Positions 1 through 64,000 of a DNA stretch of 64,000 bases are shown in pieces. The notes under the pieces were generated by a model that did not search any database, was not told the DNA's origin, and saw nothing but the letters and a program-made list of their open reading frames with translations. Each line of letters starts with the position of its first letter. Position 1 is the first letter of the stretch. The stretch covers positions 1,580,501 through 1,644,500 of the forward strand of contig OZ024878.1 in assembly GCA_964017185.1 (NCBI GenBank), in the 5' to 3' direction. The DNA is from Rugalucina vietnamica (lineage: Eukaryota > Mollusca > Bivalvia > Lucinida > Lucinidae). A program made the position numbers and the translations under genes.

Positions 1-951
1 AACATCATTGGGAGAATGACCAGTGCGCTTAAAATGCTGGTACAGAAAGGTATCATTATTTTTGGGCTTTCGGATTCTACGATAGTGCTCACCAAATCGT
101 TTTTGCAAAGTTCGACAAGTTTGTCCAACATATTGCATCCTACAATTGTTTGTATTTCAAGTAAGAACATATACAAGATCCACTGATTTTCAGTCTAAAT
201 CAGAATCATTAACCACTGAAAATGTCCTACCATTCACAGATGAAGTGATAGTAGTCTTAGAGCATAAATGATTGCAACAGTTGCCCTTCTTGGCATTGCA
301 CTTAGAAATACTAGGGTACATTCCAGGTCTCTTGAACTAAATGTTGTGAACCACTGCAGAAGCTGAGGGTGAGGTTAGGTACCTGTAAAACCGGTTTAAG
401 CCCGCCAGTAACTTTGTGTTACTGATCGTTCCAAGTCGATACTTCTGTAGTGGTTCTTTTTGTTTTATGTCTTGGTGTTTAAAATTTTTTGTGCTGTTGG
501 CGCCTTATGTATGTTTTCATATTTTTAGTTAAGTTAAGGTAACTGAGTGGCCACCTATTGGGAAAATAGCTGCTCATTCGGCTTACGATATGTTTCATGG
601 TATAAGTACCTGATTGTTAGTTTGGTTTTTTCCCACCTCGGTTTTTGGAGTGGGAATCTTTTTCTGATTGCGCCTTTTCCTGATCTTTGCCTACTTGTAC
701 CTTTTAATATATTTACGTAAAATTGGTGATTTGAGTGGAGATAACCTAATCTGAAGATTATTACGAAACATATTAGAATTAGAAGCTCCGTGTAGATTAA
801 CAGTAGATGCCGAAAATAAATTAAGAGGTGTCACCCTTACAGTAGGTAATAAATTTTGAAAATTGTTAGTTGAATGAGGAATCCGTACAGTAGACGCGGC
901 ATGCAACCTAAGGGGAGTTAATGTAATTCCTAATCTTTTTGTGATAGTCAT
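1..951 (-). pseudogene. PLE protein N-terminus (GIY-YIG part), interrupted copy
   Basis: The frame starts at an ATG (949-951) whose right-copy counterpart is at 9798-9800. It encodes a basic N-terminal region and then the cysteine motif and GIY-YIG endonuclease start. The same two in-frame UGA codons as in the right copy are present here (190-192 and 157-159). Reading is broken by the PLE-tail insertion at 338-705, so this copy cannot make the protein. The rest of the frame lies outside the window. Confidence 0.75.
338..705 (+). mobile_element. PLE 3' tail, 5'-truncated young insertion
   Basis: This stretch matches the 3' untranslated tail found after other PLE copies (compare 25022-25389), ending in the usual ACTTGTACCTTTT. 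It sits in the opposite orientation inside the left PLE copy. It is absent at the matching site of the right copy near 9567, where five bases (GGATT) are present instead. It therefore inserted after the tandem duplication, with a small deletion at the target. Confidence 0.85.
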
Positions 952-1323
952 AGTTGGGAGTATTGTGTTGATACTGCCAAAAGGAGCGCGACACTCATAC
1001 CGGTTATAGAATAAATAATGCACTTAATCGTAATGCAAAATCTTTCGAATGAAAGAAAAAGGTATAACCGAAACCCACACCTCAGGTCCATGTCTAATAC
1101 AAGTCCATGGATAGAAACGTAAGAATCGCTTATACAACGAGATACGAGTGACGGTCAACTAATGACCTTCAATACGGTATCGAAGAGTTGTGGTAGTTAG
1201 AGATAGGAAAATACAAACTGATTGCAAGCAATCCCTGAGGATTGGAAAAATAAGAGCATTAAATGGATGTACGGGGAGACTTTTTAGGGCCGCCACACGG
1301 CACAACCACAAGAGCTCTGATAT

Positions 1324-1598
1324 AAAAAGGTACAAGTAGGCAAAGATCAGGAAATGGCGCAATCAGAAAAAGATTCCCACTCCAAAAACCGAGGTGGGAA
1401 AAAACCAAACCAACAATCAGGTACTTATACCATGAAACATATCGTAAGCCGAATGAGCAGCTATTTTCCCAATAGGTGGCCACTCAGTTACCTTAACTTA
1501 ACTAAAAATATGAAAACATACATAAGGCGCCAACAGCACAAAAATTTTTCAAACACCAAGACATAAAACGAAAAGAACCACCACAGAAGTATCGACTT
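1324..1598 (-). repeat. PLE pseudo-LTR next to gag-protease end (left copy)
   Basis: This is a copy of the PLE 3'-terminal repeat, here called RepA. On the minus strand it starts abruptly at AAGTCGATACTTCTG, right after the retrotransposon coding sequence, and ends at TTGTACCTTTTT where the PLE leader begins. A partial tandem copy at the 5' end of a Penelope-like element is the known pseudo-LTR arrangement. Confidence 0.8.
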
Positions 1599-3252
1599 TA
1601 TTAAAGGACTGACCTATCAAAGTGTCAGTTAAATTTATGTCCTGCATCCCATCATATAATTTGGCTTTCTTTGCCATTGCCCTAGTGACAGCACAAGAAG
1701 GGTAAAGGTCAGGAATTTCCTGCTCAATGGGATCAGGCGGTTGATCAACACATGGTGTGCTGGTCAAAAGTGGGTTTACCATAACCTTATCTCCTGCCAA
1801 ATCATTGCCTAACAGCAAATTAATACCTTTAAAGGGTAAGGAAGGTCTAATACCTACAGCCACGGGACCTTTAACTAAGTCTGAGGACAAATAGATATTA
1901 TGGAGCGGTACATTAACAAATCCACACTCTACGCCCTGGATAAGGACACTTGTCCCAGAAGAAGACTTCTCGGAAAATTGCAAGGTATCTGCCAAGATAA
2001 GGGATTGAGAAGCTCCGGTATCTCGTAAGATTTTGATAGGGGTAGACTGGGCAGAGTCACTGTTAAGTGACACAAAACCATCTGATAAGAATGGTTCATA
2101 AATCTCCATAATAGAATCCTCAGAGACTGACTCTTTACAAGTTCTGGTCAGTATAGGGTTTTCTTCCTGGATACAAGACTGTGGTTTAGCCTTTAAGGAG
2201 GTGAGGCCTGTCGGTTTAGCACTATCTAGACTTTCTCTTTCTTTCTTTCGTTTCAGTGCCAAACATTCAGAAATAATGTGGCCAGTTTTCTTACAATAAT
2301 TACAAATTGGCTGGGATAAGGGATTTTGTCCTTTGTTTTCACTAGAAAATTTGGGTTTTGGACTGGAATTGTCAGTTGGATTACTGGGATTGGCTTTGGG
2401 ACCGGACTGAGGGGAATATGGTTTTGACTGAGGGGTAATTTGCTTTGATTGAGGGTTATATGGTTTCCTAGGATATGGCTTGTTGACAAATGAAGCCTTA
2501 TGAGTCAAAGCATAGTCATCAGCTAAACGTGCTGCTGTTTCCAAGTTTTCAACTTCTCTTTCGTTCAAGAAAGCCTTAACATCAGAATTTATGCACCGTT
2601 TGAATTCTTCAACAAGCATGAGCTGCCTTAGCTTTGCATGATCAGAACCTACTTTCTTTGAAGAACACCATCTATCAAATAGTTGCTCTTTTGTTCTAGC
2701 AAACTCAACATGAGTCTGGTCATGTTCTTTTCTACAGTCTCTAAATTTCTGCCTGTATGCCTCAGGGACCAACTCATAAGCTTTAAGAATAAATTCCTTT
2801 ACTGTATCATAATCTGAGCTTTGCTCAAGAGAAAGCTGAATGTTAATTTCTCGAGCTTTACCAATTACAACACTTTGCAAAAGCAAGGTCCAGTGCTCTC
2901 TTGGCCATTTCAAGTTTTCTGCCACCTTCTCAAAATGTAAGAAATATTTGTCAACCTCTTTTTCTTGAAATGGAGGAACGAGACGAATGTGTTTTGTGAC
3001 ATCAAATACTGTACTAGTAGCCAAAGGCAAAGATTTTGATTTTGATTTGTCATTAAGTTCAATTTCCTTCATTCTTAACTGAAATTGCCTTTCTCTTTCT
3101 TTTTCTTCAATTTCAAATTTAAATTTTTCTTTTTCAATTTCAAGCCTTTCTTCTCTTTCTAATTTTTCTTTTTCTAACTCAATTTTTTCTCGTTCTAATT
3201 CTCTTTGTTTTTCCTTCTCTCGTTCTTCCATTTCTAACTTTTGTTTATCCAT
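1549..3252 (-). CDS. Gag-protease of gypsy-type retrotransposon, left copy
   Basis: The 567-codon frame is open. Domains in order are a highly charged coiled coil (about residues 1-75), a Gag core of the SCAN/retrotransposon-gag type (about 85-245), a proline/serine-rich linker, a CCHC zinc knuckle (CNYCKKTGHIISEC, about 317-330) and an aspartic protease with the active-site motif DTGASQSLIL near residue 411. The last 17 or so residues are not retrotransposon sequence: they are read into the adjoining PLE pseudo-LTR after position 1599. Gag would package the RNA and the protease would process the polyprotein. The frame is in phase with the upstream 136-codon ORF, from which one TAA separates it. 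Confidence 0.85.
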   Translation of the reverse strand: MDKQKLEMEEREKEKQRELEREKIELEKEKLEREERLEIEKEKFKFEIEEKERERQFQLRMKEIELNDKSKSKSLPLATSTVFDVTKHIRLVPPFQEKEVDKYFLHFEKVAENLKWPREHWTLLLQSVVIGKAREINIQLSLEQSSDYDTVKEFILKAYELVPEAYRQKFRDCRKEHDQTHVEFARTKEQLFDRWCSSKKVGSDHAKLRQLMLVEEFKRCINSDVKAFLNEREVENLETAARLADDYALTHKASFVNKPYPRKPYNPQSKQITPQSKPYSPQSGPKANPSNPTDNSSPKPKFSSENKGQNPLSQPICNYCKKTGHIISECLALKRKKERESLDSAKPTGLTSLKAKPQSCIQEENPILTRTCKESVSEDSIMEIYEPFLSDGFVSLNSDSAQSTPIKILRDTGASQSLILADTLQFSEKSSSGTSVLIQGVECGFVNVPLHNIYLSSDLVKGPVAVGIRPSLPFKGINLLLGNDLAGDKVMVNPLLTSTPCVDQPPDPIEQEIPDLYPSCAVTRAMAKKAKLYDGMQDINLTDTLIGQSFNKVDTSVVVLFVLCLGV

Positions 3253-3255
3253 TTC

Positions 3256-3666
3256 TTACTTTTGTTTATGCATTCTTTCTTCCCGTTCTAAAGTTTCCAA
3301 TCTTATTCTTTCTTCCCTTTCGGCCTTTTCTGCCCTTATTCTTTCATCCCGTTCTAAAGTTTCCAACCTTATTCTTTCTTCATACTCAAATTTTAGTTTT
3401 TCCATCTCAATTTGTCTTTTGATTTCTAGTTCCCTCAACTGCAAGTCAGTCTGAGTGACTAGAATCTGAGAAGTAGCCGAGGAATCAAAAATTTCCTCGT
3501 CAACAAAAAACTGAATCAAAATGTTCTTAATTTCATGTTTTAACATGGAAGTCTTGATATTTGACAACCCATAATGATCAGCTATGTCTAAGAGGTCACT
3601 CTTTTTGGCCTTATCTAACAGCTCCTGAGAAGGCGCAGCAATAAAGTCACTTAGTTTGAATGACAT
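3256..3666 (-). CDS. Gag N-terminal segment, left copy
   Basis: This is a 136-codon frame starting with MSFKLSDFIAAPSQELLD, about 90 nt after the primer binding site. A globular N-terminal segment of about 75 residues is followed by a charged heptad-like coiled coil. It ends at a TAA (3256-3258), and the next Met codon in the same frame is only two codons further on (3250-3252), where the coiled coil simply continues. The two ORFs therefore look like one gag protein divided by a stop codon. The same stop is present in the right copy. Confidence 0.8.
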   Translation of the reverse strand: MSFKLSDFIAAPSQELLDKAKKSDLLDIADHYGLSNIKTSMLKHEIKNILIQFFVDEEIFDSSATSQILVTQTDLQLRELEIKRQIEMEKLKFEYEERIRLETLERDERIRAEKAEREERIRLETLEREERMHKQK

Positions 3667-3755
3667 GGTTGCTTTTTGCTGGCTTTAGCTATTTAAACAG
3701 CAAACAGTGAATATACTTTAGAATTTTAAATAAATTTGGTGCACAAGAAATTTCA

Positions 3756-3775
3756 ATCCCGGACTCGAGCCCCCA
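3756..3775 (-). other. Primer binding site (left copy)
   Basis: On the minus strand TGGGGGCTCGAGTCCGGGAT lies four bases downstream of the LTR end. It starts with TGG, as a site complementary to a tRNA CCA end must. It closely resembles the proline-tRNA primer site of some retroviruses, with two extra bases. The tRNA is an inference. Confidence 0.7.
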
Positions 3776-3779
3776 ATTC

Positions 3780-4617
3780 TGTTACGTGCCAGGCGTAACT
3801 AGAAGATTAAGAAAACCAACAAGTTGGTTAGCCAGCAACAAGCTTTGTTTACAATTTAACAAATCTATTTAGAAGTGATTTAACCAGTAATTACATGTGA
3901 AACAATCAAAAGCATATATACAATCAAACAAAAATGAATGTACAATACCTTTCAAGATGTTAATTCCCTTAAAGAATGTCTGAATGTCCCTCAGAATTTT
4001 TTAACACAAGTCTGTATCAGTTTCTGATCCCAAGAATTAAAGTTTGTTTCAAAATAGCACTATGTCCCAATCCAGAATCGAATATCACAAAGTAATCCAA
4101 GAATAAGTTTAAATTCCAGTAAGATAGATTTTGACTTCTTAATAGTAACAGTACCCAAAGACTGTCCTTATGAAAATTTGTAGCCCTTATATAGCACTGA
4201 GGAACATTCAGGATTCTTCCAGCAAATTCTATGATATCATATACTAAAAATAACAAGTTGTTTACCAAAATTTAATGTTTTGGAATATTCTAGAGAGGCC
4301 ATTATCCTTCCAGAAAATCCCAGAAAATCCCACAATATTCTTTTGACATAAAAAAAGATTTTTCTAGAAGATTCTACATCTTTGGTTCTTCCAGATTTTT
4401 CCGGACTTTTCCGTCAAAGAACAATTTGAAATTTCTAGAAAATTCTGAAGTAAACAACCTGTTTATGTCCAATATCTGGGACACTAAAAGTAAATAATTG
4501 CTATGGACAACAAGTAAACATCATATGTATAACATCATACCTTCCTGGGCATACTCCCTTGGGAAGTTTACCAGTACTGAATGCACATCTTTCAACAAGT
4601 AACTGTCATACATAACA
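3780..4617 (-). repeat. LTR shared by two tandem retrotransposon units
   Basis: On the minus strand it begins TGTTATGTATGACAG and ends GCACGTAACA, so it has TGTTA...TAACA ends. Its length is 838 bp against 828 bp in the right copy; the difference is a 10-bp local duplication near 4310-4330. It is preceded by a polypurine tract and the RT/RNase H end, and followed by a primer site and gag. Confidence 0.85.
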
Positions 4618-4628
4618 TTTCCCCTCTT
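4618..4628 (-). other. Polypurine tract
   Basis: AAGAGGGGAAA on the minus strand directly abuts the TG of the LTR. This is the expected position of the plus-strand primer of an LTR retrotransposon. Confidence 0.75.
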
Positions 4629-4769
4629 CAAAGAAAAGAAAGTTTTATAAAATAAAGCTTTCTTTTGCAATACTGGATAATTGTATACAATATGTTTAGC
4701 AAAATTTGTGCAAAACTAATCAAATACAACAGCACAAAGCTGGACATCAGCATTGTAGAGGCACTTAAG

Positions 4770-5966
4770 CTCTGCTTAGGGTGTCTGGAATGATATTATC
4801 TCTTCCTCGGATATGTCTGATGTCAAGATTGTGCTCTTGCAACATGAGACTCCACCTGAGTAAACGCTGGTTCTTGTTTTTCATTTTATGCATGACATTA
4901 CATACTTGGCCTTCTTACCAAGCAAGTTTGTCAGAGGCTCAGCTATAGCCGAGAAGTTGTTGCAGAATTTCCTGTAATATCCAGCCATACCCAGAAAGCG
5001 CATCAGTTGTCTTTTGCTAGTAGGTACAGGAAAATCTGAGATAGCCTCAACTTTAGCTTCTACAGGTTTTACCTGACCTTGACCTACAATGTGTCCAAGA
5101 AATGTCAAGTTTGCATGGCAAAATTCACTTTTTGCCAAGTTCACAGTTAGTTTAGCATCACTTAGCCGGTCAAAGAATGTTCTGATTGTCTGCAAGTGTT
5201 GTTGCCACTCCTCACTGAAGATAATAGCGTCGTCGATATAGGCTTTACAGCCATCCAGATTGGAAATCAAACTGTTGACCAGCCGCTGAAAAGTCGCAGG
5301 CGGGTTCTTCATTCCAAATGGCATGACTTTATACTGGTACAGTCCATCTGGTGTAACAAATGCCGAGATCTCCTTTGCTCTGTCCGTGAGGGGTATCTGC
5401 CAAAATCCCTTTAGCAGATCGAACTTTGTAACATACTTGGCATGTCCAATATTATCAATGCAGTCATCGATTCGTGGGATGGGAAAAGTGTCTGTTTTAG
5501 CGACAGAATTGACTTTTCGATAGTCTGTGCACATTCTAAATGTCCCGTCTGGCTTTGGTACAAGAATACAAGGAGAACTCCATTCACTTTGGCTGGGTTC
5601 AATGAAATCATTGTCCAGCAAATATTGAACTTCTTCCCTGAGATATTGCTGTTTTACAGGGTTCATTCTGTAAGGATGTTGCTTTACAGGTTTTGAACCT
5701 TCAATAATGTCAACATCATGATAGATTTTGTCAGTTCTGGATGGAATGTCTGGAAATAAGTGCTCATATTCGAGAACTAACTGTTTCAGTTCAAGTCTTT
5801 TGTCTGAATCAAGGTGAGACAGTTTCTGATCAAGATTCTGTAGTATGTCAGAATTCTGGAGTTTCGATGACGAGGGATCAGATTTCTCCAAGTTGAAGTC
5901 CTCAGAGTCCATTTGATTTTGTTCATGAGGGACAGAATTAACTATATTTACTGATGAAATAACAGA
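4770..5966 (-). pseudogene. Retrotransposon reverse transcriptase with RNase H deletion
   Basis: The frame from about 5966 holds an acidic spacer and a complete gypsy-type RT. Landmarks include SSPCILVPKPDGTFRMCTDY, the FDLLKGFWQIPL block, VMPFGMKNPPATFQRLV and the catalytic YIDD box (CKAYIDDAIIFS). It reaches a stop at 4881 just after the connection domain. The segment that follows, in another frame to about 4770, reads as the extreme end of RNase H (RHIRGRDNIIPDTLSRA then stop). Roughly 120 residues of RNase H have therefore been deleted with a frame change. The first residues of the open frame are read from the PLE tail and are not original. No integrase lies between this stop and the polypurine tract. 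Confidence 0.85.
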
Positions 5967-6245
5967 AAAAAGGTACAAGTAGGCAAAGATCAGGAAAAGG
6001 CGCAATCAGAAAAAGATTCCCACTCCAAAAACCGAGGTGGGAAAAAACCAAACCAACAATCAGGTACCCATACCATGAAACAATCGTAAGCCGAATGGGC
6101 AGCTATTTTCCCAATAGGTGGCCACTCAGTTACCTTAACTTAACTAAAAATATGAAAACATACATAAGGTGCCAACAGCACAAAAAAATTTTAAACACCA
6201 AGACATAAAACAAAAAGAACCACCACAGAAGTATCGACTTGGAAC

Positions 6246-6587
6246 GATCAGTAACACAAAGTTACTGGCGGGCTTAAACCGGTTTTACATGGCCATAACC
6301 TCACCCTCAGCTTCCGCAGTGGTTCAAAACATTTAGTTAGTTATTCGGTCCTCGTGGTGAATCTCTAACTAGTCAATGAATCATCAAGAACAAACAAATA
6401 AATCATGATAAACATCCTGATGAATCAAAAACCAGGACTCACAGACTGAGTAAGCTGCCCGACGATGGAGATCCCTGGGCGCCGAATAACCTACTAACTC
6501 CGGAGCAAAAGAAAAACACCAGTTGGACCCCGGTGGGCCAAGCAACAGACAAGAAGCTCCGGCCCCAACCAACTAAAATGAATAGCT
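6246..6587 (-). other. PLE 3' untranslated region
   Basis: This is the sequence between the RT stop and the terminal repeat RepA. It is conserved in all the PLE copies here (compare 24769-25130 and 47795-48160) and begins with the SECIS-like hairpin. No canonical hammerhead ribozyme core (CUGAUGA with GAAA at the right spacing) was seen in it. Confidence 0.7.
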
Positions 6588-6613
6588 TTATGTCGGGGCC
6601 ATCATAGAGTCTG
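6546..6613 (-). promoter_or_regulatory. Candidate SECIS element at the PLE stop codon
   Basis: On the minus strand the order is CAGAC, an ATGA core, the stem strand GGCCCCGAC, a loop with AAA on its 5' side, the matching strand GTTGGGGCC, then GGAG, and finally GTCTG pairing with CAGAC. ATGA opposite GA would allow the tandem G-A pairs of a SECIS core, and AAA in the apical loop is also expected. Stem length (10-11 pairs) is slightly short. It overlaps the end of the reading frame. The fold was done by eye. Confidence 0.5.
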
Positions 6614-7073
6614 ACGCCCGACCCACCGGCGTGCAATTAAAGAAGGCAGCATAGTTATCAACCATGATTGGGTTAAAAACTAAGCATGCAGACTGTCGCA
6701 TAACATTCAAGTTATAACCTATACGTTTGTAACGTGTTATGATTTTTCTGAACTGAAAAGAAAAATCATTAATTCCTTTAAGTTTCTTAAATTTGTAAAC
6801 CAAGTCACCATAAAATTCAGGTTCCGAAAGGCCCTCACTTAAAAGCGTCTTTAACCCAACATTATATTTGGAAATCAATTCATAGTGTCTACGATAAAAT
6901 TTAGAAAATGTTTTTCGAAGTTTATGATACCGATAGCCCTGTTGGAGAAGTTTTGCCGTTAAACATTTATTTCGAGCGTTGAAGTCTGTAACATGATTGC
7001 AGACTCTAGCAAACCTAATAAGTTGCGAAATGTATACACCATAAGAAGCACGACGAGGAACGTCACCATCCAA
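6588..7073 (-). pseudogene. PLE reverse transcriptase, C-terminal part
   Basis: This frame holds the thumb and C-terminal extension of the PLE RT, ending in the conserved [15 protein letters not shown] just before the stop (6588-6590). It is out of phase with the RT core because a run of T has one base more here (near 7070) than in the intact copy at 24280. The C-terminus is shared by the copies at 23536, 47141 and 51461. Confidence 0.85.
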
Positions 7074-7975
7074 AAAAAGGAAAATTTACTATATCAAAAT
7101 CAAAGTCATCGCGCTTGTCATAAATTTTAGAAGAAACAAATCCATTTGCAACAGAAAGATGTAGATCTAAAAAGGGGGCTTCAGTATCTGAGATATTGGC
7201 TTTGTTCAACTGAAGTTCAGGTGGATAAATTTGATTGACCATACCTTCAAAATAAGGGTTGCCAATGTTCAAAAGGTCATCGAGGTACCTAGATGTGGAA
7301 TTAAAAGCCTCGATAACATCAGCTTGATTATCATGGTTAAGAGAATCCATGAAATCTCTTTCGTAGCAGTATAAAAATAAATCAGCTACGAGAGGTGTGC
7401 AATTTGTACCCATCGGAATTCCAACAATTTGTCTGTATAACTTTGTCCCAAATCTAATATAAATATTATCAAGGAGATAGGATAAGGCGTCGCATACATT
7501 CTGACATGACAAAAGTGTATACCGACTTTGGTCAGAGGAAGTGAAAAAAGCCTTTCTGTCATTACATTCCAAATAAAGTGAACCATAGTTTTTTAATGCC
7601 CTTTTGAAGGTCCACTCTATCAAATCCAGAAGTTTTTCTTTAATTAGATTATGTGGTAATGTTGTATACAGAGTAGAAAAATCATATGTAGACAAGCTTG
7701 TCGCACGGAACCCTCTACACTTCAATTTACTGAGCACCTCACCAGAATTTTTAATTGACCAAAACCAATTTTTATTTGAAGTTTCATACACTGTCTCACA
7801 GTATCTTATAACATGAGATTTGATAGCAGTAAGACAGGAAGTTAATAATTTAGAAAGTTCAGTGGTAGTACAAGAGCTAGAATTTGCAATAAATCTAGCT
7901 TTGTATGGTCTTTTGTGAAGCTTAGGTAACCAATACATCGTAGGAAGTTTGTCTTGGCCTTCATTGACACAGAAA
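7063..7975 (-). pseudogene. PLE reverse transcriptase core
   Basis: RT fingers and palm of a Penelope-type polymerase. Visible blocks are YWLPKLHKRPYKARFIANSS, STYDFSTLYTTLPHNLI, GIPMGTNC and the catalytic [10 protein letters not shown] (YLDD). The frame is separated from the upstream endonuclease/linker frame by a frameshift near 7970, where two extra bases look most likely, and from the C-terminal frame by a homopolymer slip near 7070. The polymerase motifs themselves are intact. RTs of this clade are related to telomerase. Confidence 0.85.
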
Positions 7976-9800
7976 ACTTAACAGGTAAATCGTTTAAGTG
8001 GGCATTAACTACAGACACCTCATCAGTATCTGTCTCCAGATAAGCCCTGGTACCATCAAGCTCCTGTTTTAAGGTGTTAACGTAGTGAAGCCTACAAACG
8101 ACAACAACATTGTTTGCGGCTTTATCTGCCGGAACCAAGACATACTTTCTATGAAATTCTTGGATACCCTGCTTCAAATGCCTAAATGACGATTTGGGTT
8201 TAGGAGGTAAAAGATTAGTATTTTGTGAATAAAACTTAATACGTTTATCCACAATAGTGAAGATACTTCTTTTCCATTCTTTAAGAGCATTATCCTCAAC
8301 ACCCTCTCGTTTACACCATCGATTACCGAAATCATTTAATGCAGATGAAATCTCCTCTCTACATTTGTCAAAATTAATGTAGGAAGGGAATCTATATTTC
8401 GGACCTTTAGAAACAATTTTGCGAATTCTAGAATCCGAAATTATTTTTAAATTTCCAGTAACAATATGTCCAGCGGGTTGATAAACATATTTTGAATCTT
8501 TACAATCTCAAGACTTAGGAGTATTAGCATGGATATCAAGATCAGAAACAAGTTTATTGAAATTAAAAATTGTATTTCTGATTGGTTTGTTATATTTGTA
8601 ACAAATAATAGGAGGTTCTGAATTTTGGAAGTAGGTAGGTATAGACTGTATCACTGATTTATCCTGGAATATGCTTGGTAAATCAATAAAGTCAATTCCT
8701 TTATTGATGAAAGGAATTTTAATTAAACTTCTAATGTGATTAGATTCGGAATCGATAAATGGACGAAGAGCATGCTGAGTATAACATCTTGTTAACATTG
8801 CAGCGTCATACATTTGATGATTTCTATCGTAAAATCTATTAGCCTCTGTGTCCAAGGAACGTAATGCAGCAATAGGTAGAGAACTAAGATACGACAGCAT
8901 TGGATGTCGACTGTGAATCCTTAGTTTAACAGCTAAATCATTAAGAGAAATGTTCAATTTCAATGCAGCACACCGTTTACGTTTGTCATTACCCTTTTCC
9001 CGTATACCATGAGATCTAGATTTACGTTTACGAGAGTCCGAAAGTGTAAGTACATCAAAATCGGGCATTTTGGAAATATTGCCTTCATGGTAAATGTTGT
9101 CGTTAAATCCCAGTGGAAAGGGTGTTTGCAGTAATTTTATCCATTTAAGTTCAGTTTCAAATCGTTTAATGTTTTTTGAATCTAACTGAAGAATTTTCAT
9201 CATATGAGATTTTCTCCACTGGTTGAACTTTAACATCATTGGGAGAATGACCAGTGCGCTTAAAATGCTGGTACAGAAAGGTATCATTATTTTGGGCTTT
9301 CGGATTCTACGATAGTGCTCACCAAATCGTTTTTGCAAAGTTCGACAAGTTTGTCCAACATATTGCATCCTACAATTGTTTGTATTTCAAGTAAGAACAT
9401 ATACAAGATCCACTGATTTTCAGTCTAAATCAGAATCATTAACCACTGAAAATGTCCTACCATTCACAGATGAAGTGATAGTAGTCTTAGAGCATAAATG
9501 ATTGCAACAGTTGCCCTTCTTGGCATTGCACTTAGAAATACTAGGGTACATTCCAGGTCTCTTGAACGGATTAATATATTTACGTAAAATTGGTGATTTG
9601 AGTGGAGATAACCTAATCTGAAGATTATTACGAAACATATTAGAATTAGAAGCTCCGTGTAGATTAACAGTAAGAGGTGTCACCCTTACAGTAGGTAATA
9701 AATTTTGAAAATTGTTAGTTGAATGAGGAATCCGTACAGTAGACGCGGCATGCAACCTAAGGGGAGTTAATGTAATTCCTAATCTTTTTGTGATAGTCAT
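7842..9800 (-). CDS. PLE GIY-YIG endonuclease and linker, with three in-frame UGA codons
   Basis: The likely start is the ATG at 9798-9800; a TAA lies directly before the GTG further upstream. From there the frame runs to the RT frameshift near 7970 and ends at 7842, interrupted only by UGA at 9420-9422 (codon 127), 9387-9389 (codon 138) and 8508-8510 (codon 431). There is no TAA or TAG. UGA 1 and 2 lie in the cysteine motif before the YVGQT of GIY-YIG, at the places where PLE endonucleases carry conserved Cys. UGA 3 makes U-D-C of the CxC motif that links endonuclease to RT. A catalytic-type block RTLQKRFGEHYRRI follows YVGQT. Selenocysteine recoding is the favoured reading, since multi-selenocysteine Naiads are known from clams. 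Plain nonsense mutation is the alternative. Confidence 0.75.
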
Positions 9801-10173
9801 AGTTGGGAGTATTGTGTTGATACTGCCAAAAGGAGCGCGACACTCATACCGGTTATAGAATAAATAATGCACTTAATCGTAATGCAAAATCTTTCGAATG
9901 AAAGAAAAAGGTATAACCGAAACCCACACCTCAGGTCCATGTCTAATACAAGTCCATGGATAGAAACGTAAGAATCGCTTATACAACGAGATACGAGTGA
10001 CGGTCAACTAATGACCTTCAATACGGTATCGAAGAGTTGTGGTAGTTAGAGATAGGAAAATACAAACTGATTGCAAGCAATCCCTGAGGATTGGAAAAAT
10101 AAGAGCATTAAATGGATGTACGGGGAGACTTTTTAGGGCCGCCACACGGCACAACCACAAGAGCTCTGATATA

Positions 10174-10447
10174 AAAAGGTACAAGTAGGCAAAGATCAGG
10201 AAATGGCGCAATCAGAAAAAGATTCCCACTCCAAAAACCGAGGTGGGAAAAAACCAAACCAACAATCAGGTACTTATACCATGAAACATATCGTAAGCCG
10301 AATGAGCAGCTATTTTCCCAATAGGTGGTCACTCAGTTACCTTAACTTAACTAAAAATATGAAAACATACATAAGGCGCCAACAGCACAAAATTTTTTCA
10401 AACACCAAGACATAAAACGAAAAGAACCACCACAGAAGTATCGACTT
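10174..10447 (-). repeat. PLE pseudo-LTR (right copy)
   Basis: Nearly identical to 1324-1598 and in the same position. It starts at AAGTCGATACTTC right after the protease-coding sequence and ends TTGTACCTTTTT at the PLE leader. It is a 5'-truncated RepA copy in tandem with the full element. Confidence 0.8.
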
Positions 10448-12101
10448 TATTAAAGGACTGACCTATCAAAGTGTCAGTTAAATTTATGTCCTGCATCCCA
10501 TCATATAATTTGGCTTTCTTTGCCATTGCCCTAGTGACAGCACAAGAAGGGTAAAGGTCAGGAATTTCCTGCTCAATGGGATCAGGCGGTTGATCAACAC
10601 ATGGTGTGCTGGTCAAAAGTGGGTTTACCATAACCTTATCTCCTGCCAAATCATTGCCTAACAGCAAATGAATACCTTTAAAGGGTAAGGAAGGTCTAAT
10701 ACCTACAGCCACGGGACCTTTAACTAAGTCTGAGGACAAATAGATATTATGGAGCGGTACATTAACAAATCCACACTCTACGCCCTGGATAAGGACACTT
10801 GTCCCAGAAGAAGACTTCTCGGAAAATTGCAAGGTATCTGCCAAGATAAGGGATTGAGAAGCTCCGGTATCTCGTAAGATTTTGATAGGGGTAGACTGGG
10901 CAGAGTCACTGTTAAGTGACACAAAACCATCTGATAAGAATGGTTAATAAATCTCCATAATAGAATCCTCAGAGACTGACTCTTTACAAGTTCTGGTCAG
11001 TATAGGGTTTTCTTCCTGGATACAAGACTGTGGTTTAGCCTTTAAGGAGGTGAGGCCTGTCGGTTTAGCACTATCTAGATTTTCTCTTTCTTTCTTTCGT
11101 TTCAGTGCCAAACATTCAGAAATAATGTGGCCAGTTTTCTTACAATAATTACAAATTGGCTGGGATAAGGGATTTTGTCCTTTGTTTTCACTAGAAAATT
11201 TGGGTTTTGGACTGGAATTGTCAGTTGGATTACTGGGATTGGCTTTGGGACCGGACTGAGGGGAATATGGTTTTGACTGAGGGGTAATTTGCTTTGATTG
11301 AGGGTTATATGGTTTCCTAGGATATGGCTTGTTGACAAATGAAGCCTTATGAGTCAAAGCATAGTCATCAGCTAAACGTGCTGCTGTTTCCAAGTTTTCA
11401 ACTTCTCTTTCGTTCAAGAAAGCCTTAACATCAGAATTTATGCACCGTTTGAATTCTTCAACAAGCATGAGCTGCCTTAGCTTTGCATGATCAGAACCTA
11501 CTTTCTTTGAAGAACACCATCTATCAAATAGTTGCTCTTTTGTTCTAGCAAACTCAACATGAGTCTGGTCATGTTCTTTTCTACAGTCTCTAAATTTCTG
11601 CCTGTATGCCTCAGGGACCAACTCATAAGCTTTAAGAATAAATTCCTTTACTGTATCATAATCTGAGCTTTGCTCAAGAGAAAGCTGAATGTTAATTTCT
11701 CGAGCTTTACCAATTACAACACTTTGCAAAAGCAAGGTCCAGTGCTCTCTTGGCCATTTCAAGTTTTCTGCCACCTTCTCAAAATGTAAGAAATATTTGT
11801 CAACCTCTTTTTCTTGAAATGGAGGAACGAGACGAATGTGTTTTGTGACATCAAATACTGTACTAGTAGCCAAAGGCAAAGATTTTGATTTTGATTTGTC
11901 ATTAAGTTCAATTTCCTTCATTCTTAACTGAAATTGCCTTTCTCTTTCTTTTTCTTCAATTTCAAATTTAAATTTTTCTTTTTCAATTTCAAGCCTTTCT
12001 TCTCTTTCTAATTTTTCTTTTTCTAACTCAATTTTTTCTCGTTCTAATTCTCTTTGTTTTTCCTTCTCTCGTTCTTCCATTTCTAACTTTTGTTTATCCA
12101 T
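10398..12101 (-). pseudogene. Gag-protease, right copy, with nonsense mutation
   Basis: Same protein as 1549-3252 and almost identical in sequence. A C-to-A change on the plus strand near 10946 turns a GAA codon into TAA, so the frame stops after 385 codons, between the CCHC knuckle and the protease. The protease continues open from 10922 down to the junction with the PLE pseudo-LTR at 10447. The left copy is intact at this site. Confidence 0.85.
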
Positions 12102-12104
12102 TTC

Positions 12105-12515
12105 TTACTTTTGTTTATGCATTCTTTCTTCCCGTTCTAAAGTTTCCAATCTTATTCTTTCTTCCCTTTCGGCCTTTTCTGCCCTTATTCTTTCATCCCG
12201 TTCTAAAGTTTCCAACCTTATTCTTTCTTCATACTCAAATTTTAGTTTTTCCATCTCAATTTGTCTTTTGATTTCTAGTTCCCTCAACTGCAAGTCAGTC
12301 TGAGTGACTAGAATCTGAGAAGTAGCCGAGGAATCAAAAATTTCCTCGTCAACAAAAAACTGAATCAAAATGTTCTTAATTTCATGTTTTAACATGGAAG
12401 TCTTGATATTTGACAACCCATAATGATCAGCTATGTCTAAGAGGTCACTCTTTTTGGCCTTATCTAACAGCTCCTGAGAAGGCGCTGCAATAAAGTCACT
12501 TAGTTTGAATGACAT
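12105..12515 (-). CDS. Gag N-terminal segment, right copy
   Basis: It encodes the same 136 residues as 3256-3666, including the terminal TAA that separates it, in phase, from the downstream gag frame. Confidence 0.8.
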   Translation of the reverse strand: MSFKLSDFIAAPSQELLDKAKKSDLLDIADHYGLSNIKTSMLKHEIKNILIQFFVDEEIFDSSATSQILVTQTDLQLRELEIKRQIEMEKLKFEYEERIRLETLERDERIRAEKAEREERIRLETLEREERMHKQK

Positions 12516-12604
12516 GGTTGCTTTTTGCTGGCTTTAGCTATTTAAACAGCAAACAGTGAATATACTTTAGAATTTTAAATAAATTTGGTGCACAAGAAAT
12601 TTCA

Positions 12605-12624
12605 ATCCCGGACTCGAGCCCCCA
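12605..12624 (-). other. Primer binding site (right copy)
   Basis: Same 20-base proline-tRNA-like primer site as at 3756-3775, four bases from the LTR end. Confidence 0.7.
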
Positions 12625-12628
12625 ATTC

Positions 12629-13456
12629 TGTTACGTGCCAGGCGTAACTAGAAGATTAAGAAAACCAACAAGTTGGTTAGCCAGCAACAAGCTTTGTTTA
12701 CAATTTAACAAATCTATTTAGAAGTGATTTAACCAGTAATTACATGTGAAACAATCAAAAGCATATATACAATCAAACAAAAATGAATGTACAATACCTT
12801 TCAAGATGTTTATTCCCTTAAAGAATGTCTGAATGTCCCTCAGAATTTTTTAACACAAGTCTGTATCAGTTTCTGATCCCAAGAATTAAAGTTTGTTTCA
12901 AAATAGCACTATGTCCCAATCCAGAATCGAATATCACAAAGTAATCCAAGAATAAGTTTAAATTCCAGTAAGATAGATTTTGACTTCTTAATAGTAACAG
13001 TACCCAAAGATTGTCCTTATGAAAATTTGTAGCCCTTATATAGCACTGAGGAACATTCAGGATTCTTCCCGCAAATTCTATGATATCATATACTAAAAAT
13101 AACAAGTTGTTTACCAAAATTTAATGTTTTGGAATATTCTAGAGAGGCCATTATCCTTCCAGAAAATCCCACAATATTCTTTTGACATAAAAAAAGATTT
13201 TTCTAGAAGATTCTACATCTTTGGTTCTTCCAGATTTTTCCGGACTTTTCCGTCAAAGAACAATTTGAAATTTCTAGAAAATTCTGAAGTAAACAACATG
13301 TTTATGTCCAATATCTGGGACACTAAAAGTAAATAATTGCTAAGGAAAACAAGTAAACATCATATGTATAACATCATACTTTCCTGGGCATACTCCCTTG
13401 GGAAGTTTACCAGTACTGAATGCACATCTTTCAACAAGTAACTGTCATACATAACA
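12629..13456 (-). repeat. 5' LTR of the retrotransposon array
   Basis: The LTR is 828 bp with TGTTA...TAACA ends on the minus strand, and nearly identical to 3780-4617. The sequence right of 13456 is no longer retrotransposon, so this is the outer end of the tandem array. The other end is outside the window, so the target duplication cannot be checked. Confidence 0.85.
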
Positions 13457-14324
13457 ATTTGCAATAAACCTTATTACAAACAGTTGTGGTATCCACTGTG
13501 AAACTGATCAGATGTTTTGGCCGCAGATGCTTTATATATTCCCGGAGAGGGCTAGAGATCACGGGACCTGTCACCAGTATTCTCGTCCAATAATAGGATT
13601 TGCTCTGATGCGATAGCGATAACCTCTTAAAGACAGCGATACAATCTGTTTTTAAAAAGGATCAAACTCTTATTGCCTCAACTTTTCGCACACCGGTATC
13701 AATCAGAATTACACCTCTTTTGATTGGTGTGGTTTCAGATGACACGTCATTTATTTCATGAGAAACCATCGTTTTGCATATACAAAAAACAAAGGTGCAG
13801 ATCAGCGTATTTCTTTTCGCTAAATAGGGATGGTACAGTTCCTCTTCTTTGTATATCCAAAATTTCAAGTCCCTAGCAAGCTCCTGTAGCTGTACAGCCC
13901 GCCTAGTGTCGAACCTGGGTAGGAACCCGCAACGTTTATATATACTGCATGAAAAAACGCGTTTAATTTGCCATTATATCCCCACAAAACGTCATTAAAT
14001 TTCAAATATATTTGTGAGTTTACGTTGAAATCATATTTCAAATATACTTCTCGTTTACTTCAAGTTTAATGCAACGTAAACTGTTACATTTTACTGCGTT
14101 TATGTGCAAATTATACTCAAACAAAACGTAAAAAAACTCAAATCATATGCCTTGTAAACGTTGAATTGTGTCAGCTTAAATTCATAAAAATCTTGGGATT
14201 TAATTTGACGTAAACTTGACTTAAATTTGACAATAGTAAATGCAGAATCGTAATTGGCGAATAATGTTTTATGCAACATAGATTGAAAAAAATCAAGTGT
14301 TTAAACAAAGAAGAAAAAAGAGGA

Positions 14325-14325
<1 letters not shown>
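13457..14325. other. Non-coding stretch with a dispersed repeat
   Basis: No gene is seen. About 13760-13930 resembles 55490-55690 (shared blocks such as AAAGGCGCAGATCAGC-like and CCGAAATTTCAAG-like segments and a GTCGGACCTGG-like end), so it is a copy of a dispersed repeat. The rest is AT-rich. Confidence 0.5.

Positions 14326-14371
<46 letters not shown>
14326..14371. repeat. (AAT)n microsatellite
   Basis: About 15 perfect AAT units. Long poly-Asn and poly-Tyr frames here are artefacts of this repeat. Confidence 0.95.
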
Positions 14372-14374
<3 letters not shown>

Positions 14375-14598
14375 TGGCATTGATAGTGGGATTCAAATCC
14401 ACCGCTTTTGTGAATTGCCCTTCTACGCGCTACCCTGTCCCACCCTGCACCCCAGTCTTCCCAGACCCAGGTTCCAAGTCCGTAATCGCACCGGCCTAAG
14501 CAACGAATCATACTAGCGGATCTTCGACTGAAAGAAACAAGCCATGTAGGTGATTGGAGGGTGAGATACGACACATTAAACATTAAACCCTAACAACG

Positions 14599-15374
14599 GG
14601 TAACTGGTCATTTCGGCCCATAACCATTTCGGCCCATGACAATATCGGCCCATAACCATTTCGGCCCATAACCATTTCGGCCCATAAATTATTACCATTG
14701 CCCTAAATGGAATGTTTTACTCAAATAACTTATTCTAGATAAGTTTTAATATAAACATGGCTTACAAAGCATGATTCTTGAATTAAAAAATAAAAAAAAA
14801 TCAGTATTAATAATTCTAAAGTTTAAAATCGCCATACCATTTCGTTGTTTTCGATGTACATATCACAGATTATTTCGTTGAAGTTAGCAAAAAGAAACAC
14901 AATTTCATATTTTATTTTATTTTTTATTTAATCCTTTTTTCAAAGTAAGTTTTCTTAAATTTGATTTTAACAAATATAAGCCAATATAATTTTAATTAAT
15001 TAATTAATTAATTAATGGTTCCACAAGCTTGGCACCCGACTTGGCATTAATCAAGTGCCACAGACTGGTGATCACAAGCGTTTCAAATCAAATGTCAACT
15101 GCAATCAAAGCTAATGTGAACAGTGCCAGCAACTGACAAAAATCACTAACATAAGAGTGACATATTCTTCGAAAGAAGAGAAGATGATATGGATATTTCC
15201 TGGAGGTAATGTCTTTTTTGTTTTATTTTCTTTCCGTTTTTGCTACATACTCTTTCATACACTAATGGTCATCCGGCACGTGCCACTTAAAGAAGCTAAT
15301 TTTAAGAAAATCATTGAGCAGCTACGGTTCATTAATCAGAGCAGTTACGAATCAATGACCACGCTAATCGTCAG

Positions 15375-15447
<73 letters not shown>

Positions 15448-15919
15448 ATGTTTTTTGTTGTTGTTTTTTTTTTTCATTTTAGCCTTGGTCCTCTACCGTT
15501 GGAGTCAACCAGATTTGGCAGGCTGTCACATGCTACTAAAATTTTACTTATGTTTAAATATTATAAAGTACTAAAGACCAACATAACAAAAACACACCCC
15601 AGTCATTATCTAGAATTGACATTGTTGCCATACCTCCTCCATGAGACCCACAATCGAAGAGAAAGTCATTTGCAGGCTCCAAAATCGGCCCTATTATTAA
15701 ATAAAACTTGTAACAAAAACCAAATGCAACAGATTAAAAGTCGCTATCTTGGAAATAAAATATGGGTCGAAATGGCTCCTAAATCGGTCCTATTTTTAAA
15801 TTAAAATTAACGAACCCCAAATGCAAAAGTCCCTATCTACAAAAAAAAAATATGGGCGGAAATGGTATGGGCCGAAATGGTTATGGGCCGAAATGGTCAT
15901 GGGCCGAAATGACCCGGAA
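14599..15919. mobile_element. MULE-like non-autonomous DNA transposon
   Basis: The ends are inverted and built from tandem copies of CATTTCGGCCCATAAC. The left has about five copies (14608-14690) and the right has the inverse (about 15848-15912). The element is flanked by CCTAACAACG on both sides (14589-14598 and 15920-15929), a 10-bp target duplication typical of Mutator-like elements. No transposase is seen inside. The interior holds a TTAA run (14993-15017) and a TATC run (15376-15447). Confidence 0.75.
15376..15447. repeat. (TATC)n microsatellite
   Basis: Perfect tetranucleotide run inside the MULE-like element. Confidence 0.95.
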
Positions 15920-15929
15920 CCTAACAACG

Positions 15930-16795
15930 TACTAGCACATACCGCCAGTCTAACAGTTGGTACGATGACTGAAATTTAAGAAAATAACCTTTCTCTTGTT
16001 AGGGTCGAAGTTTGATCAAATTTACGGTGACCAAAAACTCCAAGTTTTATAACATTTAATTTTTTACTTCACACATGAAATTTCCAAGCCGTTTATTTGG
16101 AGTTTAAGAGGTACAACAACTTCACATTTTATTTATATTTTAAATTTGAATTTTATTTTACAAACGAATTGTTGGACATATAATTGTGCATTATATTCTT
16201 ATATATCAGGAATATACTTTAAGTTTAAGTGTCCCAACAACTTCATATTTTCTTTTTCTTAAATCTTAATTAAATCTTAGACGTCAAATTATTTCTAATT
16301 TAATGCATGCTTATACACATGTAAACGCGGAATAGAAAGCATATCAAAAAGTTTAAGCTACGTCAAGTTTTGTGTCACCTAAAATCAGTGGTTGTTTTTT
16401 CATGGCGCGGTTAATATTTATTTTGTTAAGCTAGGCGGTCCACTTTGCATCAGAAATGAATATGAATTTAAACCTATTTTGTTTGAAAACGTTCAAGAGG
16501 CCATGTTACAATGAATCAGTGAGTAAAACTTTATGCGCACTTGTAATGCTGAACAATACTGTGCAGCAAAGTTAATGAACTGAAGGTTTTCTTTTTTTGT
16601 ACTCGACATCGTCAGTACTGCAAAACTGGTTTAGGTGTTTGTTTGTGTGTATAAATTGTCAGCATCGTACAAGCTTTGCCTGGAGGCACAAGCAGCCCAT
16701 CTATTTCTTCTAGGCCCCAATGGGCGGGGGTGGTGTAATCTGCTCGACGTGGTCCCGTATTATTGTAAAATATTACCTGTATATGCAGTTTCGAG
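15930..16795. other. AT-rich DNA, no gene seen
   Basis: I see no convincing coding region. Two loosely similar AT-rich blocks (about 16075-16160 and 16200-16280), each with a CAACAACTTCA-type motif, suggest an old repeat. Confidence 0.4.
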
Positions 16796-17048
16796 AGTGG
16801 TTCTTTTTGTTTTATGTCTTGGCGTTTAAAATTTTTGTGCTGTTGGCTCCTTGTGTATGTTTTCATATTTTAGGTAACTGAGTGGCCACCTACTTGGAAA
16901 ATAGCTGCTCATTCGGCTTGCGGTGTGTTTTCATGGTGTAAGTACCTGATTGTTAATTTAGTTTTTCCCATCTCGGTTTTTGGCGTTTTTGGAGTGGGAA
17001 TCGTTTTCTGATTGCGCCTTTTCCTGATCTTTGCCTACTTGTACCTTT
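16796..17048 (+). repeat. PLE tail RepA, truncated copy
   Basis: Matches the PLE 3'-terminal repeat from GTGGTTCTTTTTGTTTTATG to ACTTGTACCTTT. Diverged, with no RT upstream. Confidence 0.85.
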
Positions 17049-18012
17049 CTAGTAGAGTCCATAAATACATACACCGAAACGAAAATTAACAATTTTTAAT
17101 AATACTGTCTGCATGCTAAGTACGTTTTAATGCCAAGAAAATCGTTCCCGGATTTTGGTTTCGGATACCGGCGTTTATTCGTTCACGTTTGACACGACAT
17201 GAATCCCGTGGGACGGCCAATATCACGTGCCATTTTACACCTATATTTTTCTAATTTTTGGCACTAAAATGAAAAATCGTGCTCATCGTAGGGTATGAAT
17301 TTGAATTATAAGAACAACATAAAGGGATTCTTGTATGAATTATTGTGAAATGCGGTGTGAATCGAAGAATATGCATACACGAAAGTACCAACAACAACCA
17401 TCATTCATGAACCAACCTGAGGCAGAATTTCTAAAACAGGCTGCTTTAGTAGATTTTCGTTGATAAAGCAACAAATATTGGTACCTTAATTGTTGCACAA
17501 TTACGTGAATAAATGAACAGGCACGATTGTCACTTATTTTCAACAAAAAATCTAAATCATAGAGAAACCATTACCATTGTTTATCTCTTTTGACGACCAG
17601 ACTCCCGTACGGGGACGGCCAGACTCGAAAATATGTGGTGCCGGACGACCAGAATCCGTTCTGCCTACCCACCGTGGAATACAGTAAATATAGTAAGGTG
17701 ATGTTTGAAGATGGGCAGTGTCCATTTGCCATTGTGGTCTGGTGGTGGTAATACCCTTACTCGGGGTGAAAACGAGGTGCGCCGAAAAGTCAACGGCGGA
17801 ATACTACGAACTTATAGCAAATACACATGTGTTTGCTTAATGGTTTAGGGTACATACTACTAAATATTCATAAGTACTCGCCCCGCCTTTTTCGGGGAAA
17901 GCATTTACTTTGTATTAGAGACAAAAATGACGTCACCTGTCAATAATCGTATTTCCGCTGTGAAGTGTTTGTTTTAAAACTTGAAACATGTGCCGTTTCG
18001 AATGCCATGTTT
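17049..18012. other. Non-coding stretch, nothing recognised
   Basis: No gene-like frame, RNA gene or clear repeat boundary was recognised here. Confidence 0.4.
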
Positions 18013-18125
18013 TAAGCCCTGGTCACATGGCCAGGATTTGCGTATACGCAAATTTTGCATATAAGCAAATTTTGCTCACGTAAGCAAAAGTAAATTTTGC
18101 ATTGCGGTCACATGAGCTTTTGAGG
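18013..18125. mobile_element. MITE end, GCGTATACGC-type family
   Basis: It begins TAAGCCCTGGTCACATGG and carries TTTGCGTATACGCAAA-type palindromic words. The same words and the inverse end (CATGTGACCAGCCCTTTA) occur in the fuller copy at 30425-30705. This copy is partial. Confidence 0.55.
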
Positions 18126-18721
18126 TCTTGTCATTTCAGTTAATATTGTCAAAAAGTAAAGTTGTGTTATTATATTGGATAAAATTTTATATCAGTAAAA
18201 GTAGTTAAAATGAATGGACTGTTCAGGTTTGGGCGGCATAGAATGATGCCATACTGTCTTGTATGGAACGCCAAAGCTGTCTGATGGTAAGGAATAAAAA
18301 CATTAGATTCATCATCGTCATTATATCCTGCTCACATTTGATTATATGTTGTATAGTGTGCATTATATAATGAGAAAAGTCCATTATATGTTGGACCAGG
18401 TTCTTTATATTATGAAAGTTTTCATTATATGATGAGTAAACATCTTTATATTATGGTAGACTTACATTATATGCTGATACAACCTCATTATATGATGTGA
18501 CAACTACATTATATTATGGGCTATTGTCTTTATATGCATCAAGTTCATTATATGGTTCGATAACTTCATTATATGCGCAAACTTCATTTTATGCGCAAAC
18601 TTCATTATATGATGTGACAACTACATTATATGATGTGGACGATTTTGCGAGAAGAAGAATTACATTGACACCGTTTAGAGAGTTATTGTATACACGCCGG
18701 GAATACCGGACATACTGCTGA

Positions 18722-18799
<78 letters not shown>
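18722..18799. repeat. (TATC)n microsatellite in left arm
   Basis: Perfect tetranucleotide run, mirrored in the right arm at 19637-19728. Confidence 0.95.
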
Positions 18800-19244
18800 A
18801 ATCATCATGATCATGATCGATCATCACCATCATCATCATCATCATCGTCATGATTATATATCATCATCAATATCGATCATCATTATCATTATGATCGAAA
18901 GTAGTATAGAGGGTGGATGTTAATCTACTTTCCTGGTCGCCTGGTGTTGTTCGGTTGTTCAAGATGGCGGCCTCCATGGGACCGATATTGCGCAATATTT
19001 CGTAAGATCCACGAATCATTCTATTTCCGTTTCCGTGCCACTTTCGATATCTGATCCTGTTTCTTATTGGCATTTTAAGAACGGCTAGCGTCATCCTGGC
19101 CACCACTAGCAGACTTCCAGGATACCGGTGCCAATAAGATTAAGCTTAGATTTTGACTGCCAATACCCTCCCGAGTCGAAAGCGTCGGTCTGCGACACTA
19201 TCAGACCACTCGCAGACTTCCAGGATACCGGTGCCAATTAGTTT

Positions 19245-19357
19245 AAAAAGGTACAAGTAGGCAAAGATCAGGAAAAGGCGCAATCAGAAAGAGATTCCCA
19301 CTCCAAAAACCGAGGTGGGAAAAAACCAAACTAACAATCAGGCACTTATACCATGAG
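19245..19357 (-). repeat. PLE tail RepA, truncated, in inverted-repeat spacer
   Basis: Terminal part of the PLE 3' repeat in reverse orientation (AAAAAGGTACAAGTAGGC to the ACTTATACCATGA block). It sits between the two arms. Confidence 0.8.
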
Positions 19358-19635
19358 GCACTTATATCAGGCACTTATATTATCAGGCACTTAAATGCCA
19401 ATAAGAAACCGGATCGAAAGTGGCATGGAAACGGAAATAGAATGATTCGTGGATCTAACGAAATATTGCGCAAGATCGGTCCCATGGAGGCCGCCATCTT
19501 GAACCACCGAACAACACCAGGCGACCATGAAAGTAGATAAAAAAAATCCATACTCTATACTACTTTCGATCATGATGATGATAATGTTCGATATTGATGA
19601 TGATATATCATAATGACGATGATGATGATGATGGT

Positions 19636-19636
<1 letters not shown>

Positions 19637-19728
<92 letters not shown>
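19637..19728. repeat. (GATA)n microsatellite in right arm
   Basis: Perfect tetranucleotide run, the inverse of 18722-18799. Confidence 0.95.
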
Positions 19729-19729
<1 letters not shown>

Positions 19730-20264
19730 ATCAGCAGTATATCCGGTAGTCCCGGCATGTATACAATAACTCTCTAAAAGGTGTCAATGTAATTCTTCTT
19801 CTCGCAAAATCGTCCACATCATATAATGTAGTTGTCACATCATATAATGAAGTTTGCGCATATAATGAAGTTTGCGCGTATAATGAAGTTATCGAACCAT
19901 ATAATGAACTTGATGCATATAAAGACAATAGCCCATAATATAATGTAGTTGTCACATCATGTAATGAGGTTGTATCAGCATATAATGTAAGTCTACCATA
20001 ATATAATCATATAATGTAAGTCTACCATAATATAAAGATGTTAACTCATCATATAATGAAAATTTTCATAATATAAAGAACCTGGTCCAACATATAATGG
20101 ACTTTTCTCATCATATAATGCACACTATACAACATATAATCAAATGTGAGCAGGATATATTGACGATGATGCATCAAATGTTTTATTCCTTACCATCAGA
20201 CAGCTTTGGCGTTCCATAGTCTTGGATTGGGGTTTGCTATGGGGTAAGGACATGAAAAGCAGGA

Positions 20265-20620
20265 ATGGCAAAAAGAAAGATCTAGTGATTGGTATGATAG
20301 GATAGCGCTACAGACATTTACAGATGAGCAATGGGTGGAGAACTTCAGAATGACTAGGCAAACCTTTAATAAGGTGTGCAGGGTTCTTAAACCTGATATT
20401 TCTCCAATGAAAAATACTGTATGGGATGCAATAGATGTGAAGAAACAAGTAGCACTAACGATCTACTGGCTTGCCACTCCAACTGAGTATAGAACAATTG
20501 AGAATTTATTTGGTGTGGCAAAATCCACCGCTCTCAAGTGCATTCACATTCATTTTGTCTTGTTGCAGTTGCTTTTGTAAATATCGCTACCACATGCAAT
20601 TGTGCCTGTAGTTAGCCTCA
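20265..20620 (+). pseudogene. PIF/Harbinger transposase (HARBI1-like) N-terminal fragment
   Basis: The frame holds a helix-turn-helix region as in HARBI1-type transposases: TFTDEQWVENFRMTRQTFNK, an ISPMKNTVWDAIDVKKQVAL block and the conserved ATPTEYRTIENLFGVAKST. The family continues with a DDE nuclease of about 250 residues, but here the frame stops at 20580. Weak similarity continues in another phase (a LPHAIVPV-like stretch near 20590-20620). It is a truncated, frameshifted relic next to the right arm of the inverted repeat. Confidence 0.7.
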
Positions 20621-20623
20621 TTT

Positions 20624-22465
20624 TTAGCTCACCTGAGCCGAAGGCTCACAAGGTTAGCTTATAAGATGGCCATGCTCCGGCGTCCGTCCGTCGTCGTCCG
20701 TCGTCGTCGTCCGTCCACAATTTCAAAGATCTTCTCCTCTGAAACCGCTTGGCCAATCAAAGCGAAACTTCATGTGGAGCGTCCTTAGCAAGGGGGAACG
20801 AAAGTTTATATAAATGGTCCAGGTCACATGACCAAGATGGCCGCCATGGCTATAAATAGCAAAAACCTTTAAAAATCTTCTTCTCCAGAACCAGTGGGCC
20901 GATTTCCACGAAACTTGGTATGTTGCATCGGGGACGTAGGCCCACCATACTTTATATAAATCATGACCCTAGGATGACCTTGACCTATTTTACGGCAAGG
21001 TCAACTTAGGTCGCCAATGCATTTGAATGGGAAAAATGGTAAAATGCTATTTAATGGGTAAAACTTACTGGGAATAGGCAAGTGGACAGAAGATTAATGT
21101 TAATGGAAAATTTTAGTCCCTGAGGGGTTGTCTGTCCCTAACCCGGGGCTATATACATGTATATTTTCATAATAATGAAACATCTTCTCCCCTGAAACCG
21201 CTTGGCCAATCAAAGCCAAACTTCATATGAAGCATCCTTGGGAAGGGGGAAAGAAAGTTTATATAAATGGTCAAGGTCACATGACCAAGATGGCTTCCAT
21301 GGCTATAAATAGAAAAAAAACTTTAAAAATCTTCTTCTCCAGAACCAGAAGGCCAATGATTTTGAAACTTGCTGTGAAGCATCAGTGACTAAAGCTCTAC
21401 AAAGTATATATAAATCATGACCCTGGGATGACCTTGACCTATTTTATGGCAAGGTCAACATAGGCCGCTCGTGCATTTGAATGGGGAAAAGTGTTAAAAT
21501 GTCATTTGTAGGGAAAAACTTGCAGGAAATGGGCAATGGACTTAAGATTGATGATTCTGAAAAAAAACATTTGGACCCCAGGGGTCTGTCTGCCCCCATC
21601 CCGGGGCAATATACATGTATATTACAGTGATATTCAAAGATCTTCTTCTCTGAAACCACTTGGCCAATCAAAGCCAAACTTAATGTGGAGCATTCTTAGG
21701 AAGAGTGAATAAAAGTTTGTATAAATGGTCAAGGTCACATGACCAAGATGGCCGCCATGACTATAAATATCAAATACCCCTTAAAAATCTTCTTCTTCAG
21801 AACCAGAAGGCCTATGATTTTGAAACTTGGCATGAAGCATCAGGCAATAGAGCTCTACAAAGTTTGTATAAAACATGACCCTGGGATGACCTTGACCTTT
21901 TTTACGGCAAGGTCAACTTAGGCCGCCCATGCACTTGAATGTGAAAAAATAAGAAAATGTCATTTATTGGCAAAAATCTTGCTAGGAATGAGCAAATGGA
22001 GAGAAAATTTATGTTTTTGAAAATATTTTGGGCCCAGAGGGTTGTCTGCCCCTGCCCCGGGGCTATATACATGTGTATGGCCATAATATTGAAACATCTT
22101 TTCTGAAACCGCTTGGCTAATCAAAGCCAAACTTTATGTGGAACATTCTCAGGAAGAGTGAATGAAAGTTTGTATAAATGGTCAAGGTCACATGACCAAG
22201 ATGGCCGTTTTATGGCAAGGTCAACTTAGGTTGCCTAAGCATTTGAATGGGGAAAATTGTTATAATGTCATTTGAAGGGCAAAACGTGCAGTAAATTTGC
22301 AAATGACTGAATCTTTATGATTTATTAAAGATATTGACTCCAGAGGTTGCCCTGACCCTGCCCTGGGGTTATATACATGTATATTACCATTCTAGTCAAA
22401 CAAAGTTATTGGTATATATCTCAGGTCTCAGGTGAGCGTTTACAGGACCATTGGTCCTCTGGTAT
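20624..22465. mobile_element. Tandem-unit repeat element with CTCACCTGAG / CTCAGGTGAG ends
   Basis: It begins TTTTTAGCTCACCTGAGCC and ends CTCAGGTGAGCGTTTACAGG with a GGACCATTGGTCC palindrome. Inside are about four head-to-tail units of roughly 450 bp (starting near 20700, 21180, 21630 and 22085). Each has a CTCTGAAACCGCTTGGCCAA block, a GGTCAAGGTCACATGACCAA block and a GGGATGACCTTGACC block. The left end has a run of CGTCC/CGTCGT. No coding capacity is seen. I take it as a non-autonomous mobile element. Confidence 0.6.
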
Positions 22466-23296
22466 ATATTGAGTTATCCTGTATGTAACAGGGAGTGTCA
22501 CTTAGGGTTCTCAAGGCCATGATAGATGGAACAACACCAAGAAGAAGCTTCAAGATGATTTAATGAGTGATGATCAATTCTGGTCTATAAGATATAGAAA
22601 ATATATATCTCAGTAAACAATAATGAGATACAGTAAAGAAAAACTTTACTATAAACTACAAACAAAGATGGCGAAGTGCAATGAAGCGATTACTATCTGA
22701 TTAATGAAAAACTATCAAATACATTTCCAATACACATCGTTAAAATACACAATGTGACGTCATGAACACTTACACAGGTGAATATTTGAACAATGAAAAT
22801 ACATTCTAACGGACAAAATACCACTTATCTCATCCTTTTGTCATAGGGCGAAATAAATGTTAAACATTATATGTGTTTGTCTATATTTTATTTCCCCGTA
22901 ACCATAACAAATCACACCAATTTCCCTTGTTACACTCCTTTATTCTTTAGAACTACGGTCTTCACAGTCTTCACCTTCCATCTTGCTCTCAAACATACAA
23001 GTAGTTAGCGTAGTGTACTAGGAAGCAAACAGTGATTTATAATCCGCGCACTGTTGATTGTCATGTCAATAGGTCGCACATTCCATTTACAGCGTCGAAA
23101 TAGGTAAACACGTTATAAATAGCAATCTGGAAAGTGTACGCCTTTTTCCGGAGAATCAAGAGTTTTTCCTTTTATGCTAAATATATTGAGAATCCAGGAA
23201 AAGTTAACACTGCAGTCATAGTCGTGATAGTACGACCGTGGACCACTAAGTGTTCAGGTATCGATTATATTTTGGTAGGCGTTCGAATCCCATTTT

Positions 23297-23298
<2 letters not shown>
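22466..23298. other. Non-coding stretch with small repeats
   Basis: No gene is seen. A segment near 22645-22700 (TACAAACAAAGATGGCGAAG) recurs at 30010-30060. At about 23265-23295 a GGCGTTCGAATCCC box precedes a T run; this resembles a tRNA B box, so a decayed SINE is possible. Confidence 0.4.

Positions 23299-23347
<49 letters not shown>
23299..23347. repeat. Poly-T tract
   Basis: About 48 consecutive T. Could be the poly-A tail of a minus-strand retroposed sequence. Confidence 0.9.
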
Positions 23348-23535
23348 CCCTCTTATTAGAACACAATAGCCACTCAGTCTTCAAGGATATGGACATGCCG
23401 CTTTTTCTCTTCTTTCCTACAAGACTCGTATATCTTTGCTGGTATGTTTAAATGTTCTGTCGCCCTGTGTTCCACTTCGCAGAATGATGTGAATAACATT
23501 GGATACTGGATAGGTCGATTTTGAAAGCAAAATGA

Positions 23536-24768
23536 GTGTTTCATGTTATAAGATACTGTGAGACAGTGTATGAAACTTCAAATAAAAATTGGTTTTGGTC
23601 AATAAAAAAATCTGGTGAGGTGCTCAGTAAATTGAAGTGTAGAGGGTTCCGTGCGACAAGCTTGTCCACATATGATTTTTCTACTCTGTATACAACATTA
23701 CCACATAATCTAATTAAAGAAAAACTTCTGGATTTGATAGAGTGGACCTTCAAAAGGGCATTAAAAAACTATGGTTCACTTTATTTGGCATGTAATGACA
23801 GAAAGGCTTTTTTCACTTCCTCTGACCAAAGTCGGTATACCCTTTGGTCATGTCAGAATGTGTGCGACGCCTTATCCTATCTCCTTGATAATATTTATAT
23901 TAGATTTGGGACCAAGTTATACAGACAAATTGTTGGAATTCCGATGGGTACAAATTGCGCACCTCTCGTAGCTGATTTATTTTTATACTGCTACGAAAGA
24001 GATTTCATGGATTCTCTTAACCATGATAATCAAGCTGATGTTATCGAGGCTTTTAATTCCACATCTAGGTACCTCGATGACCTTTTGAACATTGACAACC
24101 CTTATTTTGAAGGTATGGTCAATCAAATTTATCCACCTGAACTTCAGTTGAACAAAGCTAATATCTCAGATACCGAAGCCCCCTTTTTAGATCTACATCT
24201 TTCTGTTGCAAATGGATTTGTTTCTTCTAAAATTTATGATAAGCGCGATGACTTTGATTTTGATATAGTAAATTTTGCTTTTTTGGATGGTGACGTTCCT
24301 CGTCGTGCTTCTTATGGTGTATACATTTCGCAACTTATTAGGTTTGCTAGAGTCTGCAATCATGTTACAGACTTCAACGCTCGAAATAAATGTTTAACGG
24401 CAAAACTTCTCCAACAGGGCTATCGGTATCATAAACTTCGAAAAACCTTTTCTAAATTTTATCGTAGACACTATGAATTGATTTCCAAATATAATGTTGG
24501 GTTAAAGACACTTTTAAGTGAGGGCCTTTCGGAACCTGAATTTTATGGTGACTTGGTTTACAAATTAAAGAAACTTAAAGGAATAAATGATTTTTCTCTT
24601 CAGTTCGGAAAAATCATATCACGTTACAGACGTATAGGTTATAACTTGAATGTTATGCGACAGTCTGCATGCTTAGTTTTTAACCCAATCATGGTTGATA
24701 ACTATGCTGCCTTCTTTAATTGCACGCCGGTGGGTCGGGCGTCAGACTCTATGATGGCCCCGACTTAA
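23536..24768 (+). CDS. PLE reverse transcriptase, 5'-truncated copy with open frame
   Basis: This is a 410-codon frame covering the RT from just before the NKNWFWSI block to the natural C-terminus ASDSMMAPT. It includes STYDFSTLYTTLP, GIPMGTNCAPLVADLF, the catalytic [10 protein letters not shown] and the C-terminal extension. It has no stops or frameshifts, unlike the copy at 6588-7975, and served as reference for locating breaks there. Endonuclease and linker are missing (5' truncation), so the UGA region is absent and the copy is not autonomous. The first Met is created by flanking sequence. Confidence 0.85.
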   Translation: MFHVIRYCETVYETSNKNWFWSIKKSGEVLSKLKCRGFRATSLSTYDFSTLYTTLPHNLIKEKLLDLIEWTFKRALKNYGSLYLACNDRKAFFTSSDQSRYTLWSCQNVCDALSYLLDNIYIRFGTKLYRQIVGIPMGTNCAPLVADLFLYCYERDFMDSLNHDNQADVIEAFNSTSRYLDDLLNIDNPYFEGMVNQIYPPELQLNKANISDTEAPFLDLHLSVANGFVSSKIYDKRDDFDFDIVNFAFLDGDVPRRASYGVYISQLIRFARVCNHVTDFNARNKCLTAKLLQQGYRYHKLRKTFSKFYRRHYELISKYNVGLKTLLSEGLSEPEFYGDLVYKLKKLKGINDFSLQFGKIISRYRRIGYNLNVMRQSACLVFNPIMVDNYAAFFNCTPVGRASDSMMAPT

Positions 24769-25389
24769 AGCTATTCATTTTAGTTAGTTGGGGCCGGAGC
24801 TTCTTGTCTGTTGCTTGGCCCACCGGGGTCCAACTGGTGTTTTTCTTTTGCTCCGGAGTTAGTAGGTTATTCGGCGCCCAGGGATCTCCATCGTCGGGCA
24901 GCTTACTCAATCTGTGAGTCCTGGTTTTTGATTCATCAGGATGTTTATCATGATTTATTTGTTTGTTCTTGATGATTCATTGACTAGTTAGAGATTCACC
25001 ACGAGGACCGAAGAACTAACTAAATGTTGTGAACCACTGCAGAAGCTGAGGGTGAGGTTAGGTACCTGTAAAACCGGTTTAAGCCCGCCAGTAACTTTGT
25101 GTTACTGATCGTTCCAAGTCGATACTTCTGTAGTGGTTTTTTTTGTTTTATGTCTTGGTGTTTAAAATTTTTTGTGCTGTTGGCGCCTTATGTATGTTTT
25201 CATATTTTTAGTTAAGTTAAGGTAACTGAGTGGCCACCTATTGGGAAAATAGCTGCTCATTCGGCTTACGATATGTTTCATGGTATAAGTACCTGATTGT
25301 TAGTTTGGTTTTTTCCCACCTCGGTTTTTGGAGTGGGAATCTTTTTCTGATTGCGCCTTTTCCTGATCTTTGCCTACTTGTACCTTTTT
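23542..25389 (+). mobile_element. Penelope-like element, 5'-truncated copy
   Basis: RT fragment followed by the full 3' UTR and RepA ending in TTGTACCTTTTT. It is the best-preserved RT and 3' end in the window. Confidence 0.9.
24743..24810 (+). promoter_or_regulatory. Candidate SECIS element at the PLE stop codon
   Basis: Stem strand 24756-24765 (GGCCCCGACT) pairs with 24786-24795 (AGTTGGGGCC). ATGA is at 24751-24754 and GA at 24797-24798. AAA at 24767-24769 is in the loop, and CAGAC (24743-24747) pairs with GTCTG (24806-24810). The stop codon TAA (24766-24768) starts the loop. Confidence 0.5.
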
Positions 25390-26040
25390 ACTAAAATGAA
25401 TTACACATGTAAAACGTACATGTACATGTAATGCGCCAGTCATGTATATCCACGGCCCCTAAAGGAACGGGAAATAGCGACGCTTTTAACTTTTCAATTT
25501 TAAAACCCCGCTAAAAGCCCGATACTGCGGGGTCATATTTGTGATCATGAAGTCCCTGCTAATAGCCACGGACACCTTAGGCTGACAATACTACGGCAAA
25601 TCTCCGGTACTTCCGGGACTCGTCCAATGTTTAATCCCGGCACTTCAGTCCCACTTTGCCCCCGCTATACCGGGGATACGAATGACTGGTTCATAATACA
25701 AGTGCCACGTACATATATTCATTTATTATATGGCAAGTGATGAAATATAGAGAAATATGTATTAAATATAACCAATATTTGAAAAAGTTATATTTTCACA
25801 TGTGAAAATATAAAGAAGTTATATTTTCACGTGAAAATATACGATTTGGGAATACGCAAATTACGATTCCACCGTTTTATTTCTAATTTATACATAACTA
25901 AATTTTATAATCTATGCTTTTGTTGACGCAATGAACGTTCACACACAATAGCGACGTAATGGCGTGACGTAATGACGTCATTTAAGATTTTGACGTCATA
26001 CGCTTTAGCGTTCTAGAACGACCGTATAATAAAAAGAAAA
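25390..26040. other. Non-coding stretch with palindromes and CRE-like sites
   Basis: No gene is seen. Two palindromes stand close together (25788-25813, centre TTCACATGTGAA; 25820-25839, centre TTCACGTGAA). TGACGTCA occurs at about 25975 and 25990. Confidence 0.6.
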
Positions 26041-26190
26041 TTCAAGTTTTTGGAGTGAATATGAGTTTTATTTCATCTCGTGAATTGAAAAATTATATAT
26101 TTCATTCGTGCCTTCGGCACTCATGAAATATAAAAAATTTTCACTTCACTCAATGAAATAAAACTCGTATTCACTCCAAAAACTTGAATA
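26041..26190. repeat. Foldback (imperfect palindrome, about 150 bp)
   Basis: The left arm from ATTCAAGTTTTTGGAGTGAA is repeated inverted at the right (TTCACTCCAAAAACTTGAAT). The inner parts also pair (GAGTTTTATTTCAT with ATGAAATAAAACTC), and the tip is GTGCCTTCGGCAC. Likely a MITE-type foldback. Confidence 0.75.
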
Positions 26191-27976
26191 TCCTCTATGT
26201 ATGCACACATCATCCTTGTTAATACAGAAACTGAATAACTATTTTAATTAACTATTCCTTACTAGCTATGTATAAATTATATATTAAAATTGAAGTTATA
26301 CTTTTGTGAGAGAATACAAATAAAATTCAGAAGATAATAAACTAATAAATGCATATTGGTTTCGAACCTCAGCCCCCATCCTCATACCTGTACAATATGT
26401 TGTAATGTACGACGGACTCGTAGCCACACGGTTAGTGTTTAACTGGGAATCAATGTAGAAAACGCCCATGACTTAATACGCATGTTTACCTCACGAGGGC
26501 CTGATGGAAGATTAGCTATTGCACATATTTTCATTTGTATGTGTACATGGATATATGCTAAATGTAGATACCCTCTTTACATAAAGTCTTTATTTACTTA
26601 TAACGGACTTCCCGAAAATCTCCGGTACTATGCGTCTAATTTCGTCAGCTTACCTGCACGCCCGTTTTCGAGGATTAGTCGATATTTAAAAGTACAAAAA
26701 CATGACATGTTTACAAAATTGGATTATACCCTACTATTTAAGCGAACTGCGCCTCAACGCTTCAATGCATTCACACTAGTACATTGATTCATTGAACGTT
26801 GTCATCCTTGTATGTTGTTATCCATTATTCAATATATTTATATAATATATTGCAGGTATGTCATTTTATTATTCTCATTATGTCATTCTTTTGTAATTAT
26901 TCTAAGTTCCTTTGTTAGAAGATAATTACTTAGTTGGTAAATTATCATTCGAATACATTTGTACATGGCAAGTTCTCCATATGCCAAGGACATCTATGCC
27001 CTAGATTGGGATACTCCCTAATTGAAAAATATGTCACTTTCAACGACGAAAATGCCTAGGTCTTTATTATTATTGTGTTCTTGCATATTTTGATTGCCAA
27101 TGGCATAATTTATGTCAATTTTAACATTAGTTTGGGAATTCACATTTCTAAGCATTAATGCAATACGATATATATTGAAATAAAATTTATTTTTGAACCT
27201 GTTCTGTATCTCTATAAATACATCTACATAACCTAAATATACTCACCCTGACACCGGTTTGACAAGAAATACGACCATGAATGTTTACAATTCTACAGTT
27301 GATGTCTTTAAAATTGTCCGTAACAACTGTGCTTATACTGTGTTCATGGAAATTTCAGGAAATTATACATTTTCGCCTTGCTGACCTTGTTCCCCCCCTA
27401 GCTCCAGGATGCCACTTTGATATGGTGTGTGAATGTAAAAAACACACAAACTGACGAAAGGGCATGCTGGGTCCCGGGGGGGGGAACACACCTAGAAATA
27501 AATATAAGATTGTAAATTAAAGATCTTATGCACTAAGCTAACATTTCTTTCAAAATAAACTTAAAATTACAAAACAATAAACAATCAATGTGTGGATATT
27601 GTTCAGCATTCATATGACAAACAAGCCCATATTTGTTTGCTTGAAAAGTGCTGTTGACAAACAAATGCAAATCAGTTCAAAGTCTAATGGTTCATTTTAC
27701 CAAAGATGGGGTGGGTTGTGAAAATATTTTGTAGCATTGTCTGGTTTCTGTTAAATCAGCCAAACTGTTTTGTAAACGAAAGTGTATATATTTCGTCTCA
27801 TATAAATGCTAAATTCAGCCCCATAGTCATAACATGAAACTTTCGTCCTCCCAAATCTGAGATTTAGGGACTTCCTACATCTAAGACATAGATGTCCTTT
27901 CGGCATATGTGTGTTGTCACGTCATCAAGGTGGAGTAGCATTACACAACTATTTATTCCATATTGTATGGATTAAG
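26191..27976. other. Non-coding stretch, no gene recognised
   Basis: A 101-codon frame at 26482-26787 has no recognisable domain and is probably chance. A 35-bp block (26764-26798) recurs at 29843-29877. A C-run / G-run pair flanks 27390-27490. Confidence 0.4.
26764..26798. repeat. 35-bp direct repeat, left copy
   Basis: Starts AATGCATTCACACTAG and ends CATTGAACG; identical to 29843-29877. The two copies bracket about 3 kb that includes the element at 27977-29806. Confidence 0.8.
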
Positions 27977-29296
27977 TATAGTCTGATTTTTTTCAATGTG
28001 CAGGGCAGGTGCTTAGCTAAGCCCAGCCTTGGATGATTTCATTGTTGAGATAGGGTCCCAGAGCTGACAATGTATAATTGAGGTAAAGATGACTATGCTT
28101 GTTGTCTTTGTGCTATACCTGTGTTTCACCTGAATGATTTCAAAATAGGTGAAGTGTATGGTAGACACACAAAAACATAAACATTTTGTTTCTAAAATAT
28201 AACCATACTGCTACACTCAAATATTTCTATCAAGTTAGCCAATGCCTCTATTTTTGTAAACAACTCTTTGCTTTACTGATGGTACATGACCGCAGTAGAA
28301 GGTCAATAAAGTACCGTTCGAAAAAATAAAGCGATTCGGAGAACCAGCTGATTTGACTTATTTTTCCTACAAGGTCAGCTCGGTCAAATTAGCAGCAAAT
28401 TTGCAGCATCAAAAACGGTCAAGTTAGCAGCATTTTTACTGCAGCAAAATCGGTCATGTTACATGTAGCAGTAATTTTGCTACAGCAAAAGCAGTCAAGT
28501 TAACGGCAATTTTGCTTGCAGCGTTAGAATTAAATTTGCAGCAGCAAAATACACTCAAGTTAGCGAAAATTTCGCTGCAGCGAAATTGGTCAAGTAAGCA
28601 GCTATTTTGCTGCAGCGAAAAACAGTCAAGTAAGCAGCAATTTCGCTTGCAGCGAACATTTTTGTCGCAGAACGTTTTAACTGGCTTTAATCTAGGTGAT
28701 AACGCATAAGAAAATGACATCTTTTGCCACAATCACCTCTTTTCGACGTCACCTACGAAAAAAGTTCCATGTAAGTGGAAATGTTTGTCACCATTTTTTT
28801 ATTACTTTATTCTTATGATTTTTTTTTCTTTTCGTCTGGCTGTGATCGCTATGTAGAAAATGATGATGAATGCTGCAACATAACTTTTCTAGACCTCATA
28901 TTACCAACTTTATGGATAATGTTGCTGATTTTTTACAGTTTCGTCTGGCTGTGAGTGCTATAGGAAACGAATACTTATGCTGCAAACAATACTTTTTTAT
29001 CCCACCCATAACATAGCTTAAGGACAAAAGTTCCCTGCCAACAGTAAACGTGTCCATAGACTGGGTAATAGGTGGGATAAAAAAACGTCTGTTTTTGATG
29101 ACATTCATCATCTTATTGCGCTCATAGACAGACTTAAACGAAAACGAGAGACCGAATTGTGCCGTAGCTCACCTTAGTGATTTGCTCATCAGTGTAAGCT
29201 TCAAGATAGACGATGATACTCTGGAGCCTTGTCTGTATGAACAATAGACACAATAGACAATAGGTGGCAAAAAGTTTCGCCGCAGCTAACTTGACC

Positions 29297-29333
<37 letters not shown>

Positions 29334-29806
29334 TTATTTATCTATTTTCTTTTTTGCTGCTGCTGCTGCTGCAACAGATTCGCTGCTAACTTTACTGAGC
29401 TGTCAGTAGCACTTTACAGATTGCACTTTTTTCTGCCGCCTTCATTAGTAAATTAGTAATTTAAAGTAAGCCTGCATCATTTGATATTTAATTGTATCAG
29501 AATTAAAGTTTTAAACTTGAAACGAAAAACAGAGAGTCATACAACAAGAATGTTTACCAGGCATTTACTAAGGGAATTTTCATTATGGTCATACATAAAT
29601 ACAGAATATTTTTTCTATGACAGTATGTGTTTACCCATCATTTTCAGTGCATGAAGTTTAATTTTGACACTTTGGTTCAACAATAACAAGTGGGTCAAAG
29701 AAACAGTCCAAGTGAGAACTACCTATTTTTAAATGTAATGGTCAACTTTGTCATTGTCAATCAAAAATTGACAGGCTCCGCCCTGCACATTGAAAAAAAT
29801 CAGACT
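27977..29806. mobile_element. DNA element with 30-bp perfect inverted ends
   Basis: The left end (27977-28006, TATAGTCTGATTTTTTTC...) is exactly repeated inverted at 29777-29806. Inside are tandem degenerate units with GCAGCAAAA...GTCAAGTTAGCAGC (28370-28660) and their inverse near 29270-29400, a poly-T run (29301-29331) and a GCT run. No transposase is seen; probably non-autonomous. Confidence 0.6.
28370..28660. repeat. Tandem units of about 37 bp
   Basis: Around eight degenerate copies of a unit with GTCAAGTTAGCAGC and TTTTGCTGCAGC. Frames across it are not credible genes. Confidence 0.7.
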
Positions 29807-29842
29807 ATACATCCATCCATCCATCCATCCAATGTCAAATGA

Positions 29843-29877
29843 AATGCATTCACACTAGTACATTGATTCATTGAACG
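29843..29877. repeat. 35-bp direct repeat, right copy
   Basis: See 26764-26798. It follows a short CATC microsatellite (29812-29830). Confidence 0.8.
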
Positions 29878-30424
29878 ATGACGAATCCTCACTATAACAT
29901 ATAGTAGTATACCCGCTGATACTTTTAATGAAGAAAACTATACAAACGTACATAAACTATAAGAAGCGTTTCACCTATAATTTTTTTTTATACCTATCAG
30001 ATAAGTTATCTTTACTATAAACTACAAACAAAGATGGCGAAGTGCAATGAAGCGATTACTATGGTTTTAGGGATTACAATAGAAATCGAATACTGGATAC
30101 AGTCACCTAATTTTAAAATCATTAGTTGACCGAAGGGACCATAGAAAATTGTTAGTTGACGCTCCTATTAATACCTGCTACAAAGATATCTATTTCATTC
30201 TGACGAAAGGGTCTGATTAGATGTCCAACTTGTGGCGCTAAAGTTTTACTAGAGGAATTTCACCTGGAATCCAGGGTAAGTTAAGAGATTCCTTTAACCC
30301 CTAGGCCTCCAATAGCTTTCTACTGAACATTCTAAGGTGGTAGTGTTAGTTTAATTAGGTCAGATATGTTGTATTGTTTTATTCAGTCATTTTGGGAATA
30401 ATTGCAGTTTGAATTAATGCCTTT
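29878..30424. other. Non-coding stretch
   Basis: No gene is seen. 30008-30060 repeats a segment also found at 22645-22700. Confidence 0.4.
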
Positions 30425-30705
30425 TTAACATTAATATGGCACAAATTGATAAATACTCACGTATGCAAATTTTGCTTTCCGGTCACATGGACAGATTTGC
30501 ACGTATGCAAAATGTGCGTATACGCAAATTGAGATTTGCACTTGGTCTAGACCAAGTGCAAAATTTGCGTATACGCAAATTTTGCGTATACGCAAAAGTG
30601 GAAAACTTGCGGTCACATGGACAGATTTGCTTACCTGAGTAAAATTTGCATATACGAAAAATTTGCATACGTGAGTAAATCTGTCCATGTGACCAGCCCT
30701 TTAGC
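30425..30705. mobile_element. Palindrome-rich MITE (GCGTATACGC family)
   Basis: Built of repeated TTTGCGTATACGCAAA and TTTGCACGTATGCAAA words around a central palindrome TTGCACTTGGTCTAGACCAA (30536 onward). GGTCACATGGACAGATTTGC occurs twice, and the right end CCATGTGACCAGCCCTTTA is the inverse of the left end seen at 18013. No protein is encoded. Confidence 0.65.
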
Positions 30706-31374
30706 AGATAAATCCCGGTATCGGATGGGAACGGGACGGATTTTTCTCCATGAACCCCTCTAAAGACCCAGGTTCCGTTCACAGTTTCGTACTTTTGAGG
30801 TGGTCCAAAAATTTCAATATTAATGGGTAGGGCATGAAATATTAATGGGTAGGGCATGAAATTGGGCTGTAAATTATCCTCTTTCAATAATTTGCCGACA
30901 TCTTTCCCCCCTCTTGCTTTTTTTTTTTTTTTTTTTTTTTTTCAATGAAACACCCGGTGCGTTTGCTTCCGATTGATATAGGATCATTTTGGAACTGAGT
31001 TTGGAATTTCAGTCAGAACTTTCTAGCCTAAAACCAAACACCGAAATTGTCCACGGTGAACCCCGGTTTGACCCGGTGGTGTCCCGGGTCCCGGTACATC
31101 TAAGCTTACACATATTCATTAAGATATTTGTTAATATTTTATTATGTATCTTTTTATGTAAAATTGCAAATGACCTCTCAAAAAATGTAAAGTCTGTTGC
31201 TCTTCATTAGAAACTGCTGAATCACTGTCATAATCGCCGCCATTTTATTATCAAAGTCATTCTCTTGTTCGTTACTTTTGGAAGAGCAAATACCCGCTAC
31301 CTGTCTAAAGTCATCTTCTGTTTAGTACAAGAACGCCACGGAGGTCGATATCGCACCTGCATCGGGCAAAATAA
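30706..31374. other. Non-coding stretch with poly-T (30917-30942)
   Basis: No gene is recognised. A 16-bp motif with TTAATGGGTAGGGCATGAAA is duplicated in tandem near 30815-30860. Confidence 0.4.
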
Positions 31375-32660
31375 TTAAAAACATGAAATATAAACGGTCG
31401 AGGGCACCAGTTCAAGTTGTGCAATTAAAATGTATGTCAAGGACAATGGCTATGTGCAAGGTTTCACACTCGTAGCTATCACAGGTGCAGAGGAAACCTA
31501 ACTTTGACGTAAAAATTTACAAAGTCAGTGGACCATGAAATATAGGTCAAGGGCACCGGGTCAATGCGCATGCTTGAAGGGTTTGTCCAGGACAATAACT
31601 ATGCAAGGTTTCACACTTACAGCTATCACAGGTGCAGAGAAAACATAACTTCGAGGTAAAAATTAACAAAGGTCATTGGGTCAAGGTGCGTGCTTGAAGG
31701 GTATGCCATGGACAATAACTATGCCAGATTTCACACTCACAGCTATCACATGTGTAGATAAAACCGAACTTCGAAGTAAAAATTTACAAAGTCAGTGGAC
31801 CGTGAAATATAGGTCAAGGTGATCAGGACAAGGTGCGTGCTTTAAAGACCTACTTCTGAAGTAGCTAATAGGGGTACCCCTGTTGATTCGGTTAATGACT
31901 CCTAATGGTGCAATATGGTCCTTAGATCAAAGAACTGTCATAATGAGGTGATTATCACATTTCTGCAGGGGGTCATAAAGAGGCCACTAAAGGATAATAC
32001 CTGTTGTTCCACTGTTTATTGATTTTATGGTCCCTGATAACCTGTGCAATAAAACTGCCTCCCTCTGCAATCAATATTGATTTTTCCTGTTTTGGCCCCT
32101 ACCTGTATTCTGAGTTATTGTCAGGGCACTAGGTTTTTTAATGCCCCGTCCCTTATCTAATGACCCCCCAATAGACATGGAAATAGGTCTTTAAGGGTAT
32201 GCCAAGGACATTAACTATGCAAGGTTTCACACTCACAGCTATCACAGGTGTAGAGAAAACCTAACTTCGACGTAAAAATTAGCAAAGTCAATGGACCGTA
32301 ATATATAGGTCAAGGACATCGGGTCAAGGTGCGTGCTTGAAGGGTATGTCAAGGACAATAACTATGCAAGGTTTCACATTCACAGCTATTATAGGTGTAG
32401 AGAAAACCTATTTTCGACGTAAAAATTAACAAAGTCAATAGACCGTGAAATATAGGTCAAGGACATCGGGTCAAGGTGCGTGCTTAAAGGGTATATCAAG
32501 GACAATAACTATGCAAGGTTTCACATTCACAGCTATTATAGGTGTAGAGAAAACCTAACTTCGACGTAATTGTTGATGGACGGACGGGCGCCCGGACGGA
32601 CGGACGGACGGACTGACGGAAACTTGGACTCCTATATCGCACCCTGCTATAAGCAGGTGC
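31375..32660. repeat. Tandem repeat array, about 165-bp units
   Basis: About six units share GGTCAAGG, TGCGTGCTTGAAGGGTATG, GACAATAACTATGCAAGG and TTTCACACTCACAGCTATCA. The right end has a GGACGGACGGAC run and CGCACCCTGCTATAAGCAGGTGCG, a hairpin. A MITE interrupts the array at 31842-32190. Confidence 0.7.
31842..32190. mobile_element. MITE inserted in the 165-bp array
   Basis: Ends TAAAGACCTACTTC and GAAATAGGTCTTTA are inverted. Array units resume on either side (TGCGTGCTT ... AAGGGTATG), which marks the insertion. Confidence 0.65.
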
Positions 32661-33388
32661 GATAAAAATGAGAAAGCAATTATTAGATAGACCTCTAAAT
32701 GTCAAAAGTATCGGACCGTATTTTCATGTATATAAACACCTGTTGTAGCCATAGCGGATCAAAAAAAAAACAAGAAAAAATCTCATGTTTCCCATGGTCA
32801 ACAGTTTTTCACGTCTTTTGTGTCATTTGAAAGTAAATTTTAAAGGAAAGAGGTAAGCAATGTTTGTTTCATTCAATTCTATAAAAGCGTTTTAAAACAG
32901 CACATGTTGAAAAAAATGGATAATTTCCCACAAGGCAATTTTAGGCACCGTCACTGTTGACGTCAAATAGAAAATAACATTTTTCTAAAATTTTCTTTAA
33001 TTTTAGACTGCTCTCTATGAAGAATAAAAAGTCGAAACTTTATCAAAATATTTTGTTTATTGCGTTAATCATTTAAGTTTCAAATGACACCAAACGCTTG
33101 AAAATATGTTGTTCATAAGAGACATGAAGCTTTTTCTTGTAGATATGAAAATACTGCTAAGTTTACGGAGTTTCCGACGTTGCGTTTTTTATATCCTTGA
33201 ATGTACATTTACAAGAAAAATACGCTGCTTGGTCATCATATTTTTATGTTTTTGATGTCATTTGAGAGGTAAATGAATAAAGCAATAAACAAGATTTTTA
33301 GAATTCAATTCCATGCATGTATTTCAAGGCTACAACCTTTTAAAAACTTTTCGGACACTTTTTAATCAACGTCACCACAATGGGAAAG
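32661..33388. other. Non-coding stretch, no gene recognised
   Basis: AT-rich, with loosely repeated sentences (GTCATTTGAAAGTAAA-like near 32825 and 33250) that suggest an old duplicated repeat. Confidence 0.4.
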
Positions 33389-33642
33389 TGGCTTTTTGTT
33401 TTATGTCTTGGTGTTTAAATTTTTTTGTGCTGTTGGCGCCTTATGTGTGTTTTCATATTTTTTATTAAGTTAAGGTAACTGAGTGGCCACCTATTGGGAA
33501 AATAGCTGCTCATTCGGCTTACGATATGTTTCATGGTATAAGTGCCTGATTGTTTGTTTGGTTTTTTCCCACCACGGTTTTTGGAGTGGGAATCTCTTTC
33601 TTATTGCGCCTTTTCCTGATCTTTGCCTACTTGTACCTTTTT
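33389..33642 (+). repeat. PLE tail RepA, truncated copy
   Basis: Matches RepA from the TTTTTGTTTTATGTCTTGG block to ACTTGTACCTTTTT. It lies within the repeated AT-rich region. Confidence 0.85.
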
Positions 33643-34287
33643 ACAAAATTTCCTTTAACTTTAAACTATTGAAGATGAAAAATGCAATGTTGAAACTTCA
33701 CCAAATAAACCAATAAACTTTGTTTATTGCTTTATTCATTTAACTTTCAAATGACACAAAAATCATGAATATATGTTGACTACAAGAGGCAGGGTAATTT
33801 TTCTTGTAAACATGAAAATACATTGAAGTCTATGAAGTAGAGAACAATTATGTCCATTGACTGTACATATCTTGTCCATTGACAGTACATATCTTTTCCG
33901 AGTAAACAAACAAAAAATCTTTAAAGGGAAACAACTTTAAATGACAAAACAAATGAGAAGTCGGAAGAAAAAAGTCCGAAAAAAAAGATTTATGTTTAAC
34001 CCAAAACACAAATAAACACGCAAACGCCTTATTATGGCGTGAGTTGATTATTTGGAAACGGTAACGTCAACTTTAGAACGTCATTTCTCGTTACGACGTC
34101 GTCCACCCAACTCGTACCTTTTTGCGCGACGGGTCACATATAGATCAGATCAAAGGTGCATGATTATTGTGTAGCGTGAAAAAGCATACTCAAGCATACT
34201 CAGTAACTCTATTTCAGAAAAAAAAAGTTAAGCTATTTGTTATTTTGTTTCTAAAAATATTAACCTGGCCACGTCCGTTCTGTCTAT
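33643..34287. other. Non-coding stretch
   Basis: Nothing gene-like was seen. CAAATGACACAAAAATC-type words link it to 33060-33260 on the other side of the RepA insertion. Confidence 0.4.
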
Positions 34288-34773
34288 CTATCTTTCATAT
34301 ACTGAGTCGACCAATTTCTGATCATATTGTGAATCATGAGATGCCCTGGCACTTCTTAAGTTGGGTGCTGGGGTCAGATATCTATCATTTTCAAGAGACA
34401 CTGTTCCAGAGTGAATCTTGTAACAGAGAGTTAAGGAGGACTTCACCCTGCGGCCCTCCAGGGATGGCCACTCGTGTTCGTCCAAGATATCGTCGACGCT
34501 ACTCCTGTTACGCCATCGCCTGCAGGTCCACCTGGCTGCTGTCTTCTGCACTTTCTCCACCTTTTTTGTCTCAGTTTCATTATAGGGATGCCAAATAGGA
34601 GCTGCATGCTCAAGCTGAGGACGAACCAATGTTTTGTATGCAACTTCCTTTGTGTGCCGAGGTGCAAGAGCCAAATTGCGCCGAAGAAAACCCAATGTCT
34701 TAGTTGCTTTCAACAAGAAATTTCTGAAATATGTTGACCCCATTCCATGTTGTCAGTAATAGTAAGTCCAATG
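34288..34773 (-). pseudogene. Non-LTR retrotransposon RT C-terminal fragment
   Basis: The 151-codon frame reads as the post-polymerase C-terminal region of Jockey/CR1-type RTs: TKTLGFLRRNLALAPRHTKE, the YKTLVRPQLEHAAPIWHPY block and VEKVQKTAARW. The preceding residues (LTITDNMEWGQHI) lie in another frame up to 34773, where a MITE interrupts the sequence. SAKYL-coding bases follow beyond it near 35105. The polymerase domain is absent. Confidence 0.75.
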
Positions 34774-34911
34774 CAGGGCTTTTTCTGACCTTTTTGGGAA
34801 ACTTTTGGTACTGATGAAATTGGGAAAAAATTGTGTGATTTTGGGAAAAAATACGACAATTTTGGGGGGAAAAAATAGTGCAATTTTGAGAAAAAAAATA
34901 GTATTTTTTTT

Positions 34912-34950
<39 letters not shown>

Positions 34951-35099
34951 AAAATTGGGAAAGAGTACCTTTTAAATTGGGATTTTTCTGCTCATTAGGA
35001 ATTTTCTAGGTCAATTGGGAATTTTTTTCAGCCAATTTGGAAAAAATTTGGTACCGGAAACTGAACCCAGTACCAGTTCTGAATAGCGAAAAAGCCCTG
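34774..35099. mobile_element. hAT-like MITE inside the RT fragment
   Basis: Ends CAGGGCTTTTTC and GAAAAAGCCCTG are inverted. It contains a long poly-T run (about 34905-34948) and GGGAAAAA-type repeats. It splits the RT relic between its KYL and GLTIT codons. The 8-bp duplication expected of hAT elements is not clear (CCTTG against CATTG). Confidence 0.6.
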
Positions 35100-36209
35100 C
35101 AAGGTATTTGGCGGATCGAACCTGTTCGAGAGTTTGCTGAGTAGGCAATGTCTAAGTTTTTTCATCTTAACATATGTCCACGACAAAATGCTAGGTCCAA
35201 GACAAAATGAATTAAAATAATGTTTTCTGAGGAAAACTATGTCCCCCCCAACCGTTTAGTAATTGAAATGTAGTTACCTTGTGATATGAAGTTTTTCTAT
35301 GGAAGACACCATGCCCATCTTGTTCTGTATGGTGTGGTAGTTTAAACTTGTTTTGGACCCTGTCTAAAATAAGGTCACGATCACCAAATTCTTATAAACT
35401 CTGAACCTCCTCACAACAATGATTCTTTGCAAGTTTGGTTAAAATCCATCAATTGGTTTACAAGTTATCGCGTCCGAAAGACTAATTTCAACAGTTATGA
35501 ACTAGTGACCTTGGAAATTAGGTCAAGGTCACCAAAATATTATCAACTCTGAGCCTCCTCACAACAATGCTTCTGTGCAAGTTTGGTCAAAATCCATCAA
35601 TTAGTTTACAAGATATCGCGTCCGAAAGACTAATTTCAACAGTTATGAACTAGTGACCTTGGAAATTAGGTCAAGGTCACCAAAATCTTATCAACTCTGA
35701 GCCTCCTCCCAACAATGCTTCTGTGCAAGTTTGGTCAAAATCCATCAATTAGTTTACAAGATATCGTATCGGAAAAACTAATTTCAACAGTTTTTATGGA
35801 CTCGTGACCTTGAAAATTAGGTCAAGGTCATCAAAATCTAACCAACTCTGAGCCTCCTCCCAACAATGCTTCTGTGCAAGTTTGGTCAAAATCCATCAAT
35901 CGGTTTACAAAATATTGCGTTGGAAAGACTAATTTCAACAGTTTTTATGGACTCACAACCTTGAAAATTAGGTCAAGGTCACTAAAATCTAATCAACTCT
36001 GAGCCTTCTCGCAACAATGCTTCTGTGCAAGTTTGGTCAAAATCAATTAATTGGTTTACAAGATATTGCGTTGGAAAGACTAATTTCAACATTTTTATGG
36101 CCTCGTGACCTTGAAAATTAGGTCAAGGTCACCAAAATCTAATCAACTCTGAGCCTCCTCCCAACAATGCTTCTGTGCAAGTTTGGTCAAAATCCATTAA
36201 TTGGTCACG

Positions 36210-37502
36210 TGATCAATATGGTTGACGGTTGTGTTTTTGTTTCGGGGTGATTTTGAAAATTGAAATGAACTGATTACTTTCACGTTTGGAGGAATTCATA
36301 CATTATACTTTCTTGTATTTGGTTGATTTTCAAAATATACAGTTGGACAAAAGTTAAGCATATTTTCTGAAATAATCAGTAAAACCTTCAATACAGAAAT
36401 ATTTTCTTTTAATATTTGTGACCATTGTTATATTGGTAATAAATTAAAGCAAACGCGGACGAGGTTGTTCTTAAGGTAAACATGTAGGCGTTGTTTAAGC
36501 AGACACACCCCCACATAGCCAAAAATCGCTGTTTCCTAGTCCATATGACGCTGCTAAAAGGCTTTACTTTTGACCTCGAAATGTTTAGTGCAATGGAATT
36601 CTTTGATTCTCTGTCCTTTACGGGTGTCATAGAACCAATCTGGCTTGAATGACAGGCTGTCAACTTTCAACAATTCTTGCAATTTGCATAAATCCAAGAT
36701 GGCCGCCAGAAAAATACGTATTTTTAAAACCGCCAAACAGCGTAAAAAGATAATGCCATTTTGTTACAATTTCAAAACCATAATTAGTCTGAAAGTTTCT
36801 GATAAATATCTCTAAAACATCAACAGTTATAGGCGTTTAAAGAATGGCATGTTACATAGTGAAAACGTCGTGTTAATAAACAAGGAAATAAGTTTGCCTG
36901 AATCAGCATGTAACTGCTATTAAACCTTTGGTAGAAGAAAACTCTTTTGGGACATTTTTACAACATGATACTACTTTCTTTCCATGCCTATAGAAACCCA
37001 TTTGCGATCATATAGTGGACATTAATACAACTTTTAATGGCAACCCCACAAAATAGGGGTAGGTGTATTTAGTACACCATATGACTTAAGCGACATGGTA
37101 AAAAGCCATTCGGACAGACCTAAACAGTCAGGGATAGACGTGAGTTAAAGACTCTTACTAATTTATTGTGGTTTTGAAGTTATTTTTAATGAAAAATACT
37201 TTTAGAAAAATGTTAGGGTGATGCTTAACTTATGTCTGACTGTATAGTTTGTTATGATATCTAACATCAAATGTCTTGGTATATAGGCATGCCATCAATA
37301 TGCCACATTCATTCTGGTAAATAACAAGTCTGACTTCTAATATGTCTTGATATATAGTCATGTCACCAATTTGTCATCAACATTCTGATAAATAACAAAT
37401 CTGTTGTATATTAATATGTTTAATATGTTAGTTTTGTCACTGATTATCAACGCATTAGAACTACTTGTAATTAGTTGATATCGTATCTTAGTTTGAAATA
37501 TC
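36210..37502. other. Non-coding stretch, no gene recognised
   Basis: The short frames here lack recognisable domains. The region sits between the two halves of the 146-bp array and is probably inserted DNA. Confidence 0.4.
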
Positions 37503-37568
37503 TGACATACATACATACATACATACATACATACATACATACATACATACATACATACATACATACAT
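37503..37568. repeat. (CATA)n microsatellite
   Basis: About 16 units of ACAT. Met-Tyr-Val-Cys frames on the other strand are artefacts. Confidence 0.95.
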
Positions 37569-37626
37569 TACAAAGCATAACAACATAACATACATACATA
37601 CGTACATACACGAATAACATAACATA

Positions 37627-37698
37627 GCACATTACATTACATTACATTACATTACATTACATTACATTACATTACATTACATTACATTACATTACATA
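37627..37698. repeat. (ATTAC)n pentanucleotide repeat
   Basis: About 14 perfect units. Confidence 0.95.
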
Positions 37699-38435
37699 CA
37701 AAGTACAATAATAATATTGCATACTTAACAAATAACATTGTATACAGAACATAAAATAACATTGCATACATATTATAACGTAATATTGCATATATCATAT
37801 AACATAACATAACAGTCAAATTATAAATAAAATGAGTTACGAAAGAGCAATGCATTTCATCCGCTTGTTATCATAATGTTTTTCTTAATGTTTCCCTTTG
37901 TTCATTCTCTGTCTATTTTTCTTGGGGATTCTGGTGCAGCATCGGAGCGGACTGTATGGGGTAGTTTTGCTGAAGTATACAATATGTTTATTGCGTACAA
38001 TACACCTTACCTGTGCGTGATTGCAACAACACTTTTCCTTTACCTGATCTACCAAGTTTCGTGACAATAAATTGTAGGAAATGTGTTGTTGCAACGCGTG
38101 CTTGTAAATATAATGGTACTCACGCATCTTTATTTTTATTTAACACTATTGATTATAACATTTGGAACAGGCCAGACTCGTTTACATTGCTTCTTAGCCT
38201 TAAACAGAAATTCTCGAGGATTCGTCTACAATAATATGCTCAAACGAATCGTTCCTGGAAAACACTATGAAGAAAATTGTACTTTTATTTCAAATTGCTT
38301 GAAATTGCTTTTTGCAGTCATATCAGGTTCTTGGATTTTCATATTGATTCTTCAATCAGGGGACACAAAACTAAATCCAGGTCCGTTCTCAGACGCTGAT
38401 AGTAGTATCTCCCTAGTTCGAGCTCAGACTCTTCG

Positions 38436-38941
38436 TTGATGAGTATCACAACATTGGCTAACCATCTCTACATCGTTCATTATAATGTCCATAGTATAGT
38501 AAATAAGATCGATATACTCAGCGCTGAACTAAGCGAATTTGACATTTTAGCGTTTTCGGAAACATGGCTGAATCCTTCTATAAAAAACGATAGACTGTTA
38601 ATTGACTCCTATGGAGAAACTGTAAGGAAAGATCGCCAGAGTGACACCCATGGTGGTGGTGTCATAATATACATTAAAGAGTCTATTCACTATAAACGCC
38701 GTCCTGACTTCGAACCCATAGGTATCGAATGTATATGGGTTGAAATGGTTCTGAGGCATAAACATATTTAGTTTGGATTATTTTATAGACCACCCGACTC
38801 TAACTCCAATTACTTAGCGACAATTGAAAACTCTATTCATCTTGCAGTTGATTCAGGTATTAAAGATATAATAATGACAGGCGACTTCAATTTTGATATG
38901 CTTAAGACACCCACTGCAAAGAAAGTATATGACTTATGTGC
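38436..38941 (+). pseudogene. Retrotransposon endonuclease domain
   Basis: IVHYNVHSIVNK, the FSETWL catalytic-type motif and HGGGVIIYIKES are the expected blocks of an APE-type endonuclease. A stop follows at 38771, after which IIMTGDFNFDML continues to about 38941 in the same style of sequence, so the domain is interrupted. Confidence 0.75.
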
Positions 38942-39235
38942 AGAATATTCACTACACGAATGATTAACGAACTTACACATTTTGATTAGAATTCTTCATC
39001 CTTAATTGACCTACTGCTGGTAGGCAATAACAATTCGGTCTTATTAAGCGGCGTAGGCGATCCTTTTCTCAATCAACCAATTAAGTATCACTGTCCTGTT
39101 TATGGCATTTTCAAGTTCTCTAAGTCTAAAAGACAGTCTTTTTAGCGTTTTGTTTGGCGGTACGAACAAGGCAATTACGATCTCCTTCGCCAAAAAGCAG
39201 CTTCATTTAACTGGAACACTCTCAAACATCAAGAT

Positions 39236-40270
39236 ATTAATGTATATGCAAAAGTACAATGTCATAAACATCTAGGTATTTATTTGTCAACAGACTGTTC
39301 TTGTCATAAACATATTGAGTATATTAAGGAAAAGGCATGGACAAGGATAAATGTAATGCGAAAATTTAAATATACACTTGATAGGAAATCACTTGAAGCA
39401 ATTTATATTACTTTTATACGCCCTATTCTCGAATATGCTGACATAATTTGGGATAATTGTACTCAACAAGAAAAAAATGATCTCGAGAAAATTCAGTTAG
39501 AGGCTGCTAGAATAGCCACAGGCGCAACTAAATTGGTATCAATTGAGAACATGCTGGGAAAAACTTGAAACAAGAAGGAAAAATCATAAATTAACGCTAT
39601 TTTACAAAATGTTCAACAATATTTCTCCTACTTATCTCTCGTCTCTTGTTCCCCAACTAGTCCAAAATGCATCAAATTACAATTTGAGAAACGCAGATGA
39701 TATTAGGACTATATATGCAAGAACTAGGCTGTATTCCAATTCCTTTCTTCCTTCAACTATTCGTGATTGGAATAATTTACCCCGCAATGTCAGAGATGTA
39801 GATACAGTTGATTCTTTTAAACGACATCTTAGACAGGGCAGGGCAAATGTACCAAAATATTATTATAGTGGCAGTAGACGCTTGCAAGTTTTACACACAC
39901 GACTTCGAACTGGTTGCAGTTCTCTTAAATACGATCATCGTGAACTCCCCTTTATGCGATTGTTGATGTGGAGCAATTGAAAATGCAGATCATTTCTTTC
40001 TCCGATGTCATTTATATCGTGAACACAGAGTGGCCTTGCAAAACTCGATTCTACAATATAGTGTCTTCAATTTAAACGTTATACTCAATGGAGATGAAAA
40101 TCTTAGTTATGAAACCAATGTATCAATTTTTGAATCCGTACATAAATATATACAAAACACAAACCGCTTTTAGACTAGTTCATTCAGCAGAAAAAGCGCG
40201 CGCGTATGTCATATATGAATTAGTGCATTTGATTGCATTTGATAGTGTGTGTACCAAATTCACCATGAAT
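39236..40270 (+). pseudogene. Retrotransposon RT C-terminal domain
   Basis: CHKHLGIYLSTDCSCHKHIE, the YITFIRPILEYADIIWDNC block and LEKIQLEAARIATGATKL are followed, after a frameshift near 39560, by YNLRNADDIRTI and SFLPSTIRDWNNLP. ENADHFFLRCHLYREHR near 39980-40030 is the usual C-terminal zinc-binding end. No active-site polymerase block is present. Confidence 0.75.
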
Positions 40271-40336
40271 ATTTTCAGTTAAGAGTTCCAACCCATTACA
40301 TACAGTCTTCTGTGCTGCTGCTCCGGGGCGGGGGTC

Positions 40337-40339
<3 letters not shown>

Positions 40340-40382
<43 letters not shown>
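40340..40382. repeat. (CT)n microsatellite
   Basis: About 21 CT units downstream of the non-LTR element. Confidence 0.95.
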
Positions 40383-40385
<3 letters not shown>

Positions 40386-41649
40386 CTATCTACTTCACTT
40401 ATAAATCTTGATGCTATTTATCCATTATGTAAATTTATGGAAGTTATTTTCTTAAAGAGTCTACGTACATAATATTTATTTTCTTAATTTTCAAAAGTTT
40501 GTCAGTAATGCTTGTAGACTATCCAAAACAAATTCCAACCTTCATTGTTTACAATGCTTAGGAAAAGAACTAAATAAGCGTTTACGCTTTCGTTCTGATC
40601 CTATCGTTGATTGCATGTCTTTGTATTGTTTCTGTACAAAATTTGGAAATCAATATGTTTAAACCAACAATGCTTCTGTGCAAGTTTGGTCAAAATCAAT
40701 CAATTGGTTTACAAGATATTGCGTTGGAAAGACTAATTTTAAATTTTTTATGGCCTCGTGACCTTGAAAATTAGGTCAAGGTCACTAAAATCTAATCAAC
40801 TCTGAGCCTCCTCCCAACAATGCTTCTGTGCAAGTTTGGTCAGAATCCATCAATTGGTTTACAAGATATTGCGTTGGAAAGACTAATTTCAACAGTTTTT
40901 ATGGACTCGTGACCTTGAAAATTAGGTCAAGGTCACCAAAATCTAATCAACTCTGCGCCTCCTCCCAACAATGCTCTTGTGCAAGTTTGGTCAAAATCCA
41001 TTCATTGTTCAGAAGATATCGCGTCGGAAAACCTAATTTGATCTGTTTTCATGGGCTGGTGACCTTAAAAATGAGGTCAATGTCACCAAAATCTAATCAA
41101 CTCTTCCCCCCCTCCCAACCATGTATCTATGCAAGTTTGATCAAAATCCATCCACTGGTTCAAAAGATATCGCGTCGGAAAGAAGCTACGCGGACGCGGA
41201 CGCCGACGGGATCCGCACCAAAAAACAATAGGTCCCCAACCTTCGGTTGGGGGGACATAATATCCAGAGTAAAGATTACCCCACCCACCAAATTTTACAT
41301 GGAAGTTGCCTTGTCATGATTAAAACATTGGTTGGCATTTCAAGTCTGTGAGGGGTTCCTTCAATAAAATCATGCTAAATATGAACCTCAAGGTTCCATG
41401 CAGATGATTCTAAATAGAATCTAGCTCTGTCATTTGTAACACCAGTGATATTAACGAAATTGTCTAGCAAATCTTCTTTGGATCTGTCCATGGTGGCGTG
41501 TTCGATTAACTTTTAGATAAGTCTTACTAAACACCGTAAATCCTACGGAATGGTTCGCTACTTGGGCACCGGGTTCATACCTACTTAATTATCTATCTAC
41601 CTGGTGTGGTATTGTCAGTTTGACGTTTCACCAGTAAACTATTCGGATT

Positions 41650-42190
41650 CTGACCTACCTACCTATCCAACTGAACTTAACCTACATATACTCATCCATT
41701 CAGTTACGTACCTATAATTACCCGAAATCTACCTATCTACTCACCCACTTACCTACCAACCGGTCAGCTGACTGACCTACTCACCCATCCACATACCTAC
41801 TCACCCATCTACCTACCCACATACTTACTAACCGACGACCGACCAACATATCTACTCACCCATCTACCTACCTACTCACCCATCTACCTACCTTCTCACC
41901 CGCCTTACTACCTACCGACCGACCTACTCTTGTATTTTGTATCCATCCACTTACATATGTACGTACTCAACTACTTACCTACCTACCTATCTAACCGAAC
42001 ACATACCTACCTACTCACCCACGCACGCACGCATCCACCCACCTACCTACCTACCTACTCCCCACTCTACCTACCTACCGGCCGACCTACCTACCTACCT
42101 ACCTATCCAACTTAACCTACCTACATACCTACTCACCCATTCAGCTACCTACCTAACCGAAAATCTACATACCGACTCACCCACAAACAT
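41650..42190. repeat. Degenerate (CTAC)n tract
   Basis: Long run of CTACCTAC with CACCCAT interruptions. Tyr/Leu/Pro/Thr-rich frames in it are artefacts. Confidence 0.9.
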
Positions 42191-42687
42191 TCAATTTTTT
42201 CGGCAATGCAAAGTGAACGTGACAATTTCGTGGGTATATAATAATATTGTATATTAAACTCTTATATCTCACCAGAGATAAGAAAGTCTGTTAAGGTGCA
42301 GTCGGGATTGTGACGGTCTGGGACACCATTACATTGGTCAGTCTTGGATTTCTTACGCCGAAAAACTGATATGATAACATATTGTATTAGGTTTAAATAA
42401 AATAGAAAATGTGAGTCTTGAATTTGTATTGATCACTAAAACTGACTAATGATTGTATAGTCAAACTAGCCTGTGCCGCAACGGACCTGTGATGCAGACC
42501 AGAGTATTGCCCGGTGTCCGCTTAAGGGGTACTCCGTGAAAGAACGCTTGCACATGTAATGGATGCTCTGTGCATGCTGTGATAAAACTCTCGGAAAAAT
42601 CACAGGCTGTTAGCCTACTTGTTTATGCATAATTATATATAACATAATCGTCAAAGATTGCATTTTTATTTGACAATTAGATACTTA
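42191..42687. other. Non-coding stretch
   Basis: No gene, RNA gene or clear repeat was recognised. Confidence 0.4.
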
Positions 42688-42998
42688 TACTTAAAAAACA
42701 TATCGTAAGCCGAGTGAGCAGCTATTTCCCAATAGGCGGCCACTCACTTATAGTTTTAGTTAGGTTCGGGTAACGGTTACTATGAAAACACATATAAGGT
42801 TCAAACAGCACAAAAATTCGACTCCAAAACATAAATTAAATAGAACCACAACAGAAGACAGTATCGCCTTGGCACGATCAGTAATATAAAATTACTAGGG
42901 GCTTTTACAGGGCCCTAACCTCATCCTCATCTTCTGCAGTGCTTCACAATATTTAGTTAGTTGACTGTTCGGTCCTCGTGGTGAATCTCTAACTAGTA
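42688..42998 (-). mobile_element. PLE 3' UTR and RepA remnant
   Basis: A diverged copy of the PLE 3' region in reverse orientation, from the CATATCGTAAGCCGAGTGAGC block to CGGTCCTCGTGGTGAATCTC. It ends about 120 bp upstream of the decarboxylase-family start codon, so it lies in that gene's promoter or 5' UTR region. Confidence 0.75.
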
Positions 42999-43117
42999 CG
43001 AACTCGCTTGCTGCGGGTGTGCATGTAGATCGGATTTAAATCAGATTGTCGGAATGAGCAATTGCAAATGAATTTCGACTTCTTTTCTCCAAACCGAAGG
43101 TTTCATTACTCTTAAGG

Positions 43118-43318
43118 ATGAACGCCGAGGAGTTCCGTAAATATGGCCGTCAAATGGTGGACTATATTGCCGACTATCTAGAAAACATCCTGGAGAGGAA
43201 GGTGGTACACAGCGTATCGCCCGGGTACCTGAAAGATCTACTCCCCAAAGAGGCACCTGTAGAACCAGAGGATTTTGACGAAGTCTTCAAAGATATCGAG
43301 AAATACATCATGCCTGGG
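43118..43318 (+). CDS. Decarboxylase-family exon 1
   Basis: Codons 1-67, starting [20 protein letters not shown] and ending DIEKYIMPG before GTATGT. This is the dimer-forming N-terminal segment usual in the family. Confidence 0.93.
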
Positions 43319-46300
43319 GTATGTTCTGTTCTTAATTGCCTTCTTTTGTCGTTTAACACCAAAGCCAGCAATCATCAGTTTAAGCTATGCCTAGAGTACA
43401 TTCTTACTAAAATTAGAATTGATGAAGATGATTCTAACGTGTTTCTTTTTCTATGGAAGATAGTAACTCTTTCTTAGGTGGGTTTTGGATGGAGTTCTCC
43501 ATAAAACGAGTCATTGTTCGGTATGTAATAATTATTGTATCACTGTTTAATCATTACGAAAACATGCCCATGCAATACACAGACATTTTTAAAGTTGTAA
43601 AAAATGAAAATTAGATTGAAAAACATAGATTGTGGGTACAAGTTAGAACCATAAAAACATATGAAAACATAGGCGGTTCTAACGAGTACCCACAATCTAT
43701 GTTTTGGAGCAAAAATAAGAAAAATAGGTATACCCCTACATACCCAAGTTTTGCTATATAAAAGTGGGGTTCAGGGGGGTAAACATTACACGGACATATT
43801 TTCGTGATATGTTAAGTCTGCTTGTGGCGAGATATTTTCAATGCCACATTAATGGTGCTAAAACCATCTAAAGTTGCATTTCTTCCTGACTTTTTAATAT
43901 TTCCAACTTTTCCCTTTTCTCGAAAACGATAAAAATTTTACAATTGAAAGCATTTGTCTGAAAAGAATGCTTAAATCTCTTATTTTGATATTACATTTCG
44001 GGTACATCAGTTTATCTAAAAGCTTATAATAATGCTTTTCGAACTTGCATGTTTTAACTTTACAGATATCTCATTGGCACAGCCCGTATTTCCATGGTTA
44101 TTTCGCCGTGGGAAATTCATATCCCTCCATACTAGGAGACATGCTCTCAGACGGTATCGGCTGCATTGGGTTTTCATGGGTAAGATAGGATTCGTATTCA
44201 TATTATCTGCAATAATCTAATCAGTCATCAACATGCAGCGATTTATTTTTCTATCTCTTTTTTGCACCAAAAATATAACTTCAACGGCAACAATCGGGCA
44301 CGAGGTTTTATGACAATCTTTGCCTCTGAACTGAAGGGACTCAACAGGCTACCGGTACTTTTCACAGAGATTGAATAAGTGGGTGCAGTTTGGTAGTCTG
44401 TATATTGAACATGCACATGTAAGCAGTGATCAGGAATTGTCGCAAACAGAACCAAAGTACCGTGACCCAAAACAGCTGTTTTTTTTTCTTTTTTTTTTTT
44501 TTTTTTCTTTTTTTTTTTTTTGATTCAGTTTTACGTCCCTTTCAAGCTTTTTCACTCATATCGAGACGAATCAATCGGTAGGTGGGGCGAAAACCGGAGT
44601 ACCCGGGGAAAAACCACCTGACACACCCGCAAGCAGAACATGGCTTGTCTCACATATGAATTCGTGCCCCGTGCGAGGCGCGAACCCATCAAAACAGCTG
44701 TATCTTATCTTTCATATATCTCTTGGTTTAAGACCACTTCACCACTTGATCGAGAAAAACATGGAGCCTGGAGTCAAACTACATGTCACCATTATTCAAT
44801 CAATTTCCGTTTCAGGCCACAAGCCCAGCCTGTACAGAGCTTGAGGTTATAACAACTGACTGGCTGGGTAAAATGATAAATCTGCCAGAGGAATTCCTGC
44901 ACTGTGGCCCGGGACCCGGAGGTGGCGTTATTCAGGTTTTGATTTAATCAAAGCTTATTGCATAAGTTGAAATACTTTGACCGTGCTGGTTGATTCTGTG
45001 ATTTTTATATGATTTGTTTTTCAGATTTCTTAAAATATGCAATGCGATATTCTAATCAGATATACAGCATCATGAAAACATGTCCGTGTAATATATACCC
45101 CCTTGAACCCCACTTTTATATAGTAAAACTTGGGTATGCAGGGGTAGACCTATTTTTCTTATTTTTGCTCCAAAACATAGATTGTGGGTACTCGTTAGAA
45201 CCGCCTCGGCGAGGCGGTTCTAACGTGTACCCACAATCTATGTTTTGAGCAAAAATAAGAAAAATGTCAAAATTTTTCTACTGAAAATTTTCATTTTTCA
45301 CAACTTTAAAAGTCTTTGTATATTGCATGGGCATGTTTTCGTGATGGGCTAGTCTAAAGCATGTCAACGTGCTTCACCTCGATTACAAGTCTTCAAAATT
45401 TGACATTGTTTGTCGTATATATTAAAATGTTTCTAAATGATCTACATAGGCATTACCATTGGTACGCAGCTTCATATAGTCTCAAATCCAACACAAAGAG
45501 TATTAACCCAGCAGGCACATGACGTCGGAATGACGTCAGATCGACGTCGATGCGACGTCATGACGTCGCATCGACGTTGATATGACGTCATTCTGACGTC
45601 ATGTGCCCGCTGGGAAGGCGATTCTTTATGTATCTTGAGTCTTGAGAAGAAAACAAAATACTTAATTACGATTAATATCAATATAAATATACCATTTATA
45701 TAATAATATATAATACATTAACATGATATTAATGTAACAAAGGAGCAGCTCATTATGAAGAAAAGAGAATCTGTAAAGCTGAAAGAAAGTGCATAACATG
45801 CAAAGCTAGATTCAAAAGACCATCACCGGTATAATCAAAACAGACTTGCTCCACTTGCCACCGACAATATTGAGTTACACCCTATGGGCGGTTTGCCTTT
45901 ATTACGTCAGGATGAACATTTGTCACCAACATGACAGGCATATGTACCAGACGGGTTTCGAACCCGCAACCTCTTGATTGCTAAGCGAATACGCTATCCA
46001 TTATACTACCGCGGCTGTACGAGCAAACATTGCCTAGTAAGCCATCAAAGAACTCACCAACACACATGAACAAACTAACAATAAAAATACAGATGGTCTT
46101 TCTCATTAGAGAGGAACGACCATCCATATTTATATTTAAGATGCATCGATGTTCAGCTCATTAAAAGTAATTATAAATTTAGTCCTCTGCAAGTGAAGCC
46201 GTCTTCCTATGCATGTTGGCTGCAAGAACTAAGATGGTGACGAAATACAAGGCTCAGCACCCAGAGATGGATGAAATGACTATCATATCAAAACTTGTAG

Positions 46301-49300
46301 CCTACAGTTCAGATCAGGTTGGTAACCAAATTCAGATCCAGAATAAATAGATAAATAGATATCCTAAGATGCAGAACAATGGATTCTAGTATTACAGAAA
46401 GATACTGTTTGGGTCCATTTTCGGTTTAAGCACTAGAGGTGGGTGTGTTTTCGGTTAGAAAATTAAACAGAGCAACTCAGAGGTTTCCAGCTGGTCCATT
46501 ACAAGTGAAAAGAACTTTAAGATTCATAAAACATTTGAGCGGTTTCCAGTGAAAGAATCACAAATCATTTGCCAGGTTTTCAGTTTCTACAATAGATTAT
46601 TGAAAAATCATTACAAGTTACAGACGTATAGGATATAACTAATTGGCATAATTGTTATGCGGCAGTCTGCATGCTTAGTTTTTAACCCAATCATGGTTGA
46701 TAACTATGCTGCCTTCTTTAATTGCACGCCGGTGAGTCGGGCGTCAGACTCTATGATGGCCCCGACATAAAGCTATTCATTTTAGTTGGTTGGGGCCGGA
46801 GCTTCTTGTCTGTTGCTTGGTCCACCGGGGTTCAACTGGTGTTTTTCTTTTGCTCCGGAGTTAGTAAGTTATATGGCGCGCAGGGATCTCCATCGTCGGG
46901 CAGCTTACTTATTCTGCGAGTCCTTGTTTTTGATTCATCATGGTGGTTATCATGATTTATTTGTTTGTCCATGATGATTCATTGACAAGTTAGAGATTCA
47001 CCACGAGGACCGAACTACTAACTAAATGTTGTGAACCACTGCAGAAGCTGAGGGTAAGGTTAAGGCACTTTAAAATTAATTTAAGCCCGCCAGTAATTTT
47101 ATATTACTGATCGTTCCAATGCGATACTTCTTTTGAAGGCATGGTCAATCAAATTTATCCACCTGAACTTCAGTTGAACAAAGCTAATATCTCAGATACC
47201 GAAGCCCCCTTTTTAGATCTACATCTTTCTGTTGCAAATGGATTTGTTTCTTCTAAAATTTATGATAAGCGCGATGACTTTGATTTTGATATAGTAAAAT
47301 TTCCTTTTTTGGATGGTGACGTTCCTCGTCGTGCTTCTTATGGTGTATACATTTCGCAACTTATTAGGTTTGCTAGAGTCTGCAATCATGTTACAGACTT
47401 CAACGCTCGAAATAAATGTTTAACGGCAAAACTTCTCCAACAGGGCTATCGGTATCATAAACTTCGAAAAACCTTTTCTAAATTTTATCGTAGACACTAT
47501 GAATTGATTTCCAAATATAGTGTTGGGTTAAAGACACTTTTAAGTGAGGGCCTTTCGGAACCTGAATTTTATGGTGACTTGGTTTACAAATTAAAGAAAC
47601 TTAAAGGAATAAATGATTTTTCTTTTCAGTTCGGAAAAATCATAACACGTTACAGACGTATAGGTTATAACTTGAATGTTATGCGACAGTCTGCATGCTT
47701 AGTTTTTAACCCAATCATGGTTGATAACTATGCTGCCTTCTTTAATTGCACGCCGGTGGGTCGGGCGTCAGACTCTATGATGGCCCCGACTTAAAGCTAT
47801 TCATTTTAGTTGGTTGGGGCCGGAGCTTCTTGTCTGTTGCTTGGCCCACCGGGGTCCAACTGGTGTTTTTCTTTTGCTCCGGAGTTAGTAGGTTATTCGG
47901 CGCCCAGGGATCTCCATCGTCGGGCAGCTTACTCAATCTGTGAGTCCTGGTTTTTGATTCATCAGGATGTTTATCATGATTTATTTGTTTGTTCTTGATG
48001 ATTCATTGACTAGTTAGAGATTCACCACGAGGACCGAAGAACTAACTAAATGTTGTGAACCACTGCAGAAGCTAAGGGTGAGGTTAGGTACCTGTAAAAC
48101 CGGTTTAAGCCCGCCAGTAACTTTGTGTTACTGATCGTTCCAAGTCGATACTTCTGTGGTGGTTCTTTTTGTTTTATGTCTTGGTGTTTAAATTTTTTGT
48201 GCTGTTGGCGCCTTATGTATGTTTTCATATTTTTAGTTAAGTTAAGGTAACTGAGTGGCCACCTATTGGGAAAATAGCTGCTCATTCGGCTTACGATATG
48301 TTTCATGGTATAAGTACTTGATTGTTAGTTTGGTTTTTTCCCACCTCGGTTTTTGGAGTGGGAATCTTTTTCTGATTGCGCCTTTTCCTGATCTTTGCCT
48401 ACTTGTACCTTTTTCTGTGGTGGTTCTTATTGTTTTATGTCTTGGTGTTAAAATTTTTGTGCTGTTTGCGCGTTATGTATGTTTTCATATTTTTAGTTAA
48501 GATTTGGTAACTGAGTGGCCACCTATTAGGAAAATAGCTGCTCATTAGGCTTACGATGTGTTTTCATGGTATACGGACCTGATTGTTAATTTAGTTTTTT
48601 CTCACTTCGGATTTTGGAGTGGGATTCTCTTTCTGATTGCGCCTTTTCCTGATCGTTACCTACTTGTACCTTTTAATATGTTTACAGCTGCAGAATAAAC
48701 AGAACGTTTGAAGTATTTTCAGATATAGAATAAAAGAAAAAAATTATTTTAAGCGTTTTTAGGGTCACTGAAGCCAAAACCGCGGTATGGCCCATCCCCT
48801 TTCTCATTAATATGTTTACGAGGGTGGGTCAGGAAGTTCTGTCATAGGTGTTATATTACGATAAATAGACATGATATGTTGCTGAATTATACATTTCTCC
48901 TTTATAACGATACCAAACCCCTGCCCAAAAGAAATAAATAGTTTAAATTATCCGTCTTGAAAGACAGGTGGGGTAAAACCACTGGCATGTTTTCTTGAAA
49001 TTGTGAACCTTGTATTGTGTCTTTCATGTGTTGTATAGTTATAACTACTGATCATATTCTCGTAAAATTTTAAGTGATAAATTCTGTTTTATTTAGAAAA
49101 GCAATCCGGCAGAAAGGAATGTCACAAGTGCGCTACTGACTGTATAATGAAGCGATAAAGATGACGTCATTGGAATATGTACCCCTGAAAATGCCAGGAC
49201 AGGCCGATTTCAACATTTCATTGTGCTATAAAACAATTAAATTAAGTTGTAAAAGTTTGAGTTTTGCAGGACATACTCACTCATATTCGAAGAATATATA

Positions 49301-52300
49301 GCACTTATGGCTTTTTTTCAAAATCATTTACTGTATATTTTTGCATTGTTCTCTTTAAATCATGCCAGTGTCAGGGAGTCACCGCTTTAAAAGTGATTTA
49401 TTATATGTTATTCATGAAGAGACACAAACAATTTTTATCACAGGTAATAGCTAAAGAAATGGTCTTTCAGATGTTGTTATTTTAAAATAGTTTGCAATGA
49501 CAGATACCGAGTAATATATGGAGTGACAGAACTTTTTGACCGATCCTCGTACTGCTATTAAAGGATCTGTTTTAATCTTTTATTAATATGTATAAGAATA
49601 TAATAGATGTTATGATGAAACTGATGTTGTCATATTCAATCACTCAAACTGTATGTAATTGTGAATAGTTGGCGGCTGAACTGTATATTTTGCCCTTTTA
49701 AGGGCAATTCCTCTGTGCATAGATCCGGGCTACTTGGTGCGGTGAAGATGGTGAAGCTGCCCAGTGACAAAAACTTCAGTTTGAGAGGAGAAACATTACA
49801 GGCTGCGGTAGACAAAGATAAAGCTGCAGGACTGATTCCTTTCTTTGTAAGTGAATTTATGGATATTTCAAGAGTAAAAGTAAGTGTCGTCTAGGTACGT
49901 GTGCAATCAGAACCAAGGTCTCACAAATGTGAGGAAATACCCAAACTTTCTCATTAATATGTTCTCATCCCTTTTCTCATTAATATGTTCACTGCTCTTA
50001 AAGGATCTCAGTTTTATCTTTATTTCCTATTACTGCAGCTGGTGTTGTGCCGTGTGGCGGCCGTAGGAGGTCTCCCCGTACATCATCCATAATGCAGATT
50101 ATATTTTCCTTATGGTCCTTTGAGATCAGCGCGGGTATTCTGAGAAATCAAAAAAATTATTGTCGGTTAAGATTCATTTTCTAACCCACGTTTTTAGATA
50201 GTTGGTCCCATTTGAATTTTAACAGTCCTTGTATCGACTACCCTGTCGAAAGATGCAAAATTACAGTAATTCACTTTGGTTCCATGTTGCCAAATATATA
50301 GGGTCACTGAAGAGGCTTAAGTAGCCGAAACCGCGGTATGGTCCATCCCCTTTCTCATTAATATGTTCACTGCTCTTAAAGGTTCTCAGTTTTATAATTA
50401 ACAATACAAAGATAATGTAGGCCTTTCGATCGAGAGCAAATCATTTTCCAAACCATTGGAATTAAGCAACAAAAATCTAACTTAATATAGATCAAGACAC
50501 AAAATGATAAAATGACTCCAAAAGTGCTCTGATGACTTCTGATTTACCAATACCTGCTCCACCTGTTAAGAAAGAAATACCGGTTCATTTTAACATTAAA
50601 TTCAATGCAATGCATGATTGAAAAAATCTCTTTGTCTCAAATTCAGACTACTGAGTAGGATTAAGCTTTCGTTATCCAGTAGTAAATACCAGTTGTTTCG
50701 ACATGTGGCACCGACCATTATGACTGCATTTCCATTCGAAAATCATACAAGTGTACACTCTACCACTATTTGGATTAAACACAATTCTTTTTTATTCTGC
50801 CTCTATTTTCTTGTTCTCCATATTTGCACTTTCAACCATCATCATTAAACAGTCATGACGATTTACATTATTTTCCATTTAGCTCTGTGCATCTTTGGGA
50901 ACAACGAGTTCATGTGCTTTTGATAATTTGACTGAACTGGGACCCATCTGTAAGTACTAGTATATATTTGATCAACCATAACTTGACGAACGACTATCTA
51001 TTTTGGTTTGCTTAATGGGGCATCCGACAAAGGGACTGGACAGATTAAAGATAGAAGCATCATTTAAATTTAATACATCACAGCATTTGGTAATGTACAA
51101 AACTAAACAACTTCACATTATAAAATAGTTACCGTTAAAGGAAGACCTTGGTTATTATTTAGCATAAAAAGGGAGACGTAATTTTCATTTTCAAGTGAAA
51201 TATTCTAATCTCGCAAACAGCGAAGCAACGGAATCAAACAAATATTACAAATAAGATAAAATTAGGCAATGAGCAGGAAACGGTGTAATCAGAAAGAAAT
51301 TCCCACTCCAAAAACCGAGATGGGAATAAAACTAAATTGACATTCAGGTACTTATACTAAGAAAGCATTTCGTAAGCCGTCTGAGCAGCTATTTCCAAAT
51401 AGGCGGACACTCAGTTATTCGAAGCGTTTAAATGCGACTTCTAGGTACCTCGATGACCTTTTGAACATTGACAACCCTTATTTTGAAGGTATGGTCAATC
51501 AAATTTATCCACCTGAACTACAGTTGACCAAAGCCAATATCTCAGATACCGAAGCCCCCTTTTTAGACTTACATCTTTCTGTTGCAAATGGATTTGTTTC
51601 TTCTAAAATTTACGATAAGCGCGATGACTTTGATTTTGATATGGTAAATTTTCCGTTTTTGGATGGTGACGTTCCTCGTCGTGCTTCTTATGGTGTATAC
51701 ATTTCTCAACTTATTAGGTTCGCTAGAGTATGCAATCATGTTATGGACTTCAACGATCGAAATAAATGTTGAACGGCCAAACTTCTCCAACAGGGTTATC
51801 GGTATCATAAACTTCGAAAAAACATTTTCTAAATTTTATCGTAGACACTATGAATTGATTTCCAAATATAATGTTGGGTTAAAGACGCTTTTAGATGAGG
51901 GCCTTTCGGAACCAGAACTTTATGGTGACTTGGTTTACAAATTTAAGAAACTTAAAGGAATGATTTTTCTTTTCAGTGCAGAAAAATCATTACACGTTAC
52001 AGACGTGTATAACTTGAATGTTATGCGACAGTCTACATGCTTAGTTTTTAACCCAATCATGGTTGATAACTATGCTGCCTTCTTTCATTGCATGCCGGTG
52101 GGTCGGGCGTCAGACTCTATGATGGCGCCGACTTAAAGCTTTTCATTTTAGTTGGTAGGGGCCGGATCTTCTTGTCTGTTGCTTGGCCCACCAGGGTCCA
52201 ACTGGCGTTTTTCTTTTGCTCCGGAGTTAGTAAGTTATATGGCGCCCAGGGATCTCACTCGTCGGGCAGGTTACTGAATCTGTTGAGTCCTCGTTTTTGA

Positions 52301-53547
52301 TTCATCAGGATGTTTATCATGATTTATCTGTTTGTTCTTGATGATTCATTGACTAGTTAGAGATTCACCACGAGGACCGAAGAACTAACTAAATGTTATG
52401 AACCACTGCAGAAGCTGAGGGTGAGGTTAGGTACCTGTAAAATCGATTTAAGCCCCCCCCCCCCAGTTATTTTATAACTGACCGTTCCAAGGCGGTACTG
52501 CTGCTGTGGTTCACATTTATCCGAGTTATTTCATTTATGAGATTAATGTTGCATGATTTTGTGACCACCCGAATATCAATTGGCTGTTCACTTAGCCCTC
52601 TGCATTTTACTTGTTCTGTCCAACCTAGCACTGTGACCACCTTACCTTCAATAGCTGATCACCCTGCTTTCCGTTATTCGTGCTTCATGTTGGTACCTAT
52701 GTATATAATTTTCCTAACATGCTTTCCTTATTTCTCGTTTATATTTGTGTAGCACTGAACCACTACAGAAGCTGAGGGCGAGGTTAGGTAGATCTACCTG
52801 TAAAATCGATTTAAGCCCGCCAGTAATTTTATATTACTGATCGTTCCAAGGCGATACTTCTATGGCGGTTCTTTCGTTTTATGTCTTGGTGTTTAATTTT
52901 TTTGTGCTGTTGGCGCCTTATGTGTGTTTTCATAATTTTAGTTAAGTTTAGGCAACTGAGTGGCCACCTATTGGAAAAATAACTGCCCATTCGGCTTACG
53001 ATATGTTTTCATGGTATAAGTACCTGATTGTTAATTTAGTTTTTTTCCCAATGGTTTTTGGAGTGGGGATCTTTTTCTGATATCTTTGCCTACATGTACC
53101 TTTTTATTTAAATATCGTGTAATGGTGTGCTTAACTATCAACGATTTGTATATTTTACAGGTGAAGTGAATGACATGTGGCTACACATTGACGCTGCATA
53201 TGCAGGGAGTGCATTTGTTTGTCCTGAGTACAGAAAATATATGGAGGGGATACAGGTATGATTTTGTTAGGACTTGAATTAGATATTCTGTAAAGTACTA
53301 ACAAAGCACAAAACCTTCATGATTGACATAGTTATATCCAATTATTAATCTCAGAGTATTAAATAGTGAGAACAATATTGATAATCCAAATTGTCGTACA
53401 TTACGAAAACATGCCCATGCAATATACAGAGATTTTTTAAAGCTGTAAAAAATGAAAATTTTCAGTGGAAATTTTTGGATATTTTTCTTATTTTTGCTCA
53501 AAACATAGATTGTGGGTACACGTTAGAACCGCCTCGGCGGTGTATTG

Positions 53548-53596
<49 letters not shown>

Positions 53597-56500
53597 AAAT
53601 CAAAAGATACTGAACCTCATACAGTCTATAGACCAAGTGCCCCTGTATTTTCTGGCAGTCCTAAAGTACATGGAGATATATCAACACCCTGACAGCTTTA
53701 TTTTTAAAATAAACACAATCTGCTCTACAGCATCAGATAAAACCATTTGTCTGCCATAAATCCGTGCATGTAAACAGTAAGTTAGCAGAGGTGTGTTTTT
53801 TTCAACTTGAAATGTGTAAGACCAGAGATACATGTAACTGAGTTTTATTTTTGTTTAGCTTATGTCATAGGGCATTGTGTTTATCTGGACCTCTACTATG
53901 TATTCGTCCCAGATGACGTCACGTTTTCGTGTTATGGGGGCTACGATAGTGTGTCCCTATGTATGTGGGTTCTTTCCAGGCGGATGAAAGACGATTTAGA
54001 CGGCGTTTGTTACGTTGATAAATGGTTTATTTACAATGATCTGAAACATCCAAAATCCAAAGTAAATACAAGGAAATACATGAAAGTAATGTATATCTAA
54101 ACTCTTTACTTTGTGACTGTGTGAACCGATGTCGCATTCTAACACACGTGAATATTATACTGTATCAGTGGAACTTGATAAAGTAATAAATGCATGGCAA
54201 ACATTGAAGCTAAGGAAATAATTATGAAATGTGTCACAGGACACACACGCTTCAACTTTGACAAAAATGACAAATGATAAAACTAAAAACATTAACAATA
54301 GATCTCTATTTCTCAGTTTTACAAACAATGGAATGAAGTCCGTTTATCTTAAAATAAGAGATAAACTAATTTACTAACCTGAAACATCCAAAATCCAAAG
54401 TAAGTACAAGGAAATACATGAAAGTAATGTATATCTAAACTCTTTACTTTGTAACTGTGTGAACCGATGTGACATTCCAACACACGTGAATATACCCGCT
54501 CGGTTAGTTTTACAGGTTAGTAAGAATGATGTATGACATGCGAAACGATGATAAAAAGACACTTACTTATTTGCACTGTTACAAAAACACATTCTGAATC
54601 AGAGAGATTCACACTTTTTTCAACAGTCTAATCTGTGTCAACTACGATATCATGATACAGTTTATATCCAAACCCAGCAAGCAAAAACAACAAAGAGCAA
54701 CAATTTCTAAAACAATCAAACTAACTTGTGGCAGAGTAATTACCAAGCTCTGATATTGAAGCCAACATTTCCCAGTCAAACAGGGTTAAAACAACAATTA
54801 ATGTCAGGGTGTTGATAAAAAAAATATATAGGAGAAAATTTATGGGCACAGATCTGTGCTCCTCGTAGGACTTAGTCTATAGACTGCATAGAAGAAGTCA
54901 AATTTTATATTTATGTATTATATTTGCTTGCAAATTTCAGTACGCAGAAACATTCAGCACAAATCCACACAAATGGATGTTGATCTGTTACGATTTGTCG
55001 GTTTTGTGGTAATAAACATTTTAATAATCACCCTATCACACTTGACCACTTCTTCCAGTAGGGTCCATATAAATATCGAAATACACAAATTCGAAAAATT
55101 TGTTCTACCATTAATCTTACAAATACCTCGGATCCAATAATAAATTTTAGATCCGAGCAAATACAAAACGCGCTGGAGAACACTGACAAAGTGTTGTCTG
55201 CCTATAATTTTTTTTTCACTCCACTGTTTATTAACATATGGAATTTCGCTAGTTTGCTGAGTTGTAATAGTTATGGTTCCAGGCTGTTTTGTCTTGTACT
55301 TTCCTTCCCGCCTGGTGTCTGGGTTCCAATTTTAAATTTAATTATACAATCTCTGGGTTTTTTGTCGTACTTTTAAATGACAAGAGCTTCTCTTGACATT
55401 TTAAGAAATCAATCATATTTTGCATCGTGGTAATTTCAATGATGCCCATCAAGCATCTTACGTAGATATATGAGCCGCATCGTGAGAAAACGGGATTATT
55501 GCCTGTGCGAAAACAAAGGCGCAGATCAGCTTCGCAGTAACTGCGAAGCTGATCAGCGCTTTTGTTTTCGCTACTCGGATAGTACAATTCCTCTTCTACT
55601 TAAATCCGAAATTTCAAGCTTCTAGCTCTTTTCTGAGCTTGTACAGGCCGGTTTGTGTCGGACCTGGTCGGAAACCCCGAAGACCGGTTTTCTCGCGTCG
55701 CGGCTCAATATTATAATAAAATTTCTGAATAGCATGACCTCTTTCATGCAAATTATGACCAAGTTTATGACAATAACCAGTTTTCATTGAAATTAAGATA
55801 CTTTTGAAAGTAATACTCCAATAGTAGGGATAACAGAATCTTACTGTAGTTGCTGAAACAGTTTCATGTGAAATGAATATTGTTACTAATATCCTCTGTA
55901 GGATCAAGAATAGCTCATACTTGGTGGACGCCTTCAACGTTGATCCTATATATCTGAGGCACGAGAATGAGGGCAGAGTACCAGACTTCAGGGTAAGTAC
56001 ACCTTCTACTACTTTAGTGTGTATTTAATGATTATAAAAGGTCTTTGCAAAGCAAATTCCAGTTAATGATTAAGGTGGTATTATTGACTAAGAAAAATAG
56101 CACTTCGAAAGAAAAAAAAAGTCTGCACATATGGATACTGTCTCAGCTTTCGAAATGATGTGTATAAGCGTTTCATTAATGTTCATGTTTATTGATATTA
56201 TAACATTCACTACACATTCAACATGTTTAGTACACGTCTGAATGTTTATTCTCACAGCACTGGCAAATCCCTTTAGGAAGGCGATTTCGCTCACTGAAAC
56301 TGTGGTTTATGCTGAGGTCCTATGGTGTAAAAGGTGTCCAGGAATTTATTAGAAGGGTAAGGAATTTATTTTTCAAAAGATCTAATGACTGTTGACGTAC
56401 GCACAAAACTCAAGTAACCGACATCTCGAAGTGTTTGACAGTGCTTCACAGTCCATGTTCCGTCGTAATCATGATAAAATTTCTGAGTAGCATGACCTCT

Positions 56501-57755
56501 TTCATGATAGCTATATCCACGACAAACGTATATGAGACTACTTATGCATAGGAAAAGACATTTGATGCACTGGATCGTTCTAAAAAAAATGAAAAATAAT
56601 GATATGCATGTACGGTACTTGTTCCCCATACTTTTTATATTTGACATTACGAAAATATGCCCATGCAATATACAGAGATTTTTAAAGTTGTAAAAAATGA
56701 AAATTTTCATAAGAAAATTTTTGCTATTTTTCTTATTTTTGCTCAAAACATAGATTGTGGGTACACGTTAGAACCGCCTCGCCGAGGCGATTCTAACGAG
56801 TACCCACAATCTATGTTTTGGAGCAAAAATAAGAAAAATAGGTATACCCCTGTGAGCCCCACTTTTACTATATAAAAGTGGGGTTCAAGGGGGTATACTT
56901 GTCACGGACATGTTTTCCTGATGTTTTATATTTGATATATTATGAGCTCAGTATAACTCTTATACATGAATTCTCCCATATCATCAATTTTCATGATTGA
57001 TTATTTCATTCGATAGCACTGCAGGCTGGCGAAGGAATTTGAAGCTATGGTTCTAGATGATGACAGATTCGAGGTTGTCACTGAAACAGTCATGGGTCTG
57101 GTCTGCTTCAGGCTAAAGGTACGGTAATTGACTGATTTTCAACAGACAATATCGTATGCAGTTTCTGACTTACCAGGAACTCGTTATTTACATGTATATG
57201 GCAAGGTTTATATGAATCAAGTGTTGCTATGTGCTGTTTTAGAGAAGCTTGTGTATGAAAAGTATGATCAGCAGCTGGTGCATTCGTTACCAAAGTCCAA
57301 CACAAAACAATGGATGTGTGAAAACCAAAATGAGAAATAGGTACTGATGCAAACAGAACACAATAAGCTGAGTGAACATCCTACAAACCCAAAAGGTGCA
57401 CAAAGCCACAATTGTCGTTCTCTTTAATATTTGGCATCACAAAATATATAAAAAGATATGTGCTCCTTTATAACATCTAATTTAGGGAGCTAATAATAAG
57501 CGGAGAGTTAAAAAAAAACGTTATAATAAAGCAAAATCATCCAAGTTTATGGTCTCATTTCAGGGCGAAAACTTCCTAAGTGAGAAGCTGTACGATGAAA
57601 TCCTAGCAGATGCAAGAATATACCTAATACCCGCCATATCAGAGGATCTATATTTCCTCCGATTCGCCATTTGTGCAGAAAGAACAACTTCTGATGACGT
57701 CAAATTTTCGTTCAACGTCATCAAAACATGTGCAGACAGAATGCTCAAAGAATGA
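43118..57755 (+). CDS. Aromatic amino acid decarboxylase-family gene (12 exons), Asn192 type
   Basis: Group II PLP-dependent enzyme, cytosolic. All 12 exons join in phase with GT-AG introns into 475 codons, against about 480 in human DDC, and numbering matches DDC closely. Kept residues are the phosphate-binding Ser147-Ala148-Ser149, Thr246, Asp271, Ala273, the His302-Lys303 Schiff-base pair (NPHKW) and catalytic-loop Tyr332. The His192 that stacks on PLP in decarboxylases is Asn (GNSSVH at 191-196), as in insect aromatic acetaldehyde synthases. Residue 82 is Val where DDC has Thr. I therefore expect an amine- or aldehyde-forming enzyme acting on Tyr/DOPA-like substrates, with aldehyde synthase favoured. 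Plain tyrosine or DOPA decarboxylase is the alternative. Introns are long and transposon-filled. The start is the ATG at 43118; an AG just before it could be an acceptor for a 5' UTR exon. Confidence 0.93.
43556..43812 (+). mobile_element. Palindromic MITE copy 1 (intron 1)
   Basis: Ends ATTACGAAAACATGCCCATG and CGGACATATTTTCGTGAT. The interior holds ACATAGATTGTGGGTACA and its inverse around GGCGGTTCTAAC. The centre is partly rearranged. Confidence 0.75.
44066..44179 (+). CDS. Decarboxylase-family exon 2
   Basis: Codons 68-105, with [24 protein letters not shown] and GCIGFSW. Residues 82-84 are V-G-N. Confidence 0.93.
44481..44700 (-). mobile_element. tRNA-derived-type SINE (intron 2)
   Basis: On the minus strand it has a B-box-like GGGTTCGCGCCTCGCA, a conserved-looking core (GGTGGTTTTTCCCCGGGTAC, then TCCGGTTTTCGCC), GAAAGGGACGTAAAACTGAA and a poly-A tail (the T runs at 44481-44520 on plus). 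I recognise the core as a domain found in many molluscan SINEs. No separate A box was verified. Confidence 0.6.
44816..44935 (+). CDS. Decarboxylase-family exon 3
   Basis: Codons 106-145: [20 protein letters not shown], ending in the glycine-rich GPGGGVIQ before GTTTTG. Confidence 0.93.
45068..45347 (-). mobile_element. Palindromic MITE copy 2 (intron 3)
   Basis: Inverse orientation to copy 1. The centre is the palindrome GAACCGCCTCGGCGAGGCGG, flanked by inverted ACATAGATTGTGGGTAC arms. Confidence 0.8.
45507..45614. repeat. CRE-rich foldback element (intron 3)
   Basis: An inverted repeat with ends CCCAGCAGGCACATGACGTC and GACGTCATGTGCCCGCTGGG. About eight GACGTC/GACGT words occur in 108 bp, several as full TGACGTCA cAMP-response elements. 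Confidence 0.75.
45945..46020 (-). other. tRNA-like sequence (decayed tRNA or SINE head)
   Basis: The minus strand has an A-box-like GGTAGTATAATGGATAGCG, CGCTTAGCAATC in the anticodon region and a good T arm GCGGGTTCGAAACCCG. The acceptor stem does not close properly and the anticodon stem is poor, so this is a tRNA-derived relic rather than a confident tRNA gene. Confidence 0.45.
46183..46317 (+). CDS. Decarboxylase-family exon 4
   Basis: Codons 146-190: [17 protein letters not shown], the PLP phosphate-binding segment, to LVAYSSDQ. Confidence 0.93.
46590..47126 (+). mobile_element. PLE copy, short 5'-truncated (tandem unit 1)
   Basis: Starts inside the RT C-terminus (near TTACAGACGTATAGGATATA) and includes the stop region with the SECIS-like hairpin and the 3' UTR. 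It breaks off at GCGATACTTC, where the next PLE copy begins directly. Confidence 0.8.
47127..48415 (+). mobile_element. PLE copy (tandem unit 2)
   Basis: Directly follows unit 1 head to tail. It contains the C-terminal half of the RT, the 3' UTR and full RepA ending TTGTACCTTTTT. It lies in intron 4 of the decarboxylase-family gene. Confidence 0.85.
47141..47794 (+). CDS. PLE reverse transcriptase C-terminal half
   Basis: This is a 217-codon open frame from just after the YLDD box to the natural end ASDSMMAPT. It is nearly identical to residues 194-410 of the copy at 23536-24768. The palm motifs are missing, so it is inactive as a polymerase. Confidence 0.85.
   Translation: MVNQIYPPELQLNKANISDTEAPFLDLHLSVANGFVSSKIYDKRDDFDFDIVKFPFLDGDVPRRASYGVYISQLIRFARVCNHVTDFNARNKCLTAKLLQQGYRYHKLRKTFSKFYRRHYELISKYSVGLKTLLSEGLSEPEFYGDLVYKLKKLKGINDFSFQFGKIITRYRRIGYNLNVMRQSACLVFNPIMVDNYAAFFNCTPVGRASDSMMAPT
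48416..48676 (+). repeat. PLE tail RepA (tandem unit 3, diverged)
   Basis: A second, more diverged RepA begins at CTGTGGTGGTTCTTATTG immediately after the first ends, and finishes at TTGTACCTTTT. Confidence 0.8.
48677..49702. other. Intron 4 right part, no gene
   Basis: A block with GGGTCACTGAAGCC, ACCGCGGTATGG and CCCCTTTCTCATTAATATG (about 48762-48825) recurs at 50300-50370 and in part at 49940-50000, so it is a dispersed repeat. Confidence 0.5.
49703..49846 (+). CDS. Decarboxylase-family exon 5 (Asn192)
   Basis: Codons 191-238: [31 protein letters not shown] and GLIPFF. The second residue is Asn at position 192. Acceptor TTTTAAG and donor GTAAGT fit, and the exon length keeps numbering in register with DDC, so the substitution is not a splice-site artefact. 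Confidence 0.93.
50041..50092 (+). mobile_element. PLE 5' leader fragment (intron 5)
   Basis: TGTTGTGCCGTGTGGCGGCC and GTCTCCCCGTACATC match the leader found just after the pseudo-LTR of the full PLE (inverse of about 10100-10155). Confidence 0.6.
50883..50949 (+). CDS. Decarboxylase-family exon 6
   Basis: Codons 239-260 plus one base: [20 protein letters not shown], with Thr246. Confidence 0.92.
51266..51420 (-). repeat. PLE tail RepA, inverted and truncated (intron 6)
   Basis: A diverged RepA in reverse orientation directly upstream of a forward PLE copy. Confidence 0.75.
51437..52510 (+). mobile_element. PLE copy, decayed (intron 6)
   Basis: RT C-terminal half from CTAGGTACCTCGATGACC, then 3' UTR. 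RepA is missing, and the sequence ends in a poly-C slip and ACTGACCGTTCC. A UGA nonsense (near 51770) and indels break the frame. Its SECIS-like stem carries mismatches. Confidence 0.8.
51461..52136 (+). pseudogene. PLE reverse transcriptase C-terminal relic
   Basis: Same region as 47141-47794 but with a TGA after NDRNKC, a frameshift near 51820 and small deletions near 51960-52010. It ends in the usual ASDSMMAPT. Confidence 0.8.
52752..53104 (+). repeat. PLE 3' UTR end and RepA (intron 6)
   Basis: From the CACTACAGAAGCTGAGGGCG block to TACATGTACCTTTTT. It ends 56 bp before exon 7, so exon 7's acceptor region abuts PLE sequence. Confidence 0.8.
53161..53255 (+). CDS. Decarboxylase-family exon 7
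   Basis: Rest of codon 261 to 292: [20 protein letters not shown]. Asp271 (pyridine nitrogen contact) and Ala273 are kept. Confidence 0.93.
53396..53545 (+). mobile_element. Palindromic MITE copy 3, half element (intron 7)
   Basis: The left arm runs to the central AACCGCCTCGGCGG, where it stops; a T run of about 43 follows (53550-53592). Confidence 0.75.
53622..54886. mobile_element. DNA transposon relative with CAGTCTATAG ends, long form (intron 7)
   Basis: Inverted ends CAGTCTATAG and CTATAGACTG, flanked by CATA on both sides (53618-53621 and 54887-54890), give a 4-bp target duplication. A 100-bp block (about 54035-54140) is duplicated at 54378-54490. The 97-codon frame at 53807-54100 has no domain I recognise. 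The short form is at 58743-59318. Confidence 0.8.
54941..55008 (+). CDS. Decarboxylase-family exon 8 (PLP lysine)
   Basis: Codons 293-314 plus two bases: [20 protein letters not shown] with Lys303. The donor GTAATA is set by the next exon, which completes Trp315. Confidence 0.92.
55480..55710. repeat. Dispersed hairpin repeat (intron 8)
   Basis: Contains GCGCAGATCAGCTTCGCAG and its inverse CTGCGAAGCTGATCAGCGC, followed by a CCGAAATTTCAAGCTTCTAG block. Related to 13760-13930. The left end reads TGAGCCGCATCGTGAGAAAA, a type of end I recognise from bivalve genomes. Confidence 0.6.
55902..55992 (+). CDS. Decarboxylase-family exon 9 (catalytic loop)
   Basis: Completes codon 315 and runs to 345: [20 protein letters not shown]. 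The loop Tyr332 is present, so the plant-type Tyr-to-Phe switch to aldehyde synthase is absent. Confidence 0.93.
56258..56356 (+). CDS. Decarboxylase-family exon 10
   Basis: Codons 346-378: [20 protein letters not shown] and [13 protein letters not shown]. Confidence 0.93.
56644..56925 (+). mobile_element. Palindromic MITE copy 4 (intron 10)
   Basis: The fullest copy, with centre GAACCGCCTCGCCGAGGCG, both ACATAGATTGTGGGTAC arms, a TATATAAAAGTGGGG segment and both ends. Confidence 0.8.
57017..57118 (+). CDS. Decarboxylase-family exon 11
   Basis: Codons 379-412: [20 protein letters not shown] to GLVCFRLK. Confidence 0.93.
57564..57755 (+). CDS. Decarboxylase-family exon 12
   Basis: Codons 413-475 and the TGA stop: [36 protein letters not shown] possible polyadenylation signal AATAAA is at 58126, inside a MITE. 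Confidence 0.92.
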   Translation, partial: GENFLSEKLYDEILADARIYLIPAISEDLYFLRFAICAERTTSDDVKFSFNVIKTCADRMLKE

Positions 57756-58142
57756 TTTCATACACAAGCCGCTGATTGACATTGATGCATCACCCAAGAG
57801 GCTTCCTGGTTCAATGGAAAGCTTGCATATTGACACAGACAAGTAGACGTGCTATTGAGATCATGATGATATTATAAACATTTGAGATATATAGACCTAT
57901 GATTAATTATTGTAATTGCAGTCCTCAGTGTAAAATGTTTAGAAATGTATTTAAATTGTACCAGTTTGAATATCTAGCCAGCATACTCTACATATAACGT
58001 TCCATATTTCACAGTAGGGGAACGGAAATGAATAGACAGTTGCTACTGACCGGAAAGTCATGTCACTTGCGGTCATGTACAGTGGAGAATCGGTCACTTG
58101 CGGCATTGATTATTTGTTTACACCTAATAAAACGTTCTCTCT

Positions 58143-58305
58143 ACTGAGTGGCCACCTATTGGGAAAATAGCTGCTCATTCGGCTTACGAAATGTTTCATG
58201 GTATAAGTACCTGATTGTTAGTTTGGTTTTTTCCCACCTCGGTTTTTTGGAGTGGGAATCTTTTTCTGATTGCGCCTTTTCCTGATCTTTGCCTACTTGT
58301 ACCTT
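58143..58305 (+). repeat. PLE tail RepA, truncated, nested in outer MITE
   Basis: ACTGAGTGGCCACCTATTGG to ACTTGTACCTT; the first part of RepA is missing. Confidence 0.85.
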
Positions 58306-58742
58306 CTCAAATGCACGGAAAAGTAGTCAGGCCCGTTTTATTTGGATTATAGGTAAGTTACATATATGCAATCATTTTGACCACATGAACTTGCTATTTC
58401 ATCTCTTGCTTTCTATGAAATAGACCTTTGATCACTTGTTAATCATGGTTTGATAGGCGATTTTTGAAATTGTAAACACGAATAAAACATGTGTAAAGTA
58501 AAAAAAAAAACACCTGGAATTAAAAGCTTTAGTCACAAAATAGTAATACTTGCTGAGAAAATGAAACAAAATAGTTGCAAAACTGTCCAAGGATGCAAAA
58601 TATATGGAAAACATATAACACGTGTAAAACCCAAGATTTGTACAGTCACTTGCTTTGATGACGTAAAAAGCAAGTGACCGAGCGTCTATTGTACATTAAG
58701 CAAGTGACCGATCCTTCCACTGTACATTCGCAAGTGCCGTTA

Positions 58743-59318
58743 CAGTCTATAGACCAAGTGCCCCTGTATATTCTGGCAGTCCTAAAGTACATGGAGATAT
58801 ATATCAACACCCTGACAGCTTTATTTTTAAAATAAACACAATCTGCTCTACAGCATCAGATAAAACCATTGTCTGCCGTAAATCCGTGCATGTAACTGAA
58901 AGTTAGCAGAGGTGTTTTTTTTTTTTCAACTTGAAATGTGTAAGACCATAGATACATGTAACTGAGTTTTATTTTTGTTTAGTTTACTTATTTGCACCGT
59001 TACAAAAACACATTCTGAATCAGAGAGATTCACATTTTTTTCGACAGTCTAATCTGTGTCAACTACGATATCATGATACAGTTTATATCCAAACCCAGCA
59101 AGCAAAAACAACATAGAGCAACAATTTCTAAAACAATCAAACTAACTTGTTGCAGAGTAATTACCAAGCTCTGATATTGAAGCCAACATTTCCCAGTCAA
59201 ACAGGTTTAAACAACAAATAATGTCAGGCTGTTGATAAAAAAAAAAAAAAAAAAAAAAAATAGGAGAAAATTTATGGGCACAGATCTGTGCTCCTCGTAG
59301 GACTTAGTCTATAGACTG
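58743..59318. mobile_element. Short form of the CAGTCTATAG element
   Basis: Same ends as 53622-54886, flanked by GTTA on both sides (58739-58742 and 59319-59322). It lacks about 700 bp matching 53867-54567 of the long form, so it is a deletion derivative. Confidence 0.85.
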
Positions 59319-59460
59319 GTTACTTTCGTTCACTTCCGTTCCCCTACTGTGATACTTTAAACTGTTTAAATAAAGATAAACAGTAGATACACATTACTCT
59401 CTAGATGCACAATTGAAAAAGTAAGCAAATATCCTTTTGCTTTCCCATACTTAAATGCCA

Positions 59461-60032
59461 TTACTTTTGAATGTATCGTTTATAAAATTTCACAGACCGT
59501 TCTAAAGATTCTTCATATGAATACATTGGCGTGTAAGCCAGCAATGATTTTGCTTTGTCATATTTAAAACTATATGAATACAGCATCTGCTTTAAGCCTG
59601 GTATACCCATGCTGACGTTTATCTTCATAATAGGCGAAAGCATCCACAGTATAAAATAAACCACATGTAAAGGAATCAATAGTAGCCACATCGGCAGTTT
59701 GGAATTTTTCACAGGTATATCACAACCTTGTGCAAACGGAGCCAGTATTTCGTAACTGTCAGCACACGGGGTATCATCAACTGCGTAGTATACCTCCCCA
59801 TCGACATGGTTTTCAGTCTCTTCCACCCGCCCATTCCTCAGAGCTAGTTCAGCACAAAGGAACATCCAAGCCACATTGCCGGCGTATACCATCTGATGAG
59901 TAGCACTTTTGCAGTCAAACAAGTGCCACCCTCCGAATCTCTTGGCGAGTTTAAATGCTTTTGAAAATACTACAATGTCCTCTTCTCCATAGATTGTGAC
60001 TGGTCGTATAGCAACAGTTTTCAAATCATCAC
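59461..60032 (-). CDS. 3-beta-HSD-like exon 4
   Basis: Completes a Ser codon, then DDLKTVAIRPVTIYGEED, LFDCKSATHQMVYAGNVAW, the hydrophobic segment and the C-terminus SVKFYKRYIQK, with TAA at 59461-59463. Confidence 0.9.
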
Positions 60033-61764
60033 CTGGGGTAGTAAAGCATGTACTAGGCCTACATAATAAGACAAGCAAAGCGATATTCGAAAACATGGAA
60101 AAATGGATTGGCAACAAATATGAAATCAAAATTATAAGTTTCAGTTGGCGTATAACATAAATTTATATAAATCAATTAAATGTTCAAGCAATTCGAAGCA
60201 TTTTCGGAAAAAAAGCATTTAGTGAAAGATGTATGGTAGACTGGCCTTACATAACCTCATGTTTTTCTAAGATGCAAAAAGATAAAACAATGAAATCAGT
60301 AGAAGTCAAGCATGATCAAATACGAAAAAGTGTCAGAAAATGCTTACTATTTGCATTTATCACGATAGATTCGGCCCTTTGCTTTGATGTAGCATAGCCA
60401 TTGTGAAGGGGAACCCTGGCATGGCAGGTGTTAAATTCGGTCCCATCAATGATGTTGTATAGTCCCAACACGACGGACATACTGCTGCAGTAGATGAACC
60501 GCTTCACTCCCACCTCTTTACATACTTCTAATAAGGCTCATGTTCCTTTTGGAAAACAAAAGTTATGGCATATTCAAACACATACAGTTAGTGAAAATGG
60601 TGCTAGAAGTGCTACATGCGAGCAGATATTATATATGAAAGTATATAAAAAGTACAAAGTAAAGACTATCAACCAAATAAAGTATCATAAAATATAAACT
60701 TAAAACTGGAATAATTATGTTGCAAGATGTAGGTAAAAGTATAAAATAAAAAGAGGTAAAAACAAAGGAAACAAAAGATTAAGCAGATGGTTTGGTAAAC
60801 TATCTCACACATCTTTTGTTTCTTTATCTTGCAGCAATCTGTGCATTCTGTACCTACATGGCAATACTACTATAAGTGGCAAGTATAAACAAACTGTTCC
60901 AGTATATTTGCTACAGGGATACAATATAATAATCCTAGAAGTACCTTCAATGTTGACAAAACTCATTTTCTTTTCGTCTGGAAACATGGAATAGTCCACA
61001 ATACTGGCCAGATGGAATACTGACGCCACACCCCGACATGCTTTAGCTAGAAGTTCTCTGTCTGTTACACTGCCGTTAAATTGTATAACAGGCTTGGCAG
61101 AGGCGTAGTCTAGAATATAGAAATCCTGGATTTTTTTGGTGTCTCAGGGGCCGAAATAAGGCCCCATTCACAATGAAATTTATGTGACTTTTTCCAAAGC
61201 TGGAGAAAAAAAAATCTCAATCAAAGCTAAAAGCAATTTTAAAAAGTTCTTAACATGGTTAAATTCAATTGCTGCCGTTTGAAATGATGTGTAACTTTGA
61301 TACGAAGGTATCATTTAATGATTATATGCTGGATTACTATGTCAGGCGAAAATAATTTTCCCAATCAATAAAGCCCTAGGACCCCTTCCCGAAATTGCCA
61401 GAAAAATCCCTGGAAGAAAACTTTGTTTTATGTCTTGGTGTTTAAAATTTTTGTGCTGTTGGCGCCTTATGTATGTTTTCATATTTTTAGTTAAGTTTAG
61501 GTAACTGAGTGGCCACCTATTGGGAAAATAGCAGCTCATTCGGATTACGATATGTTTTCATGGTATAAGTACCTGATTACTAATTTAGTTTTTTCCCACC
61601 TCGGTTTTTGGAGAGGGAATCTTTTTCTGATTGCGCCTTTTCCTGATCTTTGCCTACTTGTACTTTTTTTTTTGGTATGTTAGTATCGTCTGCTTTATGC
61701 AAAAAAAAATAATCGAAATACACCATGTTATTACATATCATATAAATACATACGAGTACATAGC

Positions 61765-61811
<47 letters not shown>

Positions 61812-62133
61812 ATTATCATAGTTTGCAATCTATGTACCCGTATATTAGATCTTGCAAATGTAAAATTAAAAATGTTATGTCCCTAACATTTTTGCCCCTA
61901 ATCATTCATATGGCTAAACGTATGTGACATTTTATGATTGAAAAGAGCACATCCTTAACCAGAGGAAAAAGATCTACAGATACATTACCTAATTTGTTTT
62001 TATATGGCTTGATATCCAGTACTCGTACTTCCGTCACGTGAGGGGCACGTGTTTGCAGTAAACCAATCAAATGTTGTCCTAGGCACCCTCCACCACCAGT
62101 CACCAAAACAACGTTATCACCTGTCGATGTCAT
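59461..62133 (-). CDS. 3-beta-hydroxysteroid dehydrogenase-like gene (4 exons)
   Basis: NAD(P)-binding extended SDR of the 3-beta-HSD family. Four exons in phase 1 with GT-AG introns give 359 codons; the family usually has about 370. Visible are the Rossmann motif VTGGGGCLGQHL (residues 11-22), the catalytic pair Tyr154-x-x-x-Lys158 in YATSK (same numbers as in human HSD3B) and a hydrophobic C-terminal segment (LPMWLLLIPLHVVYFILWML), typical of membrane-associated members. It would oxidise a 3-beta-hydroxysteroid or a related sterol. A TGA sits at codon 106 if exon 3 begins at 60545; using the next AG, 9 nt on, removes it. Neighbouring decarboxylase gene is convergent. Confidence 0.9.
60348..60545 (-). 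CDS. 3-beta-HSD-like exon 3 (in-frame TGA near start)
   Basis: With the acceptor at 60546-60547 the exon starts G-T-stop-A-L-L-E-V-C, and the first two residues fit the family's conserved GT after the N-V/I-x block. The TGA is at 60538-60540. The alternative acceptor at 60537-60538 starts the exon at 60536 and drops three codons. The rest reads VGVKRFIYCSSMSVVLG and HNGYATSKQRAESI with the catalytic Tyr and Lys. Confidence 0.85.
60945..61109 (-). CDS. 3-beta-HSD-like exon 2
   Basis: Completes codon 49 (Asp) to codon 103 plus one base: YASAKPVIQFNGSVTDRELL, GVASVFHLASIVDYS, ending VNIE. Acceptor TATTCTAG, donor GTACTT. Confidence 0.88.
61422..61674 (+). repeat. PLE tail RepA (intron 1 of the HSD gene)
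   Basis: Nearly full RepA in plus orientation, antisense to the gene. Confidence 0.85.
61770..61807. repeat. (CA)n microsatellite
   Basis: About 19 CA units in intron 1 of the HSD gene. Confidence 0.95.
61989..62133 (-). CDS. 3-beta-HSD-like exon 1
   Basis: Codons 1-48 plus one base: MTSTGDNVVLVTGGGGCLGQ to DIKPYKNKL. Donor GTAATG. Confidence 0.9.
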
Positions 62134-62600
62134 CTAGTTGTTAAAGTTTAGAAAATCCTTAGAAAAAATCATTTAGACCTACAACTCTAGTACCATCAAA
62201 TATCAAAGTTTATATATAAATCTAGACATAGCATTGGTTAAAGTCAATCCGATTGTCTATTCAATTTCACTAAGAAGATTAAGTTGACACTAAAATTGCC
62301 TTTATCAATAAGTTAAGATAAAACGTTAAATGCATTGATGGACAGATGCAATCTCGGTGGAAAAGCCACGTTTCAACAGCCCAATATCAAATTATCAGCC
62401 GACTACACATTAATTTGCCGGTAGCCGTTTTTGTTTCCGATTGCACTAGTTCCTGAACGTTGCTTACTTTTACTCTTGCAAACCAAAAGGTGCAGATGTA
62501 ACAATTCGTTCCTCAGGTCATGTCCTGTAGACCACCGGCAAGTATCTCTGAGGTGTACATTAAAATGTATAGACTGGGTAGATCATTGGCGTATAAACAA
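62134..62600 (-). other. Upstream region of the HSD gene
   Basis: No gene is seen. It would hold the promoter, but no TATA box at a convincing distance was identified. Confidence 0.35.
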
Positions 62601-62684
62601 ATATTCTTTGGTTTGCGTAACGCCCCGGGGACATTTAAGAGGCTAATGGAGAGGTTTATGAGAGATTTATCAAAGACAAAATAA
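62601..62684 (+). pseudogene. Gypsy-type reverse transcriptase relic
   Basis: One frame reads IFFGLRNAPGTFKRLMERFM and then RDLSKTK before a stop. This matches the conserved F-G-L-x-N-A-P-x-T-F-x-R-L-M block of Ty3/gypsy RT. Nothing else of the domain survives nearby. Confidence 0.65.
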
Positions 62685-62689
62685 AAGAC

Positions 62690-64000
62690 ACACCTCATTG
62701 CTTATCGAAGTTTCCACCTGTGAAGATGCGTTAACTATATAGTTACGATTTAGAAAAGGACAACTGCATTCTTGAGTATATTTACAACTGCAAAATAATC
62801 TACAGATGCACCTGCAAAATGTTTGTGAAAATATTTATGTCCACTAACAGTAACAGTAACATTTTGATGAAAATCGAAACTAAATGAGTTCATGTTCAGA
62901 GATATTGAGTCTTCACCACGCCTAAAATGAATTCCTTTATATACAATGACGGGAAAAATGAACAGTGATAAGCTACCCTTCATATTCGGAAATTATGCGA
63001 TTTAAGATCTTAAAATAAGCTTCTTTATTTTTTGCTCAAGTAGGAGTTTGTAGGTGTTATAACTACATGTATAAGAAAGCTATTTTGAGTGAAACATATC
63101 CGGCCCTAAGTGATCATGCTTAAAAACGCAAACCACTTCAAGTGATCATATCTTATGTTGGTAATATATCCTCATAAATGCGTGCAGAGGCGGATATAAT
63201 GGTTTCACAGGCATATCCCGGGTATAACGAGATATCGTTGGCTGAGTGCTATTGTGTTCTATCTCCATTTTTCAAAATCTCAAGAAAATTGATTATATAA
63301 GTTTGAGACCCTCAAATAAGGTCAAAATGTTCATATTTAGAGTGAACATGCATTATGAACATGTCTTCCTGTCTAAATGAGCTAAATTTAAAAGAAATGA
63401 CAGTTAAAATGAAGTAATTTTAGAAAGAAAAATAGGAATTTTGTGTTTGGACATAGAACATTTTGCATAAAAATGTCCTTATTTTTCCATGACCCGGAGA
63501 TAGAACATTTTGGTGACCCAGATTCCATAGCAAGTAATTCAGCATTAGTGCAATAAAATATATATATAATCATTATCCAAAGGTAGCCTTTAAGACTGAA
63601 TACTAATTATAAATCTAGTTATCTCAATGCATCTTTTTATGTCTCTTTGTAGCTGTCCTAAATATCATATAATAAGTCCAACACAGAATGGAGCCAATGA
63701 CATAGTAGCATTTGACCGTGTGACCCAAAACGTCACGTGACTGAATTACTCCAAATGCAGACATCTCATTGGTCGAAATAAATAGAACAGTATCGCATTA
63801 CAATTTTGGGCCATTTTGGACTAACAACATCAAAGAACTGTTAATAACATAAAATCTAGGCAGAAATATCAACATCTGACTACACTAAGAGATAGAACAT
63901 TTGATTTCGATTCCAACGGTATATCACACTTAATATGACACAAAAATGGAGATGGGACAGTATAGCACTAAGCCGACGATATGTCCTCATTTGCTTTCTT
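62690..64000. other. Non-coding stretch, no gene recognised
   Basis: Short frames have no recognisable domain. A GAGATAGAACATTT sentence occurs near 63489 and again near 63890, suggesting an old duplicated repeat. Confidence 0.4.

Follow-up and report, generated by a model that had tools for sequence, protein, structure and literature searches.

The element and its surroundings

The window (the whole 64-kb stretch of DNA that was analysed) carries, on its minus strand, a dead member of a Naiad-type Penelope-like element (PLE) family. Its features, and those of the family's other copies nearby, are collected in Table 1. Aligned to an intact copy from the same genome (L005), the window copy is 98.8% identical over 3,975 columns (aligned stretch 10292-6341); four indels, at about 9.29, 9.18, 7.97 and 7.08 kb, break its frame, and 18 bp have been lost in frame near 9.67 kb. 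Because that loss shifts the numbering by six, codons 127, 138 and 431 of the window copy are codons 133, 144 and 437 of intact copies, and it is the latter numbering that is used below.

A sequence-only reading of the same DNA had described a frame that starts at the ATG at 9800 and is interrupted, as far as the frameshift near 7.97 kb, by UGA alone. The stops in that interval are indeed all TGA, but two indels had been overlooked: those near 9.29 and 9.18 kb are of one base each and compensate each other, and it is only by chance that the named frame stays open between them, the true reading lying in another frame. The placement of the UGA codons relative to the protein's motifs needs a similar adjustment: the third is, as proposed, the first residue of the CxC linker, but the second falls after the GIY-like stretch and before the YIG-like one (VYVLT-U-NTNNC-RMQYVG), not ahead of the endonuclease core.

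Table 1. Positions, within the window, of the PLE copy, its parts and further copies of the family
Feature	Position	Strand	Remarks
Naiad-type PLE copy, coding region	6588..9800	-	decayed; from alignment to intact copy L005
UGA codon 133 of intact copies (127 in window copy)	9420..9422	-	from frame reading, copies and relatives
UGA codon 144 of intact copies (138 in window copy)	9387..9389	-	first Cys of the C-C-H-H columns
CxC linker motif	8502..8510	-	reads U-D-C; UGA at 8508-8510 is codon 437 (intact) or 431 (window)
GIY-YIG endonuclease region	9130..9405	-	approximate; both compensating indels lie within
Reverse transcriptase region	6940..8507	-	approximate; frame breaks near 7.97 and 7.08 kb
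SECIS element (RF00031)	6546..6613	-	37.4 bits; over the last codons and the stop
UAA stop	6588..6590	-	inside the SECIS apical loop (UAA of UAAA)
Direct repeat upstream of the element	10173..10447	-	pseudo-LTR-like; repeat families D2, D3
Direct repeat downstream of the element	5967..6240	-	pseudo-LTR-like; repeat families D2, D3
Second copy, broken and partial	1..1443	-	pieces 1-337 and 704-1443
5'-truncated copy	23541..25015	+	98.5% identical; SECIS at 24743-24810
5'-truncated copy	46602..47014	+	92.5% identical; SECIS at 46745-46812
5'-truncated copy	47127..48041	+	98.4% identical; SECIS at 47769-47836
5'-truncated copy	51414..52384	+	93.7% identical; SECIS-like stretch, no match at cut-off

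Naiad-type PLEs are recognized by an N-terminal GIY-YIG endonuclease, a CxC linker and, within the endonuclease, a C-C-H-H motif. When about 5.8 billion predicted proteins were searched, 86 relatives of the window family emerged, in which the order of domains is GIY-YIG endonuclease, CxC linker, reverse transcriptase (RT), that is, with GIY-YIG N-terminal to the RT, as in Naiads. Profile searches with the family's own members yield little: an intact copy (L003) has no Pfam match at 0.01 and the window ORF scores 18.3 bits against GIY-YIG, under the cut-off of 22.6. A relative at 38% identity (P0024) matches PF01541 (GIY-YIG) above cut-off and RVT_1 under its own. In the AlphaFold model of the same relative (pLDDT 79.7, pTM 0.63) the RT looks telomerase-like: telomerases take all of the top 15 places in Foldseek (lowest E 1.5e-10), although the TM-score on the query is only 0.31. 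The linker is UxC in the window family, and its second position (column 439) is Cys in 48/56 relatives that cover it. Four columns of the endonuclease probably represent the published Naiad C-C-H-H motif: with U counted as C, column 144 of alignment A1 is C in 13/13 rows and column 149 in 13/14, column 185 is H in 13/14, and column 191 is H in all 10 rows that have a letter there. Tandem insertion of the pseudo-LTR type is also in evidence, in the direct repeats that flank the window copy and in an array of five copies standing head-to-tail at a spacing of exactly 4,226 bp (G000 C15:40644093-40664227). No hammerhead ribozyme family reaches its Rfam gathering score in the window, the absence of a match being weak evidence; weak Rfam matches (twister-P1, snoRNAs) lie far under their own cut-offs and are set aside as chance.

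The surroundings are crowded with repeats. The PLE seems to sit within an LTR-type retrotransposon (window 1549-6005 and 10398-12515, minus strand); RVT_1 is found in an ORF at 4881-6005, a gag-like ORF at 1549-3252 gives a SCAN-domain match of 43.9 bits, and the region is duplicated at a spacing of about 8.8 to 9.2 kb with 96-100% identity. Ten pieces of the element's own repeat, each of about 110-125 bp and corresponding to positions 9-132 of the query stretch, are scattered through the window (at 16929, 19244, 25270, 33523, 48295, 48562, 51250, 53000, 58188 and 61549); some adjoin truncated copies and some stand alone, and they may represent a small unit of non-autonomous type or what remains of solo pseudo-LTRs.

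Three UGA codons, in the genome and among relatives

The element is present at more than 1,000 places in its genome (a 1.09-Gb assembly in 47 contigs). From these, two overlapping sets of copies were read: 19 selected by a DNA search (40 of 2,308 candidates scored, 41 matches listed) and 30 selected by a protein search (43 of 33,445 candidates scored). The test set beforehand, alignment of the three codons across copies, comes out, in this sample, on the side of conservation. In all 19 of the DNA-selected copies outside the window, codons 133, 144 and 437 are TGA; 16 of these consist of a single 1,077-codon frame that runs from its ATG to a TAA without internal TAA or TAG and with exactly three TGA, at those codons, and the other three (L011-L013) have frames that are broken further on, yet show the same three TGA. 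All 43 candidates scored in the protein search have three TGA (one with an extra TAG), and TGA occupies all three sites in each of the 30 loci that were re-read: 26 by their start motif (24 distinct, every one with TGT at codon 575) and four with a variant start motif, in which no other stop precedes the final TAA. A separate family at 85% identity in the same genome was considered and discarded, its query (P0009) having brought back the family already in hand (67 of 24,907 candidates scored, each with at least one TGA, two also with TAA or TAG).

The sequence-only reading had argued that decay was unlikely to turn three conserved Cys codons into UGA. The pattern of stops in the frame also goes beyond chance. 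A base-shuffled frame of 1,077 codons contains on average 54.4 TAA/TAG and 19.0 TGA, with minima of 32 and 6 in 2,000 shuffles; the actual counts are 0 and 3. The two other frames of the same strand of an intact copy hold 28 and 99 TAA/TAG, together with 14 and 51 TGA, respectively.

What stands at these sites elsewhere is, in the main, cysteine. Among those of the 86 relatives that cover each column, Cys is found in 17/18 at column 133 (with one Pro), in 19/19 at column 144 and in 51/56 at column 437 (with four Trp and one Leu), and the proposal that UGA replaces conserved cysteines is borne out at all three. No relatives were confirmed in viral contigs or in contigs of bacterial and archaeal genomes. 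Two relatives (P0231, 83% identical; P0238, 77%) carry the label Candidatus Thiodiazotropha, the name of a lucinid clam symbiont; the sequences probably stem from clam host DNA included in the symbiont's assemblies, and they point to a bivalve as the host of the window family.

SECIS, tRNA-Sec and selection beyond each UGA

The SECIS search that the sequence-only reading had called for gave a match above the gathering score at the element's 3' end (Rfam SECIS_1; gathering score 35, E 2.2e-4 in a 20-kb search). Matches at or above cut-off were obtained in 10 of the 12 loci searched; in the remaining two, L003 has a variant stem base and falls under the cut-off, and L011 lacks an intact 3' end. 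The predicted fold of the stretch has a z of -4.02, and none of 200 shuffles is equally stable. Its position is peculiar: the hairpin starts within the last codons (encoding S-D-S-M-M-A-P-T), and the UAA of its apical UAAA is the stop codon itself. The overlap of SECIS and stop is probably old, since relatives at 72-73% identity (P0003, P0013, P0017, P0018), 79% (P0086) and 85-86% (P0005-P0007) still have the C-terminal peptide that the SECIS encodes. The element is presumably transcribed through the SECIS. Within the window, SECIS matches above cut-off are found in 4/5 copies that retain the element's 3' end, and their presence in three of the four 5'-truncated copies among the five further copies and pieces means that the element scatters SECIS sequences across the genome.

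Two genomic loci exceed the cut-off of 47 for tRNA-Sec (RF01852), at 79 and 71.2 bits. Since each of 14 known genomes used as controls gives some match (five of them over cut-off), only these two over-cut-off matches are counted. Another 22, at 40-46 bits and in several cases clustered on C2 and C3, are possibly other tRNAs or pseudogenes. Three hallmarks of eukaryotic selenoprotein genes are present here: UGA codons in frame that line up with Cys between conserved flanks, a SECIS downstream, and tRNA-Sec in the host.

Purifying selection persists beyond every UGA. Rough omega (non-synonymous over synonymous variants relative to mutational expectation) was calculated for two sets of copies and four segments (codons 1-132, 134-436, 438-635 and 636-1077). 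The 16 intact DNA-selected copies, which are a small, less biased set (13 distinct; 7 to 50 variants per segment), give 0.15, 0.48, 0.34 and 0.25, respectively. The 26 protein-selected copies (15 to 63 variants per segment) were picked by score, a choice that pushes omega down and enriches for intact frames; they give 0.43, 0.19, 0.16 and 0.15.

Could these UGA codons nevertheless be nonsense mutations of dead copies, amplified with help in trans from an intact, Cys-coding master? The window copy is itself dead, and identity among the closest copies is about 98%, which means that a single event could have been copied repeatedly. Against this, the frame is free of any other stop over 1,077 codons in 16 of 19 copies, omega is below 0.5 after each UGA, and the UGA codons are kept from copy to copy; together these strongly disfavour decay as their source. 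The same stop position recurs, moreover, in relatives as distant as 54% identity, and decay does not account for a SECIS at the element's 3' end. Nor was a Cys-coding master found among the copies read. A 34-base pattern at codon 437 occurs at 1,142 places with two or fewer mismatches; the first 100 of these to be listed have TGA at codon 437 in 99 and TGT in one, each differing from the pattern by exactly 1 mismatch. The places thus seem to be sorted by their number of mismatches; they are no free sample, and TAA or CGA copies could not appear among them. A Cys codon at 437 with exact 26-base flanks occurs at just four places, and the only one of these that was read (L051) is truncated, internally deleted and about 96% identical to L003. 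The sequence-only reading had named a Cys-coding master, with UGA confined to a tandem pair, as the finding that would speak against recoding; with Cys-437 at four places versus 1,142 for the pattern, nothing of the kind was seen. We consider decay very improbable.

Because the UGA codons are kept, because relatives have Cys in their place, and because a SECIS, a tRNA-Sec and selection past each UGA accompany them, UGA is very probably read as selenocysteine (Sec). We are highly confident in reading the window copy as a dead member of a Naiad-type PLE family, one with a high copy number and recent activity, whose predicted 1,077-codon protein is a selenoprotein with Sec at 133, 144 and 437; the original suggestion of a retroelement protein with multiple selenocysteines is well supported by the evidence from copies, relatives, SECIS and tRNA-Sec. 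The element would then make a single protein comprising an N-terminal GIY-YIG endonuclease, a CxC linker and a telomerase-like RT. Its SECIS would recruit SBP2, eEFSec and tRNA-Sec, as established Sec biology leads one to expect, and that one SECIS would serve all three UGA codons to yield a full-length enzyme, which would cut the target DNA and then reverse-transcribe the element. (For PLEs, the mechanism usually proposed is target-primed reverse transcription.) In that enzyme Sec would stand in for Cys once in a set of four Cys columns (97, 102, 105, 133), once among the C-C-H-H columns (144, 149, 185, 191), and at the first Cys of the CxC linker (437, 439). All three groups of columns resemble metal-binding groups and may bind metal.

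Possible Cys/UGA switching among relatives, and known systems

Wider searches with parts of the intact protein give a glimpse of how these sites vary. (A technical note: stops in the relatives are seen as protein ends, and UGA in them is accordingly deduced from where the predicted proteins end.) Codons 1-436 as query found 308 relatives. Among the 120 listed, 69 (54-98% identical) stop directly ahead of codon 437 and 10 directly ahead of codon 575, the latter with Cys (9) or Ser (1) at 437; 48 start at 151. The listed proteins that cover both 133 and 144 have Trp at both (6/6), and the 18 that cover 437 have Trp in 8, Cys in 9 and Ser in 1. Codons 438-1077 as query found 1,554 relatives; 120 were listed, and among the 102 of these that were new and aligned, 14 start at 577 and 55 have 1077 as their exact last position; those that cover residue 575 carry Cys there in 29 cases, Trp in 3 and Arg in 1. 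In the 86-relative set, residue 575 is Cys in 63/70 and Trp in 7/70.

Trees add an indication of how often the sites have changed state. For residues 151-436 (105 rows, 19 with no letter or Ser at 437 having been omitted), the 68 rows that stop or have Trp at 437 and the 9 with Cys at 437 and a stop at 575 form one clade of 77 rows (SH-aLRT 95), which adjoins P0016; the state at 437 cannot be explained by fewer than 6 changes, of which well-supported branches force 4. For residues 604-1000 (105 rows, 56 ambiguous ones omitted), the state at 575 requires 3. Both trees are quick, several long branches meet in them and their labels come from protein ends, so that these counts are indicative. Protein ends, protein starts and Trp letters in the relatives together suggest a fourth Sec site at 575 and repeated switching between Cys and UGA at 437.

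The Trp letters bear on another explanation: plain readthrough of UGA, with insertion of some other amino acid (Trp or Arg, for example) and no involvement of selenium. The Trp counts given above (6/6 at 133 and 144, 8/18 at 437, among the 120 listed of 308) are what it would have to appeal to. Trp in some relatives occupies the very positions at which other relatives stop, however, and is more simply explained as UGA read as Trp by a gene finder's table, or as UGA mutated to UGG; intact distant relatives have Cys, not Trp, at these sites, and a SECIS is present. Readthrough of this kind seems to us as improbable as decay. That UGA is a true stop, with each segment between UGA codons made as its own protein by internal initiation, is the least credible proposal of all: codons 151-436 do form a clean ORF in many relatives (those that start at 151), but the first UGA would split the endonuclease from the upstream Cys set, the second would fall inside the endonuclease, UGA-free relatives have one fused protein, and neither Cys at the three sites nor the SECIS would be explained.

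To return to the selenoprotein reading, known systems offer three points of comparison. 1) Naiads of clams and of spiders have reportedly become selenoproteins independently, with several Sec. The window family resembles these in being a permuted PLE with an N-terminal GIY-YIG, a CxC linker and several UGA codons read as Sec, and in its high copy number, and it may perhaps belong to the same clam lineage. 2) Canonical PLEs (Penelope/Poseidon, Neptune, Nematis) have one ORF for GIY-YIG and a telomerase-like RT, and form tandem copies with repeated ends. The window family shares this plan; unlike them, it has its endonuclease at the N-terminus and three Cys coded by UGA. The window shows no hammerhead at the Rfam cut-off. 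3) Selenoprotein P has several UGA codons in its mRNA, decoded through a 3' SECIS. The likeness lies in several UGA codons within one ORF and a SECIS at its 3' side; the difference is that Selenoprotein P is encoded by the host and keeps its SECIS in the 3' UTR, whereas here a retrotransposon has one SECIS match, overlapping the stop codon.

Selenoprotein Naiads, then, are already known, and the window family is a well-supported further case. The overlap of SECIS and stop codon and the switching at 437 and 575 may be the parts that are new relative to Craig et al. 2021. A speculative reading, which we regard as unlikely, connects them: by lying over the end of the ORF, the SECIS would put a brake on UGA recoding that is coupled to termination (on completing the full-length protein, a ribosome would open up the SECIS on which Sec insertion depends), in a family whose sites at 133, 144, 437 and 575 would have switched repeatedly between Cys and Sec. 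If so, the brake would limit UGA recoding and hence the output of RT, and the family would provide a natural series for the role of Sec in the endonuclease and the RT.

Why is Sec kept where Cys would do? The suggested repeated exchange of the two at the same residues bears on that question. Sec may make for a better enzyme, may set how much of it is made by way of the selenium supply, or may persist because reversion to Cys is rare. Here is a mobile element, at more than 1,000 places in a chromosome-scale genome, whose replication enzyme appears to be selenium-dependent, and the main parts of the system (UGA sites, SECIS and host tRNA-Sec) are all visible in one genome. There is also a warning for annotation: gene finders seem to end such proteins at UGA or to write Trp there, and annotation based on signs of decay would label intact copies dead.
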